64,000 nucleotides of DNA from Sacculina carcini. Taxonomy: Eukaryota > Arthropoda > Thecostraca > Sacculinidae. This document shows positions 1 through 64,000 of this stretch, piece by piece. Every line of letters begins with the position of its first letter. Positions within the stretch are counted from its first letter, which is position 1. Location of the stretch: NCBI GenBank assembly GCA_916048095.2, contig OU696571.1, positions 10,457,449-10,521,448 of the forward strand, read 5' to 3'. A program made the translations under genes and the position numbers. The notes beneath the pieces were generated by a model. The model worked only from the letters and a program-made list of their open reading frames with translations. It was not told where the DNA came from and did no database searches.

Positions 1-1535
1 GAAATTTTGAAAATGTGTTGAGCGAATGACAGTGTGGGGTCAAATTGGACTCCTAGATTACGAATTCGTGAGCAAAGAGGTAGATCTATTGAACATGGAG
101 TAATTTTGGGAGGATGGAAAAGAAGATAAACTGTTTCCTCAGGGTTCAGTAGAAGATTTCGAGAGGATGCCCACTCAGCTATGTGGGAGAGAAGTATAGG
201 AATTAGGTTAGTATTGACCAAAGAAAAAGGAAAATAGATTTGTATGTCATCCGCATATATTTGAAAGGAGATGGGATAGCTGCGGAGAATAGGACAGAGG
301 GAGGAAACATACAGATTAAAAAGAAGAGGACCGAGAAGGGAGCCCTGTGGGACTCCGGATTCAAGTGGTCGAGGTGAGGAAAGGTCAGAATTTCAGCGCA
401 CAGAAGAGGAGCGATCAGTGAGATAGGAGGACATGAGAGATAGCGCCGAGGAGGAGACACCAATATGGCATAGGTCATCACAAAGAATTGAGTGGTTGAC
501 GAGGTCGAATGCTGAGGAAACGTCAAGAGAGATAAAGAGAACAGATTGACCTGAAGAGAAAGAAGCGAAAATGTCATTCAGTAGAGACAGAAGGAGGGTT
601 TCAGTTGAATGATTAGAGACAAAGCCAGACTGACAGGGATCGAGAGCAGAATTTATACAAGGGCGAAGTTGAGAAAGGATAGCAGCTTCCAAGAGTTTAG
701 AAGGCAGAGGGAGCAAGGAGATGGGTCTGTAACTGCTCGGAGTGTTGGCATCAAGGGAAGGTTTCTTAAGGATGGGAGAAACAATGACATGCTTGGAGGC
801 CACAAAAGTCCCGTGGAGAAAAAAGGACTTTACCAAATGTGTAAGAAAAGGAGCAAGGAGTAGAATAGAGTTAAAAAGTGCACGAAACTGTATTGCATCT
901 GAAGGACATCTAGACTTTTGAAATTTTTTCAGATATTTGGTAGTGGCGGCTAGGGAGATGGGGGAGAAAGATGACAAAGAGCAGTCAGAGGAAGGGAAAG
1001 ACAGAGGTAAAGAGGAAGGTGGTAATTTAGCTTTGGCTTTGGCAATTTTTTCAGAAAAAATTAAAGATAAAGTCGAAGCTGGAATGGAGCAGGTCTCAAA
1101 CTTGGAGAAGCCAGTGATAGATTTTAGGGAAGACCATCTAGAGCGGGAAGAACTTGAACCAGAAGAGAGCTTGGATTGATAATAAGAGGATTTAGCGGCA
1201 TCAAGGGCAGAAATGAAGGACTTGCGAGTCTGACTAAACGAAGACCAATTAGAGTCGGACCGAAGCCAGCGCCAGCAGCGTTCACGGGCTCTCGACTTAG
1301 CACGAAGACGGCGTAATTCGGGAGTCCACCAGGGCTGAGGAGAAACACTAGGTTTGACGCTGTAACGACGCATTGGGAATATTAAATCATTCATTTTAGA
1401 TAAGGAGTCGTTCAAGAAGGGCAGAAGAGCTGAGGGAGGGAGGAAATAGTGAAGGTTAGGGTCAAAAGAGGCAGAGACGAGATTGTTGAAAAGTGATGCA
1501 TCAAAATGTTTGTAGTCATGCAAAAAAAGTCTCAT
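1..1535 (-). pseudogene. LINE ORF2 reverse transcriptase (partial)
   Basis: Reverse transcriptase of the same LINE. The open frame 1535-393 carries the linker with WWTPELRRLRAKSRARE, the fingers motif YRPISLLPLPSKLLEA, and motif A (LDVSSAFDLVNH). After a frame change near 400 the sequence continues with the GVPQGS and YADD region, recognisable by comparison with the copy at 13592-14575. RT copies the element RNA at the nicked target. It is truncated by the window edge and frameshifted. Confidence 0.8.
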
Positions 1536-2290
1536 GCAAAAAAAAATTTAGGCGGAGGATTGGGTTACTGGTTTGATGACTTAGTTTAAAAGAAATTAGG
1601 GAGTGATCTGATATGGCAATATCAGGAGGATATGTGATGATGTCTGGAGTAACGAGCTTAGCAGATGTTTCGGTACAAATGAGGAGGTCAAGGGCATGAC
1701 CTGATATATGAGAACAGCCAGAGTTCATTATGGTAAGGTCCCAGGAATTTAGAAGGGACAGGAAATCAGTTGAGTGTGGGCGATGGGAAGGCTGATCAAT
1801 CCCAAAATTAAAGTCACCAAGTAATATGAAGTTGTCGGAAAAACGCTAAAATAGAATGTCAATAATACTGTCGAAATCAGAATTGAATTGAGCCGATGAG
1901 CCAGGGTTATTATGGCGATAAACAAGTAAAATTCCAAGAGGACGCGCAGCAGGCAAAGACAGAGAAAGTGCAATGTACTCGAAAGAAGGGGAGGTAAATG
2001 AGAGATCATTAAGTAAATTAAGGGCAAAAGAAGAGCGGAGAATGACACCCACAAACCCACCTTTATACTTAGTAGAGGAAGAAGAAGATCGAAAAACATG
2101 AAAGAACTTGAAAGAATGAGGCAATTGGGCAGAAAAAACTGAAACATCAGACTCAAGCAGCCATGTCTCAGTAAGCCTAAGGAGAGAAAGATTAAGGTGA
2201 GAAATAATATCACAAATATAGGACGTCTTATTACGGGCAGAACGGATATTGAGTAGGCCAACGGGGAAAAATTTAGGATCATTCTGAGTG
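1516..2290 (-). pseudogene. LINE ORF2 apurinic endonuclease domain (broken)
   Basis: Several short frames together give an APE-type endonuclease. They include a start resembling LLNIRSARNK, then LTETWL, then GDFNFG, and the terminal SDHSLISF motif near 1620. These are the family's catalytic landmarks (Asn/Glu for metal binding, GDFN, and the final SDH). The domain nicks target DNA to prime reverse transcription. At least two frameshifts separate these motifs, so no functional protein can be made. Confidence 0.75.
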
Positions 2291-2359
2291 CCAGACAGGT
2301 GAGGGGGACCAGGGAGGGTGAGAGCCGGTACAGGGGCAGTGGTAGAGCGCGGGAGTAGT

Positions 2360-3548
2360 CATTGGTCACCAGGGTTAGCAGGGGAGGGCGGAGAAGAGAC
2401 AGCAGTAGTATTGGGAGGGAGGGATGTGGTAGTGGGAGCAGAGAGAGGGGTGGAGGAGGGTGATGGAAGAGGGACCACAATTGTGCGTTCACGGAGGGAC
2501 TCACGAACTGCGATGAAAGAGGGGCAGCTGGGCGAAAAAGAGGAGTGGTTGGAGGGCGATTGCGACGGGCACAATTGATACACTGGGCGCTGGAGCGTTT
2601 GTGACAGACGGCGGACATGTGTGATCCCGCACAGTGCCCACATGCCACCTTGTTGTTGTAAGCGCAGCGCTCAGTCCGATGGCCGAGACCCGCGCAGCGA
2701 CCGCAGTGTACCACCTGAAAGCGGTCATACACCACGCAGCAGCGGAAACCGATAAAGAGTCGATTTCCGACAGCCTTGATGCCGCGACGGACTTCCGGCG
2801 AAACAGCCAGAACAGCATTCGTTTGTCCAGACTTGGACCGGTGGATGAACAGTAGCTTTAGTTGAGAGGCAGGAGCAGATGACACGATGAGGTTCTTCAG
2901 TCGCAGGGTAGACATGAGCCTTTCGGGGGTCAGAAGATCTGGGACGTTGGTGTGGGTAATTTTAGGCATGATCGAAGGTTGACGCTTGTGCATCGTCAGC
3001 TCAATATTCTCGATTTTGCTACCAAGTTTTTTGGCAGCATCCTGGGCAGCTTCTTCGGAGCAGCACTTTAGGACGACTCCCCCCTCCGACGTCTGACGTA
3101 CCTGCGCCACTGGCACCGTGTCCAGCACCTTTTCGATGATGTCCGTCTTGATAGGAGCCGCCGTCTTGTTATTCAAAACAACTGCGAACGAGTGGTTCGC
3201 AGCTCCCTTGACAGTCGGACGGGTGGAAGTGGCGGACTCAGATTGCGAAGACCTGATCTCCTCTACAAGCTCCGTCTTCAGCTGGGCAAGCTGAGTCTCT
3301 AGTCTGCTGCAGAGCTCAGATAGAGTGTTCTGGCTGGAGTCACGTTTAGCAGATGAAAAACCAGAGACGCACTCAGGGCACACCCAGAAAAGTGTATGCT
3401 TTCTCAGCGCTGTGTGCGCCGCTGAAGACAGGGCGGCACAGGAGGGGTGGAATGTGCGATCACAACCCGGGCAGAGTATGCGGGCGCCGGTTGTCACGCT
3501 CTCACCGCAAGTGCACGAACGCACCTTATCAGTTGATCTTGCTGGCAT
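2360..3548 (-). pseudogene. LINE ORF1: PHD finger, RRM-like region, zinc knuckles
   Basis: Translation starts at MPARSTDK near 3548. The first 60 residues form a PHD finger: paired cysteines CTCGES, then CPGCDRTFHPSC, closing with FWVCPEC. Residues of roughly 110-290 resemble the RRM-like segment of LINE ORF1 proteins. Two CCHC-like knuckles follow (HCGRCAGLGHRTERC and CGHCAGSHMSAVC). The frame then slips near the Pro/Ser-rich C-terminus, and the long open stretch beyond it is a wrong-frame reading of the endonuclease. In CR1-type elements ORF1 binds the element RNA and takes part in target-primed integration. Assignment of PHD and knuckles is firm; the RRM call is by resemblance only. Confidence 0.8.
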
Positions 3549-3590
3549 AATGACCAGTCACAAAGTCACAGTCACAAAGTCACACTAAAC

Positions 3591-3947
3591 AGGCAGGTGG
3601 AGCACAAAAACACGACCGCGCGGGACGAGCACTCAGACAAGACCTAGACCAAGACCACACTGTTAAGATGTTCCCATACGCATAAGCAACATGTGTATCA
3701 ATCATAAGTTTGAATATATTGTGCTCCATTTTCTTGGAATATCCTTCCTTAATATCCTTCCTTCCTAAATATCTTTGGTAATGGTCTTATTACCCGCATG
3801 GATACCAAATGACCTTACTAAAGGTAAATACTAAAGGTAAATGAAAAAGGAAACACCCCCAGTTCAGTGACAGTGTCACATACAGTACGCATCAAAGTTA
3901 AATATGTTCACAACAAAAATAAGACGCACATAAGAAGATATCACAAA
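3591..3947. other. No recognised feature
   Basis: This stretch holds the probable extreme 5' end of the neighbouring LINE (CACAAAGTCACA repeats at 3556-3585) and AT-rich sequence. I see no gene or clear element. Confidence 0.5.
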
Positions 3948-4686
3948 CTAAAATATATAATACAAGGAGAAGGAAACACTTAAATAAATAATTATAACGC
4001 AAAGGGCTGAATGTGGCGCGGTCGCTACACTAACACCACCATTGTCAGCTTCAAAACAATTCCTCAACTCGCAACTATTCGAGGCGAATACAAAACTCCC
4101 GTCGTCTGAACGGCGTCTAGTTTCTTCAAAAACGTGTCTTAGATGTTCAACACAGTTTCTGGTAACACTCATATTGTCCACATGGAAGTTATTCTTCAGA
4201 ATAGAAGTGACTTCATCTTCGGGGTAATAAGCTTGCATGATGTTCCAGAATGAGATTGCGAATGAACGGGAACGACGTACATCCAAACATTATAGTTTTG
4301 AAACGATAGGCAACCAATTCACCCTGTTCAATCCTGAAAAAGGAGAGACGATTGCAATCTTCTTCTTTCCTGGCCATTAAAAAGGCTTGTTTGATATCAC
4401 CCAACAGCACGAAGTCATTACTGCGAATAACGAATAGCAGTTCGAATAATCTTTTCATCAAATCAATTCCAGGATACATAGCATCATTGAGAGACGGAGA
4501 ACTTCCGATTTTCAGCGAGCAATTATACACAGCAAGTAAGCGAGTGGTTATATTGGACCCGGACTTGACCACAGCTATATGATGTATCCAAATGTGATTT
4601 GTATTCGCCCTAGGGGGAATGGGTATTCGCTCAATTATTCCATCCCTCCTTTGTTTGTCAATAACAGACTGATACGCATCAACCAA
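3948..4686 (-). pseudogene. BEL/Pao reverse transcriptase (degenerate)
   Basis: Two overlapping reading frames give a Pao RT. The first has HHIAVVKSGSN, the young-strand motif SLNDAMYPGIDLMKRL and motif A LLGDIKQAFLM. It continues with MFGCTSFPFIRNLILEHH and then, in a second frame, the catalytic box. That box reads FHVDN where active Pao enzymes have YVDD, so a metal-binding aspartate has become asparagine. A frameshift near 4270 and this substitution show that the enzyme is dead. A protein of this type copies the element RNA inside virus-like particles. Confidence 0.75.
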
Positions 4687-4717
4687 ATTGCGTCCTTCAA
4701 ATTCGAATAGACTCTGT

Positions 4718-5270
4718 TCAGAATTGACAGGCAGAGGTATATCTATTCTGTTTAGCGTCTTTTATGCAGTCCTTCCAGGAGAGAACCACAGGGTATTTGC
4801 AATCGATGCGACGAATGGAGCTTCGGAATTGACTGATCATCATCCCAGCGACAGTCGAGAATTTCTCATTATCATCAATACCCAACGATTCAAGCGAGCA
4901 CAATCTCCCCAAGCCGGTTTCAGCGCAAATATCAGAAGATGAAACGTCAAACAGAGAGAAATACGATTTCACTGGACTTAAAGCGGCCTTCAAATATGTA
5001 GCCGTAACCTTACCGGATTCAGCACTAGATGTTAACTCATCATGCTGCAAAACAATCACCAACATTGACAAAAGTAATAACACCATCAAAATATTTAAAA
5101 ACGGTACCATTAAGTCGACAAGCAGTGTTCAACTCCAAATGACGAATAACGTCACAACCGAGGATACCATATATCTGGATATGACCAGGAGAGTTGTTGA
5201 GCTGATCATCAGCAAAGCTGTTCCCGCATTGCTCAAGGTTTCGTAGAGCCTGTGGCGTTTGGGTTACCAC
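4718..5270 (-). pseudogene. BEL/Pao pol segment between protease and RT
   Basis: Two frames carry typical Pao linker signatures. GILGCDVIRHLEL lies at the C-terminal part of the aspartic protease region. CSLESLGIDDNEKF is followed by the KYPVVLSWK motif that precedes RT in BEL/Pao polyproteins. It lies in the right order between the protease at 5542-5874 and the RT at 4686. Frames are interrupted, so this is a pseudogene fragment. Confidence 0.65.
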
Positions 5271-5541
5271 AGGGCGTCACAAACAAATAAGGCGAATTCT
5301 CTGGACCGACTGTTTATTGCGGCATTCAGGACATACATAGTATATATGACTCACACACATGTTGATGCAACCTCGAGGACACTGCTCCTGGCGGATTTCG
5401 CGAAGCTGTGCGTGACGCTGTTGCACGTGGCGCACCACAAGCCTCTGTCAGGGTTTTCACGTCGGACCTGATCTACAGAGAATCGTCAAGCAAAAATGAC
5501 AAATCAACCGCAGTATTCCCAACTTCATCTTTCAACGTAAC

Positions 5542-7338
5542 CTAACTCATGTCCCGCTCCTTCTCACCCACAAAAGTTTGAACACAATACTTCGAATAAT
5601 GACTCAGGGGGTTTGAACTCAACAAAAACTTGACACTGAACGAATTCAAATACGAACTCTGACTACCACTGTCAACGAGACAGTTTACTCGAGCAACTGC
5701 AGAGCCTCTTCGAAAATTAAGTGAAATGGATGGCAACAACACATTGGAAACAGACCCCGCTCCAGAGTTGATACACATATTGGATGACGACCTCAGAACG
5801 ACATCATTTTTAGTTGGGCACACAGCACCAACATGACCACGAGAACCACATTTTTGACATGCAAAATGTAACATGTCCCTTTTACCTGAACAAGACTCGG
5901 ATTTGTGAGTGGACGAAAAGCGTAATTAACAGAGGCCCAGCTCCACATATCGTGTACAACGAGCAGACAACGACTTGTACAGGGGACACACAACAGCCTT
6001 GTGACCAAATGCTGAGCAGAATTTACACAGAACCCCGCTGCTTTGGTTCGCAGCCGCGGGATTCGATCTGGTTTCGCCGATATTGTTTTGAAAATGCTGT
6101 AATGCAGGTGGGCTCGTTTTACTTTTAGCCACCACGGGGCTTTCTGCTCGTTTATAATGTTTACTCTGAGAGCAGTGGCGGTGCTAGGATTTATCCAATG
6201 GGGGGAAGGGGCTGAAGGGTGGCTAAGGACAACGCTGTGAGGGTTAATGAAAAGCTTGAGGGGCTTGGCCAGGCATGAAGAGCTACACTCGAACGCTGAC
6301 CACATAATGTTCAAAAACCCGGGGCACACTGATTCCTCGAACTTGAACCATAATTAGAGGACTTCATTTACAGTGGTAGGGAATTTATATGTCCGTGATT
6401 TTGATTTTTGGGGGGGCTTAGGAGGGCTTGGCATATTTTGGGGGTTACAGACCCCCATACCCCCCCCCCCCCTTGGCGCCGCCACTGTCTGAGAGGGCAG
6501 TTGACCGATTCGTCTCTGAATGCAAGCAAATGCAGCATCTCAGAGTAATGTTCGAATAAATCGTGGAGTGTGGGATGTTTTATTACATTTCAAGCAGAGT
6601 TCGCGAACGACTGACGACGGTAGCTTCGCCAACAACAAATGACTATCAAACAAACACCCGGGACTTCTCACAGCAAAAAAGTCATGACACATACTCCTCA
6701 AGTCTGAGAGCAAAACACGAGATTCGTTGACAAATACTCTTAGAGCATCGCACTTGGAATTTTCAGGTTTGAAGCTCAGAAAGTTAGCACACAGCTGGTC
6801 AATGACAAATGGTCATTCATGAACTCCCTTTTGAGTATTGCAAGGCAACCTCGAAATTTTGATCCTCAACGCTCAGATGACTACTCATTTTTAAAGCGAA
6901 TCACCGCAAAAAAAGATCTTCAAATACGACAATTTCACACTGCCAGACATAGCAGTGCGATCACCAACGACAGCCATGAAAGTGAAGAGGAACTCCTTGA
7001 CCTGAAAAAGTCCTGCTTGGAGCCATCGAATAAAGGACAAGAAAGTGGCGGCAGTCGACTTTCGACTCATCGAAAAGGAGTAGAGGTAGACACGCTATGA
7101 TCATTTACAGGTGAAGTGGGTTGGACTGTCTGATCGTCTGGTAATGCAGCTTCAGCGTCACAAACGGACAATAATTGTTTTTGTAAACAATTGTAGAAAG
7201 CAGGTTAATCAAAATGAATTTCCTTGAGGGAGGTAATAGCTTCATACAACCCCTTTTTGTCACAAACTTCGAAAATATGTTGTCCAATTCTTCGATAGAT
7301 TCAATAAGTGAATGCACAATTTCACATTGTGAGTACAA
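5542..7338 (-). pseudogene. BEL/Pao gag with zinc knuckles and protease start
   Basis: The N-terminal gag piece (7338-7105) has the coiled YSQCEIVHSLIESIEELD segment usual in Pao gag. Further down, 6135-5926 holds a knuckle (CKFCSAFGHKAVVC), and 5874-5542 holds a second knuckle (CQKCGSRGHVGAVC) followed by the aspartic protease active site LVDSGSQSSYL. Gag packages RNA; the protease cleaves the polyprotein. The middle of gag is hit by a 315-bp hAT MITE at 6173-6487, and there are further frame breaks. Confidence 0.7.
6173..6487. mobile_element. hAT-type MITE with perfect 8-bp target duplication
   Basis: A 315-bp non-autonomous element starts CAGTGGCGGTGCTAGG and ends GGCGCCGCCACTG, giving inverted termini. 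It is flanked on both sides by TCTGAGAG (6165-6172 and 6488-6495), the 8-bp duplication expected of hAT transposases. A related copy lies at 12832-13109. There is no coding capacity. It inserted into the already present Pao gag sequence. Confidence 0.9.
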
Positions 7339-7365
7339 ATCCAGAAGTGTTGAGACTTTTTCATT

Positions 7366-8230
7366 AGAGACGGTTATATATTTCAGAGAAGCATGAAACT
7401 TCAGTCACCCTCGAAGTAGGACCTCCCGAATTCAATGCACTTGTTGTAGCGCTCCAGTCACTTCTTGAAGGCCCGTTGGTAATCATTCAAAGTGAAGGTG
7501 TCCAGGGCATCTGTCACAGCCTCCTTCATTTCCTCCATATTCTGAAAATGGCGACATTTCAGCTCCTTTTAGTCTGGGGAACACCCAGAAGTCACTGGAG
7601 GCCAGATACCGGCTGTAGGGATTGTGAGGGACAGTTTTGATGCCCATATATGTCAGGTAGCTTGTCACCATGATGGACTTGTTGGTGGGTGCGTTGTCCT
7701 GGAGCAGATGCCAATGGCCAGATTTTAAAAGTTCTGGCCTCCGGCGGTGAAATCTATTCCTGAATTCTCTCAGAACCCTACGTAGTATTCCTTGTTGACC
7801 ATCTGGCCGTGGAGAACCAGTTGATGTAGATGCTGCCTTTGCTTTCCAAGAACGGGATCATCATGACTTTCCAAATGGACCTGCTCTGTTTGGCCTTTTT
7901 GGGTCTGTGGGAGTCAACGTGCCACCATTGGGCACTCTGTATCTTGGTCTCTGGACCGTAACAAGAAATCCAGCGTTCGTCACTGGTCATCAAAGAGTCA
8001 GTGACACTGGGATTAGAGGCAATGAGCTGAACCATCTTGCTGTCACCAAGACTAAGAAGGAGGCAGTGACATTGGTTCTGGACATCTTTACTTTGGAGGA
8101 CTACCAGCGAGTCTTCAAGAAGTGACTGGAGCGCTACAACAAGTGCGTTGAATTTGGGGGTCCTACTTCGAGGGTGACTGAAGTGTTATACTTCTCTGAA
8201 ATATATAACCGTCTCTGAAATATATAACCG
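7366..8230 (-). mobile_element. mariner transposon remnant with folded-back ends
   Basis: The reverse strand encodes pieces of a mariner transposase: ERWISCYGPETK, QWWHVDSHRPKKAKQSRS and, further on, PHNPYSRYLASSDFW with FPRLKG. These surround the catalytic DD34D region of the family. Instead of the N-terminal half, the right side (about 8050-8211) carries the C-terminal end of the same gene in forward orientation (EAVTLVLDIFTLEDYQRVFKK). Both ends are therefore derived from the 3' end, and the inverted repeat is roughly 100-170 bp. Termini share CGGTTATATATTTCAGAGA (7371 onward, and inverted near 8211); the last 19 bp is tandemly doubled at the right end. It is non-functional. Confidence 0.8.
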
Positions 8231-8404
8231 TAATATTTACAAAACCATAATTTGTATTAACCTTGACATTGCACATTGACACAAATAACATTGTTACACA
8301 TCATGCCCCGCTTAGCTTATACGCCTCCTACCGGTACATATTTAGAACAAATATAGCACTTCGGGTTGGCTTACCGTTGACAGCGGGCCGCTTCACTACC
8401 CCCG
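8231..8404. other. Possible 3'UTR/LTR of adjacent gypsy fragment
   Basis: Lies just downstream (reverse strand) of the gypsy pol fragment at 8405-8968. A G-rich run directly after the stop codon could be a polypurine tract leading into an LTR, but the far end is cut by the mariner remnant and no partner LTR is present. Confidence 0.25.
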
Positions 8405-8968
8405 TCAGAGTTGATTAAGGAGACTCGATAGCGACTTGCGGATTTGACGATTCGCCCGTTCGAAGAAGTGACGTGGGATGGCTAGTCGGCTCACCTGCTG
8501 TGGCTCTTGATCGAGCGTAGGGGTGTTGCCGTGAGGCTCGAGCACGTGCTGCCGTATCCCACCATTGTTGTTGCGGAGTGCCGGCTGTAGGTCTAGATGT
8601 CGACACCGATGATGACGATGTTGTTGAGGTGCAGTCTTTGCTTGACGGAGAATGAGTTGAGGACCCAGAGGCGGATATGTTGTGTTGCATGAGCTGCTCA
8701 TCTTAACCTGTTTTTGAAAATTTGTGCTTTTTCCGATGACAGCTGGTTTTACACGGTCAATTGATACCGTATCATTATCAGATGGGCGTTGTATCGTTAT
8801 ACTTTGATTGATGCGGCTAATCACTATGAACGAGCCGTCGTATGGACTGCCAAGTGGCGCCCGATGATCATCGTGTCGAAGGAAGTAGTGTGCAGACGAA
8901 TCCAGTGTGGACGGCAAGTGGGAAGGTACGGATGAACGACGAGGTGGAATCGGTCGCACATTAGCCAT
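8405..8968 (-). pseudogene. CsRn1-like gypsy pol, C-terminal end
   Basis: The reading frame carries the C-terminal integrase tail of a Ty3/gypsy pol. HRAPLGSPYDGSFIVISR corresponds to the RRPLEAPYRGPFRVVSR segment of the complete elements at 31448-34921, and VSIDRVKPAVI matches VSIDRLKPAIV there. The rest is a Gln/Arg/His-rich tail ending at a stop near 8405. The upstream catalytic domains are missing, so this is a truncated remnant. It is a different family from the intact gypsy pair, judging by the low identity. Confidence 0.65.
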
Positions 8969-8999
8969 AGTCCACCTAAGAGCGTGTTACGCTGACGTG

Positions 9000-9440
9000 G
9001 ACAACATCCTCATTGGGCCTTGCTTGCCTGGCGAAACGCATCTCGAGAGGGTTTCTGTTACTCCCCTGCACAAATTTCGTTTGACCGCGCATGCTGCACT
9101 CTGTTGCCAGCTACCAGGCAGTTATTGGTGTCCCAGTCGCCACATGGAGTGAAAGATGATCTTCTTAAGATCCAGGCCAAACAACGAGCGCAGTACAACA
9201 GAAGTCACTCTGTCAAATCACTGCCCCCTCTTAAAGAAGACTACACGGTACGAATGAAACATCCAGGTAAGGAGGAGTGGGCACTATGAGCCGGTCTTGG
9301 TATTCGTTATTATGAGGTGCGCGTGGGAGTTGATATATTCAGAGGAAACAGACCCCAGTTACGTAAACAGACGAGATGAAACAGGTTTATGTACCTAGTA
9401 ATTCTGCTGAAGAGGAGAGGAAGCACAGACACGGTCAAAT
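9000..9440 (+). pseudogene. gypsy element pol remnant (RT scrap and integrase C-term)
   Basis: Forward strand. Residues read from about 9180-9430 give QAKQRAQYNRSHSVKSLPP and then EDYTVRMKHPG, the linker and C-terminal barrel of a gypsy integrase that normally reads LPPLKPGDxVRM. The run ends in YVNRRDETG, like the YRRNRR ending of the family. A weak RT-like string (CYADVDNILIG) at 8985-9015 may be what is left of the YVDD box. Position directly upstream of a polypurine tract and LTR supports the call. It is decayed and internally deleted. Confidence 0.5.
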
Positions 9441-9580
9441 ATGACACTGAGGACTGACACATTAAGATGTCAGGAAATAGCTCCAGAACCTAAAGTGCCG
9501 ACGGCCATCTCGAATGACAACCTTAGACGGTTGGAGAGAGCAAGGGGTCATCCGAGATGCCTGAGTGATAACGTTTGGTA

Positions 9581-9905
9581 AGGAGGGGAGATGTGGCGCA
9601 TAACATTAGTATATATATATACTAATGTTATATATATATATGTATATATATATATCTGTATGCTTACGTGTTTTGTGTCTGTATTCATGCATGTGTGTAA
9701 TATGACGGCGGTGTCATCTTGTACGAGCACACTGCACGCTGTCCATGTTATTAGTGGCGCGAGACGCCATTGTATTGACAGTAATTGAGTTAGTACATGT
9801 TGCGTCGCTTGAACGCATACGCTTAGTTAACTTTTTTATGACGGCTAATGTTAGCCGAAAAAAGTCTCGAGTAATAAATTTGGTTGAAGAATTGTCTACA
9901 GAACA
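9581..9905 (+). mobile_element. 3' LTR of gypsy remnant with polypurine tract
   Basis: A purine run AGGAGGGGAGA (9581-9591) is followed immediately by TGTGGCGCATAAC, the classic PPT/3'-LTR junction. The LTR probably ends near 9905 at ...CTACAGAACA after an AATAAA-type signal (GTAATAAATT, 9871-9880). That makes it about 314 bp. No 5' LTR partner is present in the window, so the boundary at 9905 is inferred from the TG...CA rule only. Confidence 0.55.
9600..9631. repeat. Perfect 32-bp palindrome plus (TA)n
   Basis: ATAACATTAGTATATA and its exact reverse complement abut with no spacer, giving a 32-bp perfect palindrome, followed by further TA-rich sequence to 9654. It lies eight bases inside the inferred LTR. 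It could form a cruciform or be a simple TA expansion inside an inverted repeat. Confidence 0.85.
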
Positions 9906-10427
9906 TTGAGGTGTTAATTAAATAGAGAAACTCAATTATAAGCTGAATAAAGCGAAAGTTGTGGATTTAAGCAAAACATGAATATATACTCATGCATTTT
10001 ATTCACATGTCACATCTATATACATAATAGTTTGTCATTACACTTGTTCAGCATACACATTAATGACTTCGAAGTTGATAAATTAACTAAATAACTTCAT
10101 TAAATCGCACACAAGTATTGCAAGCAGAAATATTCGCAATCAAGTATTGCCGGCATATTTGGAGGAGAACCTGCACGTGTTTTGATGCAAATATGCAAAC
10201 ACGAACAAGTTTTGGAAGCATGGGAGGACAAGTATACGTCAAAAATATGCAATGAGCTTATTAGTTTATTCGATATTACATCACTACTTGCGTAAACGTA
10301 GTCTGATTGAGTTTACACAAGAAGTGTAGTTTCACAAATTGTGACGATCAGCTACTCCAAAGGAACGCATAACTATTTCTGAATTGTGTGTGAAATCATG
10401 TTGACGCGTCCCAAATATCGAATTAGC
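9906..10427. other. AT-rich sequence, nothing recognised
   Basis: Single-copy-looking AT-rich DNA. I see no open frame with coding character, no repeat match elsewhere in the window and no element termini. Confidence 0.5.
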
Positions 10428-10666
10428 TCAAATATCCAGCAGTCTTTGCTCGGCCTCGGCTCGTCTTCGCTGGAAATGTTTTCTGGCGTTCTCGATGATC
10501 TCCTGCACGTCAATTACCTCTGTATCTGGTTCTTTTGTGGTGTCAACGATGGGTGGACGGTCATTGGCGGTGCTAGCGTGATGAGAGCCGATGATTGAAG
10601 CAGTGATCGAGTTGTTCGGTTGATTAGTTGCAGTTGCGGTGTGTGTTGGCGTGTGTGAATGTTCGC
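10428..10666 (-). CDS. Candidate terminal exon of an unidentified host gene
   Basis: On the reverse strand a pyrimidine-rich run ends in TTGTTTGTTGAGCAG at 10667-10681, a good 3' splice acceptor. It is followed by about 79 codons open to TGA at 10428. The C-terminal part is strongly charged and looks helical (VQEIIENARKHFQRRRAEAE), with many G/C third positions in an AT-rich setting. The first half is Thr/His/Asn-rich and less convincing. No family was recognised. It could be the last exon of a gene whose other exons lie outside the recognisable sequence, or a chance open frame. Confidence 0.3.
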
Positions 10667-11109
10667 CTGCTCAACAAACAAGGGCATGCACACACAACTT
10701 CACATCTGCGGTGATTCAACAAGACGAATACAACAATTATTTGACAATTCTAACAACGATTAGCAAATTATTTTCAGTTGTTAACAATTATATATGTGGC
10801 ACAAGTGAATGAATAAGGTTATTCGGTAATGTTCCCTGTGAGTTTCCAATATATAATATTTATTGCGTTATATCCAATCTTTTGTAATCAAATTTCAATT
10901 AGGCGTTACAGGATTTTCAGCTATATTCGCGATAACGATTTGTTTTATTTTTCATTGCAATAATTTTGAAACAGAAATTGCACACTCAGGTAGTCGGGGT
11001 TCAATGAACTAAGAAGCTGCACATGCCTGAATTAACGTCTCCCTGTGTGTGGGGGTGTATGTTTGTGTATGTTTGTGTGGGGGGTATATGTGTGTACGTG
11101 TGTGTGCGT
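10667..11109. other. AT-rich sequence with a TG-rich run
   Basis: No gene seen. A TG/GT-rich stretch occupies 11043-11108 next to the MITE insertion point. Confidence 0.5.
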
Positions 11110-11352
11110 CACTGGTGTATCCAGAGGGGGGCTTGGGGGCTGAAGTATCCCCCAAAATGTATCTATAAACTCCTCATAACCAAGAGATTCACTAAAAGAA
11201 GTCAAGAAAAATATTTTCTTTAGAATTTGTTGATATAAGCATTATCGAAAAGACGTTGCATAATGATGTATGTTTATGGCTGATCGGCCCTAAATCTCAG
11301 CCCCCCAAATTATTTCAGCCCCTGCCAAAATTTCACTCTGGATCCGCCACTG
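11110..11352. mobile_element. hAT-type MITE in a TG-rich run
   Basis: A 243-bp element begins CACTGGTGTATCCAGAG and ends CTCTGGATCCGCCACTG, imperfect inverted termini of the CAGTGGCGxATCCAGAG type. Flanks GTGTGCGT and GTGTGCGC agree at 7 of 8 positions, consistent with a hAT target duplication. Its internal sequence differs from the MITEs at 6173 and 12832. Confidence 0.75.
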
Positions 11353-12140
11353 GTGTGCGCGTGTGTGCGTGAGTATTTGAGCTCAACGGTAGCCGCAGGT
11401 GTTTTGTTAATACACAGCAATGCTAAAATCAAATCGATATAGAGATGATTATGGATATGTAACACTCGGGCTTGCCGTTAGGTACAATAAAAATATTCTA
11501 AGCCAGTGGCTATTCACCTTTGTCGACACCAGAAAAAAAAACTTCCCACAAATCAAGCATCGCCACATGTACCTATATATATATATATATATATAAATTT
11601 ATATGTGACTTCGTGCGGTTATTGTCGCTAGTAGATCCGCACTGTGTGCCTCTCGTAACCTCTTTGTCAATTATAGTGTGTGTGCGTTCTTATACAGTCT
11701 AACAACATATAATTTACTTTGATTTACGCGTACTGAATTACGACAAATGCCCACACCCACACACCCACAAACACATACACACACATGGACGAACACATAC
11801 ATACATACACACACATAATGCAGCAGAATGCAAGCGTCAAATATCCCCGTTTCTACTCATCCCATTCTGTATGTATGTGTGTGTGTATGTGTGGTCACTC
11901 TTGCGAAATTATTAAGTACAATTAGCACAAATGATACGGTGGTGTTCTCGCTGGGTAGCTTCGAGCAAGTATTCAACTAAATGACATGATGTTTGGAATC
12001 AATGTGAAAAAACACACATATAAACAATATCATTTACGAATAATGAGAATGTGTTTGCATGTATGAGCGTATGCTTGTATGTGTATGTTAGTGTGTGTGT
12101 GCGTGTGTTTGTATGTGTATGCCAGTGTGTGTGTGTGCTA

Positions 12141-12189
<49 letters not shown>

Positions 12190-12244
12190 TGTGTGTGTGT
12201 GTGTGTGTATGTGCGGTCGCTCCGCTGCTGCAAAATTATGCAAC
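11353..12244. other. Microsatellite-rich, no gene
   Basis: Contains (TA)n at 11574-11596, CA-rich runs at 11750-11815, and a long interrupted (TG)n at 12085-12208. Cysteine/valine-rich open frames across the last run are simple-repeat artefacts. Confidence 0.7.
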
Positions 12245-12246
12245 TA

Positions 12247-12592
12247 TACCATTTACAAGTCAATTTTACAAAACTGAAAGTCAATTTTACAAAACTGAAA
12301 GTCGATTTTACAATTGTGAAAATCTATTTTATAAAAGTGAAAATCAATTTTTTTAAAGTGAAACTCAATTTTACAAAAGTTAAAATCAGTTTTACAAAAG
12401 TGAAAATCAATTTTATGATTGTGAAAATCAATTTCACATTAGTGAAAATTAATTTTACAAAAGTGAAAATCAATTTTATGATTGTGAAAATCAATTTCAC
12501 ATTAGTGAAAATTAATTTTACAAAAGTGAAAATCAATTTTATGATTGTGAAAATCACTTTTACAATCGTTAAAATCAATTTAACAAAACATT
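12247..12592. repeat. Left arm: tandem 21-bp repeat array
   Basis: About 16 head-to-tail units of 21 bp with core GTGAAAATCAATTTTAC, some alternating with variants containing ATGATTGTG or CACATTAGTG. Each unit is itself roughly palindromic around AAAATCAATTTT. Because 21 is divisible by three and stops are rare, both strands stay open (a VKINFTK-type heptapeptide reading), but this is not evidence of a gene. Confidence 0.9.
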
Positions 12593-12831
12593 TAAGCATT
12601 GAAAATGGTTGTAGCAGATATCAAATTACTACGGGAAAAAAATCGACAATCATTTTGAGTAGCTCTCAGAACAGATCCGCTGTTATCAATGTTTTGCATA
12701 TCTGAGATTAATATGTAATTATGTTGAGAAAAAATTGTGTATTCAACACACGGGTGTATTATTAAATGACGTTTTGTGAGGCTTGTGTTATATTGGCGCT
12801 TCAAAAATCAATCTTATTTAGTTCCATATTA

Positions 12832-13109
12832 CAGTGGCGGCGCCAGGATTCTTCCGATGGGGGGCTGGGAGAGGCTAAGAAAAAAGTTGAGGGGGCTTGG
12901 CGAAGCATGAAGAGCTACACTCGAACGCTGATTACATAATAGTATAAGAGACGGGGGCACACTGATTCAGTCCTCGAACTTGAACCAAAATTACAGGACT
13001 TCATGTAAAGTGGTAAGAAATTGTATTGTCCATGATTATGATTTTTGGGGGCTTTATGGGGCTTGGCATATTTTTTTGGAGACTGGAGCCCCCCTTGGCG
13101 CCGCCACTG
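12832..13109. mobile_element. hAT-type MITE, relative of 6173-6487
   Basis: A 278-bp element starts CAGTGGCGGCGCCAGGAT and ends CTTGGCGCCGCCACTG. It shares internal sequence (GAAGAGCTACACTCGAACGC and others) with the copy at 6173. No exact 8-bp duplication is visible here; flanks share only TA, so the duplication has probably mutated. Confidence 0.85.
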
Positions 13110-13277
13110 TATAAATATAATTATTATAATTACTCTCAGTTTGAATATGCTTCGTAATGTGTTACTCGACCAAAATTTACATCAAAGTTTTACTCACAAG
13201 GACAAGTGCTGTATTGAACCTTGTGTCTGATAACTTGTGTCTGAATTCGTGATACAACACAAAACATGAGGCCTTAT

Positions 13278-14575
13278 ACAAACAAACAAACAAACAAACC
13301 ATGTATTTGGTATAGCGCACTAATTTGCAAAGGCGCGAAAACGTACAAAATAGAGCAAAATAAGGTATAAACAGTGATAGGGGCTCAAAAAGAACAAAGT
13401 TATATGAGCTGAAGTGACAAGGCACAAAAATATCAAGAGCAGTGAATATATACAACAATCAAGAAAATCAAGAAAATATACACAGCGCATGATCAGAGGA
13501 GAGAGAGATAATAAAAGAATGGGAACAGAGAAATGTAGCTGACAGAGAAAATATTTAATTTTGGGGTTGAGATATAAGCCAAAAAAGAGTATCAGCAATT
13601 CCTATAGGGGTAAGTGGGCGGCGACGGAAGAGATAGTAAGTATAAATGAAGGGAAGCCGAAAAGGAAGAGTAGGATTTTTTCTGTAGAATGTGATGAGGA
13701 AGAGAGTTATAAAGTCGTGGAGCGGAAAAGTAGAAGGATTTAGCTGACCAGTTAGACTCGTGGTCAGCAGGAGGACATACGAGGGGCACAGGACGGCGAA
13801 CTAAAGGACGATCAGAGGGAGTTAGAAGCGAATACAGGTTAGAAGGTGGAGAAGGAGTATGGAGAAGTTTATAGACAATGCAGCACAGCTTATGGTGGAT
13901 TCTGGACAGAGCAGGCAACCAGCCAAGTTTACGAATATGGGCGGATGTGGGTGACTTGGGGGGAAGACGAAAGACAAAGCGGCAAGAAAGATTTATAATT
14001 GACTGGAGAGAGCGGATGGATTTTAGAGGAAGTTGAAAAAATAAAGAATTGCAGTAATCGATATGCGAAAAAATATATGAATTAATTAGAAGTAGAGCGG
14101 ATGCCTCATCAAGATGAGAGCGGATCGGGTACAATTGACGTAAAACAAAACGACAGTAACGTGAAATTTTGAAAATGTGTTGAGCGAATGACAGTGTGGG
14201 GTCAAATTGAACTCCTAGATTACGAATTTGTGAGGAAAGAGGTAGATCTATTGAACAAGGAGTAATTTTGGGTGGATGGAAAAGAAGATAAACAGTTTTC
14301 TCAGGGTTCAGTAGGAGATTTCGAGAGGAGGCCCACTCAGCTATGTGGGAGAGAAGTTTAGGAATTAGGTTAGTATTGGCCAGAGAAAAAGGAAAATAGA
14401 TTTGTATGTCATCCGCATATATGTGAAAGGAGATGGGATAGCTGCGGAGAATAGGACAAAGAGAGGAAACGTACAGATTAAAAAGGAGAGGATTGAGAAG
14501 GGAGCCCTGTGGGACTCCGGATTCAAGTGGTCGAGGTGAGGAAAGTTCACAATTACAGCGCACAGAATAGGAGCA
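13278..14575 (-). mobile_element. 5'-truncated CR1/L2-like LINE
   Basis: Reverse-strand LINE of the same family as 1-3590. The RT frame (from about 14575 to 13592) starts shortly before motif B (GVPQGSLLNPLLFNLY). It has the catalytic box HIYADDIQIY, thumb sequences including ILRSYPISFH, and a C-terminus ending in YPYRNC. The 3'UTR follows and ends with a box like GCGCTATACCAAATACA and a (GTTT)n tail at 13278-13296. The reading frame is intact over some 320 codons, so this is a younger insertion than the host transposon. Upstream residues before about 14575 belong to the host element. Confidence 0.85.
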
Positions 14576-14839
14576 CAGAATATTTATTGTCAGTAAACGA
14601 CGCATGACAAATACATTAAACATCACATGTGGAATCAACTGATCAAAACATTAAATTTCATGCAGGTCTTCTTATCTAGCAGCCGCAGGATAATACACTT
14701 CTACTCTAGAGCAGAACGACATGAGCATCTGTGGAGTGATCTTTTTCATTCCCATTAGAGCCGATTCCTCCAAAGTCCTCAGCCTCATCTCCCCTAGGGT
14801 CAGGTCGCCTTATCCGCGTCTTGCAGACGCTAATTGTGG

Positions 14840-15730
14840 CACCACGCTACTTAGATGCTCTTTTACTGATGCCTTGAGGGAACTCCACAGGACTCTGAGT
14901 TTAGATAAGACTCCAGAGTTCAATAGGATTTAGGAGGTACGAGTATGGTGCCAGTCGCAGAACTCTGGCATCATCGTCTTATCTGATCACAGACTCGAGC
15001 GATGTATGAGCTGGCGCGTTATCAATAATGAATGTGGGCTTGTAGACACCATCCACCATGCACTGGTTGACGAGTTGTCGGAACCAGGCGTTTGCTTGAG
15101 TTGATTTGAATGCTCCTCTTTGTATTTCAAGGCGAATGGCGATATTGTTAGTTATAACCCCGATACAGTGAACATTGCTTCCTCTGCAAGAAGTTGTAAC
15201 AACCTCAGCTCTTTTACCAAATTCGGACCGGCCTTCTTTGCGTCGACAAAACAAATTGAAATTTGTTTCATCAATATATATTAGAGTTCTCCCCTCTGAA
15301 CGATGCTGAAAAGTTCGTCCATATAAGCCTTTCTTTTTGCCTTGACATCTGGGCGATTCATATGACCGACGTGTGGTCTGACGTTTTTCAGAGTTAATAG
15401 CTCTGTTATTAGCTCTCCGTCGAGCCAGTTTTTTTTATTGTGTTCACACACGCATTGACTTGAAATCCTCAGTCAAGTGCTGTTTAGCTCTCTCAGTGTG
15501 ATGGAAGGAATATTTTGTATATTCGCAAGAAAAAATTATACTATCTCAGTATTCTTGCGAGTTGTTGAACTTCCTTTTGGCTTGGGCTTAATCTGGTCAT
15601 TTTGTAGCCATTTGTATATCGTAGTCAACTTGACTCCTAAAGAGAGAGCTACATCTTGCCAATTTCTCCCATCTCTGTGCGCATTAACGACGCCAGCTCT
15701 GTCAGCTGCACTCACTTTGTTGGATGGCAT
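14840..15730 (-). pseudogene. IS630/Tc1-like DDE transposase (decayed)
   Basis: Starting at MPSNKVSAADRAG (15730), the first 60 residues form a helix-turn-helix (WQDVALSLGVKLTTIYKWL), the DNA-binding end of such transposases. After frame changes come the first catalytic Asp region IYIDETNFNL with RRKEGRSEFGKRAE, then the second Asp in FIIDNAPAH (about 15035), and finally APYSYLLNPIELW with the last Glu, 33 residues after the second Asp. In-frame stops follow SVIR and WSLI. The enzyme would cut and join the element's TIRs at TA. The copy cannot work as it stands. Confidence 0.75.
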
Positions 15731-15973
15731 TTTGCTAGTATATAATTCAAATAACAACACGGTTTGATTACAACGATCAATTATTAATAATGATTGGTAC
15801 TGTTCAATAAGACTGCAACGATCACCAGAATTACAACGAGCTTTCAATTCAACGTGAAGCAGAAATTCCGTGAATTAGGATATTGAATAGCATATGAACA
15901 ATCCAATCGAATGCATATTAAAAATAAAACAATTTTTAAAACGTATTTTAACACAAAATTCTTATTTCGCAGA

Positions 15974-16200
15974 CTGAACTTTCACTTTTGTGAAATTCAT
16001 TTCCACAATTATGAAATTGAATTTCACTTTTGTAAAATGGATTTTCTCAATTATAAAATTTATTTTCACCTTTGTAAAATTGATTTTCACTTTTGTAAAA
16101 TTTAGTTTCACTTTTATAAATTGATTTTTACTTTTGTAAAATTGATTTTCACAATTATAAAATTTATTTTCAGTTTTCTAAAATTGACTTGTAAATGGTA
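15974..16200. repeat. Right arm: inverted 21-bp repeat array
   Basis: About 10-11 units of the same 21-bp repeat in opposite orientation to the left arm, ending in CTTGTAAATGGTA. The array is shorter and more diverged than the left arm. The terminal 20 or so bases match the left end in inverted orientation. Confidence 0.85.
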
Positions 16201-16202
16201 TA

Positions 16203-16546
16203 GAGCTCGTAAAAATGAGACAGTGCATTCTCGCAAGGAAGTTTCTAGCAATCGCTCAACTGAATGACGCATTGTATAGAATGAAGGTGAAAAACAAACA
16301 CTGATAGAGAACCAATTTTAATTACAAATACAATATTGGTAAGCTACACATACACACTCGAAAAACGCTTCTGGAACACGCACATACACGGCGATGTACT
16401 TAATTAAACGTTCAATTTTGCTACGCACTCTATACTCCACAGTGCATTTGCAAACGCTCGCTGCAATGCATGTACGCATGCAATGATCGTATGTTCAACA
16501 TGTATGTACACACAGACACGCACGCCAATATACACCAACGCACGGA
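16203..16546. other. No recognised feature
   Basis: AT-rich flank between two transposons. CA-rich short runs occur at 16338-16395 and 16500-16540; no gene was seen. Confidence 0.5.
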
Positions 16547-16554
16547 CGTGTGAC

Positions 16555-18122
16555 TAGAGATGCGACCTAAAAACGACGTTTTTTTTAAAAAAGACAACGT
16601 TTTTTGCCCAAAAAAATCCTCGAACAAAAAACACGTTTTTTTAAGAGTCATGCAATGAATTCAAATTATGGAAACGATATATTTGGGATGTTAAATGAAT
16701 TATTTTTTATCAACACATGAGTTATTCATGCTATTAGAGACCCTATCAAATTGAATTATAATTAAATATGCACAATATAATTGTTATAATGTGTCTCAAA
16801 GCCCTAATATCATTGTTTGCACGGTACTGTGCGTTAATTCTATGTACAGTACAGTTTTGCAATCAATTATTGAGCTAATAATTGTGTAAGAAAGCAGGGT
16901 TTGAGAACCGTCTTTTATGCTAAAATCTGAAACTGTTTTAAAAAAAACAACAGGTGGCATGATTTTTTATTATTTTTTACATATTACCTTTTTCCTACCA
17001 GAAATGAGCTACGTTGATTATAATAAGTGTCATCATTTCATTCAGCAGATAAATTATTTGCAAATATAAAAGTACACAATGCAAATATCTACTCGAATAC
17101 TACAAATATGCACACAAAATTAGTGTCCCTAATGAGACTACGAATAAAAGCGGGTCACATTGATCAGAGTGGCAATCCTGACCAGAAAAACGGGCAATAT
17201 TTTCATATAGGCAAAAAACGACTGAGGAAATATATTCAATGTACAAAAAGGTATTTGAACACAAATAAATACATCAAAGAAACCATCATCCATAAATCCA
17301 GTTCTAAAAACAGGTTACTAATGAAAAACCAATTAATTCGGTTCGATTTTCCTTGATCTGCCGCCAGTTTCTTCTAAATCTCTACATCTACGAAAACCGT
17401 TCTTCAAAAAATATTTTTTGAAAAAACCATGGTTTTAAAAAACAATTTAAATCAAGTGGTTTAACCAGCCGCTTATACCAGCAGGCTACTTGCTATACAA
17501 AAGGTATTTGAACGCACATAAATCAAATCAATCTTCCATAGAGACTGTTCTAGAAAGCATTGTTTCATTAAAAATGCGTTAGTTTAAATAAGTGTTTGTC
17601 AAAAAAACACTTGACCAACCAATTAACTTGTCTTGTTCTGCTGTCAACATTTTCTGAATCTGTACATTAATCAAACAAATTTAAAACCAATTTGAAAAAC
17701 ATCATTACATTTTTTTCATAAAAACATGGTTTCTTTAAAAAACACACATGATTACTCAATGAATTTGTTTTGTTCTGCTGACAAATTATTTCAAATATCC
17801 ACATCATTAATACCATCTTTAAAAACATGGGCTTTCTCAATGAAAAAACCTAAACCAACGGACCCGGATGCACTTTCAAACACTCTCTTGAGGTATTTAT
17901 TGATAAATATTTTTGTTTTTCATACTATTATCAAATTATGTTTGAAGTAAGACACGTAAAGATGTACAAAACGTCAATTAAATTCGTTTCTATGTACTAA
18001 AATACAACATCCGATGACGATTGGGGCTAATTCTAAAAAATATAGGAAAACAAAAAAACCTAAAAAACATGTTTTTTTGCACAAAAAACCGCAACCAGAA
18101 AAAAACGTTTTTTGCATCACTA
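16555..18122. mobile_element. 1.57-kb non-autonomous hAT element, copy 1
   Basis: The element begins TAGAGATGCGACCTAAAAAC and ends AACGTTTTTTGCATCACTA. Both flanks carry CGTGTGAC (16547-16554, 18123-18130), an exact 8-bp duplication. The ends are packed with A- and T-runs around AACGTTTT, so the termini can pair extensively. Inside are diverged direct repeats of about 250 bp (the GTATTTGAAC landmark recurs at 17251 and 17504; GTTCTGCTGxCAA landmarks recur). No transposase is encoded. A second copy spans 27964-40510. Confidence 0.85.
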
Positions 18123-18130
18123 CGTGTGAC

Positions 18131-19221
18131 ACGCACACACACACACGTACGTTTAGCTCTATTATTTTAGGTAGATATACGAGACATACGAATTGTATTT
18201 ATATGTGCTAATAATACATTGAATAATTCATAATCTCTTTCGACCAAATCACGATTATAATTTAAGCATGGTCTGCTCAAAGTCCTAGCACCATCCACCA
18301 TGCACTAAAGTCCTAGAACTATTCACTATATCTATTGTTACTCTATATATTTATGAAGTTTTTTTTTTTAATGATAATTTTCTATTAAGCCTTAGCGACG
18401 CATTAAAATGGCTTAGCGATCCAACTTTGTGTATCTACCCAGACATTAATAACTACTGTTCTAATGCAGTGTTTTTAATAATTATTTCAGTTAGTCGACC
18501 TCAGAAAAGAATGGCCAAATTTTGGCCAGATTTCACTTTGCGTTTGTTGCTGCTATTACACTATATCACTACACTGCCACTATATAAATGGTGTTAGTTG
18601 TCTCGTGCTTGGCCGGCTTAATGCTGAAGCAGCAGATCAAACAATACTCCTTCAACACGACAAAACATAACATAATGCCAAGTTCCATTCATACTACACT
18701 ATTAATGAGACACAACAGTTCATTCAGTACACAACAGTACATTCTCAAGTAAGCACATTTTTACTCACACAACGAGAGCTGTCGCGGCATCATTGTACCG
18801 GGTTATATGACCAGTCAGACAAAGGATCGCCAGACTTTCTGGCTCGAGAGGTTACTCTTCCATATAACAGGTATAATTTATATGGCTCGAAAACTTGATA
18901 CCTCCTATTTTGTTTATTTAATATTTTTATCACTATAAGGATATGATTACAATGAAAAAGTAGTTTATTTGTTTCTAAGTCATTTGTATTCTCAATTGAA
19001 TATACTCAATTAACACACATCCCCTCCAGAATTGCCTTTAAGCTGGGACCCTCAGCTAATCTAGTCTACTCTAAGCCCCTGAGCTAGATAACAGAAAATA
19101 TATCAAGCATCAGCTAGCCAATCAGCACTGACGACATCCTCACTGTTTGTCCTTTTGCGCTCGAGTATTGGCACAAGACGCTGCCACATGTCGCACGTGA
19201 CAGCAGGGACGATGTGTCGCT
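18131..19221. other. AT-rich, nothing recognised
   Basis: No coding signature and no match to other repeats in the window. It would be downstream flank or 3'UTR of the candidate gene that ends at 19222. Confidence 0.5.
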
Positions 19222-19424
19222 TCACTTGGCACGCGCTGTGTACTGCGGTACAGACGGCGCCATCTTGACACGGTAAACGGGACGAGTCTCCTTGACGCCA
19301 ACCAACGCTTGCTTGACTTCGACGTCGCGCTTGCTGTTGACCACTTCCGAGCTGAACTCGCGGGCAACCCGGTACATGTGGCTGGTTTTTGGCGGAGAAC
19401 GGCCTCTCAGAGCCCGTTCCTCGT
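19222..19424 (-). CDS. Candidate last exon of a host gene
   Basis: Reverse strand. An acceptor (ATTACTGCAACTGTAACAG, ending at 19425) precedes 67 codons closed by TGA at 19222. Third codon positions are mostly G or C although the surroundings are AT-rich, which suggests real coding sequence. The protein is basic and hydrophilic, with the strings SPPKTSHMYRVAREFSSEVV and ETRPVYRVKMAPSVP. The exon starts in phase 1 and joins the upstream exon at 20428-20548 in frame, making an Asp codon over the junction. I do not recognise the family; no membrane segment or enzyme motif is visible. Confidence 0.5.
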
Positions 19425-19919
19425 CTGTTACAGTTGCAGTAATTATATCAATCTGTATGATTATTGCCAGCCTTCTCAACGCCTTCAAGTTTCACTTGAT
19501 CACTGGGATAATTATATGGGGAACTGCAAGCTTTATTCACAGACGTTAACGCGACTTTTTGTAAACCCCAAATTGATTAATACACTTTCATAATGATGCA
19601 GTTAGTTGCTGTAAAAATTTCCAGGTGCAAAATAGGTTATTTTTCATATGTTATCAATTATATGCATGGGTAAACACATATCTTTCCATAATATAGAGGT
19701 AAAAATATCCACAAGTAAGCGATGATAGGAAGGATGAAATCCTGCAATCACTTTATGGTGTATTAGGCAGAACTATATTGATAATATTTTCACTCACAAA
19801 GATATCCAAAGCCATAGTGATATAGTATCCCAAAGATATAGAGAGAGTTTGAGAAATATGAGTTTAGTCAGGAATTTAAAACCTATTTAACAAAAAAAAG
19901 AAACAGATTTGGTTGTGGT

Positions 19920-20101
19920 GGCTTGTTCTGGGTGAGCGTTTTCATCGTAGGAAGGTCAACAGAGCGCGCATGCTGTACAAGATCAAGCACAAAGACCATC
20001 TTCCAAGGAACAAGTCACTTCGTGATGATTTTGTGGCAGCAAGGAGCACACGATTTTCATCTACACATCATCCGCAGTGTATGGCTCCAATTCGTTGTTG
20101 A
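19920..20101 (+). pseudogene. Possible LINE RT C-terminal scrap
   Basis: The forward frame reads RKVNRARMLYKIKHKDHLP followed by Arg/Ser-rich sequence. This resembles the region of some LINE reverse transcriptases that reads RRxxARLxMLYKI. A second frame gives a weak FFxLPWE ending. Only one short motif supports it. It lies in the intron between the two candidate host exons. Confidence 0.3.
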
Positions 20102-20427
20102 ACATAACAATTCCAATGTTGCATTTTTCCAGCTACCGTGGGAGCATAGACTACGTTGAATGATGATGATTTCACTAAGAAAAGTGTATTTGCATGAAAA
20201 TGTATGCTAATTATTATTTAGCGATGATTAATTACAGTTTATAAATAGGTTTAGAAGTGACATAACCAAAATCTTCAACAAATATATTGTCTGCATTTTT
20301 AATTTCATATCTTGGAAGATGGCATATTACATATTTGGGATACAAATGAACTATTATATTGTCGCTAGAAAGGTCAAGTATCGATAAGAACCGATTTATA
20401 CAACATTGCTCAGGAAATTTGGCACAC

Positions 20428-20548
20428 CTTTCAATCCCTTCATGAAGTCGAGCCAGAAGCCAGCGTTGCGCTCGAGAGGTCGTCCAATTGTGTACAGATC
20501 TAGGTCTTGTTTGCTGTGAACCATCTCGTAAGCTGTTCGTCCACCAGT
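20428..20548 (-). CDS. Candidate internal exon of the same host gene
   Basis: A reverse-strand exon of 121 bp lies between an acceptor (TTTTGAAATGTAG at 20549-20561) and a donor (AAAG|GTGTGC, GT at 20426-20427). It encodes 40 codons starting TGGRTAYEMVHSKQDLDLY, then GRPLERNAGFWLDFMKGLK. It starts in phase 0 and ends in phase 1, which matches the following exon. G/C-ending codons are moderately frequent. The family was not recognised. Consistency of two splice sites, phase and codon use in a 1.3-kb span is the evidence; no homology is claimed. Confidence 0.5.
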
Positions 20549-20639
20549 CTACATTTCAAAATTGAGTTGTTCAGACAATGAAAACAAGTTCAATAGGTGT
20601 TTGAAATAACTGACAAGGGAAATATTCACCATAATAGCA

Positions 20640-20830
20640 GTGGAAGCTACAACGTGGATGGGATCCACCATATGAGCCCCAACATATGTTCCACTGTATG
20701 ACTTCATCATATGACCTCTACCATAGGACCAAGCATTTGATCCTATCATATGAGCCTCACCATATAACCCCATCATATGATCCCCATCATACGGGCGCTA
20801 TCATATGAGCTCAACTATGTGGACCTCGCA
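20640..20830. repeat. Degenerate CATATGAG minisatellite
   Basis: About ten imperfect copies of a 15-20 bp unit based on CCATCATATGAGCCC, with each copy containing an NdeI-like CATATG core or a one-base variant. It lies in the long intron of the candidate gene. Confidence 0.8.
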
Positions 20831-20839
20831 AAGTAAACC

Positions 20840-23800
20840 CAGAATATCGGCTCCCATATTAACTCCACCATTGATTCCGTTCACATAAATTCCTCCACGC
20901 TAGATCCTAACTCGAATCCCACCTTAAACCGCAGAGCATGATTACGAAGGCAAAGTGTCGTAGATACAATGTCTTTAATTTTTTATTTCCGATGACTGGC
21001 CAGATATTCATCAGTGGTGTAATTATCTAGGACTCGCGAGAAACTTATTTCAAACAAAACGTGCTATGTGTATGATATTTGCTCTCCAAAACCTCCAATT
21101 ACTTTAAAACAAGTGTAGATTATACGATCATTTGCAACTTGATCTGCCGTAAATGCAACCTGAATGAAGACAATTGATTTTGTATGTCACATTTTTATAT
21201 TTGGACGAACTAAATGTAATGACCGCTTGACTATATTAGTAGGGTATATATATTTTGAATAGGTAGTTGTAAATGGATGCGTTTTCAATTGTCTTGTAGT
21301 TACATAATGTAAAGACACAATGTAAAATACGTGACGTAATCAGATAGTGTAAAACATATATATAATTGCGTAAGCATTAACCTAGGTCGTTTATTTGTTG
21401 TAATAATTATACAAAATAATATAACATTGAAACAACATTATATAGTAATAACAGTATTATTATTAACAATATTAAAAAATTAACAATAATAAAATATTGA
21501 CAATAAAATAGCAATAATAATATTAATATTAAATTAACAGGAATTATTAAAATATTATATTATTAGACGAGTAATGAAGGTTAATTGAATGTAAATTGGG
21601 TGGATATTTTAGAAGGCTGATATCTCCACTCGCTTTGCATGATGAAAGCCAGCAAAATCAGTGCTATATCATTGTGTGTTCACCAGTAAACAAGAGTAAA
21701 AGACCGGCCTTGATATCTCGCACTGATTACAATGTTTCGTACAAATTTACGCATATTAACATAAACTAATGTTACGCCAAACTAGTTCAACAGTTGGATG
21801 GATATTTGATGCATTAATCAATGGAAGATCAATACACAGAACAATAAATAGAACAAACAATTGATAGCAGAACAATGAATTTCATTAATGTCATATCATA
21901 TTTTCAACATTAAGAATTCAAAATTAATGCATAGGCAATTATTATAGATGGGAAATTTATATTTATATTTTTCTTATTGTAGGTTCTTAGACGTGTTGGC
22001 ATTATAAGTTTCTCTTGCTAAGCATTGCGCAGGTTTAAAGAGCAAAATACTTTTTGAAACAATCCATTAGTGTGACTTTCTTAAGTTTCTTCAACGTCAC
22101 GTATCTCTCTATCAATTTCAATATCAATATCAATAGTAAGAATTATTCATAATATAATAATAAAATAAATATAGAAAAAATATATATAGTATAATAAATG
22201 CAATATATATTATAATATATAATTATAATATATAATATTCTATACTAAATAGAGCGAAAAATTAATTCTCATAATTAAGTAGACTAAAATAATAGCTATT
22301 AACAATTTTATTAATAATACCGGATATTTTCTCTGCAACGAATTTTAATGAGCAAAATCAGAACTAGATATTTTATTCTAGCTGAATTATGTACAACATC
22401 AAATTATTACAGCAGATTGAATAAAGGAAAACAAAAACATCAGCAAAGTTACCAGGATTCACGCTAACATGATAAATTTGTCGAATTTATTTTCTTTGAA
22501 TATTTTCTGCTGTTATTTCGGTGCCTGATATCGGTCTCTGTCTGTTATAGAAGGACAATGTCCCTTATAAGCCCCACATATTTCTACAATGTTCAGAAGT
22601 ACAAACATTACCGACTATTGGTTATTTGTAATTATCGTAATTGATAAGATCATGTTGCCGAAAACATAGAGAATCGAGTATCACGTTAAAATATTTCGTG
22701 CAAAATTGCAATAGTGAAAGAGCTTCCTGCTACTTAGCTCAGCTTACTTCGTACTTGTGGATCTTAATATTACTTTATACAATTAGTGCTGCTTCGCTCA
22801 TCCAGAGCAACAACTTCGCAATAGTGCCCGTATGATGTGTCATATAGCAAAAAAGGCTTGAAATACCACTGAATTCGTTAGCACATATTAAAACATCATG
22901 TCAACTAATCTAGTGGAAATGATTAGATTGGTATATATGCACTTTATGGACATACAGCACGTATATATCTCATTAAACCACATATTTCTGTCTCCAAACT
23001 CCACTGTTTTCACTGTGCTTGTGAAACCGCAATCAATTGTATCTCTTAATTGGTAATTCAGTCTTGTCAGTCCATAATGCGGCTGCTTCAATTTAAAAAT
23101 AGTTGTCTCATTTCATTATGCATTTGGCCGAAATAAGAATACAGTCGTCTCAATGTATGATGCTGTCTCAAGTTAGTATATGATTGTCTCAATATACTAC
23201 GTTGCCTCAAATCACTGACTTCAAATTAACTTTCAATTGGTTTGCACTTTCGATTGTATTAGTGCGTATCATTTCCTTTCAATGGGTGTGTAGAACACGA
23301 AACTGGATATTCAATATTATTTTAGCAATCCGGAGTAGTGACCAAATAGCTTTAGAGGAATTTAGAGAGGAATTTTTTGCGGCAAAAACACTCCCCAAAT
23401 GCATTTTATTTTTTCTAGTTTTCAATGTAACATAGAACCATGCATGATAGTGAACCAACTGACTTCCTTCCTTTCATTGGTTTATCTCTAAACATTCTCG
23501 CTTTGATTTATATTTTTCATTATTCAACATGACATTGTATAATCATTTAAGCCAGGGTTTATAAACCTTTTGATGGTTCTATACCTCCAATGGATTGTCG
23601 AAATTGATCCCATACCTCCTCTACTTTACTTTTCAAATAATTATCAACAATCCAGTTATATGCCGGTATGTCTTTCAGATACGAGTAATTAAATCGTTGA
23701 AATTCGCTCTACATTAGATACAGATTACTACAAATATAATATCCATTGCTAATATTATTTTTATAAACCATTGATAATCTACACCAGTATCCAGAAATCG

Positions 23801-24066
23801 AATCTCAGACCCCGGCCTTTGGGATAGGTCAAAAGGAGTATGGATACCCCCAGTTATATAGCCCCTTAATTAGACGTCAAAATCGATCTAGTTTCACTAG
23901 AAATATTTCACTAGAAATCAGTGGTTGAAGGTTGGCACCTGATCTGGCGACCACAATCAGCAGCAATCGCCACAAGGCTGCAGCACTTGTCAGAACAATC
24001 AACCGCGTCTCACAAGTGCTGTCCTCGGTTGGCACGACACCAGACTGATGCTGAGTGCCCGCTCAC
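20840..24066. other. Long AT-rich stretch, probably intron
   Basis: No convincing coding sequence. It includes TAATAATA-rich low-complexity DNA at 21410-21560 and 22140-22260. Sequence resembling a hAT-type terminus (CAGGGTTTATAAACC) begins at 23554, without a clear right end. If the exon at 24067 belongs to the candidate gene, this is its first intron. Confidence 0.45.
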
Positions 24067-24159
24067 CTGACCTATCACGTCAAGCCTACCCTCCCGCCCA
24101 CTCTCCAACTGCAACCTCGCTTGTTCGTCTTTGGTTGCGTCTCTCGTCCATCCGAGCAT
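24067..24159 (-). CDS. Candidate first coding exon of the same host gene
   Basis: From ATG at 24157-24159 a reverse-strand frame of 31 codons runs to a consensus donor, CAG|GTGAGC (intron GT starts at 24066). It ends in phase 0, the phase required by the exon at 20548. The peptide is charged (TKDEQARLQLESGREGRLDV) with mostly G/C third positions. The long gap to the next exon may hide others, and the start codon is only the first ATG near the donor. It could equally be a 5'UTR exon. Confidence 0.3.
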
Positions 24160-24199
24160 TCTTTGTGCTACAAAAGCATTTGACTCATGTGTCTGCGTG

Positions 24200-24556
24200 A
24201 GCCAACGTGCGCTCATATATGCATGTTTATGTATGCACATATATATGTGCGTGTGTCTGTATGTTCGTCTGTATTTTTAGTTGGCCACTGAGATCGAAGG
24301 CATGCAAAAGCACACGCACGCACACCGGCACACACGACACACATACATACAGACGAACACAAACATACAGCCAAAGACATTTCAGTGTCATTGTGACGCA
24401 CTAGACGCTAGACGCTAGTGGCGTAGCTAATTTTGGCGCATTTGAGAGGTGCGGTGCACATATAGTCGCACATTATCGCTCACATATGGATGCACACAGG
24501 CACAGATGATCGCATTTTCGCATATACAAGAAAATGCGAAAGCTCAGCACGTATCA

Positions 24557-24616
<60 letters not shown>

Positions 24617-24660
24617 GTTTGTTTGCGTGTTTGAAAATGTGTGTGTGTGTGTGTGTGCTT
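24200..24660. repeat. CA/TG and TA microsatellites
   Basis: TG/CA-rich sequence at 24225-24365, (TA)n at 24556-24584 and (TG)n at 24584-24655. Short Cys/Val or His/Thr open frames here are artefacts of the repeats. Confidence 0.85.
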
Positions 24661-24906
24661 ACATCATAGGATAGAGCAACACCGAAATTAGAGCGAAACT
24701 ATTGACCTTGAGTTTGTCGGAGCCAAAAATAGACAATGTCAACTGCGTTGGCTCTACGATTCAACTGAACCGTCACGGCGACAGCTGACAAATACATTGC
24801 TGTGTTCGTGTATTTGAAGCACCGAATCAATTTGCTATGTACGACGCTTAGTCGATATGCCAGCTGATTTATATTCACATTCATGAGCAGGGCCAGTTAA
24901 TGTTTA

Positions 24907-25224
24907 TAGGCCTGAAGTGACAGCTGTTATACGGGAAGAAGCCGAAGCATATGAACACACATGTGTGCACCGTGCAGCTCGCTGCCACCGCAGAACCGAC
25001 CCTCTCCACGCTATGGCGCTACAAGGTCGAAAGATGTATTAGAGAGGGCCACCTCTCCAGAATGTATGGCACAACAAATTACTGATATATGTTACCGTTT
25101 ACTGCTGGGTGGACAGGTGCTGTTGGATTATAGAATTCGCCCAAAGAAATTCTCCTCCGCCGGGTTTCGAACCTCAGACCTCCTTGTGAAGCGAGTGTGC
25201 TACCACTACACCAAGGAGTGCGAC
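24907..25224 (-). mobile_element. tRNA-derived SINE, copy 1
   Basis: The reverse strand starts with a tRNA-like head that has a good box A (TGGTGTAGTGG) and box B (GGTTCGAAACC) about 40 bases apart, the internal RNA polymerase III promoter. A body of some 240 bp follows and ends with GCTGTCACTTCAGGCCTATAA. The same head and body recur at 46095-46398. The tRNA stems are imperfect, so this is a SINE rather than a tRNA gene. Confidence 0.8.
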
Positions 25225-25796
25225 AAATCTTAGATAATTGATGGTCTCGGGCGAAAGGAATTTGGCGGCCCCTGATGATGTGGCAAATTAAAATGAATAC
25301 CGCAAGATTAAATTGTGTAACTTATTAAGACTGTCTTGAAATGCATCTAGTTTAGCTGTTAAATTAAATTAACACAACCACATTTATACTATGCCGAAAC
25401 CTTATAAAAAAATTCACTGTTCATACTTTGATAGTAACAAAGTCTCGAAACACTGTCTGATACTCGATGAATTTGACGATACTTCTTTCAATAGATACTA
25501 ATCGCTCTCAAATAGTTCGTTCTCAATAGTCCTGTCATGAGTGTGAAAATACGAAGAGAAGACATACAGAGGTACAATAGATTTAACAATGTAGGATGTT
25601 TGTTCGTGCTTTCTACAGATTTGGCCCGATGCCAATGATCACTATTAGACGAATCGGTGCGCCCAATATTGTTTGCGTCAAACGTTGTTTTCATGTATGA
25701 TATGAACAGCCTTTTTCGGCATACATCGATAGAATGATAACTGAAAATTGTGAGAATCTCTGGAAATTAACTCAAGTAGATAACGAACACATATGC
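25225..25796. other. No recognised feature
   Basis: AT-rich single-copy-looking sequence between SINE and MITE. Confidence 0.5.
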
Positions 25797-26239
25797 CAGT
25801 GGTTCTTAACCTTTCTCGGTGTTCGCACCCCTTTCCGATCAGCAGTCAGCTCTCGCACCTCCACTATACTCGCCGTCAGTTCTCACACCCCTGGATGCTT
25901 GATAGGTATACTTTTATTATTATTAATTACAGGCAAATCTAGTAGCATGGGAAGATTGCAAGCACTATTACCACCCTAAGGTGGCCCCATGTACCGGAAG
26001 CGCCCAAATACGAAAATTTGAAATTCAAACGACGGAATAACCATACTTTTGTATTCAATATCCATTCTTACAACTCCTTTAACAGGATTAAGCAAAACTA
26101 AGATTTTAAGGAAAACTATATAATGCATGGGATAAACATATATTATATTTAAAAAAGAAGTTTACAGCAATCCTCGAACACCCTAGAAACCCGAGTCACA
26201 CTCCATAGTGGCGGGAGCACCCCCGGTTAACAACCCCTG
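25797..26239. mobile_element. hAT-type MITE, 443 bp
   Basis: It begins CAGTGGTTCTTAACC and ends GGTTAACAACCCCTG, imperfect inverted termini typical of hAT elements. The subterminal CGCACCCC and GGGAGCACCCCC segments also pair. The flanks (ACATATGC and GCCTATTT) do not match, so the target duplication is lost or one boundary is off by a few bases. Confidence 0.6.
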
Positions 26240-26698
26240 GCCTATTTGACCTGTATCACGCACGCAGTAAGGCTACTGAACCGTTTATGCAAACATTCAG
26301 CGAATATTTTCATATTGATATATATTGAAACTACTGTTGCACAAAACGAATGAAGCAATACAGGAAAGACTCAATCACAATTGCATGTAGAAAAGATGGG
26401 AAACTGGAAGGGAAATTGTAGTGTGATCGTGTGCAGTGAGAGAGAGAATGTGTGTGAGAGAGATTGTGTCTGAGTGTGTGAACGTGTTAATGTGTCTATG
26501 TGTGATCGTGTATGGTTGAATTTTGTATTGCGTGCGAGAGTGTGTGAGCGAGTGTGTATAGTTGTGTCGGTGTGTGTGTATGTGCGTGTGTTTGTTAAAT
26601 GTGGATGCTCCGCGGCGGCGAGCGAGTGACCGGCTCACCGCTGATTGGTTGTAGTGGTGGGCGTTAACTGTAGTGTAACTGTTGTGTAGTGGTGGGCC
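26240..26698. other. GA/TG-rich sequence, no gene
   Basis: GTGTGAGAGAGA-type simple sequence at 26425-26600, otherwise nothing recognised. Confidence 0.5.

Positions 26699-26702
<4 letters not shown>

Positions 26703-26790
<88 letters not shown>
26703..26790. repeat. (TG)44-type microsatellite
   Basis: Uninterrupted TG dinucleotides over about 88 bp. The His/Thr and Cys/Val open frames through it are not genes. Confidence 0.95.
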
Positions 26791-26792
<2 letters not shown>

Positions 26793-26879
26793 CCTGGGAG
26801 TCGGGTTTGTGGTCTGGTCTGGTTGTGACGTCTTGTGGGCGCGCGTGGGGCAGCGATGCCCACGCGCGTCTGTCAGTAA

Positions 26880-27130
26880 TATATTTTTCAGTTTTCGTTA
26901 CAGAAATAGAGACAAGTACGGAACATAATGCGGCCCATAGACGCACAATAATATTGTGTAATGTGGATTGCACAATATTTTGACGGTGTCTCCTAGACGT
27001 TCAATATTACTGCACAATGTTTCGTTTGTGCAAAGTATTGTACATTGTGGGGGCGATAGTGAACCTTGTACCATATATTGCACAATCCTGAGCACAGAAG
27101 TATGTATTAACGTGCATGTATTGTGCAGTC
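26880..27130. repeat. Cluster of TTGCACAAT-like sites
   Basis: At least six matches or near-matches to ATTGCACAAT or ATTGTGCA/ATTGTACA, on both strands, within about 200 bp (for example near 26970, 27010, 27045 and 27080). They are not spaced as a regular tandem array. They may be decayed inverted-repeat DNA or a transcription-factor site cluster. Confidence 0.4.
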
Positions 27131-27252
27131 AGTCCGTGCCAGAACTTGATGACGAGAAACATGATGCCACCACGCGGTCGCCCAGTCAGCAGCATGTATG
27201 GTGTTGTTGTCTTCAAGCGCTTCGGCCGAACTCGACCATTTCCCGCATTTAG

Positions 27253-27570
27253 TCACACTTCGTTTGAGTTCACATGTCTCTCTGAGCACCACATATATAT
27301 AGCACTGTCCAGGTCAGCATCACGTAGGAATTCGAAAATCAACTTGTAGGGTTTGAAGTTTTTTGATCCCATAATTGTTATGAGGCTCGGGGCACGTTTT
27401 TGGTTCTTGCGGTAATGTAAAAGTGGCCGACGATGCCGGCTATACCTCACGCAATGCATGAGAATATGCTCGACAGTGAGTGTGGTGTTACATACAGCAC
27501 AGGTTGGCGGTGGTGCTGAATTACCAATTATGTAGCTGTGAGATGTTTTTGTGTATCCAAGCCTAAGATT
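27253..27570 (-). pseudogene. I-group LINE, C-terminal end after RNase H
   Basis: The reverse-strand frame has the conserved tail of I/Jockey-type ORF2. NNLRLGYTKTSHSYI is followed by the zinc-binding CAVCNTTLTVEHILMHC. The same block, in a different family member, is seen near 48500 (RLRTGHTYITHGHLM). The rest of the LINE is missing, so this is a 5'-truncated copy. Its 3'UTR probably extends to about 27130. Confidence 0.75.
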
Positions 27571-27571
27571 A

Positions 27572-27927
27572 TTTGCACCATTTAACCCACATGCGGCTCT
27601 TTGGCGCTACCTAATGACTGTCGGGAGTTTTTTGAAAATGTTTAAAAATATAGAAATGTAGGGGTATGAATTATTATTTTTTTCTTATATAGTTTAGTTT
27701 CGCAGCCCTGAACGGTTACACAAACTCAAGTGAACTAACTATATCATACATTAAACTATATTACACGTTCCATTTTCTTGTTGTTTTTCTTAATCTGCAA
27801 ACTAAAAATGTCAAAAAATCCAATTTTTCATTGAATTTATTTAATTGCATCTAAGCAATGTAACATGAATAATAATTATTGTAATAACGCTAAACTGTAC
27901 AGCAGAGTATTCACATGGTGCGTCATT
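27572..27927. other. AT-rich, nothing recognised
   Basis: Flank of the nested insertion cluster. No gene or element termini seen. Confidence 0.5.
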
Positions 27928-29399
27928 CTCTACAGCAGTGCTTCTCAAAGTGTGGTACGCGTATAGAGATGCGACCTATAAAAAAACCGACGGTTTTTTG
28001 CCAAAAAAACCTCGACCAAAAAAAACACGTTCTTTTTGTTTTTTTTGAAGAGTCATGCAGAGAATTCAAATTATGGAAATGATATATTTGGGATGTTAAA
28101 TGAATTTTTTTATCAACACATGGGTTATTCATGCTATTAGTGACCCTATCAAATTGAATTATCATTAAATATGGACAATATAATTGTTATAATGTGTCTG
28201 AAAGCCCTAATATCATTGTTTGCACGGTACTGTGCGGCACATCGATGTACAGTGCAGTTTTGCATTCAATTATTGAGTTAATCATTGTGTAAGAAAGCAG
28301 GGGTTGAGAACCGTTTTTATGCTAAAATCTGAAACTGTTATAAAAAACCACAGGTGGCATAATTTTTTTTTATTTTTTACACATTAACTTTTTCCTGCCA
28401 GAAATTAACTACGTTGGTTATAATAAGTTTCATCATTTCATTCAGCAGATCAATTATTTGCAAATATAAGAGTACAAACACTGCAAATATTTACACAAAT
28501 ACTACGAATATGCACACAAACTTAGTGTCCCTAATGAGACTACGAATAAAAGCGGGTCGCAGTGGCAACGGACCAGAAAAACGGACCAGAAAAACGGACC
28601 AGAAAAACGGACAATATTTTCGTGTAGGAAAAAAAACAAGTGAGGAAATATATTTGATGTACAAAAAGGTATTTGAACACAAATAACTACATCAAAGAAA
28701 CCATCATCCATAAAACAAGTTCTAAAAACAGGTTACTAATAAAAAACAGTTAATTTGGCTCAACTTTCCTTGATATGCCGCCAATTTGTTTTCGCAATCT
28801 CTACATCTACCAAAAAAAAATTTCACAAAAATATATTTTGAAAAAAATCATGGTTTAAAAGAACAGTTTAAATTGATTGGTTTAACCAGCCGCTTATACG
28901 TACCAGCAGGCTACTTGCTATACAAAAGGTATTTGAACGTACATCAATCAAATCTATCTTACATAGATACTGTTTTAGAAAGCATTGTTTCATTAAAAAT
29001 GCGTTAGTTTACATAAGCGTTTGTCAAAAAGACACTTGACCAACCAATTGGCTTGTCTTGTTCTGCTGCCAACATTTGCTGGACCTGTACATTAATAAAA
29101 CGATTTTAAAACCAGTTTGAAAAAAATCATTGCATTTTTTCATAAAAAAACACGGTTTCTTCTAAAAAAACATGATTATTCAATGAATTTGTTTTGTTAT
29201 GCTGACAAATTATTTCAAATATCCACATAACTAAAACCATCTTTAAAACATGGGTTTTCTCAATGAAAAAAATCTAAACCACCGGATCCGTATGCACTTT
29301 CAAACAGTCTTCTGAGGTATTTATTGATCAATATTCTTGTTTTTTATACTATTATCAAATCATCTTTGAAATAAGACACGTAAAGATGTACAAAACATC

Positions 29400-29856
29400 T
29401 GTGGCGTCGTGAAGCCACATTGAAAACGAGGAAAACACGGCGAGAAAAGTCTATTGCAGGCGAGATCACAATACAAGATAATACCAGCGAATGCGAGCGA
29501 ATCCGAGCGAATGGCCCTTTGACCGGCAGTGTGCCGTGTTATATAAGCTCGGTCATGTGACCTTTCACACGGTCACATGACCATTCACACGGTCACATTC
29601 CTACACAAACGCCTAACCGCGTTCACCAATACAGAAGGATACACACAGACATACACTTGACATGCATACACGCCAGACACGCATACAAACGAGCGAAACG
29701 CACACACAAAGGATACACTTGGATACACACAGACATACACTTGACATGCATACACGCCAGACACGCATACAAACGAGCGAAACGCACACACAAAGGATAC
29801 ACTTGGATACACACAGACATACAACCGCCCAACCACGCAACTTGCACGCCTCCACA
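29400..29856 (-). mobile_element. gypsy LTR 1 (457 bp; 3' LTR of outer element)
   Basis: Reverse-strand LTR running from TGTGGAGGCG (29856) to CGCCACA (29400). It contains two copies of an 84-bp tandem repeat (period measured at 29647 and 29731), which creates overlapping open frames that are not genes. The other two LTRs have the same 457-bp length and near-identical sequence. Confidence 0.9.
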
Positions 29857-30063
29857 GTACTCCGCCGCCTGAGAACGGAGTTCATAACACGTCAAGGTCG
29901 GTCATACATATCACAAATCATACATACACATGTGCGCACACTCATACGTAGTCACACACACACTCACAATATAGACACAATATACTCACATATTCGAACA
30001 TCCAAATATGCAAATGACAGTTACCACGACGGGTAGAAGTGATACATGTCAAGATAGGCACAC

Positions 30064-30068
<5 letters not shown>

Positions 30069-30122
<54 letters not shown>

Positions 30123-30208
30123 CGCATAAAGAAGTTGCACTCACGCACCCGGTTATGTTATATGATGAAAAAAGTATACTTTTTGTGCCCGATGAAGTAT
30201 ACTTTTTT

Positions 30209-30285
<77 letters not shown>
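30069..30285. repeat. Two (TA)n runs around a hairpin insert
   Basis: In the other element copy (34996-35038) this 3'UTR position is one continuous TA run. Here about 95 bp of other sequence is embedded between 30121 and 30215. Its right half is a hairpin: TATGATGAAAAAAGTATACT pairs with AGTATACTTTTTTCATCATA around a short loop. It looks like a tiny MITE that landed in TA repeat, or repeat-mediated rearrangement. Confidence 0.75.
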
Positions 30286-30286
<1 letters not shown>

Positions 30287-30357
30287 CAGCAAAATGACCC
30301 GTTTCATGGACAAGTCCTGAATAAAAAAACACACGATAAATCAGTAGTACAAAATCA

Positions 30358-30714
30358 TCAAAAATAGTGAAAATCCGGTGTTGTCTTGAATCTAACCGTA
30401 CGACCGCATCTGGTAGTGATTGTCTTTGGTAGCGATGCACGAGGAGCAGGTACAGGAACAGGCCGTGTCGCAGTGGTGCTGGCGGGCGTAACACGTGCAC
30501 GTGGAACCGGACGAGGCTGCGACGAAGGGGCCTTGACCGGTGACGCAGCAGTGACGATGGCTGGCTTCAGACGATCTATCGAGACGGACTCTGACCCGCC
30601 AGTTGGCAGAGCGATGGTGAAAACCTTCGGCGTTCTGGATACGACGCGAAAAGGGCCCCGATAAGGTGCCTCGAGTGGACGGCGGACACGATCGACACGC
30701 AACCACACATGCAT
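30358..30714 (-). pseudogene. gypsy pol C-terminus, duplicated fragment
   Basis: The reverse-strand frame starts at VWLRVDRVRRPLEAPYRGP and reaches the normal pol end DFHYF. It repeats, in the same orientation, the last 110-120 codons also present at 36080-35735. This direct duplication flanks the inverted inner element, so the composite is not a simple insertion with a 4-bp duplication. Confidence 0.85.
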
Positions 30715-30734
30715 TCATGCACGATGCCACATAC

Positions 30735-30752
30735 TGGTGACCCCGACGTGAT
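30735..30752 (+). promoter_or_regulatory. Primer-binding site for tRNA-Trp (inner element)
   Basis: TGGTGACCCCGACGTGAT is complementary to the 3' end of animal tRNA-Trp including CCA. It lies three bases after a residual LTR end (GCCACATAC). Only about six bases of the 5' LTR remain before it, so the inner element has no complete 5' LTR. Confidence 0.9.
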
Positions 30753-30893
30753 CATTCTTCGACGCCTACGAGGTTCACATCTTCCGTGAGTTTTGATTTC
30801 TTCATTTCATCTTTTTCCTTTAAATTTCTTTCTTCATTTAATTTACCATTTCATTCTTTTCTGTTCAATTTGTTCACAAATTTAACTTTCATT

Positions 30894-31736
30894 ATGGCGA
30901 GCGATAACGCCGCCCCATTTCCCACTAAAAACGGGGCCGAAAGTACACCAGTGGTCGACGTTTCCGCTTCTCCTGTGCATGGCGTGACTATTAAGCCACC
31001 GCCTTTCATGGAGAATTGCATGGAAGGCTGGTTCGCAATCATGGAGGCACAATTTCGCCTCCAGCGAGTGTCGGTAGAGTCCACAAAATTCTACCACGTC
31101 ATCGCAGCTCTGCCCCCGAACGTGGTGTGCAAAGTCAGTCCTGCTACAATGGAGCAAGAGTCATACTCACAGCTCAAATCCGAGGTTCTTCAGACTCTCG
31201 AGAAATCCAAAACGGAGCTATTTGAGGAGCTCATTTCTAGCACTGTCATGACTGGTCGACCATCTGTTTATCTTAGTGAGCTGATGGCGCGTGCACGCAA
31301 AGTAAAAGTGACGGAAGATTTAGTTCGTCACAAGTTTACTCAGGCGTTACCACCAGCTCTCGGCCCGGTCTTGGCTGCACAACAGCAGACGCCGCTGGAA
31401 CAGCTCGGCAAGCTGGCAGACGAGTTGATGCCGCTGGTGCCGTCGCAGTGCTTGGCCGCGCCCGGTATGTTTACCCAAGCAGCGACCACTCATCGCAGCG
31501 GACGACAGCAGGAGAGAGTATCAAACGCCAGATACGGCATAGGACTGCAGCCTTTTCATTCCGACCAACGCCCGAAAGTGTGTCGTGGTCATATATTTTT
31601 TGGCGCCGCTGCACGCACGTGCAAGCCATGGTGTCAGTGGCCACGGAAACCAGCAAATCTAGCGATGCAACCATCATCCAGGGGCTCCTCGCCGGTGCCT
31701 GCCGATCGTTCCCGTCCGTCGACCCCGGAAAACTAG
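30894..31736 (+). CDS. gag: CsRn1-type gypsy Gag (inner element)
   Basis: The start MASDNAAPF at 30894 is preferred over the upstream in-frame ATG at 30786, which would add a hydrophobic UTR-like stretch. The protein is about 280 residues. Near its C-terminus is a CHCC knuckle, CRGHIFFGAAARTCKPWC (C-x2-H-x9-C-x3-C), the diagnostic Gag motif of the CsRn1 clade in place of CCHC. Gag forms the particle and binds element RNA. It overlaps pol by about 290 bases in the -1 frame; a T6 run at 31596-31601 is the obvious slip-prone spot. It is intact and differs from the reverse-strand copy at one residue (AAP/AAS). Confidence 0.9.
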   Translation: MASDNAAPFPTKNGAESTPVVDVSASPVHGVTIKPPPFMENCMEGWFAIMEAQFRLQRVSVESTKFYHVIAALPPNVVCKVSPATMEQESYSQLKSEVLQTLEKSKTELFEELISSTVMTGRPSVYLSELMARARKVKVTEDLVRHKFTQALPPALGPVLAAQQQTPLEQLGKLADELMPLVPSQCLAAPGMFTQAATTHRSGRQQERVSNARYGIGLQPFHSDQRPKVCRGHIFFGAAARTCKPWCQWPRKPANLAMQPSSRGSSPVPADRSRPSTPEN

Positions 31737-34700
31737 ATCGGCAGGCCATGGTAGCTGCATCAGGTGGCCTGCCGCTCCTCACAGTAGCAGCTCGTGTCGG
31801 CACCAAATGGTTGTCCTTCATTGTTGACACCGGAGCAGGCGTCTCCGTCCTTCCGCGGACCGAGGTAAGCACACTGTCGCTCCTGCCAACATCAGTGCGG
31901 TTATCCGCAGCCAATGGCCAGCCCATGACAGTACACGGTGAGGTTCGTGTCGACATTGTGCTGCAGAAGCTGCGTCGGAAGTTCACATGGACATTTGTAG
32001 TATCCGACGCAGTGTCTCCATTGCTGGGCCACGATTTTTTGCGCCACTTTAAACTCATAGTCGATTGTCATCACAACTGCATTCGTGACACCACAACCTC
32101 GCTGCAAGCGCCGGCTAAGGTAAGTGGTGCACAACCAGTTGGCCTTGTCGTCAACGACTTGAGTAATTTTCCTCATACTGTGCGCACGTTGATGTCTGAT
32201 CATCCATCGCTACTTGCACCACGGTCAAACAATATGGTTTCTATGCCTGTTCAGCACAGCATTGACACGGGCAGTGCCGCACCGGTCTTTGCTCGGCCTC
32301 GCCGACTGACGCCCGATAAAGATAATGCCGCTCGATCTGCTTTCGAAGATCTCTTAGCGTCCGGTGTCGTCCGTCGCTCCAACTCGCCGTGGGCTTCTCC
32401 GCTTCATATGGTTGCTAAGAAAGCACCCGGCGAGTGGCGCATCACGGGAGATTATCGGGCGCTCAATGTCAAGACTGTGCATGACAGATTTCCGATCCCA
32501 CATATCCAGGATCTGTCAGCACATTTAGACGGCATGACAGTATTTTCCAAATTGGACCTACTACAGGCATATCATCAGGTTCCGATGAGTGAAGCCGACA
32601 TACCGAAAACCGCTGTAGTGACTCCTTTCGGTTTATTTGAATATTTGTTTATGCCGTTGGGTCTCAAAAACGCCGGAGCCACCTTTCAGCGCATGATGAG
32701 TACGATACTTGCCCACCTGTCGTGCACATTCGTTTATCTAGACGATGTTCTCGTGTTCTCGGTTGACGAGCAGCAGCACACGCGCGACCTGGCAGCAGTA
32801 TTTGACGTTTTTGAAAAGCATGGTCTCCGATTATCTCTGGACAAGTGTTGTTTTTACAGGTCAGAGATTGATTTCCTTGGTCACAAGATCACTGCCGACG
32901 GTGTTTGCCCGCCGGATTCCAAAGTGAGTGTCATTAATGATTTTCCTTTACCTTCTGATTCTGCTTCACTGCGTAGATTTCTGGGCATGGTAGGTTTTTA
33001 CCGCCGTATGATCCCTGGTTTCGCGACCCTTGTTCACCCTTTGTCGGAACGCAGTAGAATAGAGCCAAATTCAAAAAGCCTTTCGCTCACTGCAGACGAG
33101 ATAGCTGCGTTTGAAGGCGTCAAGCGAGCCCTGAGTGACGCATGCACGCTACCTCATCCCAAAGCTAACTGTGATCAGCTTCAGCTAGTCACCGACTGCT
33201 CATCGACGGCTGCTGGCGCTGCACTTCACCAGATGGTGGACGGGGTGCCTAGGCCCATCTCGTTTTTTTCAAAGAAGCTTTCTGCCGCGCAGCGGAAGTA
33301 CTCTGTCTACGACCGCGAATTGTTGGCCGCTTATTACGCCGTGGGACATTTCCGTCATTTCCTGGAGGGGCGAGCGGTAACGCTGCTAACCGATCACAAA
33401 CCGCTCGTCTCGGCTTTTCGCAGTCCTCGCATGGCTAAGTCAGACAGACAGCAGCGGCATTGGTCATATATTACCGAATATGTGTCCGATGTTCAGCATG
33501 TTCGCGGCGCCGAGAACGTGGTCGCAGATTGCCTTTCGAGAGATGTGAACGTCATCCAATTGGAAGCATTTGATCTGCCCGCCATTGCGCGTGCTCAGCT
33601 GGATGATCGCGATGTTATGATTCACGCCGACAGCCTGAAGAAGTTCAACTTGTCCGATGATACCGTGCTATTGTGTGATACAACAACGCCTCATCCTAGG
33701 CCGTTTCTACCGCAGAGATGCCGGTTTCACGTGTTCCAGCAGCTGCACAATATTGCACATCCTGGGGTTCGCGCCAGCACACGCGTGATAAAATCCAGGT
33801 ATGTATGGCCTCACATGGACAAAGATATTAAAGATTGGGTACGTAGTTGTACTGCCTGCCAACAATCAAAGATCACGCGCCACACAAAGTCGCCACTTTC
33901 GCAGTTTGATCTTCCTAGCGCACGATTCGAGGTGGTTCACTTAGATCTCGTCGGGCCTCTGCCGCCGGCGGTTACAGCTGGTCACTCATTTTCCACGCCG
34001 TTCAGATACATACTGACATGCGTCGATCGTGCAAGCCGCTGGCCCGAGGCGATGCCACTCACTGACATCACTGCAGCATCTGTTGCCAACGCCTTCTTCA
34101 CTGGCTGGATTTCGCGTTTCGGTGTCCCACTCCATGTGGTAACGGATCGCGGAACCCAGTTTGAATCTGAGCTGTTCGAGGAATTATCCAAACTGGTAGG
34201 TTTTCATCGTGTTCGGACGACCGCCTATCACCCCCAATCTAACGGCATGGTAGAGCGTCTTCATCGCGTAATTAAAACAGCTATCATAGCCCGTAAAGAA
34301 TGCTGGCTTTCGGCTCTTCCGGTCGTCATGTTGGGGATCCGATTGCTGCCCGCGGAGTCCGGTTTTTCGCCATTCACGGCCGTTACGGGCGGATATCTGC
34401 TGTGTCCTCGGGTGCCAACAGGTGAAAACGTGTCCATTAAAGCACAGCACGACTTCGTGGGCGAACTCAACAAGAGAATGCAGGAGATCGACTTTCACAG
34501 CTTGTCAGCCGGCACATCACACAGCACTCCGACATCCTACGTGCCAGCGCAGCTGATGACATGTGAGCATGTGTGGTTGCGTGTCGATCGTGTCCGCCGT
34601 CCACTCGAGGCACCTTATCGGGGCCCTTTTCGCGTCGTATCCAGAACGCCGAAGGTTTTCACCATCGCTCTGCCAACTGGCGGGTCAGAGTCCGTCTCGA

Positions 34701-34921
34701 TAGATCGTCTGAAGCCAGCCATCGTCACTGCTGCGTCACCGGTCAAGGCCCCTTCGTCGCAGCCTCCTCCGGTTCCACGTGCACGTGTTACGCCCGCCAG
34801 CACCACTACGACACGGCCTGTTCCTGTACCTGCTCCTCGTGCATCACTACCAAAGACAATCACTACCAGATGCGGTCGTACGGTTAGATTCAAGACAGCA
34901 CCGGATTTTCACTATTTTTGA
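31448..34921 (+). CDS. pol: CsRn1-type gypsy Pol polyprotein (inner element)
   Basis: 1157 codons are open from 31448; in life it is probably reached by -1 frameshift from gag. Domains in order: aspartic protease (FIVDTGAGVSV, Asp127); reverse transcriptase with FSKLDLLQAYHQVP and the catalytic YLDD at about 430-433; RNase H (LVTDCSST near 583, LTDHKPLVSAF near 649); integrase zinc finger (H-H-C-C, about 765-805). The integrase core has HLDLVGPLP (Asp833), TDRGTQFES (Asp900) and NGMVERLHR (Glu936), a DD35E spacing. The C-terminus has the GPFRVVS barrel and a Pro/Thr-rich tail. All catalytic residues are present, so it may be functional. Confidence 0.93.
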   Translation: MLGRARYVYPSSDHSSQRTTAGESIKRQIRHRTAAFSFRPTPESVSWSYIFWRRCTHVQAMVSVATETSKSSDATIIQGLLAGACRSFPSVDPGKLDRQAMVAASGGLPLLTVAARVGTKWLSFIVDTGAGVSVLPRTEVSTLSLLPTSVRLSAANGQPMTVHGEVRVDIVLQKLRRKFTWTFVVSDAVSPLLGHDFLRHFKLIVDCHHNCIRDTTTSLQAPAKVSGAQPVGLVVNDLSNFPHTVRTLMSDHPSLLAPRSNNMVSMPVQHSIDTGSAAPVFARPRRLTPDKDNAARSAFEDLLASGVVRRSNSPWASPLHMVAKKAPGEWRITGDYRALNVKTVHDRFPIPHIQDLSAHLDGMTVFSKLDLLQAYHQVPMSEADIPKTAVVTPFGLFEYLFMPLGLKNAGATFQRMMSTILAHLSCTFVYLDDVLVFSVDEQQHTRDLAAVFDVFEKHGLRLSLDKCCFYRSEIDFLGHKITADGVCPPDSKVSVINDFPLPSDSASLRRFLGMVGFYRRMIPGFATLVHPLSERSRIEPNSKSLSLTADEIAAFEGVKRALSDACTLPHPKANCDQLQLVTDCSSTAAGAALHQMVDGVPRPISFFSKKLSAAQRKYSVYDRELLAAYYAVGHFRHFLEGRAVTLLTDHKPLVSAFRSPRMAKSDRQQRHWSYITEYVSDVQHVRGAENVVADCLSRDVNVIQLEAFDLPAIARAQLDDRDVMIHADSLKKFNLSDDTVLLCDTTTPHPRPFLPQRCRFHVFQQLHNIAHPGVRASTRVIKSRYVWPHMDKDIKDWVRSCTACQQSKITRHTKSPLSQFDLPSARFEVVHLDLVGPLPPAVTAGHSFSTPFRYILTCVDRASRWPEAMPLTDITAASVANAFFTGWISRFGVPLHVVTDRGTQFESELFEELSKLVGFHRVRTTAYHPQSNGMVERLHRVIKTAIIARKECWLSALPVVMLGIRLLPAESGFSPFTAVTGGYLLCPRVPTGENVSIKAQHDFVGELNKRMQEIDFHSLSAGTSHSTPTSYVPAQLMTCEHVWLRVDRVRRPLEAPYRGPFRVVSRTPKVFTIALPTGGSESVSIDRLKPAIVTAASPVKAPSSQPPPVPRARVTPASTTTTRPVPVPAPRASLPKTITTRCGRTVRFKTAPDFHYF

Positions 34922-34996
34922 TGATTTTTGTACTACTGATTTATCGTGTGTTTTTTTATTCAGGACTTGTCCATGAAACGGGTCATTTTGCTGCTA

Positions 34997-35037
<41 letters not shown>

Positions 35038-35249
35038 TGTGTGTGCCTATCTTGACATGTATCACTTCTACCCATCGTGGTAACTGACATTTGCACATTT
35101 GGATGTTCGAATGTGTGAGTATATTGTGTCTATATTGTGTGTGTGTGTGTGTGACTACGTATGAGTGTGCGCACATGTGTATGTATGATTTGTGATATGT
35201 ATGACCGACCTTGACGTGTTATGAACTCCGTTCTCAGGCGGCGGAGTAC
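34922..35249 (+). other. gypsy 3'UTR with (TA)n
   Basis: From the pol stop to the LTR. Contains a (TA)n run at 34996-35038 and ends GGCGGCGGAGTAC directly before the LTR; a purine-rich stretch there may serve as polypurine tract. Confidence 0.7.
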
Positions 35250-35706
35250 TGTGGAGGCGTGCAAGTTGCGTGGTTGGGCGGTTGTATGTCTGTGTGTATC
35301 CAAGTGTATCCTTTGTGTGTGCGTTTCGCTCGTTTGTATGCGTGTCTGGCGTGTATGCATGTCAAGTGTATGTCTGTGTGTATCCAAGTGTATCCTTTGT
35401 GTGTGCGTTTCGCTCGTTTGTATGCGTGTCTGGCGTGTATGCATGTCAAGTGTATGTCTGTGTGTATCCTTCTGTATTGGTGAACGCGGTTAGGCGTTTG
35501 TGTAGGAATGTGACCGTGTGAATGGTCATGTGACCGTGTGAAAGGTCACATGACCGAGCTTATATAACACGGCACACTGCCGGTCAAAGGGCCATTCGCT
35601 CGGATTCGCTCGCATTCGCTGGTATTATCTTGTATTGTGATCTCGCCTGCAATAGACTTTTCTCGCCGTGTTTTCCTCGTTTTCAATGTGGCTTCACGAC
35701 GCCACA
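35250..35706 (+). mobile_element. gypsy LTR 2 (457 bp; 3' LTR of inner element)
   Basis: Runs TGTGGAGGCG...CGCCACA in forward orientation, opposite to LTR 1 and LTR 3. It has the same internal 84-bp tandem duplication. It is followed by about 28 bases of filler before reverse-strand pol sequence begins. Confidence 0.9.
35516..35567 (+). promoter_or_regulatory. LTR promoter: TATA box and GTGAC/GGTCA repeats
   Basis: A TATA box (TTATATAA, 35560-35567) is preceded by two roughly 21-bp repeats of the form TGTGACCGTGTGAAxGGTCA. Where they meet they create CATGTG and CACATG E-box cores and paired GGTCA half-sites (GGTCACATGACC). This is the expected place for the LTR promoter. The same block lies inverted in LTR 1 and LTR 3. 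Confidence 0.55.
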
Positions 35707-38700
35707 TACTATGTGTGGTTGCGTGTGCATGTGTGAATCCGGTGTTGTCTTGAATCTAACCGTACGACCGCATCTGGTAGTGATTGTCTTTGGTAGCGAT
35801 GCACGAGGAGCAGGTACAGGAACAGGCCGTGTCGTAGTGGTGCTGGCGGGCGTAACACGTGCACGTGGAACCGGACGAGGCTGCGACGAAGGGGCCTTGA
35901 CCGGTGACGCAGCAGTGACGATGGCTGGCTTCAGACGATCTATCGAGACGGACTCTGACCCGCCAGTTGGCAGAGCGATGGTAAAAACCTTCGGCGTTCT
36001 GGATACGACGCGAAAAGGGCCCCGATAAGGTGCCTCGAGTGGACGGCGGACACGATCGACACGCAACCACACATGCTCACATGTCATCAGCTGCGCTGGC
36101 ACGTAGGATGTCGGAGTGCTGTGTGACGTGCCGGCTGACAAGCTGTGAAAGTCGATCTCCTGCATTCTCTTGTTGAGTTCGCCCACGAAGTCGTGCTGTG
36201 CTTTAATGGACACGTTTTCACCTGTTGGCACCCGAGGACACAGCAGATATCCGCCCGTAACAGCCGTGAATGGCGAAAAACCGGACTCCGCGGGCAGCAA
36301 TCGGATCCCCAACATGACGACCGGAAGAGCCGAAAGCCAGCATTCTTTACGGGCTATGATAGCTGTTTTAATTACGCGATGAAGACGCTCTACCATGCCG
36401 TTAGATTGGGGGTGATAGGCGGTCGTCCGAACACGATGAAAACCTACCAGTTTGGATAATTCCTCGAACAGTTCAGATTCAAACTGGGTTCCGCGATCCG
36501 TTACCACATGGAGTGGGACACCGAAACGCGAAATCCAGCCAGTGAAGAAGGCGTTGGCAACAGATGCTGCAGTGATGTCAGTGAGTGGCATCGCCTCGGG
36601 CCAGCGGCTTGCACGATCGACGCATGTCAGTATGTATCTGAACGGCGTGGAAAATGAGTGACCAGCTGTAACCGCCGGCGGCAGAGGACCGACGAGATCT
36701 AAGTGAACCACCTCGAATCGCGCGCTAGGAAGATCAAACTGCGACAGTGGCGACTTTGTGTGGCGCGTGATCTTTGATTGTTGGCAGGCAGTACAACTAC
36801 GTACCCAATCTTTAATATCTTTGTCCATGTGAGGCCATACATACCTGGATTTTATCACGCGTGTGCTGGCGCGAACCCCAGGATGTGCAATATTGTGCAG
36901 CTGCTGGAACACGTGAAACCGGCATCTCTGCGGTAGAAACGGCCAAGGATGAGGCGTTGTTGTATCACACAGTAGCACGGTATCATCGGACAAGTTGAAC
37001 TTCTTCAGGCTGTCGGCGTGAATCATAACATCGCGATCATCCAGCTGAGCACGCGCAATGGCGGGCAGATCAAATGCTTCCAATTGGATGACGTTCACAT
37101 CTCTCGAAAGGCAATCTGCGACCACGTTCTCGGCGCCGCGAACATGCTGAACATCGGACACATATTCGGTAATATATGACCAATGCCGCTGCTGTCTGTC
37201 TGACTTAGCCATGCGAGGACTGCGAAAAGCCGAGACGAGCGGTTTGTGATCGGTTAGCAGCGTTACCGCTCGCCCCTCCAGGAAATGACGGAAATGTCCC
37301 ACGGCGTAATAAGCGGCCAACAATTCGCGGTCGTAGACAGAGTACTTCCGCTGCGCGGCAGAAAGCTTCTTTGAAAAAAACGAGATGGGCCTAGGCACCC
37401 CGTCCACCATCTGGTGAAGTGCAGCGCCAGCAGCCGTCGATGAGCAGTCGGTGACTAGCTGAAGCTGATCACAGTTAGCTTTGGGATGAGGTAGCGTGCA
37501 TGCGTCACTCAGGGCTCGCTTGACGCCTTCAAACGCAGCTATCTCGTCTGCAGTGAGCGAAAGGCTTTTTGAATTTGGCTCTATTCTACTGCGTTCCGAC
37601 AAAGGGTGAACAAGGGTCGCGAAACCAGGGATCATACGGCGGTAAAAACCTACCATGCCCAGAAATCTACGCAGTGAAGCAGAATCAGAAGGTAAAGGAA
37701 AATCATTAATGACACTCACTTTGGAATCCGGCGGGCAAACACCGTCGGCAGTGATCTTGTGACCAAGGAAATCAATCTCTGACCTGTAAAAACAACACTT
37801 GTCCAGAGATAATCGGAGACCATGCTTTTCAAAAACGTCAAATACTGCTGCCAGGTCGCGCGTGTGCTGCTGCTCGTCAACCGAGAACACGAGAACATCG
37901 TCTAGATAAACGAATGTGCACGACAGGTGGGCAAGTATCGTACTCATCATGCGCTGAAAGGTGGCTCCGGCGTTTTTGAGACCCAACGGCATAAACAAAT
38001 ATTCAAATAAACCGAAAGGAGTCACTACAGCGGTTTTCGGTATGTCGGCTTCACTCATCGGAACCTGATGATATGCCTGTAGTAGGTCCAATTTGGAAAA
38101 TACTGTCATGCCGTCTAAATGTGCTGACAGATCCTGGATATGTGGGATCGGAAATCTGTCATGCACAGTCTTGACATTGAGCGCCCGATAATCTCCCGTG
38201 ATGCGCCACTCGCCGGGTGCTTTCTTAGCAACCATATGAAGCGGAGAAGCCCACGGCGAGTTGGAGCGACGGACGACACCGGACGCTAAGAGATCTTCGA
38301 AAGCAGATCGAGCGGCATTATCTTTATCGGGCGTCAGTCGGCGGGGCCGAGCAAAGACCGGTGCGGCACTGCCCGTGTCAATGCTGTGCTGAACAGGCAT
38401 AGAAACCATATTGTTTGACCGTGGTGCAAGTAGCGATGGATGATCAGACATCAACGTGCGCACAGTATGAGGAAAATTACTCAAGTCGTTGACGACAAGG
38501 CCAACTGGTTGTGCACCACTTACCTTAGCCGGCGCTCGCAGCGAGGTTGTGGTGTCACGAATGCAGTTGTGATGACAATCGACTATGAGTTTAAAGTGGC
38601 GCAAAAAATCGTGGCCCAGCAATGGAGACACTGCGTCGGATACTACAAATGTCCATGTGAACTTCCGACGCAGCTTCTGCAGCACAATGTCGACACGAAC

Positions 38701-39195
38701 CTCACCGTGTACTGTCATGGGCTGGCCATTGGCTGCGGATAACCGCACTGATGTTGGCAGGAGCGACAGTGTGCTTACCTCGGTCCGCGGAAGGACGGAG
38801 ACACCTGCTCCGGTGTCAACAATGAAGGACAACCATTTGGTGCCGACACGAGCTGCTACTGTGAGGAGCGGCAGGCCACCTGATGCAGCTACCATGGCCT
38901 GCCGATCTAGTTTTCCGGGGTCGACGGACGGGAACGATCGGCAGGCACCGGCGATGAGCCCCTGGATGATGGTTGCATCGCTAGATTTGCTGGTTTCCGT
39001 GGCCACTGACACCATGGCTTGCACGTGCGTGCAGCGGCGCCAAAAAATATATGACCACGACACACTTTCGGGCGTTGGTCGGAATGAAAAGGCTGCAGTC
39101 CTATGCCGTATCTGGCGTTTGATACTCTCTCCTGCTGTCGTCCGCTGCGATGAGTGGTCGCTGCTTGGGTAAACATACCGGGCGCGGCCAGGCAC
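35683..39195 (-). CDS. pol: CsRn1-type gypsy Pol (outer element, altered C-terminus)
   Basis: 1170 codons, with the same domains and catalytic motifs as the inner copy (DTGA, YLDD, RNase H Asp residues, integrase DDE). Only a few substitutions are visible (for example IIQGLI for IIQGLL, SLRAP for SLQAP, HPWPF for HPRPF). The natural ending DFHYF is lost: after KTTPDS the frame reads through junction filler into the inverted LTR 2 and stops there, adding about 17 foreign residues. The catalytic core is intact. Its normal 3'UTR is displaced to 30357-29857. Confidence 0.9.
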   Translation of the reverse strand: MPGRARYVYPSSDHSSQRTTAGESIKRQIRHRTAAFSFRPTPESVSWSYIFWRRCTHVQAMVSVATETSKSSDATIIQGLIAGACRSFPSVDPGKLDRQAMVAASGGLPLLTVAARVGTKWLSFIVDTGAGVSVLPRTEVSTLSLLPTSVRLSAANGQPMTVHGEVRVDIVLQKLRRKFTWTFVVSDAVSPLLGHDFLRHFKLIVDCHHNCIRDTTTSLRAPAKVSGAQPVGLVVNDLSNFPHTVRTLMSDHPSLLAPRSNNMVSMPVQHSIDTGSAAPVFARPRRLTPDKDNAARSAFEDLLASGVVRRSNSPWASPLHMVAKKAPGEWRITGDYRALNVKTVHDRFPIPHIQDLSAHLDGMTVFSKLDLLQAYHQVPMSEADIPKTAVVTPFGLFEYLFMPLGLKNAGATFQRMMSTILAHLSCTFVYLDDVLVFSVDEQQHTRDLAAVFDVFEKHGLRLSLDKCCFYRSEIDFLGHKITADGVCPPDSKVSVINDFPLPSDSASLRRFLGMVGFYRRMIPGFATLVHPLSERSRIEPNSKSLSLTADEIAAFEGVKRALSDACTLPHPKANCDQLQLVTDCSSTAAGAALHQMVDGVPRPISFFSKKLSAAQRKYSVYDRELLAAYYAVGHFRHFLEGRAVTLLTDHKPLVSAFRSPRMAKSDRQQRHWSYITEYVSDVQHVRGAENVVADCLSRDVNVIQLEAFDLPAIARAQLDDRDVMIHADSLKKFNLSDDTVLLCDTTTPHPWPFLPQRCRFHVFQQLHNIAHPGVRASTRVIKSRYVWPHMDKDIKDWVRSCTACQQSKITRHTKSPLSQFDLPSARFEVVHLDLVGPLPPAVTAGHSFSTPFRYILTCVDRASRWPEAMPLTDITAASVANAFFTGWISRFGVPLHVVTDRGTQFESELFEELSKLVGFHRVRTTAYHPQSNGMVERLHRVIKTAIIARKECWLSALPVVMLGIRLLPAESGFSPFTAVTGGYLLCPRVPTGENVSIKAQHDFVGELNKRMQEIDFHSLSAGTSHSTPTSYVPAQLMTCEHVWLRVDRVRRPLEAPYRGPFRVVSRTPKVFTIALPTGGSESVSIDRLKPAIVTAASPVKAPSSQPRPVPRARVTPASTTTTRPVPVPAPRASLPKTITTRCGRTVRFKTTPDSHMHTQPHIVCGVVKPH

Positions 39196-39749
39196 TGCGA
39201 CGGCACCAGCGGCATCAACTCGTCTGCCAGCTTGCCGAGCTGTTCCAGCGGCGTCTGCTGTTGTGCAGCCAACACCGGGCCGAGAGCTGGTGGTAACGCC
39301 TGAGTAAACTTGTGACGAACTAAATCTTCCGTCACTTTTACTTTGCGTGCACGCGCCATCAGCTCACTAAGATAAACAGATGGTCGACCAGTCATGACAG
39401 TGCTAGAAATGAGCTCCTCAAATAGCTCCGTTTTGGATTTCTCGAGAGTCTGAAGAACCTCGGATTTGAGCTGTGAGTATGACTCTTGCTCCATTGTAGC
39501 AGGACTGACTTTGCACACCACGTTCGGGGGCAGAGCTGCGATGACGTGGTAGAATTTTGTGGACTCTACCGACACTCGCTGGAGGCGAAATTGTGCCTCC
39601 ATGATTGCGAACCAGCCTTCCATGCAATTCTCCATGAAAGGCGGTGGCTTAATAGTCACGCCATGCACAGGAGAAGCGGAAACGTCGACCACTGGTGTAC
39701 TTTCGGCCCCGTTTTTAGTTGGAAATGAGGCGGCGTTATCGCTCGCCAT
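38907..39749 (-). CDS. gag: CsRn1-type gypsy Gag (outer element)
   Basis: Starts at MASDNAASF (39749) and is open for about 280 codons, with the same C-x2-H-x9-C-x3-C knuckle near the end as the inner copy. It overlaps pol in the -1 frame. Nearly identical to the inner copy, showing that both are recent. Confidence 0.9.
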   Translation of the reverse strand: MASDNAASFPTKNGAESTPVVDVSASPVHGVTIKPPPFMENCMEGWFAIMEAQFRLQRVSVESTKFYHVIAALPPNVVCKVSPATMEQESYSQLKSEVLQTLEKSKTELFEELISSTVMTGRPSVYLSELMARARKVKVTEDLVRHKFTQALPPALGPVLAAQQQTPLEQLGKLADELMPLVPSQCLAAPGMFTQAATTHRSGRQQERVSNARYGIGLQPFHSDQRPKVCRGHIFFGAAARTCKPWCQWPRKPANLAMQPSSRGSSPVPADRSRPSTPEN

Positions 39750-39890
39750 AATGAAAGTTAAATTTGTGAACAAATTGAACAGAAAAGAATGAAATGGTAA
39801 ATTAAATGAAGAAAGAAATTTAAAGGAAAAAGATGAAATGAAGAAATCAAAACTCACGGAAGATGTGAACCTCGTAGGCGTCGAAGAATG

Positions 39891-39908
39891 ATCACGTCGG
39901 GGTCACCA
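39891..39908 (-). promoter_or_regulatory. Primer-binding site for tRNA-Trp (outer element)
   Basis: ATCACGTCGGGGTCACCA on the given strand is the reverse complement of the PBS, three bases inside LTR 3. It is the start site of minus-strand cDNA synthesis. Confidence 0.9.
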
Positions 39909-39911
39909 GTA

Positions 39912-40368
39912 TGTGGCGTCGTGAAGCCACATTGAAAACGAGGAAAACACGGCGAGAAAAGTCTATTGCAGGCGAGATCACAATACAAGATAATACCAGC
40001 GAATGCGAGCGAATCCGAGCGAATGGCCCTTTGACCGGCAGTGTGCCGTGTTATATAAGCTCGGTCATGTGACCTTTCACACGGTCACATGACCATTCAC
40101 ACGGTCACATTCCTACACAAACGCCTAACCGCGTTCACCAATACAGAAGGATACACACAGACATACACTTGACATGCATACACGCCAGACACGCATACAA
40201 ACGAGCGAAACGCACACACAAAGGATACACTTGGATACACACAGACATACACTTGACATGCATACACGCCAGACACGCATACAAACGAGCGAAGCGCACA
40301 CACAAAGGATACACTTGGATACACACAGACATACAACCGCCCAACCACGCAACTTGCACGCCTCCACA
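39912..40368 (-). mobile_element. gypsy LTR 3 (457 bp; 5' LTR of outer element)
   Basis: Reverse-oriented LTR with termini and length equal to LTR 1. It is directly followed inward by TAC and the PBS. A single base (GAAGCG for GAAACG) distinguishes its second 84-bp repeat, consistent with a young insertion. Confidence 0.9.
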
Positions 40369-40818
40369 CATTAATTGAACTCATTTCTATGTACTAAAAT
40401 CTAACATCCGATGACAATTGGGGCTAAATCTAAAAAACCAAAAAAACCTTAAAAAACATGTTTTTTTTGCCAAAAAAAACGCAACCAAAAAAACGTTTTT
40501 TGCATCACTATACGCGTACCGGTGACGGTACGCGAGCCATCGTCTACCGGTACATGGAGATTTTCCAGAAAAGAAAGAAACAGTAACGTCGTCAACGTCA
40601 AACTCCATGCCGCGGTGAAATGTCAACTTACTTTTATTATGTATTCATTATCTTTTTCCTGTATATATGAATATTACTATTATTCTACTATTATTATTAA
40701 TATATGAATATTACTATTACTATTTACTGAATATTGCTTCACCTGCCGGTCCCTGACACATTGAAAAAAACCCTGCCGGTCCGCCACATCAGATAGTTTG
40801 AGAAGCACTGCTCTACAG

Positions 40819-41399
40819 GGTACACTGCAGCGGAAATAAGAATTTAATCATGAGAACTCATCATGTACTTGCAGCCAGCTTAGTCATTTGGATGGTAGGC
40901 TAATATAGATGAATACAACATGTGCTGCATTCATTATAAGGCTTATAAAGGTGTTTTATTATTGCGGCTCTAGACATATTTGTTTTACATTTTTCGAACC
41001 AATATGGATCTTTCAACATTGTGGTCCGAGTGTTGAGGGACTCCGTTGCCTCATGTATATTTAATTTTGCTTAGTGACTTATTATTTGATTGGGACGTTT
41101 TCAGTGAACATGGTTTAATAAAAGCTTTTTTAAAACTATTAAATAACGGCCACATACTGAATTTTGAATTATTATTTTTACTCTAGATATGGCTGTGAAC
41201 GGCGCAACTATTACATTTGTAAAGTTTTGTGGGAATTTCAACCTGCTGCATGTCTTGTTTGTGTTATTTAATGTGGTAATAAATTTGTACATTGGTCTAT
41301 TTGTAAAATAAGGAGCTCTCTATGGCTTAGTGCATTGTGAGTAGTAGTTCGTGATATATCTCGATATATATCTTGACTGTTCCGCTCTTACTTATCTGC
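40819..41399. other. AT-rich, nothing recognised
   Basis: Right flank of the nest. No coding signature or repeat match seen. Confidence 0.5.
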
Positions 41400-43692
41400 C
41401 CTTAGTATGGCAAAACCATCCTACTATAAGGCCACGCTCTCCTCGCTTTCTCGTTCTCTCAAGGCTACTTGGTCCACTCTTAATCATCTCTCCGCAAATC
41501 CTCTTTATCTTCATTCCTATCTGCTTCTGATCTGGCTGAGTTCTTTGTGAACAAAACTCGCGCTGTCTTATCTGATATCCCTTCTTCGCCGTCTCCACTC
41601 ATTCATACTTCATCCTCCCTCCATTTCACTAGTTTTTCTCATATCGAGCTCCCTGATCTTCTCAAATTGATCTCATCTACTGAAACCGCTGTTTCTCCTG
41701 TCGACCATATTAATTTACGCGCCTTATCCGACTATTCTACTCCTTGCCCCTGTTCTTCTCCACTTGATTAATTGTGCTTTCCTCCATGGTCGGTTTCTCC
41801 CTGACAAACACGCTATTATTCTCCCCATCCTCAAAAAGCCTTCACTTGATCACTCAATCTGTAAAAATTACCGTCCTATATATCTCCTGAACTTACCTTC
41901 CAAACTTCTTGAATCTGCTATTTACTCCCAACTTGCGCCTTTTGTTTTCAAATATCTTGATGCTTATCAGTTGGTTTTAGGCCTGCACACTCCACTGAGT
42001 CTCCTTATTTCGGTTTCGTCTACTGTCCTCTGGCATTTCTCGTACAAATCTGTCCTTCTTGTCCTTCTTGATCTCTCATCTGCCTTTGACCTGGTTAATC
42101 ACAATATTCTTATCGAAGATCTGTCTTCTTTAGGTGTGTCTTCTACAGCCCTTGCTCTTCTTTACTCCTACCTTTCTGATCGTTCTTTCTCTGGGCATTT
42201 CAATTCCTCTCAATCTAGAACCATTCCTTTAGCGCGAGGTGTCCCCAAGGCTCTGTTCTTGGACCTCTCTTATTTAACCTTTATATGTCTTCGCTTTGCT
42301 CTATCCTTAGACGCTTCTCTCTATCGTTTCATATATATGCGGATGACATACAACTAATTCTTCCCCTTCCTCTTCCTTATTCTAACTTTCTTTCTGATGT
42401 CCTGTCCGATATCTCCTCTTGGTGTGCGTCTCGTGATCTCCTGCTTAATACTTCTAAATCTGATTTTTCTGTCCTTCATCCACCACGCATAGTGCGTCCT
42501 TCACTTCCTTTTCCTCTTCTTTTGTCTGTCCGTAATCTAGGTATCATTATTGACTCGTCTCTTTCGTTTTCTGTTAATATCCCTGCTGTTGCGCGTTCAT
42601 GTCATCTTATTATTCGTTCTTTGTATCCTATCCGTCCCTTTCTTGATCAAACTCTGCCATCAAACTCATTCATTCTTTCATTTTCTCTAGAATTGACTAT
42701 TGTAACTCTTTATATTTACATGTTCCTCGCTCTTCTTTAAAAATCCTCCAGTCTATAATAAATAAATCATGTCGTTTTGTGTTATCTCCTACTCCTTGTC
42801 TTCACACTTCCTCATTTCTATTTAAACTCCGCTGGTTTCCAATGATTCCTCGCATACACTTCAAAATCTGCTGCCCTATTTATAAAATCCTACATGACCC
42901 TCGCCAACCGATTTACCTATCCAATCTCCTCACACCTTCTAGCGACCTCATATCTCGTTATCCTTTACCTCTTTCCTTTCCTCGTGCCTGCAATGAATCT
43001 TCTTTGTCTAGCAAATCTTTTTTTATTTTATGCTCCCCGTCTCTACAACCGCCTTCCTCTTAGCCTCGTGACTTCCTCTCAATATCTTGCTGCGTTTTCT
43101 ACTTCTCTTCGCAATCATCTTTTTGACATATCATTCGATCATTCTTCGCATAACCTTACTCCCTATGCCGTGCTCTGAGCCCGTTCGTGACAATCTGTGA
43201 TCAGATTTTGTTTGTATGCTTATTGAGATATGTCGATTTGTTTCCGATATTGTGTTCGTGTAAGTGCATGTGTCTATCTGTGGATGTGTGTGTGTCTGTT
43301 TTATATTGTTATAGATGTGTCTGTGTGGCATGTGTAGGTATATGTATGTATATGTGAATGTATGTTTGTGTATATATATGTATGTATGTATGTGTACATG
43401 TGTATGTGTGTATATGTATGTATATATGTGTGTATGTATGTATGTATGTTTGTACATAGGTATGTGTGTTTATGTGTGCTTGTATATGTTTTGAATATGG
43501 GTACGTATGTGTACGTAAGTGAATTTTATGTGTGTGTCTGTGTGAGTATGTATACTTGTGTTTGCCGTCTGTCTGCTTATTCTTGTTGCGGTGTTCATTT
43601 ACTCTTTGCTGGCTATTTGCTATTTGTTTTACTTCATTCGCGCGTGTGTTGATATTTGTGCTCTACAAATATATGTTGATTGTTGTTGATTG
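41400..43692 (+). mobile_element. CR1/L2-like LINE, 5'-truncated, decayed
   Basis: Forward-strand relative of the LINEs at 1-3590 and 13278-14575. RT pieces: YRPIYLLNLPSKLLESAIY and motif A LDLSSAFDLVNHNIL (41764-42230), a damaged motif B (ARGVPKAL), then a frame change and HIYADDIQLI (42320-42350) and thumb sequences (LYPIRPFLDQ). Further fragments reach about 43178. After a TATG-rich 3'UTR the element ends near CGCTCTACAAATATATG-like sequence with GTTGATTG repeats at 43674-43692. Several frameshifts and stops; inactive. Confidence 0.8.
43370..43470. repeat. (TATG)n-rich microsatellite
   Basis: Imperfect TATG/TGTA repeats inside the LINE 3' region. The Tyr/Val/Cys-rich open frame through it is an artefact. 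Confidence 0.8.
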
Positions 43693-44300
43693 ACTTGGAA
43701 ACGAATTTTCTTGACAACACGATACCGTATGGTATCATGGGCCCTTGGGCCTCTCAAACTCAAATCACCACCATTTTTGGCTAATGTAAAGTGGGAGGTG
43801 AATTTAGTGCATTATTCAGTGCAAAATCAATTAAGTTTTTTATTGTATAGCTCTAAGTTTCATACTAAATCGAGTTACTAGTGTGTTTGATGTCATCCAG
43901 GGTGGACTTATTTTCAATGTATAATTTTGAGACTTATTTTCAATCTATAAGTTTGGGAATCATTTGGTGAAACACTTGTGAAGTTGAACTCAGGAATTGA
44001 ACTTGAAGGCATTAATTGTCACTGCTTTTATCCTTGACGGTCACAAAATTGATAATTGCCATATCAGCGGTGGTACTGTATACTTTAACAGACCGCCCCT
44101 TAACATTAATCGTCGTTATCATCTAATATTGTTGCTGAACGCTTTCTCTATTCTGTTAACAGTGGGGATATTTTGTGATCGGCCGATATGATCATATTTG
44201 ATCATAAACGAGGGCAGAAACTGTTTCCGTGAACAAAGAAAAGCCATGATCAAAAAGGCGAGAAAACTTGCCTATCTGACTTACCCTGTGATCAGGAAGA
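43693..44300. other. No recognised feature
   Basis: A small inverted repeat (GATACCGTATGGTATC, 43721-43736) is present; otherwise no gene or element was seen. Confidence 0.45.
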
Positions 44301-44309
44301 GCTGTTAAA

Positions 44310-45080
44310 AATATTGATAAATATGGATATCAGGAAACAAGAGATTGAGAAACTACATAGAATTGAAAACGGAGTATACAGGAGTAGTCTAGGAGCGCCG
44401 AGTTACACACATGTGAGCGCATTGAGAGATGAAATTGGAGCATCGTCGAAGAAGGCCAGAATATAGGAAGGAAAATGGAAGTTTTTGGCGTATTGCAACA
44501 AGGGAAACAACGAACTCCTCAATATAATTTCAGTAATACCAAAAAAGGAGAGAAAGGAATACTGAATGGAATTTGAGATAAACTCAAATCAATCGGAGTG
44601 AATGCAAGAGACACGGAAAACGCAGACAAAAAGAGTATTAGAGAAACGTTAAGAAAGTGGGACAAACAACTGTGGAAGGAAGAAGTCAAGGAAAGGTCCA
44701 CCTTGAGAACGGACGGCCATTGGAGAGAGGGACCTGGAGGACAAGAAAAGGTGTATGACAATAGACCAGCATATATTCTGCTACTGAAGTGCCGCACAAA
44801 CAACTTGAATTTGAACGATAGAAAGAGGTTTAAAGGAGAGAGCACGGAATGTTAATGCTGCGGATATGACTCGGAAATCCTCGAGCATTTCACATTATGG
44901 TGCCCAGCATATCAGGAAGAGCGAGTCAAACACCCATTGCTAGTACAACCATACAAAGGAGAATACCACGAAGTACTCGGATAACTATTATTCTGCAGGG
45001 ACTACATCCAGAACACGAAGGAAACACTAGCGAGATTTTGGTCGATAAGGAAAAGGAGATGAATAGACCAGTACAGTAGG
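44310..45080 (+). pseudogene. LINE ORF2 C-terminal fragment
   Basis: The forward strand gives, in broken frames, IEKLHRIENGVYRSSLGAP with ALRDEIGASS, the thumb/connection region of R1/Jockey/I-type ORF2. Later comes CRTNNLNLNDRKR, then a stop and CCGYDSEILEHFTLWCPAY with QEER, the terminal C-C-H-C zinc motif. It is a 5'-truncated, decayed copy of a family different from the other LINEs here. Confidence 0.6.
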
Positions 45081-46094
45081 TGTAGGAATATAGCAATTTG
45101 GTTGAGCTTGATATATTTTAACTGTTCCAGCTATTATTCTATTATTCTGAGCTATTACATTTTAGTTACTATAGAAGTATTACATTATAGCTATTACATT
45201 TTAGTTACTATATTAATGTATGAATGTAACTACAACAATTGCATATCCGAATGTAAACGAATCGAATGGGTCGTATGTTACGTGTATTCATGTAGTGGAA
45301 ATTTGTGATGCATAACTCATGGTTGTACATAATATTAACGATGTATGTGAGTGTAAATACGTACAAAAAAAAGAATAAAAAATATTATGATGGGTAGTAT
45401 TTTGTGTTATATGTATTTACTTACGTTGTGTTGGGTATACATGTGTCATGGGATTATGCATTGTAAATATGTGTGGAGTTTGAGTAAGTCTGTACATATG
45501 CCTAGGTGTATGTGGATGTAAATACGTGGAAAAAAACGTGTAACCTATGCTATCTAGCGTATGATGTGATTTATATGTTGTATATATATCATGTGTAATG
45601 TTTTTTGTGCCAGTTTAGGGTGTGATTATGTGCATTGATAAGTGTAATTAAAGGTACATATGTATACAAATATGTGTGTGTTTGTGTGTATAAACCGGTT
45701 ATTCGAGTGCCAACATAAGACACTGTTGTGTGTTTACAGGGAAAATACAAGTAGCATCAGAGAGTGCCGTTGCAAAGGTCATACTCTCGTATCTGATCTG
45801 ATCTGATATGGAGCGCCCTGATGTTGTGATGCGCCGGGGCGCCGGAAAAAACCGCCAGCCACCAAAAAACGTCAAGGCCAAGCAAACGGTAAAGCGACGA
45901 CAGTGTGGTTTCCCTTTCTAATGTTATTGCTCTTCTCTCTCCCTCTTTCTCTCCCTTTTTATGTATGCTATGCCGACGTTACACGAGACCAATTTTGGCT
46001 TGCAGCGGACAATTGTTAGTTTGGCCAACAATTGGCTTGCGAGTGGTCACATCCAGCTGGATTCCTGAATATGAAGATCAACGTTAAAGGTTAA
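45081..46094. other. AT-rich with TATG-like stretches, no gene
   Basis: Repeated TTTTAGTTACTAT and TACATTATAGCTAT-like phrases at 45120-45215 and TGTATG-rich sequence after 45400. Nothing coding recognised. Confidence 0.5.
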
Positions 46095-46398
46095 AGGCCT
46101 AAGTGACAGCTGCTACTTGGGAAGAAGCCGAAGCTTATGAACACACCGGTGTGCCCTGTGCAGCTCGCTGCCACCACAAAACCGACCCTCTCCACGCTAT
46201 GGCGCCACAAGGACTAAAGTTGTATTAGAGAGGGCCACCTCCCTTGAATGCATGACAAAACACATGACTGATATCTGGTACCATCATTTACTGCTGGGTG
46301 GACAGGGACTGTTGGATTATAGAATTCGCCCAAGAAATTCTGCTCCACCGGGTTACGAACCACGGACGGTGCGCTAACCACTACACCACGTAGTCCAC
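46095..46398 (-). mobile_element. tRNA-derived SINE, copy 2
   Basis: Same family as 24907-25224: AGGCCTAAGTGACAGCTG at the left, the CTCTCCACGCTATGGCGCC body, and a tRNA-like head on the reverse strand with box A TGGTGTAGTGG and box B GTGGTTCGTAACCC. The head lacks about 13-17 bases between the two boxes compared with copy 1, which would impair Pol III transcription. Confidence 0.8.
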
Positions 46399-47229
46399 AA
46401 CATGTTAAACATAATATGCAGCTTATATATGTTTACCTATAAATATGTGACTGGTACAACGTGAGTGACGAAGAATAACACCAACAATGTTCAGGCCCGG
46501 CCCAGAAAACCAATTCAATGTTCAGGCCCGACCGTTCATTTATTGACACGACCTTATATGTCCTGGGTCGAGGCGGAGCATGTCACTTCCGTATCCCTGT
46601 ATACCAATCAGGGCTTTACATTTGTCTGAAGGCTACGTGACCCAATCTGAGCTCGACCCAGGGCAGGGCAAAACAATCAACATGTCAATAAAGAAAACAA
46701 AAAATAATTAACGCGAGAACATACAAATGCAAACATTCACATCAGTTATATAATACAGTTTAATATAGTTATAATACAGTTACAATTTTGTTACAGTAAC
46801 TTAACAAAAAGATAAATAAGCAAATATTTCATGATGTTGTTGATGAATACTGCATGTGATGCCAAAAGCGGGTGATTCCGTGGCTTTATATTACTTAAAC
46901 TTATACTAGAGCACACGACCAGAACACTCAATATACAAACACGACTGAACACTCAATATACAAACACGACTGAACACTGATATCACTGAATTCCTTACGC
47001 GCACATACCTACACACAAACGCACGCACACACACACACACGCGGGAGTTACAAGGTCAAGCATTCATTCACACACACTAGCACACAGACATACGTACGAA
47101 CATTCACACATTTACACGCAATTACATTAAATAACACTACATCTCTTCGCCCCTGTTGAAAATTTTACATCGAAAAGTTACAATGATACGTCAACCGATC
47201 GGGAGGCTTGCTAACTCGAGCAGAGCGGC
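46399..47229. other. No gene; short tandem and CA-rich DNA
   Basis: Two copies of a 24-bp unit (GAACACTCAATATACAAAC plus ACGACT) at 46922-46970, TTATAATACAGTTA repeats near 46750-46790, and CA-rich DNA at 47000-47110. A GC-richer patch with repeated TTCAGGCCC(G) at 46490-46535 is unexplained. Confidence 0.5.
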
Positions 47230-48230
47230 TCAAGGCGACAGGAGAGCGATCAGGCATTCGATCTCCCGGCGGTCAACTGTTTTGGATTTGATTCTTGGGA
47301 TTTTATTGCCCCAACGCTTGTTCATCGGTTGCCACCAAATTTTGCCGGGCGTTTTTAGCAGTCTCAGGCGGAAGGCTGACCGGAGAAGCTGGGTGAACCA
47401 ATGTGCGCTTATCAGCAGTGAAATGAATGTTTTCTCCTCCACACGGTGCTAGGTCCCTGGTCGACACAGTATCTTCACGGCCATTCCCGAAACGAATGAG
47501 AGCGTAGCTGGGGTTGGCCTCAAGCAGCTCAACAGGCTCAACCAGGGGCTCATACTTGGTCCGCACATAACCTCTAAGATACACTCGGTTCGGGGAGCAG
47601 AGCCAAGTTGGTAAACTCACTCCCGTAGTAGACTTGCGAGGAAAATTGAACAATAGTTCATGAGGAGTTTGATTTGTGGCTGTACAGAGCAGCGAACGCA
47701 TAGCGTGAAGTACATCGGTCAAAACTATCTCCCAATAATTATTTCGTAACCCACGCGTCTCAAGAGCAAGACAGATGTGTTTCCAAAGGACGCCGTTGTA
47801 ACGCTCGCACTGGGAATTTCCTTCCGGATGATACGGAGTAGTTCGACTTGTAGCCACATCATGATTAAGAAGGAATTGTTTGACCTCATCAGACACCAAC
47901 GATCTTCCACGATCCGAGTGCACGTAAGACGGGGTACCGAATATGCAAAAATCTCCCTCAGACAACTAATAACTGTAGAAGATGACATATCCTTACACGG
48001 AAACGCGAATGGAAATCGAGAATACTCGTCTATCACTACGAACAGGTAACACGCAGACGAAGTAGATGAGCGGCAAAGGACCCTTAGAGTCTACACTGAG
48101 TCTTTCGAACGGTTGGCGGGACTTCACAAGACTGCATATAGCTCTGGATAGGCTCGAATGCAGGAGTTCCTGTAAAACACATACGGCAGTGTCAGATTAC
48201 GCAGCACAATTGTTTTGCAAATTTAGTGGG
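47230..48230 (-). pseudogene. Ty3/gypsy integrase fragment (non-CsRn1 type)
   Basis: Frames in order give RLSVDSKGPLP (first catalytic Asp), VIDEYSRFPFAFPCKDMS, then HSDRGRSLVSDEV (second Asp) and TTPYHPEGNSQCERYNG (Glu), an integrase core. It continues with LLCTATNQTPHELLFNFPR and the C-terminal EANPSYALIRFGNGREDTVS and LAPCGGE. The frame shifts once near 47950. The motif set differs from the CsRn1-type elements, so it is a second gypsy lineage. It is bordered on the right by the I-group LINE. Confidence 0.75.
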
Positions 48231-48372
48231 ATAAGCTGTGATTGTGTTGAGGTTTATCAATGAAGTATAGCCCAGAAAAAACATATCTTTCGTGGTCTTT
48301 AGAGACGTTTTTGTAGTCCCGATAGTGTAATAAAATCGGTGAGGTAGTTGGTAATGTTGGTATCGTATTGTT

Positions 48373-49278
48373 TCAGTAGTATCGTATAGTATCGTAGTAG
48401 TATGCTGTTTCAGTTGTCCTCTGATGGCGTTGAATCGTGGACAGATTACCAGGACGTGTTCGATGGTCAGTTGGCGGCGGTTGGCGTTTCATGAGGTGAC
48501 CGTGTGTGATGTACGTGTGTCCAGTGCGCAGGCGCATCAGGACCACGCCCCTCCACCGCGGCCGAGCTAGGACCTTGTACAGTTTGTGTGTGGGGTAATA
48601 GTGGCAGTGTGATTGTGCGTGTATGTTGTCCATGAGTGATGGCAGGAGCGATTCACGACTCAGCTTAGTGATATATGAGTGCAGGTCTGAGCACGACAGT
48701 GGTGGAGTGGTGATTGTAGTGAGTTGTGTGGCATGTTTGGCTTTCTGGTCGGCCATCTCGTTTTCTCTAATTCCTGTGTGACTGGGCACCCATATGAACA
48801 CTATTTTGATGCCCGATACCGTTAGATTGTGGTTCATGGTGATTATGGAAGATACCATTGCGTTTTCGGGGTGTCGCGTGGAGATTGCAAGGAGAGAGGA
48901 TTTCGAGTTTGTTACGAGAACGGCGTATTGTGTTCGTTGTGAGTGAATGAGATACAGGGCGTAGTGAATTGCAAATAGTTCGGCTGTGAAAATGTTTGCG
49001 TAAGAGGGAAGGCGGAAGCAGTTGTCCACATTTCGTGAGGGACACCCGACACTACTGTTCTGAACTGATCCGTCTGTGTATATATACGTGTATTGTTGAT
49101 GATTGGCCCGATGTTCAAGAAAAAGTTGTGCTGTGATTGGTGCGGGAGTGCTATGTGGTGTGGCATCAAGGTAATGACAGGCTGGAAGTGAAGTTAAGAA
49201 AGATATTTCTGATGGTGCCGCTGTTTTGGGAGGTTTGAAACCGATTTCTATACAGCACCGACGGTATGCGAACCCCAA
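48373..49278 (-). pseudogene. I-group LINE RNase H and C-terminal domain
   Basis: RNase H motifs: IYTDGSV (first Asp), AELFAIHYALYL (Glu), VTNSKSSLLAI and WVPSHTGIRENEMADQKAK (last Asp). The third catalytic position, usually TDS, reads TNS here, so activity would be lost. The tail RLRTGHTYITHGHLM is the conserved post-RNase H block. Open for 301 codons. The enzyme would remove RNA from the RNA-DNA hybrid during integration. Confidence 0.8.
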
Positions 49279-49562
49279 GGGGAAGCCACATAGTTTGTTG
49301 ACTGCCGATATCTCCGCATGGTCCAGCGAATTGAATTATTGTGGTAGCGTGTAACATGGGTGTTCTGTATCGTCGGCTATTTTCAGACAATACTTGATTG
49401 TGTTTGTGATTCTGCTGATTGGAGTGTTTCAATCCCTGTTTGCCTGTTCAATGACCTGATTGGTGTTGTTCTCATGACTCCTGTGGTAATGCGCATGCAT
49501 TGAGTTTGTATGACATCTAGTGGGGAGAGACCTGACGGTGATAGATGCGTGAAAGTATATGC

Positions 49563-51106
49563 TCAATATTCCAAGATTGGTCTGATGAGTAGTGAGTAGA
49601 GTCGTTGTAGTATTGTGCGATCGGTGCCGTATGTGGGGTGTGCAAGACATTTCAGAACGCTGATACGCTGAATGGCACGTGTTTTTATGTGTTGTATGTG
49701 TGGTTTCATGGAGAGTTTGGTATCCAGAATCGTGCCTAGATATTTTACTTCTGATGTGAAGGAAATAAAGTGTGTGTCGATGCAGAGCCTTGAAACATGT
49801 TGTTTGGCTGAGAGCCTGGATATCAACATGGATTGAGTTTTTTGCGTTGAGATGCTGAGCGCTAGTTTTTCAGCCTGTCGACTCATATTATTCAAGGATG
49901 TCTGAAGTTGGTCATGGAGAATGGCTGTGTTAGATCCGGTGACCCAGATTACTATGTCGTCTGCGTAGATGGTGTGTTGAACGGATTCACCTAGATAGGA
50001 CAGAATGCGATCTTCAGCAATATTGAAGAGCGTAGAAGAGAGGACCCCACCTTGGAGCACCCCGCTGTGTTGGCGATAAATTTGTAATAATGTGCTTGTT
50101 CGAATTTGGAATGTTTTCTGTTTGAGATAGGATGTTAGGAAGTGTAAAAGGTGTCCGCGAAGTCCGGCGTTGTATACGATAGAGATAAGAGCGTCTGTTG
50201 ATAGGAGATTGAAGGCTGAGGTAAGTTCTATAAATATTGCGATTGTGTGTTTTCCCTGGCAAAACCTTCTCTCACGCTGGAGATAAACATGTTTATATTG
50301 CGCATGGTGCATCTTGATCTACGGAAAGCTGTTTGATGTTTGGATATGAGTTTTGAGCTGTTGACGAATAATCAAAGGCGTGGTAGAATCATTCTTCCAA
50401 AAAGCTTACTGAAGCAGGAGGTTAGTTGTATTGGTCTGTAAGATTGTACAGTCTTTGGGTTTTTGCCTGGCTTTAGAAACGGAAGAATGAATGAGTTTTC
50501 CCTGCTCGAAGGGTACAATTCACTGAGCCAATTGTGATTTAGTGTTTTCAGAAGCGTGTCACGATTGGTTGTGTTTAAGTGGGTGAGTAATGCATTGTGT
50601 ATGTGATCTGGTCCGGTAGTGGGTGATGCCGATTTATTTATGGCGGAGAGAAGCTCTTCCATTGAGAACTCCTTGTTGATGAGTGTGAGTGTGTCGGCTG
50701 AGAGACTGTATCTGATGGTGATGGTGCCTTGGTTTGGTGTAGTGGGCGGTGGTGGATTGCATGTGCTGGCTATGTGCCTACCTATGTGCTCAACAACTTG
50801 TGTTTGGTCTGTGTATAGTGTATTGTTTATTTCAAGAGAGGGAAAGCGCGGATTGGTGTTTGTTGTTTTCATGGAGTTGACCAAACTCCATAGCTTTGTT
50901 AGAGGAGTGCGGTGACTGAGAGAGGAGAGGAGATGAGCCCAACTGTCACGTTTCGCTTGTCGTTTTGTTCTTCGTGCTGCTGCTTTTGCTTTTTTGTAGT
51001 TGATGAGGTTATGTTCTGATCGGTTGTTACGAAAATGTCTATGCATTTGTTCTCTATGTTTGATGGCAGTTTGGCACGACGGGTTCCACCACGGACATCG
51101 TCTCAC
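49563..51106 (-). pseudogene. I-group LINE reverse transcriptase
   Basis: Two frames. 51106-50372 has WWNPSCQTAIKHREQMHRHF, the linker, and YRPIQLTSCFSKLFGRMI (fingers). 50312-49563 has motif A (FIELTSAFNLLSTDAL; the usual catalytic FDxAF Asp is replaced), motif B (GVLQGGVLSSTLFNI) and the catalytic box YADDIVIW with KLALSISTQKTQ. It ends with KYLGTILDTKLS and the thumb. One frameshift near 50340. The domain order and box are certain; the exact clade (I, Nimb, R1 or LOA) is not. Confidence 0.8.
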
Positions 51107-51231
51107 GCGGGTGCTTCCTGTTGTTGCGTAAGGAATTGTCTGCTTTGCTGCTGAATTGATATGTTCTGTGAGAGAGTCTACGCTGTTGTGTGTGTTGATG
51201 TCTTGTGTATTGTTAGAACGGGGTGAGGTAT

Positions 51232-51600
51232 TAGATTATTGGCCCGAGCGACTAGCCTTTTATGGTTGCCGAAAAGTTGTCTTTCGGGCGGTCCTCGACC
51301 TCGTAGTCACGTCGATGGCAAGTTGGACGAGGTAGTACGGCGCATTCAACTCTAAGACCGCACTACGCACGCCCCTGACGATTGGAAGACTCTCACGATC
51401 TAGTTCACTTGGCGACTGCTGAATAATGACTGCTCACTTCGCGACCGCTGGATGACGACTTGTCACTAGGCGACCGCTGTTAACTTGACTTGTCACATGA
51501 CTTATACAATTGTCAGACCCGAATGACGATTGGTTGGTCTACTCGCGATTACATACCGACCAGCCAATCGGCGACCGGCAAGGAGTTGCGTCACTCAGGC
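51232..51600. mobile_element. Foreign ~370-bp segment, possible solo LTR
   Basis: Between the endonuclease and RT of the LINE the reading frame is interrupted by GC-richer sequence unrelated to LINE protein. It carries three direct repeats of 29-30 bp (51403-51490; unit GTTCACTTGGCGACTGCTGA and variants). On the reverse strand it starts TGAGTGACGC, has a TATA-like TTGTATAAGTCATGTGAC, and could end ...CTCGGGCCA. That is the look of an LTR, but no matching target duplication was found. Confidence 0.45.
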
Positions 51601-52300
51601 CAAGACAGAGGAGGCAAGTGAGACAACAGACAATGGACTTTTAGGCATAAACATGCAAACATTAAACATATTTCTCACAGTATGGACGGAGAGGTAGTAG
51701 TTGAATAATTCCCAGTTTGCGCGCTTTGTGTACCATCGTATTTGAGAGAGAGTGTGTCTGTTCGCGGATATTTGGGATATGAGTATAGGAACGTGATCGC
51801 TACCATGGAAGTCGGTCAGACATCGCCACTGGAGGCGAGGAGAAAGGCATGGAGAACATAGGGACAGGTCGAGATGATTCATGGTGCCGTTGTGCTCATT
51901 TATATGTGTTGGAGAGCTATCATTCATTACGTGTAGGTCTTGATTCAGGATTACCCTCTCTATAAGAGTGCCTTTTCTATCGGTCCAAGGAGATCCCCAA
52001 AGTGTGTTTTTAGTTGAAATCGCCGCAGAGTATGACTGGATGTGAAAAACCTGAAATAAGTGTGCACAAGACTGTTGTGTCGACTTGCTTCTGTGGTGGG
52101 ATATAAATGTTACAGATGATGGTTGTAGAAGTGAGGTTGTTGTGTGTGACCGTGACTGCGGTACATTGAAGGTTTGTATTGGTCAATAGTTTGTGGTGAG
52201 GTATTTGCTTTTGTATTAGTATGCTGGTGCCTCCGTTTTGAACTGTGTCCGAACCAGATTGTGAGTAAATGCAGAATTGTGATGGATTGAAACGGTAAGT
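51600..52300 (-). pseudogene. I-group LINE endonuclease (main part)
   Basis: Continues the endonuclease begun at 55542-55425 (ILQWNCRGL). It includes FCIYSQSGSDTVQNGGTSIL, ICNIYIPPQK, the catalytic CGDFN, then NHLDLSLCSP and GSDHVPILIS (final Asp-His pair). Frames are interrupted by a stop after CGDFN. The protein nicks the genomic target. Confidence 0.75.
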
Positions 52301-52301
52301 G

Positions 52302-52496
52302 TCTGTTTATAGACAGTTTATAGACAAAAAAATAATAGTGGACTAAACCGTCTGTTAGGAACATTTTGGGTATATGATGCCCATATGGAATTAAACACAA
52401 TAATATACTTGGGCGACAATAACAACAGGAGGTAACACAAAAACAATGGATAAGTACGATGACCGATCGTAGCGCCATCTAGTGGCGAATGCTACA
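52302..52496 (-). mobile_element. 3' LTR of the nested gypsy (shortened)
   Basis: Matches 55233-55422 over most of its length (CGACAATAACAA, GGATAAGTAC, GACCGATCGTAGCGCCATCT). It starts TGTAGCATTCGCC on the reverse strand. The far part of the LTR is missing or replaced by a doubled TTTATAGACAG. Confidence 0.75.
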
Positions 52497-52627
52497 TACT
52501 CGCGAAAAATTAGCGATCAAGAACGATAATGGTTGATCGCGCAAGAAGACATTGAAACAATCGATGCTTGAAGAAAACGTACAACATATTCATCGACAAT
52601 TATACAAAACATGCGGTGAAAAATAAA

Positions 52628-54530
52628 TTATACGTCATAAAAACGTGTTTGTTTGCGTTGTCGCGTGGATTTGCGCTGAACCGAAACTGTAGTAGAATTG
52701 GTCTGGCTGTTGGCGTTCTGAGGGGTCGGAGATGACACAACCGGTAGTTCATCAGGGTTTGATGGTGTCTCGAGTGATGGATTTTCGACGAATGCTGGGT
52801 TGAGTCTGTCGAGTGACACTTCTTCGTGACGACCATTGCGGCTGATGACATGTTTTGTCTTTTCTGGGGATAACTTTGTACGGGCTGTCGTAATTGAAGG
52901 AGAGTGGGGTTTTTTAGCCGTCCTTGCGGAGCAAAACATGCTCGGCAGTCTTCAGGTCCGAGTGAACGAATATTTTCGCGCTAGAGGATCGGGTGGAAGA
53001 TGGTGACAGACCTTGAACATGTCGTTTGAGTTCGTCGAGAAATTAAAAGTTACTTGTTGACTGCACAGGTCGGACGAAATCACCGGTAAGACGCAGCGTT
53101 TCGCCGAAGGCGTACTCGGCAGCAGAGGCGTTGAGGTCTTGCTTGAAGGCCGTGCGAATGCCAAGCAATACAAAAGAAAGACATGTCGTCCAGTCTGCAG
53201 ATATGTGTGCGTCGCGCAATGCAGCTTTCATTTGGCGGTGAAATCTCTCAACCATGCCGTTGGATTGAGGGTGGTAACTTGTTAGTTTGTGCTGAAGTCC
53301 GAGTTGCATCCAGAGATGGTGCCATAGCTTTTGCAGTGAACTGTGCACCTCTGTCCGTGACGATGACAGAAGGTGCACCGTATCGAGCGATCCAATGGAG
53401 CGAAACATTTTGGAGAATGACTTCTGTCGTAGCTCCTGAGATAGGAATGGCTTCAGGCCATCGCGTGAATCGGTCGATCATTGTAAGGACGTAAGTGTAA
53501 TTATTGCACGACGGTAGCGGACCGACAAGATCCATATGAATGATGTCGAAACGTTTGTTTGGGATGGCAATTGACACAACAGGTGTCATTGTATGTGGAT
53601 GGATTTAGGATTTTTGGCATTTGATGCAGTGTTTGCACCATTTGCGAATGTCAGATCGGATGTCTGGCCAGACATATCGTGATGTGAGTATCTTTTCCAT
53701 CGAATGACATCCGGGATGTGAGAGTTGATGACTTTGGTTGAAAAGTTGTTGGCGAAGGATTTCGGGCACAAATGGACGAGGAGTATCGAGAGAACAATCG
53801 CAAATAATTTTCATGTCGGTACCAGGAATAGGAATGGATTGGAGTTGTAGTGAATTTTGCTCGTTCAAAATGCTGCTGTCCTGGTTTTCTGAGATGATTT
53901 CAGGTGTGATAGGCGATCGGGCAGTGTTGATTCGTGACAAAGCATCGTCCTGTGCATTTGAAACACATGCGATGTGATCGATCTTGTCTGTGAATTCGAG
54001 TATGTATGTCATGTATCGTTGGTCACGGGAGATGTGGCTGGGGTTACACGATTGCAGAGCGCTCACTAGAGGTTTTTGGTCCGTGTAGATCTTGAATTGA
54101 ACACCCTCTAACCATGGCTTAAAATGACGAATCGCAGCATAGACAGCGAGGAGCTCACGGGAGAATGAACTGTAGTGTTTTTTAATCATTGAGCTTCTTG
54201 GAGAAAAAACCGAGAGGTTGTATGCTTCCGTTCAGTTATTGTTGTAGTACAGCGCCAATTGCACTATCACTGGCATCACACGCTAAGCTCAATTGTGCTT
54301 CTAATTGTGGGTTTGCCAGAGTTGTTGTTTCCACTAACGCAGATTTGACGTCGTTGAACGCTTGCTCGCTGGATGTAGTCCACTCGGTGGAACGTTTTGA
54401 ATATTTCTTGCCGTTCTTGATCATTTCGTGTAGAGGTGCAATCAGTGTGGCGGCATTTTTGATGAAACGATGGTAAAACTTTCCCATCCCGAGGAATCGC
54501 TAAAGTTCTTGTTGATTTTGAGTTCTTGTC
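52628..54530 (-). pseudogene. pol: gypsy pol: RNase H and integrase (frameshifted)
   Basis: Begins at the RT connection (RFLGMGKFYHRF). Then RNase H (LACDASDSAIGAVLQQ; YSSFSRELLAVYAAIRHF; YTDQKPLVSAL) and the integrase zinc finger (HQLSHPGCHSMEKILTSRYVW with CKHCIKCQKS). The core follows with IHMDLVGPLPSC, VTDRGAQFTAKAM and SNGMVERFHRQM, then the C-terminal VSLDRLNPAFV ending at 52628. At least four frame changes separate these parts. Motifs are CsRn1-like. Not functional. Confidence 0.8.
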
Positions 54531-54990
54531 GTTGCTGTCCTGAGTGTTGTCAACGTCCAACAGTCGTCGCAGCTGGCCACACTCGGCCGTCACACACTGA
54601 CTGGCATCACTGGCGTTGCTTGGTGTTGCCAGTTGCTCCTGCTTGGCAGCCTGAGCGAGACGGTCGAGCACAGACTTGGCAGCGCAGTGTTTGGCCTTTT
54701 TCTTGCTGAGACCCTGGCCGGACGAGACGAAATTGTCGACGGTGACGCGGTACACAAACGTCGGCTCGTACACCACACCCTCCACCTGACCGACAAACAC
54801 AAACACACACACACACACACACTACACGTGCCAGCCATAACAAGCCAACTACACACACACACACAACTGTTCCAGAGTGCAGTGGTATGTTTGGTGGCCC
54901 AAGGCGTTCCTGGGAACACCTCGTATGAGTTCGTTGAGGACCACCAGGTCAGAGCCAATCACCCCGAATGGTGCCCTATAACAACGGTTA
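54530..54990 (-). pseudogene. Captured dsRNA-binding domain (TARBP2/PRKRA/Loqs-like)
   Basis: The exon-like segment 54790-54530 follows an acceptor-like TTTGTGTTTGTCGGTCAG. It encodes VEGVVYEPTFVYRVTVDNF, then SSGQGLSKKKAKHCAAKSVL and DRL: beta strands and the SKKxAKxxAA helix of a dsRBD. Upstream, 54986-54865 encodes SDLVVLNELIRGVP and GHQTYHCTLEQ, which fits the first helix and strand of the same fold. A (TG)n-containing gap between them would be a short intron. Third positions are GC-rich. Downstream, 50 polar residues lead directly into gypsy sequence (RFLGMGKFYHRF). In animals such domains work in Dicer partners, Staufen or ADAR; which one is the source is not clear. Confidence 0.7.
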
Positions 54991-55122
54991 GGGCTCCGCC
55001 ACTGCACTACCTTCCTCGAGAAGTCGGTCCCCACGAATCAAATGCGTCGTATAAGGCCACGGTTAGACAGCCGCCACGTACAAACACCGAAATACCTGTA
55101 CGCGTAGTATGAGTCTTTATGG

Positions 55123-55140
55123 CTGCACTCGGGGTCACCA
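55123..55140 (-). promoter_or_regulatory. Primer-binding site, tRNA-Trp type
   Basis: Reverse strand TGGTGACCCCGAGTGCAG; the first 12-13 bases match the tRNA-Trp complement used by the other gypsy elements here. Confidence 0.7.
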
Positions 55141-55144
55141 ATTA

Positions 55145-55422
55145 TGGTGTTCGCTAGGTAGGTATATTGTATTCGCTGACCAACACGGTTGATACACGCA
55201 CAATTCTTGAATTAACATGAAACATTCGTACAACATTGCAGTTTATAGACAAAAAAACAATAGTGGGACAAAACCTTGTGTTAGGAGCATTTTGAGTATA
55301 TGATGTACATATGGAATTAAGCACAATAAAATACTTGTGCGACAATAACAATAGGAGGTAACACAAACACAATGGATAAGTACCATGACCGATCGTAGCG
55401 CCATCTAGTGGCGAATGCTATA
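55145..55422 (-). mobile_element. 5' LTR of the nested gypsy
   Basis: About 278 bp, next to the primer-binding site on the inner side. It differs from the 3' LTR at roughly one base in fifteen to twenty, so the insertion is much older than the gypsy pair at 29400-40368. Confidence 0.75.
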
Positions 55423-55595
55423 AGTTTCCTGTATTTATAATATGCTGGGATTGTGTGTTGATATGAGTTGACTGAGCTCAGTCCATTTGTGAATGAGCCC
55501 GCGACAGTTCCATTGTAGGATGATATTGATATGGTTATTCATTTTGTAATATTTGATTTTTAATTGGATGCGCAGAGTATGTATGTAACGTGAGT

Positions 55596-56884
55596 GTCAA
55601 CGATCAGGTGTTTTTGTCAGTGTTTTTCTGTTTTGATTTATCTTTCCTTGATGGTGATTGTTCAGATGTGATTTGTGTTGATGACATATCTTCCATGTGA
55701 TTGTCAAGGGAAATGTATTGTGGTGCAGCAAGTGTCGAGTCGTGCTTCGCTTGTTGCGGTTTTCCTGTTTTCTGAAACGTGACCTGTTTTTCGCTTCTCT
55801 TTGTGATCCATGAGTTGTTGGTCTTCTCCTCGGATTTCTCATCGTTGTTCGTTGATGCTGGTGATTAGATGTTTTTATTGTCGATTTGAGTAGTTGGCAT
55901 TGCGATGGTATTGTTGTTGGCATTGTTTTTTGAGACCAATGTCTGGATCAGGGTTGTCAGGTTTGTCACCATCTGTGTGAGTGCGTTAACTTGCTTGGTG
56001 AGCGCGTCTGTGTTCGTTGTATTTTGTTTGGGTTCCTTTGCTGTGATGTCTGCCATTGTTTTTTCTTGATGTTTGGTCACTTTTCGTCTGGCATTTGCAA
56101 AAGACATTTGCCGCAGTGTCTTTTGTTACACGATTTTCTGCTCCAGATGTAGTGTGGGACAGGCCCTGTCGGTTGATGGGTGATATCCGCCGCAGTTCAA
56201 GCAATGGGGAGTGCATGTTCCTTGGTGTTGTTCATTGCCGCAGTTTTGGCACAGTTTTGGGCTTTTGCAGTAGCGCTCGGAGTGTCGAACACTACCGCAG
56301 TTGCCACATAGTCGAATCGTTGGTACGTATTGTCTCACTGAATACTTAACGTATTGCAATAAGAGTTCCTCAGTACAGACTGGGTATTTGAAAGTGGGAA
56401 ACAAGAGCGGAGTGTCCTTGCCACTTTTCTTGTACCTGTGAACTGTCTGTACTCCGTGATCTTCGAGCCATGATTGAATTTTTTCCTCGGGTAGGTCCAT
56501 GTCCGGGGCGTATATTGAGCCACGTGCTAGGTTGAGTTTTTCATGTAGGTAATAGTCAGCAGGGACGCCACCAAATTTGTTTATTGCCGACAGGTTTTTG
56601 GTCTGAAATTGATCTCCGGTTTTGATTAGCAGAATATCATCTTGGATGATGCACACTCGTTCATAGGTTGCGCCGCGCCCATCCTGACTCAGACATGTGT
56701 CTATCCACGACCACCCACGCTTTGAGAATGGTTTTCCTTCCCTTAGTTTTACACATACGAAGGAACCAGTTTCAGTAGGAGAGTCCAGTGTCCCAGTCCA
56801 GAGAGAGGGGTCATTTCGACCCCTCTTCTGGGCCCTTGTCATTTGTAAGGAAGGGTGTACTATTTGGTAGATGTTAGTGCGCAC
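55596..56884 (-). pseudogene. I-group LINE ORF1 (zinc-knuckle protein)
   Basis: About 430 codons from 56884 with two in-frame stops (after EQKIV near 56126 and after DNKNI near 55865). Residues 200-245 hold three CCHC-like knuckles: CGNCGSVRHSERYC, CQNCGNEQHQGTC and CLNCGGYHPSTDRAC. A coiled-coil-like stretch (TKQVNALTQMVTNLTTLIQT) follows. ORF1 proteins of this kind coat the element RNA. Only the two stops separate it from an intact frame. Confidence 0.8.
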
Positions 56885-57640
56885 CTTTTGATTTCAGATA
56901 AATGCGTGTGTGAGAATATTACAATGTTGAATTGTAGCTGTACAGAACAAGATTTTAATTACTGATACCAACAATACGCGCTAATCAGAAATTCGTCTGT
57001 TAATGCCAAAAAAGACTAAACAACCGTAAAGCATAGCTCCCTATAGCTCGTCGCCACCACAAGGAAGTGTATTTCCTGATTAACAAGACGTCATCACTTG
57101 TCGCCACAATTGTCCACACAAGTTTATAATTGCCGCGCTGATCCACAAACTTTAACAATCAAAATATTAAGATAAAATTGTAAATATCAGCAATGAATTA
57201 TAAACAGACAATATCAATTATAAAAAATTTATATATTAATGTATATGAACCACATATAGTTCCATCGGTGTAGATTTGTGTCGAGGCTCTGGGGGATGAC
57301 AGCCATGATGCATTAGTGTTCAATGTTGACTCAGTTGGTAAATTGCGTGGTACCCTCAACTATTTTCAGCCTAATGAATTACAACACACTTACCCCAATG
57401 AAAAGTGTATTGCGTAATATATTTCTTCACATATATACAATCTCTTGCATTTTTGGCCTATTGTCATTTGCCTTCTATGCTGATTCTGATGATAATATAC
57501 CCAATGAACTGGACTCAGCAGAATTCTCTGCTGGGTTTAATTTCATATTCCTACCCCCAGCCAATTAGTCGGGGGTATATATACCCCCCGTACCCCCAAG
57601 ATTTACGCCCATGTATAGTTCCGCCAGAAGCGGAGATAGC
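56885..57640. other. AT-rich, no gene
   Basis: No coding signature. Contains a short palindromic GGGGGTATATATACCCCCC at 57572-57591 and nearby CCCCCAGCC/TACCCCCAAG strings that might be a decayed MITE end. Confidence 0.45.
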
Positions 57641-57804
57641 AGTAAAAATTGGACATCGTAAATGTAAATACAAACGTATATGTATGTTCAACTGTGTTTT
57701 TATTTTATTATTTTTTTACGTACATACATGTATTTACAATCACGTATTCATTTTATAATAATGTACAATTAAGCACGCACGCATGCGCGCGGGGTATTTG
57801 CGGG

Positions 57805-58587
57805 TCAGTTCAGCGACCTGGTGATGGTTGCCGCGTTGCCGCGCACGACCGCCAGACTGACCCGCTGTCTGAGCCAGGCCGTCTCGCGCGGCTCTCCCGA
57901 GCGCTCTGTTATTCGACGACCGATGTTCTTCATTAGGTCGTCGAATGTGGACCCCAGCACACCGGTCGTTTCGATGGCCAGCGGCGCGAAGTCATACCGC
58001 TGGTTCAGGTCCATGTAGCGTCGTCTTTTCGTCTCTTCGGCCGCCCGAGTCGCTGCCCCGGGAGCGAGTGCACCCTCCAACAAGTGTGCTCTGCAGAAGG
58101 TGCTGGTGCACGTCACGTCCCAGACCAGTGATTTGCCGCGCCGGAAGGGAAATATGGTGATCCCGTCCGGCCGGCGGCCGTCGCCTCTGTTCAGACCGCG
58201 AGGTTCCAGCACCGCCGTGACTCCTGCCGACGCCAAACTGCGATGGACGATGTCGTTCAGGGCAGTGTAACGCGGCAGTCGGTCGACGTTGTGGCAGCAC
58301 GACAGACTATGGTGGCCCCATCGTTCGGTCATTGAGCCGCAACGACACCTGTACGGCTGCTGGATGGCGGCTCCCAGGCGCAGCGCCACGCCGACGCGAA
58401 CGGCTTCGTCGGGCAGCAGCAGGCCGAGGCTGGAGACCGGAAGTGCGGACAACCAGGCGCCGCTATGAGATGCGGCCGCTGCCAGAAGACGAGTTCGGTC
58501 CACCTGGTTGGCTCTGGAGCAGACTGTGCAGGCGGTGCTCTGACGCATTCGTGTCGAGGTGGCGCTGAGTGGGGGACTCTGGCACAT
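57805..58587 (-). pseudogene. LINE C-terminal CCHC knuckle and restriction-like endonuclease
   Basis: 261 codons ending at 57805. Residues 81-97 form a CxC...H...C knuckle (CRCGSMTERWGHHSLSC). The endonuclease core follows as RRPDGITIFPFRRGKSLVWD, with Pro140-Asp141 and Asp157 giving the PD...D signature of restriction-like LINE endonucleases. The end (GRRITERSGEPRETAWLRQR) is the conserved C-terminal helix block of this family. It would nick the insertion target. Frame differs from the RT by a shift between 58911 and 58587. Confidence 0.8.
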
Positions 58588-58910
58588 TTTGCTAGCTGAA
58601 AGCCGGACACATTCTGCTCACAAAGTCCTCCACGGGGCGCGCCGGGAGACCAGGCCTGTGACCGCGTTGGCAGTCAATTATGTGACTGGCCAGGTCCCCA
58701 TCGGCCTCCATTGAGGCGATATGGGCAGGCAGCGCCACGTCGATCAGACGCCTAGCCCCGTTGCTTCCCAGACGGACGGGCAGCGGCGCTTGCTCCCATT
58801 TGTCGTCATCCAGGTCGACGTTTGCAGCAGCTGCCGATGGCCGATCGGAGGCTCCCGTCGCTGGTGACGAGCTGAGAGGTCGCCCTGTATACTGGGGCTG
58901 CTCTCATCAG

Positions 58911-59987
58911 TTACATGACTCGCGGCACTGACGCGTATCTGCTCAGGAAGAACAACGCCGGGTGCGAGCCGATGTTGGTGGTGCGCCCGATGAGCAGCTC
59001 CAGTTGGTGATGGATTTTGTCCAGGGCTGCCGGTATGCCTCTGGACTCGAGGGGTGTGCCCAGAAGTGCTGCCATTGTCGCTGGTAAGGAGGTGGCCCCT
59101 GGCAGATGCCTCTGGATCAGCGAGTCGGCCATGTAGTCATCGGAGGGTCCGAGCCCGATGGCCTCGCACTTGGTAGTATTTAGTGTGAGGCCAATGTCGT
59201 GCAGGGCTGGGACGAGACGCCTGATGTCCGATTGCACGACGTCTGATGGTCCTCCTATTGTGGCGTCGTCGAGGTACCAGACATTCAGCGGTGACTCAAG
59301 CTGCTGAGCCACCGGATCGACCGTGAGGGCGAACAGTGCGGGACCGAGGGGATCTCCCTGCTGCACGCCGCGGCACGACCAGATACATCTGGTAGCGTGA
59401 AACAGCGATGTTGGCTGGCCGTATGCCTGTGTGACAAGCGGCAGTGCGACGGGGAAGCGGAGACTCACCTCATCCAACGGGGTGCGGCGGTTGACGCAAT
59501 TGAAGGCGTTAGCCACGTCTAGTTTCACCAGAACGTGACCTCGCTTCCCCTTGTTTGCTGAGATAGAGTGGCGCGTTGCGTGAACGGCCGCCTCACATCC
59601 CATTCTTGTACTTACGCCCATCTGCACTGGACGTAGCTCGTGCGCCAGCGCCGACGCCAGTTTGCCGGCTACCAGCTTGCTGGCGATTCGCCGGAAGATG
59701 CTGCCCAATGCTATTGGGCGCAGACCCCCCGATTTTTTCCTAAGGGCAACGAGGCGTGCACTGAAATTTGCGCCCTTATCGAAGTCGGGAATCGTGAGCG
59801 CCTTCAGCAGCTGGTTTCCGGCCTCTGCTGTCTGTGGGGGGAGAAGCTGGCTCACGTGCATGGGCCGGAGACCGTCCAGTGCGCCTGACGAGCTCTTCGG
59901 CAACGCGTGAACGGCGGCTTTGACGTCACTCGCATCGAACGACGGCCCTTGTGGCAACTGGTCCTGTGGCCACTGTGATTCGTCCAC
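58911..59987 (-). pseudogene. R2-type LINE reverse transcriptase
   Basis: 358 open codons. LKALTIPDFDKGANFSARLV and RRIASKLVAGKLASAL form the fingers. Motif A is LVKLDVANAFNCVNR, motif B CRGVQQGDPLGPALFALTV, and the catalytic box VWYLDDATIGG. The linker from the PHD finger (60410-60027) and this domain share one frame, separated by a stop at 60027. The active-site aspartates are intact. The enzyme would copy the element RNA at the endonuclease nick. Confidence 0.85.
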
Positions 59988-60399
59988 TGTTGACGGTGGG
60001 TGTTTGGCCTCCAGCGCCTGTGTGACCTAATCGCTGACGCCGGCGACAGCGTCGTCCGATGTGAGGATGCGCAGAATCCCACGAATATCACCGTCAGTGC
60101 ACTTGGCCCTCACGCTGCGAGACACAACGGCGTCCTCGTTCTGCGGCCGCGGGCGCGTGTGATGACGTGCACCGGGCTGTGGTGTTGTGATCTCGGTGCT
60201 CAGAGGGCCTGTCACAGCGTAGGACAGAAGCCGCCACCAAGCAGTGGGTGTGCGCTGCTGCAGAGCCGCCGTAATACGCTCAGTGAGGTCGGCTGCAACA
60301 CGGTGACGCAGGGCGCGGGGCACATGCTGCTGCACGTGGCGCTGCTGCCGCAGAGAAGCCATTGCAGTTGCCATATCTTCCGGTGTGTCGTTGATGTCA

Positions 60400-60845
60400 A
60401 TTCCCTCCATTGAGTGAATGTCGCCGCACTCCGCCTGCAGTCGTAGACAGCCGCGACAGTGCCACGCCGGAATATGTCAGCTTGCGAAAGAGTGACTCGC
60501 ACATGTGAGGTGATAGTTTTGGTCGCAAGCTGCGCACGGTATAGTGCGTTTGTTGGCACTGGGCGTGTTGCAGTGGGCGCACAGCTGCTGTGAGGATTTG
60601 GAGTCGGGTGTTTGCTGGTCGACTCCAACGGCGAGGCAGTGGGCCAGGCGGCATCCAGCGCAGCTTCTGTCCGTCGGTGTTAGTGAACAATTACCGCCGC
60701 GGTTGCAAGACATGTTGCGGTCCTTATTTCGCGAGAAAAATATCTTGCACGCAGGGCAGATTGGTGTGTTGGGGCCGGCTCTCGCAGCAGCATTGCACAC
60801 ACCGCAGACCGCATTTGGTGTTTGCATATCTACTGTTATATACAC
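60400..60845 (-). pseudogene. LINE N-terminus: nuclear-receptor C4 finger + PHD
   Basis: From MYITVDMQTP (60845): finger 1 has C14, C17, C30, C33 with P-box CPACKIFFSR; finger 2 has C47, C53, C62, C65 followed by CRLAHCLAVGV. Canonical nuclear receptor DNA-binding domains use C-x2-C-x13-C-x2-C and C-x5-C-x9-C-x2-C; here the long loops are 12 and 8, one shorter each. Residues 89-115 then give a PHD finger (CAHC, CAAC, H112, C115), completed after an in-frame TGA by WHCRGC. The fingers would bind DNA, probably for target choice or element ends. Confidence 0.8.
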
Positions 60846-61130
60846 ACGCGGTATTTACGCAAGATTTCTTTGAACAAAATATGCAAGGGTGGTGGATGAC
60901 TAGAAATGGTGACTAGGGCACATAACAAAGACACACGATGTAAATGAACGAACACAAACACGCAAAGGTATATACACGCACACTCGCCTAAGCGTCCAAC
61001 TGTCGCCGCAATGATGAATAATGACTAGGGGCACACTATATGCACTGTCGCACTGGGATATATACACGCACACGCCTATAACACGCACACCGCTCAACCG
61101 CCGCCGCGATGATCGATTATGACAGGTGTC
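60846..61130. repeat. 5' flank of the LINE with ~88-bp direct repeat
   Basis: Two related segments begin GGTATATACACGCACAC (60967) and GGATATATACACGCACAC (61056). Each continues through a CCGCCGC-like and ATGATxxATxATGAC string. This may be the duplicated promoter/5'UTR of the LINE. Confidence 0.6.
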
Positions 61131-62778
61131 GCTGGCGAGGATGTAAACACGTGACCGGACACTGACAACATCTCACGGGCAAGTTTAAATGTACACACTG
61201 GGAAATTGCGGGAGCCAGGGCAAAACACAACCTTCTCCGACGAAGGATAAAACGCGACGCGATATGTTCAACTGCATATCCCAATACAACACAACCACAC
61301 AACCAGCCATAACACAACCATACAACAAAGGTGCACAACTGTGACAAGTGACAAGTAAGTTTCATTTAGATCACAGTATTGACCGCCACGGCAGGACTTC
61401 TATGATCATACACGATAAAACAGGCTGGTATAGTTCAGGCACATCATAGTGCAGATAATATTAAATAGCACAAGAGAATGTCTACAATACAATATTAACA
61501 TTCACATGTATAATAATGCCTCATATACGAAATGGTAATGCACGTACTTGTGCAAAGTCTACGCACGAGCGAAAACACACACTAACACAAACGCGCACAG
61601 GTGTTTGCGATGTACACGTAAACAAACGTTCACGTGCACACGCCCACACAACATTAGAAATCAAGAAAATATTACAATAAATTACAATAAAATTCATACG
61701 TATGTACAAACAATGCAAATACACATGTATATGCATTCATACATACACATACACATTACACAACTTACTCGTATGATGGAATTTGAATTTGTGTAAGAGG
61801 TCCGACTGATTTTACTGTAGAGAAAGCTTAACAATTTGTAGAGCAGTCCAGGACACATTGACTACAAAATAGTAAGCCGCCCACCTCAGTTTGTAAAGAT
61901 GGCTTCTCTACAGCAACGTGGACTTTTTGTAAGGTTCTTCATTCACGTACCAGTCGTAAATGAAGTTGATGAAGTTAAAGTTAATGCTGAAGTTTAAGTT
62001 GATAAGTTGATGTACGAAACGTAACGTTGAGTAGCAAATACAGTTGACGAACAATGAATGCACTAGCGCTCACTCGCAAACCACGAACATGAATTAGAAA
62101 AGCCAGGCGCAGCAATCGCCACTCACCAGTAGCGTGCTGACGTCACATGTCACGGTTTAGTGCGTACATACACTATATTAATTAGCCAATATTATAATGG
62201 CGCGAGCGCAATAATACCCGACGATACAATGCAAAATAAAACCAATATATTACAAGCACGGACGAGCAAAATCGCGGACCCAAAAACAAGCGTGGAGAAG
62301 ACCGTATCGCAACCCCGACGAGAGCTTAACCTCGCGCCAGTTTTGCATCGCGTACTGTTTGGGGGATAATACGCGGGATACTGAATTTACACTACAATTT
62401 ACAAAACAATCGATGACCATGACAATATGAAATGAATTGCACGAATACGATATGATCCCGTATTGGAAATTAAAGGCATTTCAAAAGATCTTGTGCAGCG
62501 TCGAACGTGTGCGGCTGCTACAACGGGATTTCAGGTCGTGTGTACTTGGCTTCACAAAATTTTCACGCCGGCAATGAGTTTTGGACTGATTTTATTTTAA
62601 CGAGCCTCAATGTAACGTCTTAATTTTCAGCAAAGTTTCAAATGAATAATTTCACATTAATTTTATTTCACGTACACAATATACAATTATAGTATATTTG
62701 ATGATAAAATACAAAGAATTAAGCAGACGTGATAACAGTAGCAATTAACGAGGCAGGAATAAAACTAGCAAGCAACAA
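61131..62778. other. No gene recognised
   Basis: Contains CA-rich DNA at 61550-61650 and 61700-61760, and GAAGTTAAAGTTAATGCTG-type direct repeats at 61957-62010. 62500-62778 may include the 3'UTR or LTR of the gypsy fragment that follows, but no boundary is visible. Confidence 0.5.
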
Positions 62779-63345
62779 CTAGAAATATTTGTAATCTGGG
62801 TGCTGATTGAATTGAACTATGCGACATGACCTTGTTTTGGTAACACACTTGCCATCCCGCGTGTCGGTCGTCGGTGTAGCAGCGACTATAGGACACACCA
62901 ACCTGGTGTGCGGTGGACTCTTGGCAGTTGGATAGTCAACTGCAGTATCAGCTGAAGACACAGAGGACGACACAGGCAGAACGGCCGGCTTTAGCCGTGC
63001 GACTGTCGGTCGATCCCGACGGCAGCTGGATGGTGAAAACAGCTGGACCGCGCTGTACCACACGAAATGGGCCGTGCTACGGCGCTTCCAGTGTGTGACG
63101 CACGCGGTTGACGCGCAGCCAGGCGTGTGAACAGTTGTGCGGCTCCGGTGGCACGTGCGAGAATGGACTGCAATGAGCTGAACCTGCGGAGAGCCGTCGG
63201 AAATCTATCTCGGACATGTGGTTTGCGAGCTGTTTCATAAATTCATGTTGATCGGCGGTGGATGTAGCGGGGTCGACGTTAATGCGCGGACACCACAGCT
63301 CAGTGCCCGTGATGACGCTAAACGGCGAGATACCGGACTCGGAAG
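62779..63345 (-). pseudogene. pol: CsRn1-like gypsy pol C-terminal fragment
   Basis: Reverse strand SESGISPFSVITGTELWCPR and HEFMKQLANHMSEIDFRRLS align with the end of integrase in the complete elements (AESGFSPFTAVTG, EIDFHSLSAG). After a frame change near 63070 the frame gives GPFRVVQRGPAVF-like sequence, VARLKPAVLPV and the end HPDYKYF at 62779. It is a third CsRn1-like family. Upstream pol is missing because a LINE tail begins at 63346, exactly inside the LASESG codons. Confidence 0.75.
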
Positions 63346-63720
63346 CCAACAAACAAACAAACAAACATATTTGGTATAGCGCCAAGTAAAGCAGAGGCGC
63401 GTAAACAGTAAAATTGGTGGTAACAATATAAATGAGTAATAGCTCATAGGGGATAAATGATTGAGCCAGCAGAAAATGACACAAATGATATTAAAAAAGA
63501 AGAAAAAAGAGGTTAGCGAGTATACAAACAACAATAAAGAACATGTGGGTTTAACGCACGCGCGAGAGATTATGCGGCCAACCGCACAAAACAAGAGTTC
63601 GTCGACAAGTGAATGTATTATAAGCCAAAGTCACCTCTGTGTGTATGTGTTCGTATATCATTAATGATGGGTGTCATGCAAGATCACCTTGTGAAGGTTA
63701 CGCAAAGTCACGGGTGAAAG
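63346..63720 (-). mobile_element. LINE 3' tail inserted in gypsy
   Basis: (TTTG)n on the reverse strand at 63347-63365 is followed by the box TGGCGCTATACCAAATATG, the same 3' ending as the CR1/L2-like LINE at 13278. Sequence further in (GTAAACAGTAAAATTGGT and so on) resembles that LINE's 3'UTR. RT sequence was not found; the upstream limit near 63720 is uncertain. Confidence 0.65.
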
Positions 63721-64000
63721 GCCGATAAAATCATGAAATATGAAAAAGATTACATAATATTAAACACTTAATCATGCGATAAATATCTAAAAACCATACT
63801 TACTTTACTCAACAACAAACTCAAACGCAGACAACAACGAATACATTCATAACGCATGTAACACGAGAAACAGAATAGTTATGAACAACTGGTACAGCCT
63901 ATGTAAATATATGTGAACGGGAAAGCAGCAGCACACTACATCACTCCCCCGCCGAGGCGTGGAGCGCCATGGTTAGCCGAGCACTGCGAGTAACACTGTA
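63721..64000. other. AT-rich, nothing recognised
   Basis: End of window. No coding sequence or element boundary was seen. Confidence 0.5.

Follow-up and report, generated by a model that had tools for sequence, protein, structure and literature searches.

The window, by which we mean the whole 64-kb stretch of DNA analyzed here, contains a degenerate non-LTR retrotransposon copy, flanked by a target-site duplication of 12 bp, in which a zinc finger of the nuclear-receptor type is followed by a PHD finger and a reverse transcriptase (RT) of R2 type. The anatomy of this element, as read from the window together with copies found elsewhere in the genome, can be regarded as practically certain. 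With regards to the wider explanation, we consider it fairly probable that the window holds a dead copy of an R2-like lineage whose ancestor gained the DNA-binding domain (DBD) of a nuclear receptor, with the finger docking the protein on DNA for insertion at CA-rich sites.

The window copy and its encoded protein

The features of the window copy were the following, in order along the window.

57683..57694, no strand: target-site duplication, copy next to the element's 3' end, reading TATGTTCAACTG on the plus strand
57695..61262, minus strand: the whole retrotransposon copy, 3568 bp, degenerate, with its limits set by the two copies of the target-site duplication
57697..57717, minus strand: short A-rich 3' tail
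57805..57807, minus strand: C-terminal stop codon of the ORF remnant
58108..58173, minus strand: putative restriction-like endonuclease motif RPD-x15-D, by motif reading alone, with no Pfam or PDB match
58297..58347, minus strand: CCHC motif C-x-C-x8-H-x4-C, by motif reading alone
59157..59741, minus strand: reverse transcriptase domain, RVT_1 at 67.1 bits, E 2.3e-18
59259-59276, minus strand: YLDDAT within the RT
60027..60029, minus strand: TAG in-frame stop in the linker
60030..60446, minus strand: linker between PHD finger and RT, including the stretch WW.LLSYA that is conserved between families
60447..60581, minus strand: PHD finger, split by a stop codon, PF00628 at 22.1 bits on its first part
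60477..60479, minus strand: TGA in-frame stop within the PHD finger
60618..60809, minus strand: zf-C4 nuclear-receptor-type double zinc finger, Pfam PF00105, residues 16-79
61263..61274, no strand: target-site duplication, copy next to the element's 5' end, 12 bp

Finger, PHD finger, linker and RT of this copy have one frame in common, and the C-terminal part is found in two other frames. Because the TGA and TAG codons break the common frame and the C-terminal part has left it, the window copy is dead. An earlier, sequence-only reading of this DNA had described finger, PHD finger, RT and restriction-like endonuclease as one frame block; this held for the first three domains, with two stops in their frame, but not for the C-terminal part, and the block from finger to endonuclease exists as a single ORF only in other copies, with the endonuclease recognized by motif alone. 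An intact copy (L053) is 89.6% identical in DNA to the window copy over 3067 bases. An Rfam scan of the 64-kb window gave no match.

Elsewhere in the window, two Ty3/gypsy-type gag/pol ORF pairs were seen at 30741-34918 (plus) and 35686-39902 (minus), inverted tail-to-tail and about 770 bp apart, with ORFs of 331 aa in each pair and of 1213 and 1226 aa, respectively; the two pol ORFs score almost the same in Pfam. Degenerate pieces of an LTR-type pol (RNase H, H2C2 and integrase core domains) lie at 53046-54231 (minus), and a 181-aa frame matching the double-stranded-RNA-binding motif (dsrm) at 30.9 bits, perhaps a fragment of a host gene, at 54279-54821 (minus). A 601-aa frame at 1755-3557 (minus) has a PHD finger of 24.6 bits and lies upstream of an RVT_1 frame at 399-1547 (minus), the two frames being another PHD-bearing LINE, perhaps CR1-like.

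The zinc finger itself is encoded on the minus strand at 60621-60806, reading CGVCNAAARAGPNTPICPACKIFFSRNKDRNMSCNRGGNCSLTPTDRSCAGCRLAHCLAVGV, with cysteines arranged as C-x2-C-x12-C-x2-C and then C-x5-C-x8-C-x2-C-x4-C, which reproduces the spacing of eight cysteines given earlier and adds a ninth. Relative to the aligned receptors, each loop lacks one residue, as had also been claimed, and two residues are missing from the segment that joins the finger halves. When the Pfam profiles proposed for checking the domains were applied, zf-C4 (35 bits, E 2e-8, cut-off 21.1) and RVT_1 matched the window, and PHD passed in other copies; the 22.1 bits of the window PHD finger, scored on a stop-interrupted piece, fall below the cut-off of 24 because the stop codon cuts the domain, whereas six other copies scanned had 25.0-29.0 bits, with a full match at 28.8 bits in L041. 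All six element proteins or pieces scanned had both zf-C4 (28.4-62.7 bits) and PHD above the Pfam cut-off, as did RVT_1 in all five pieces long enough to include the RT. The same six lacked the ligand-binding domain PF00104 in the Pfam scan, and gave no Pfam match to C2H2 or Myb at E 0.1. Searched against the PDB, the ORF of L060 matched R2 RT structures (best E 2.6e-11), R2 thereby being the best PDB match of the element RT, as well as receptor DBDs (best E 6.4e-6). For the N-terminal piece from the window, AlphaFold run on the single sequence gave a mean pLDDT of 42.8, too poor for a structure search.

In the C-terminal part, CCHC and PD-(D/E)XK-like endonuclease motifs were conserved across copies, as judged from motif reading alone, where C-x-C-x8-H-x4-C and RPD-x15-D are patterns that we take, on a motif rule, to be the CCHC and the restriction-like endonuclease. 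The endonuclease region gave no Pfam match, and a search of the PDB with a nuclease profile was negative; from its motifs, the element probably encodes a restriction-like endonuclease.

Copies, families and the linkage of finger to RT

The 264-Mb assembly (43 contigs), which its receptor genes indicate to be that of an animal, gave at least 151 genomic matches in a search with the window finger, in which the best 150 of 228 candidates were scored, and 20 copies were fetched and read. One open frame of 1027-1062 aa, containing the finger and extending to the C-terminus, was found in L039, L040, L041, L044, L045, L048, L050 and L053; L049 and L051 run into N stretches. A second family (L059) has an ORF of 1030 aa, a third (L060) one of 1119 aa within the locus and 1140 aa in the finger search, and the fourth is represented by L061, a broken copy, so that at least four diverged families share finger, PHD finger and RT. 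The proposed fusion of finger and RT was thereby borne out, with both in one intact ORF in the eight window-family copies, in L059 and in L060. Compared with L041, identity was 52% for the finger and 68% for the RT in L059, and 34% and 58% in L060; between these three families the C4 finger (34-52%) diverges more than the RT (58-68%) or the nuclease. Truncations at the 5' end were seen in L041, L045 and L065, and L050 has an L044-type 5' end joined to an L039-type 3' UTR. A pattern search for relatives among viral contigs gave 36 matches, none of which was confirmed.

Linkage was assessed by comparing domain searches with 162 finger places, being 146 rows of the window-finger search and 16 of a second zf-C4 search, the host-like rows and a small number of short or duplicated ones having been left out. 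The RT of L041 gave at least 117 loci (118 rows, one of them a second piece, with scoring of the best 117 among 2780 first-look candidates), and a finger match was found upstream on the same strand in 88 of these 117, at a median offset of 939 bp. Among RT loci that include the RT start and have 1000 aa or more in one frame, 49 of 51 had the finger upstream, the two exceptions being L065 (on contig C3) and one locus on C26. A search with the PHD finger and linker of L059 gave 150 rows, of which 121 start at the PHD finger, and 116 of these had a finger match 60-500 bp upstream. L065, the one of the five exceptions that was read, has a 5' truncation that ends immediately past the finger, and it adjoins CA-rich repeats; the 29 RT loci having no upstream finger match are presumed to be truncations, with L065 as the one such copy read. 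The three domains thus travel together in at least four families (116/121 PHD-start loci, 88/117 RT loci), and the possibility, raised with the original proposal, that other copies of the RT family lack the finger did not agree with these counts.

The finger is under purifying selection, with dN/dS values of 0.17, 0.16 and 0.34 in three close pairs. In comparisons of L041 with L044 and L053, the finger had dS values of 0.34 and 0.52 (over only about 47 synonymous sites), with PHD finger, linker, RT and C-terminal part at 0.09-0.23, below the finger; between L044 and L053 the finger dS was 0.17, with no excess. This higher dS of the finger than of the rest in two of three pairs suggests exchange of the 5' part between subfamilies.

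Kinship of the finger with nuclear-receptor DBDs

Sequence comparison makes it almost certain that the C4 finger is homologous to nuclear-receptor DBDs. The window finger, searched with phmmer against the PDB, had the VDR DBD as its best match (E 9.7e-8) among 96 distinct sequences up to E 1, and the 60 of these that were listed are all nuclear receptors or reconstructed ancestors thereof. The finger of L061, CRVCGDTARIGLNYGVRSCPSCREFFRR...CHIDRATRADCPPCRLSKCHAEGM, is a nearly canonical receptor DBD, with 62.7 Pfam bits and an E of 4.7e-14 to the androgen receptor DBD. On a profile of six receptors (the host DBDs L062-L064, AR, MR and VDR), five element fingers scored 30.2-63.6 bits, against a shuffle maximum of 21.9, and none of 1000 cysteine-fixed shuffles reached the real score for any of the five, whereby chance or bare cysteine spacing could be discarded as the cause of the zf-C4 match. 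In the alignment, the element fingers retain most of the receptor residues in the two helices, and the P-box region of the window reads CPACKIFF, unlike the receptor P-box residues. A tree of DBDs placed the six element fingers in one group (support 0.946, from 12 short sequences and about 70 columns), within which L061 was outermost, followed in a ladder by L060, L059 and the window family; thin as these data are, the tree agrees with a single capture after which the receptor features eroded. We infer that a receptor DBD was, with good probability, captured a single time, by the common ancestor of the families.

The earlier proposal that the DBD had been captured or convergently built is thus favored in its first half and largely contradicted in its second. 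A convergent C4 module, merely resembling a receptor DBD, would be in line with the two shortened loops of the window family and with an identity to the six receptors of 18-25% when cysteines are excluded, yet the match of the sister family (L061) to the androgen receptor and the failure of cysteine-fixed shuffles to reach any real score argue for homology; convergence on the cysteine spacing is thereby largely refuted, and we hold it to be very improbable. Hardly credible at all is an exon of a host nuclear receptor lying merely beside the retrotransposon, a case that the sequence-only reading had itself named. The genome does have true receptors, with six full-length zf-C4 matches at 98.7-115.1 bits, three of which were read as DBDs (L062-L064), and with eight ligand-binding-domain matches, but none of these eight is on the contig of the window (C2), and the finger lies inside the RT's own ORF in other copies; the shared intact ORFs and the linkage in 116 of 121 loci refute an adjacent exon.

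Insertion sites and the possible role of the finger

There is little doubt that the element targets CA-rich repeats, although not strictly so, as seen from the window copy, the target-site duplication of which is in a non-repeat site outside microsatellites. The 3' junctions were studied in 24 sequences (the 20 copies, the window, L059, L060 and L061), and the ORF end was recognized in 19 of them, with L043, L049, L051, L058 and L061 uncounted. An A-tail was present in 18 of the 19 ends (not in L053), and in 14 of these 18 three-prime junctions the 40 nt past the tail contained a CA/TG run 12 nt or more in length, the background of this criterion being 0.48% at random window positions and 5.5% in the fetched loci. 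The element-sense strand of the 14 flanks read CA in 13 and TG in one (L045); L052 and L055 are an apparent segmental duplicate pair and their junctions not independent. The four other junctions were those of L047 and L056, with mixed CA-rich repeats, of L060, with (CACAAA)n, and of the window, and the 3' side of L061 was CA-rich by eye. L060 is located inside its (CACAAA)n hexanucleotide array on both sides, unlike the (CA)n of the window's family.

At the 5' side, where boundaries were placed by motif or, for L060, with the help of the initial 40 bases of its locus, a CA/TG run was found within 60 nt in 8 of 16 flanks (window background 1.06%), with mixed CA repeats in L047, L051, L056 and L060, and with no CA repeats within 60 nt in L046, L050, L054 and the window. 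Genome-wide, the 3' end of one subfamily together with its A-tail gave 38 forward-strand matches, 26 of which had (CA)6 within 30 nt, and reversed control patterns gave 0 matches; reverse-strand counts repeat sites and were excluded. At 838950-839402 of C3, a single CA-rich array holds similarly oriented copies from two families, the 3' end of one copy (839356-839402) sharing the array with the truncated second-family copy L065. The common target sought at the 3' junctions thus proved to be CA-rich microsatellites (14/18). Hormone-response-like half-sites, which had been put forward as candidates, are out as the target, with AGGTCA and TGACCT in none of 19 sequences within 400 bp past the ORF; in the same regions AGAACA was found in 3/19 and TGTTCT in 0/19.

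In the mechanism that we propose, the common ancestor would have gained a nuclear-receptor DBD, lacking the ligand-binding domain, at the place of the N-terminal C2H2 and Myb domains of R2. A single protein, with the order C4 finger, PHD finger, RT, CCHC and nuclease, would bind its own RNA, whereupon the C4 finger would dock it on DNA, the PHD finger may aid in the choice of chromatin, and the nuclease would nick one strand of a CA-rich microsatellite, mostly the TG strand since CA is read on the element-sense strand of 13 of the 14 CA/TG flanks; the RT would then prime on the nick, copying from the A-tail. For R2Bm, PMC10499050 describes how the target is located by the zinc finger and Myb domain of the N-terminus, with nicking and TPRT both lost when these are deleted. 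Because R2 finds its target through N-terminal domains, the C4 finger would by analogy be the likeliest DNA-docking module, and it may be the module of target recognition, a step that we take with some reserve. More tentative still is the full version, in which a receptor DBD was captured once, replaced the old targeting fingers and, together with the PHD finger, steers TPRT into CA-rich microsatellites.

A smaller but real chance must be given to a receptor-derived finger that binds the element RNA, or protects or localizes the RNP, with nuclease, RT or base pairing picking the CA repeats. Receptor DBDs are DNA-binding modules and the receptor residues of both helices are largely retained, which speaks against such a role, and R2 N-terminal fingers carry target recognition, as stated in parts of PMC10499050. 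In its favor, divergence is greater in the finger than in RT and nuclease, and CA-rich insertion nonetheless persists across families (judged from a single copy per family other than that of the window), so that the finger may not set specificity; moreover, the outermost N-terminal zinc finger of A-clade R2 also touches 3' UTR RNA in passages of PMC12503042, and (TG)n targeting is already known in Togen from portions of PMC4640811. A general DNA affinity of the finger, as an alternative to target choice, is also possible.

Comparison with known systems

To our knowledge, zf-C4 domains have been thought confined to metazoan nuclear receptors; here the receptor zf-C4 is a part of a mobile element, kept by selection across several diverged families. 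The literature searched (titles and abstract starts, with few subscription papers and no preprints) had no receptor-type finger in a retrotransposon, and within that literature such a finger inside an R2-like retrotransposon is new. RLE elements with microsatellite targets, including the (TG)n-specific Togen, are already known, as given in parts of PMC4640811. If the captured finger does steer insertion, the element would be a natural case of a site-specific retrotransposon re-aimed by a transcription-factor domain. It provides a natural experiment in how R2-like targets change through swapped N-terminal DNA-binding domains, with bearing on engineered site-specific insertion, and lets one follow the evolution of a receptor finger released from hormone-response elements.

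With nuclear receptors (the VDR, AR and ROR DBDs) the element shares the double C4 zinc module and residues beyond the cysteines, and differs from them in having no ligand-binding domain, in its P-box residues and, in the window family, in its shortened loops. PHD fingers occur in ORF1 of APE-type LINEs of the CR1/Jockey group; the PHD finger in a LINE protein is thus shared with these, whereas the present element is R2-like and has its PHD finger in the only ORF. With R2 the element shares a single ORF, N-terminal zinc fingers, an R2-type RT, C-terminal motifs of CCHC and putative endonuclease type and a target preference, together with the A-rich 3' tail and 5' truncations of the RLE R2 group. 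In contrast to R2, however, the element has zf-C4 and PHD fingers and no Pfam-detected C2H2 or Myb, and it resides mostly in CA-rich microsatellites instead of 28S rDNA. R2 elements do vary their N-terminal fingers, according to passages of PMC13188248.

The likeness to Togen and HERO rests on the target. As described in portions of PMC4640811, Togen of fish is (TG)n-specific and related to NeSL, and some HERO families are microsatellite-specific, so that a microsatellite target, and for Togen the same dinucleotide repeat, is shared; the same portions mention neither a receptor finger nor a PHD finger for them, both of which the present element has. NeSL and Utopia elements, which in that source carry an Ulp1-like protease or, in oomycete Utopia, RNase H, provide a precedent for host-type domains beside the RT in RLE elements, the extra domain of the present element being instead the DBD of a transcription factor.
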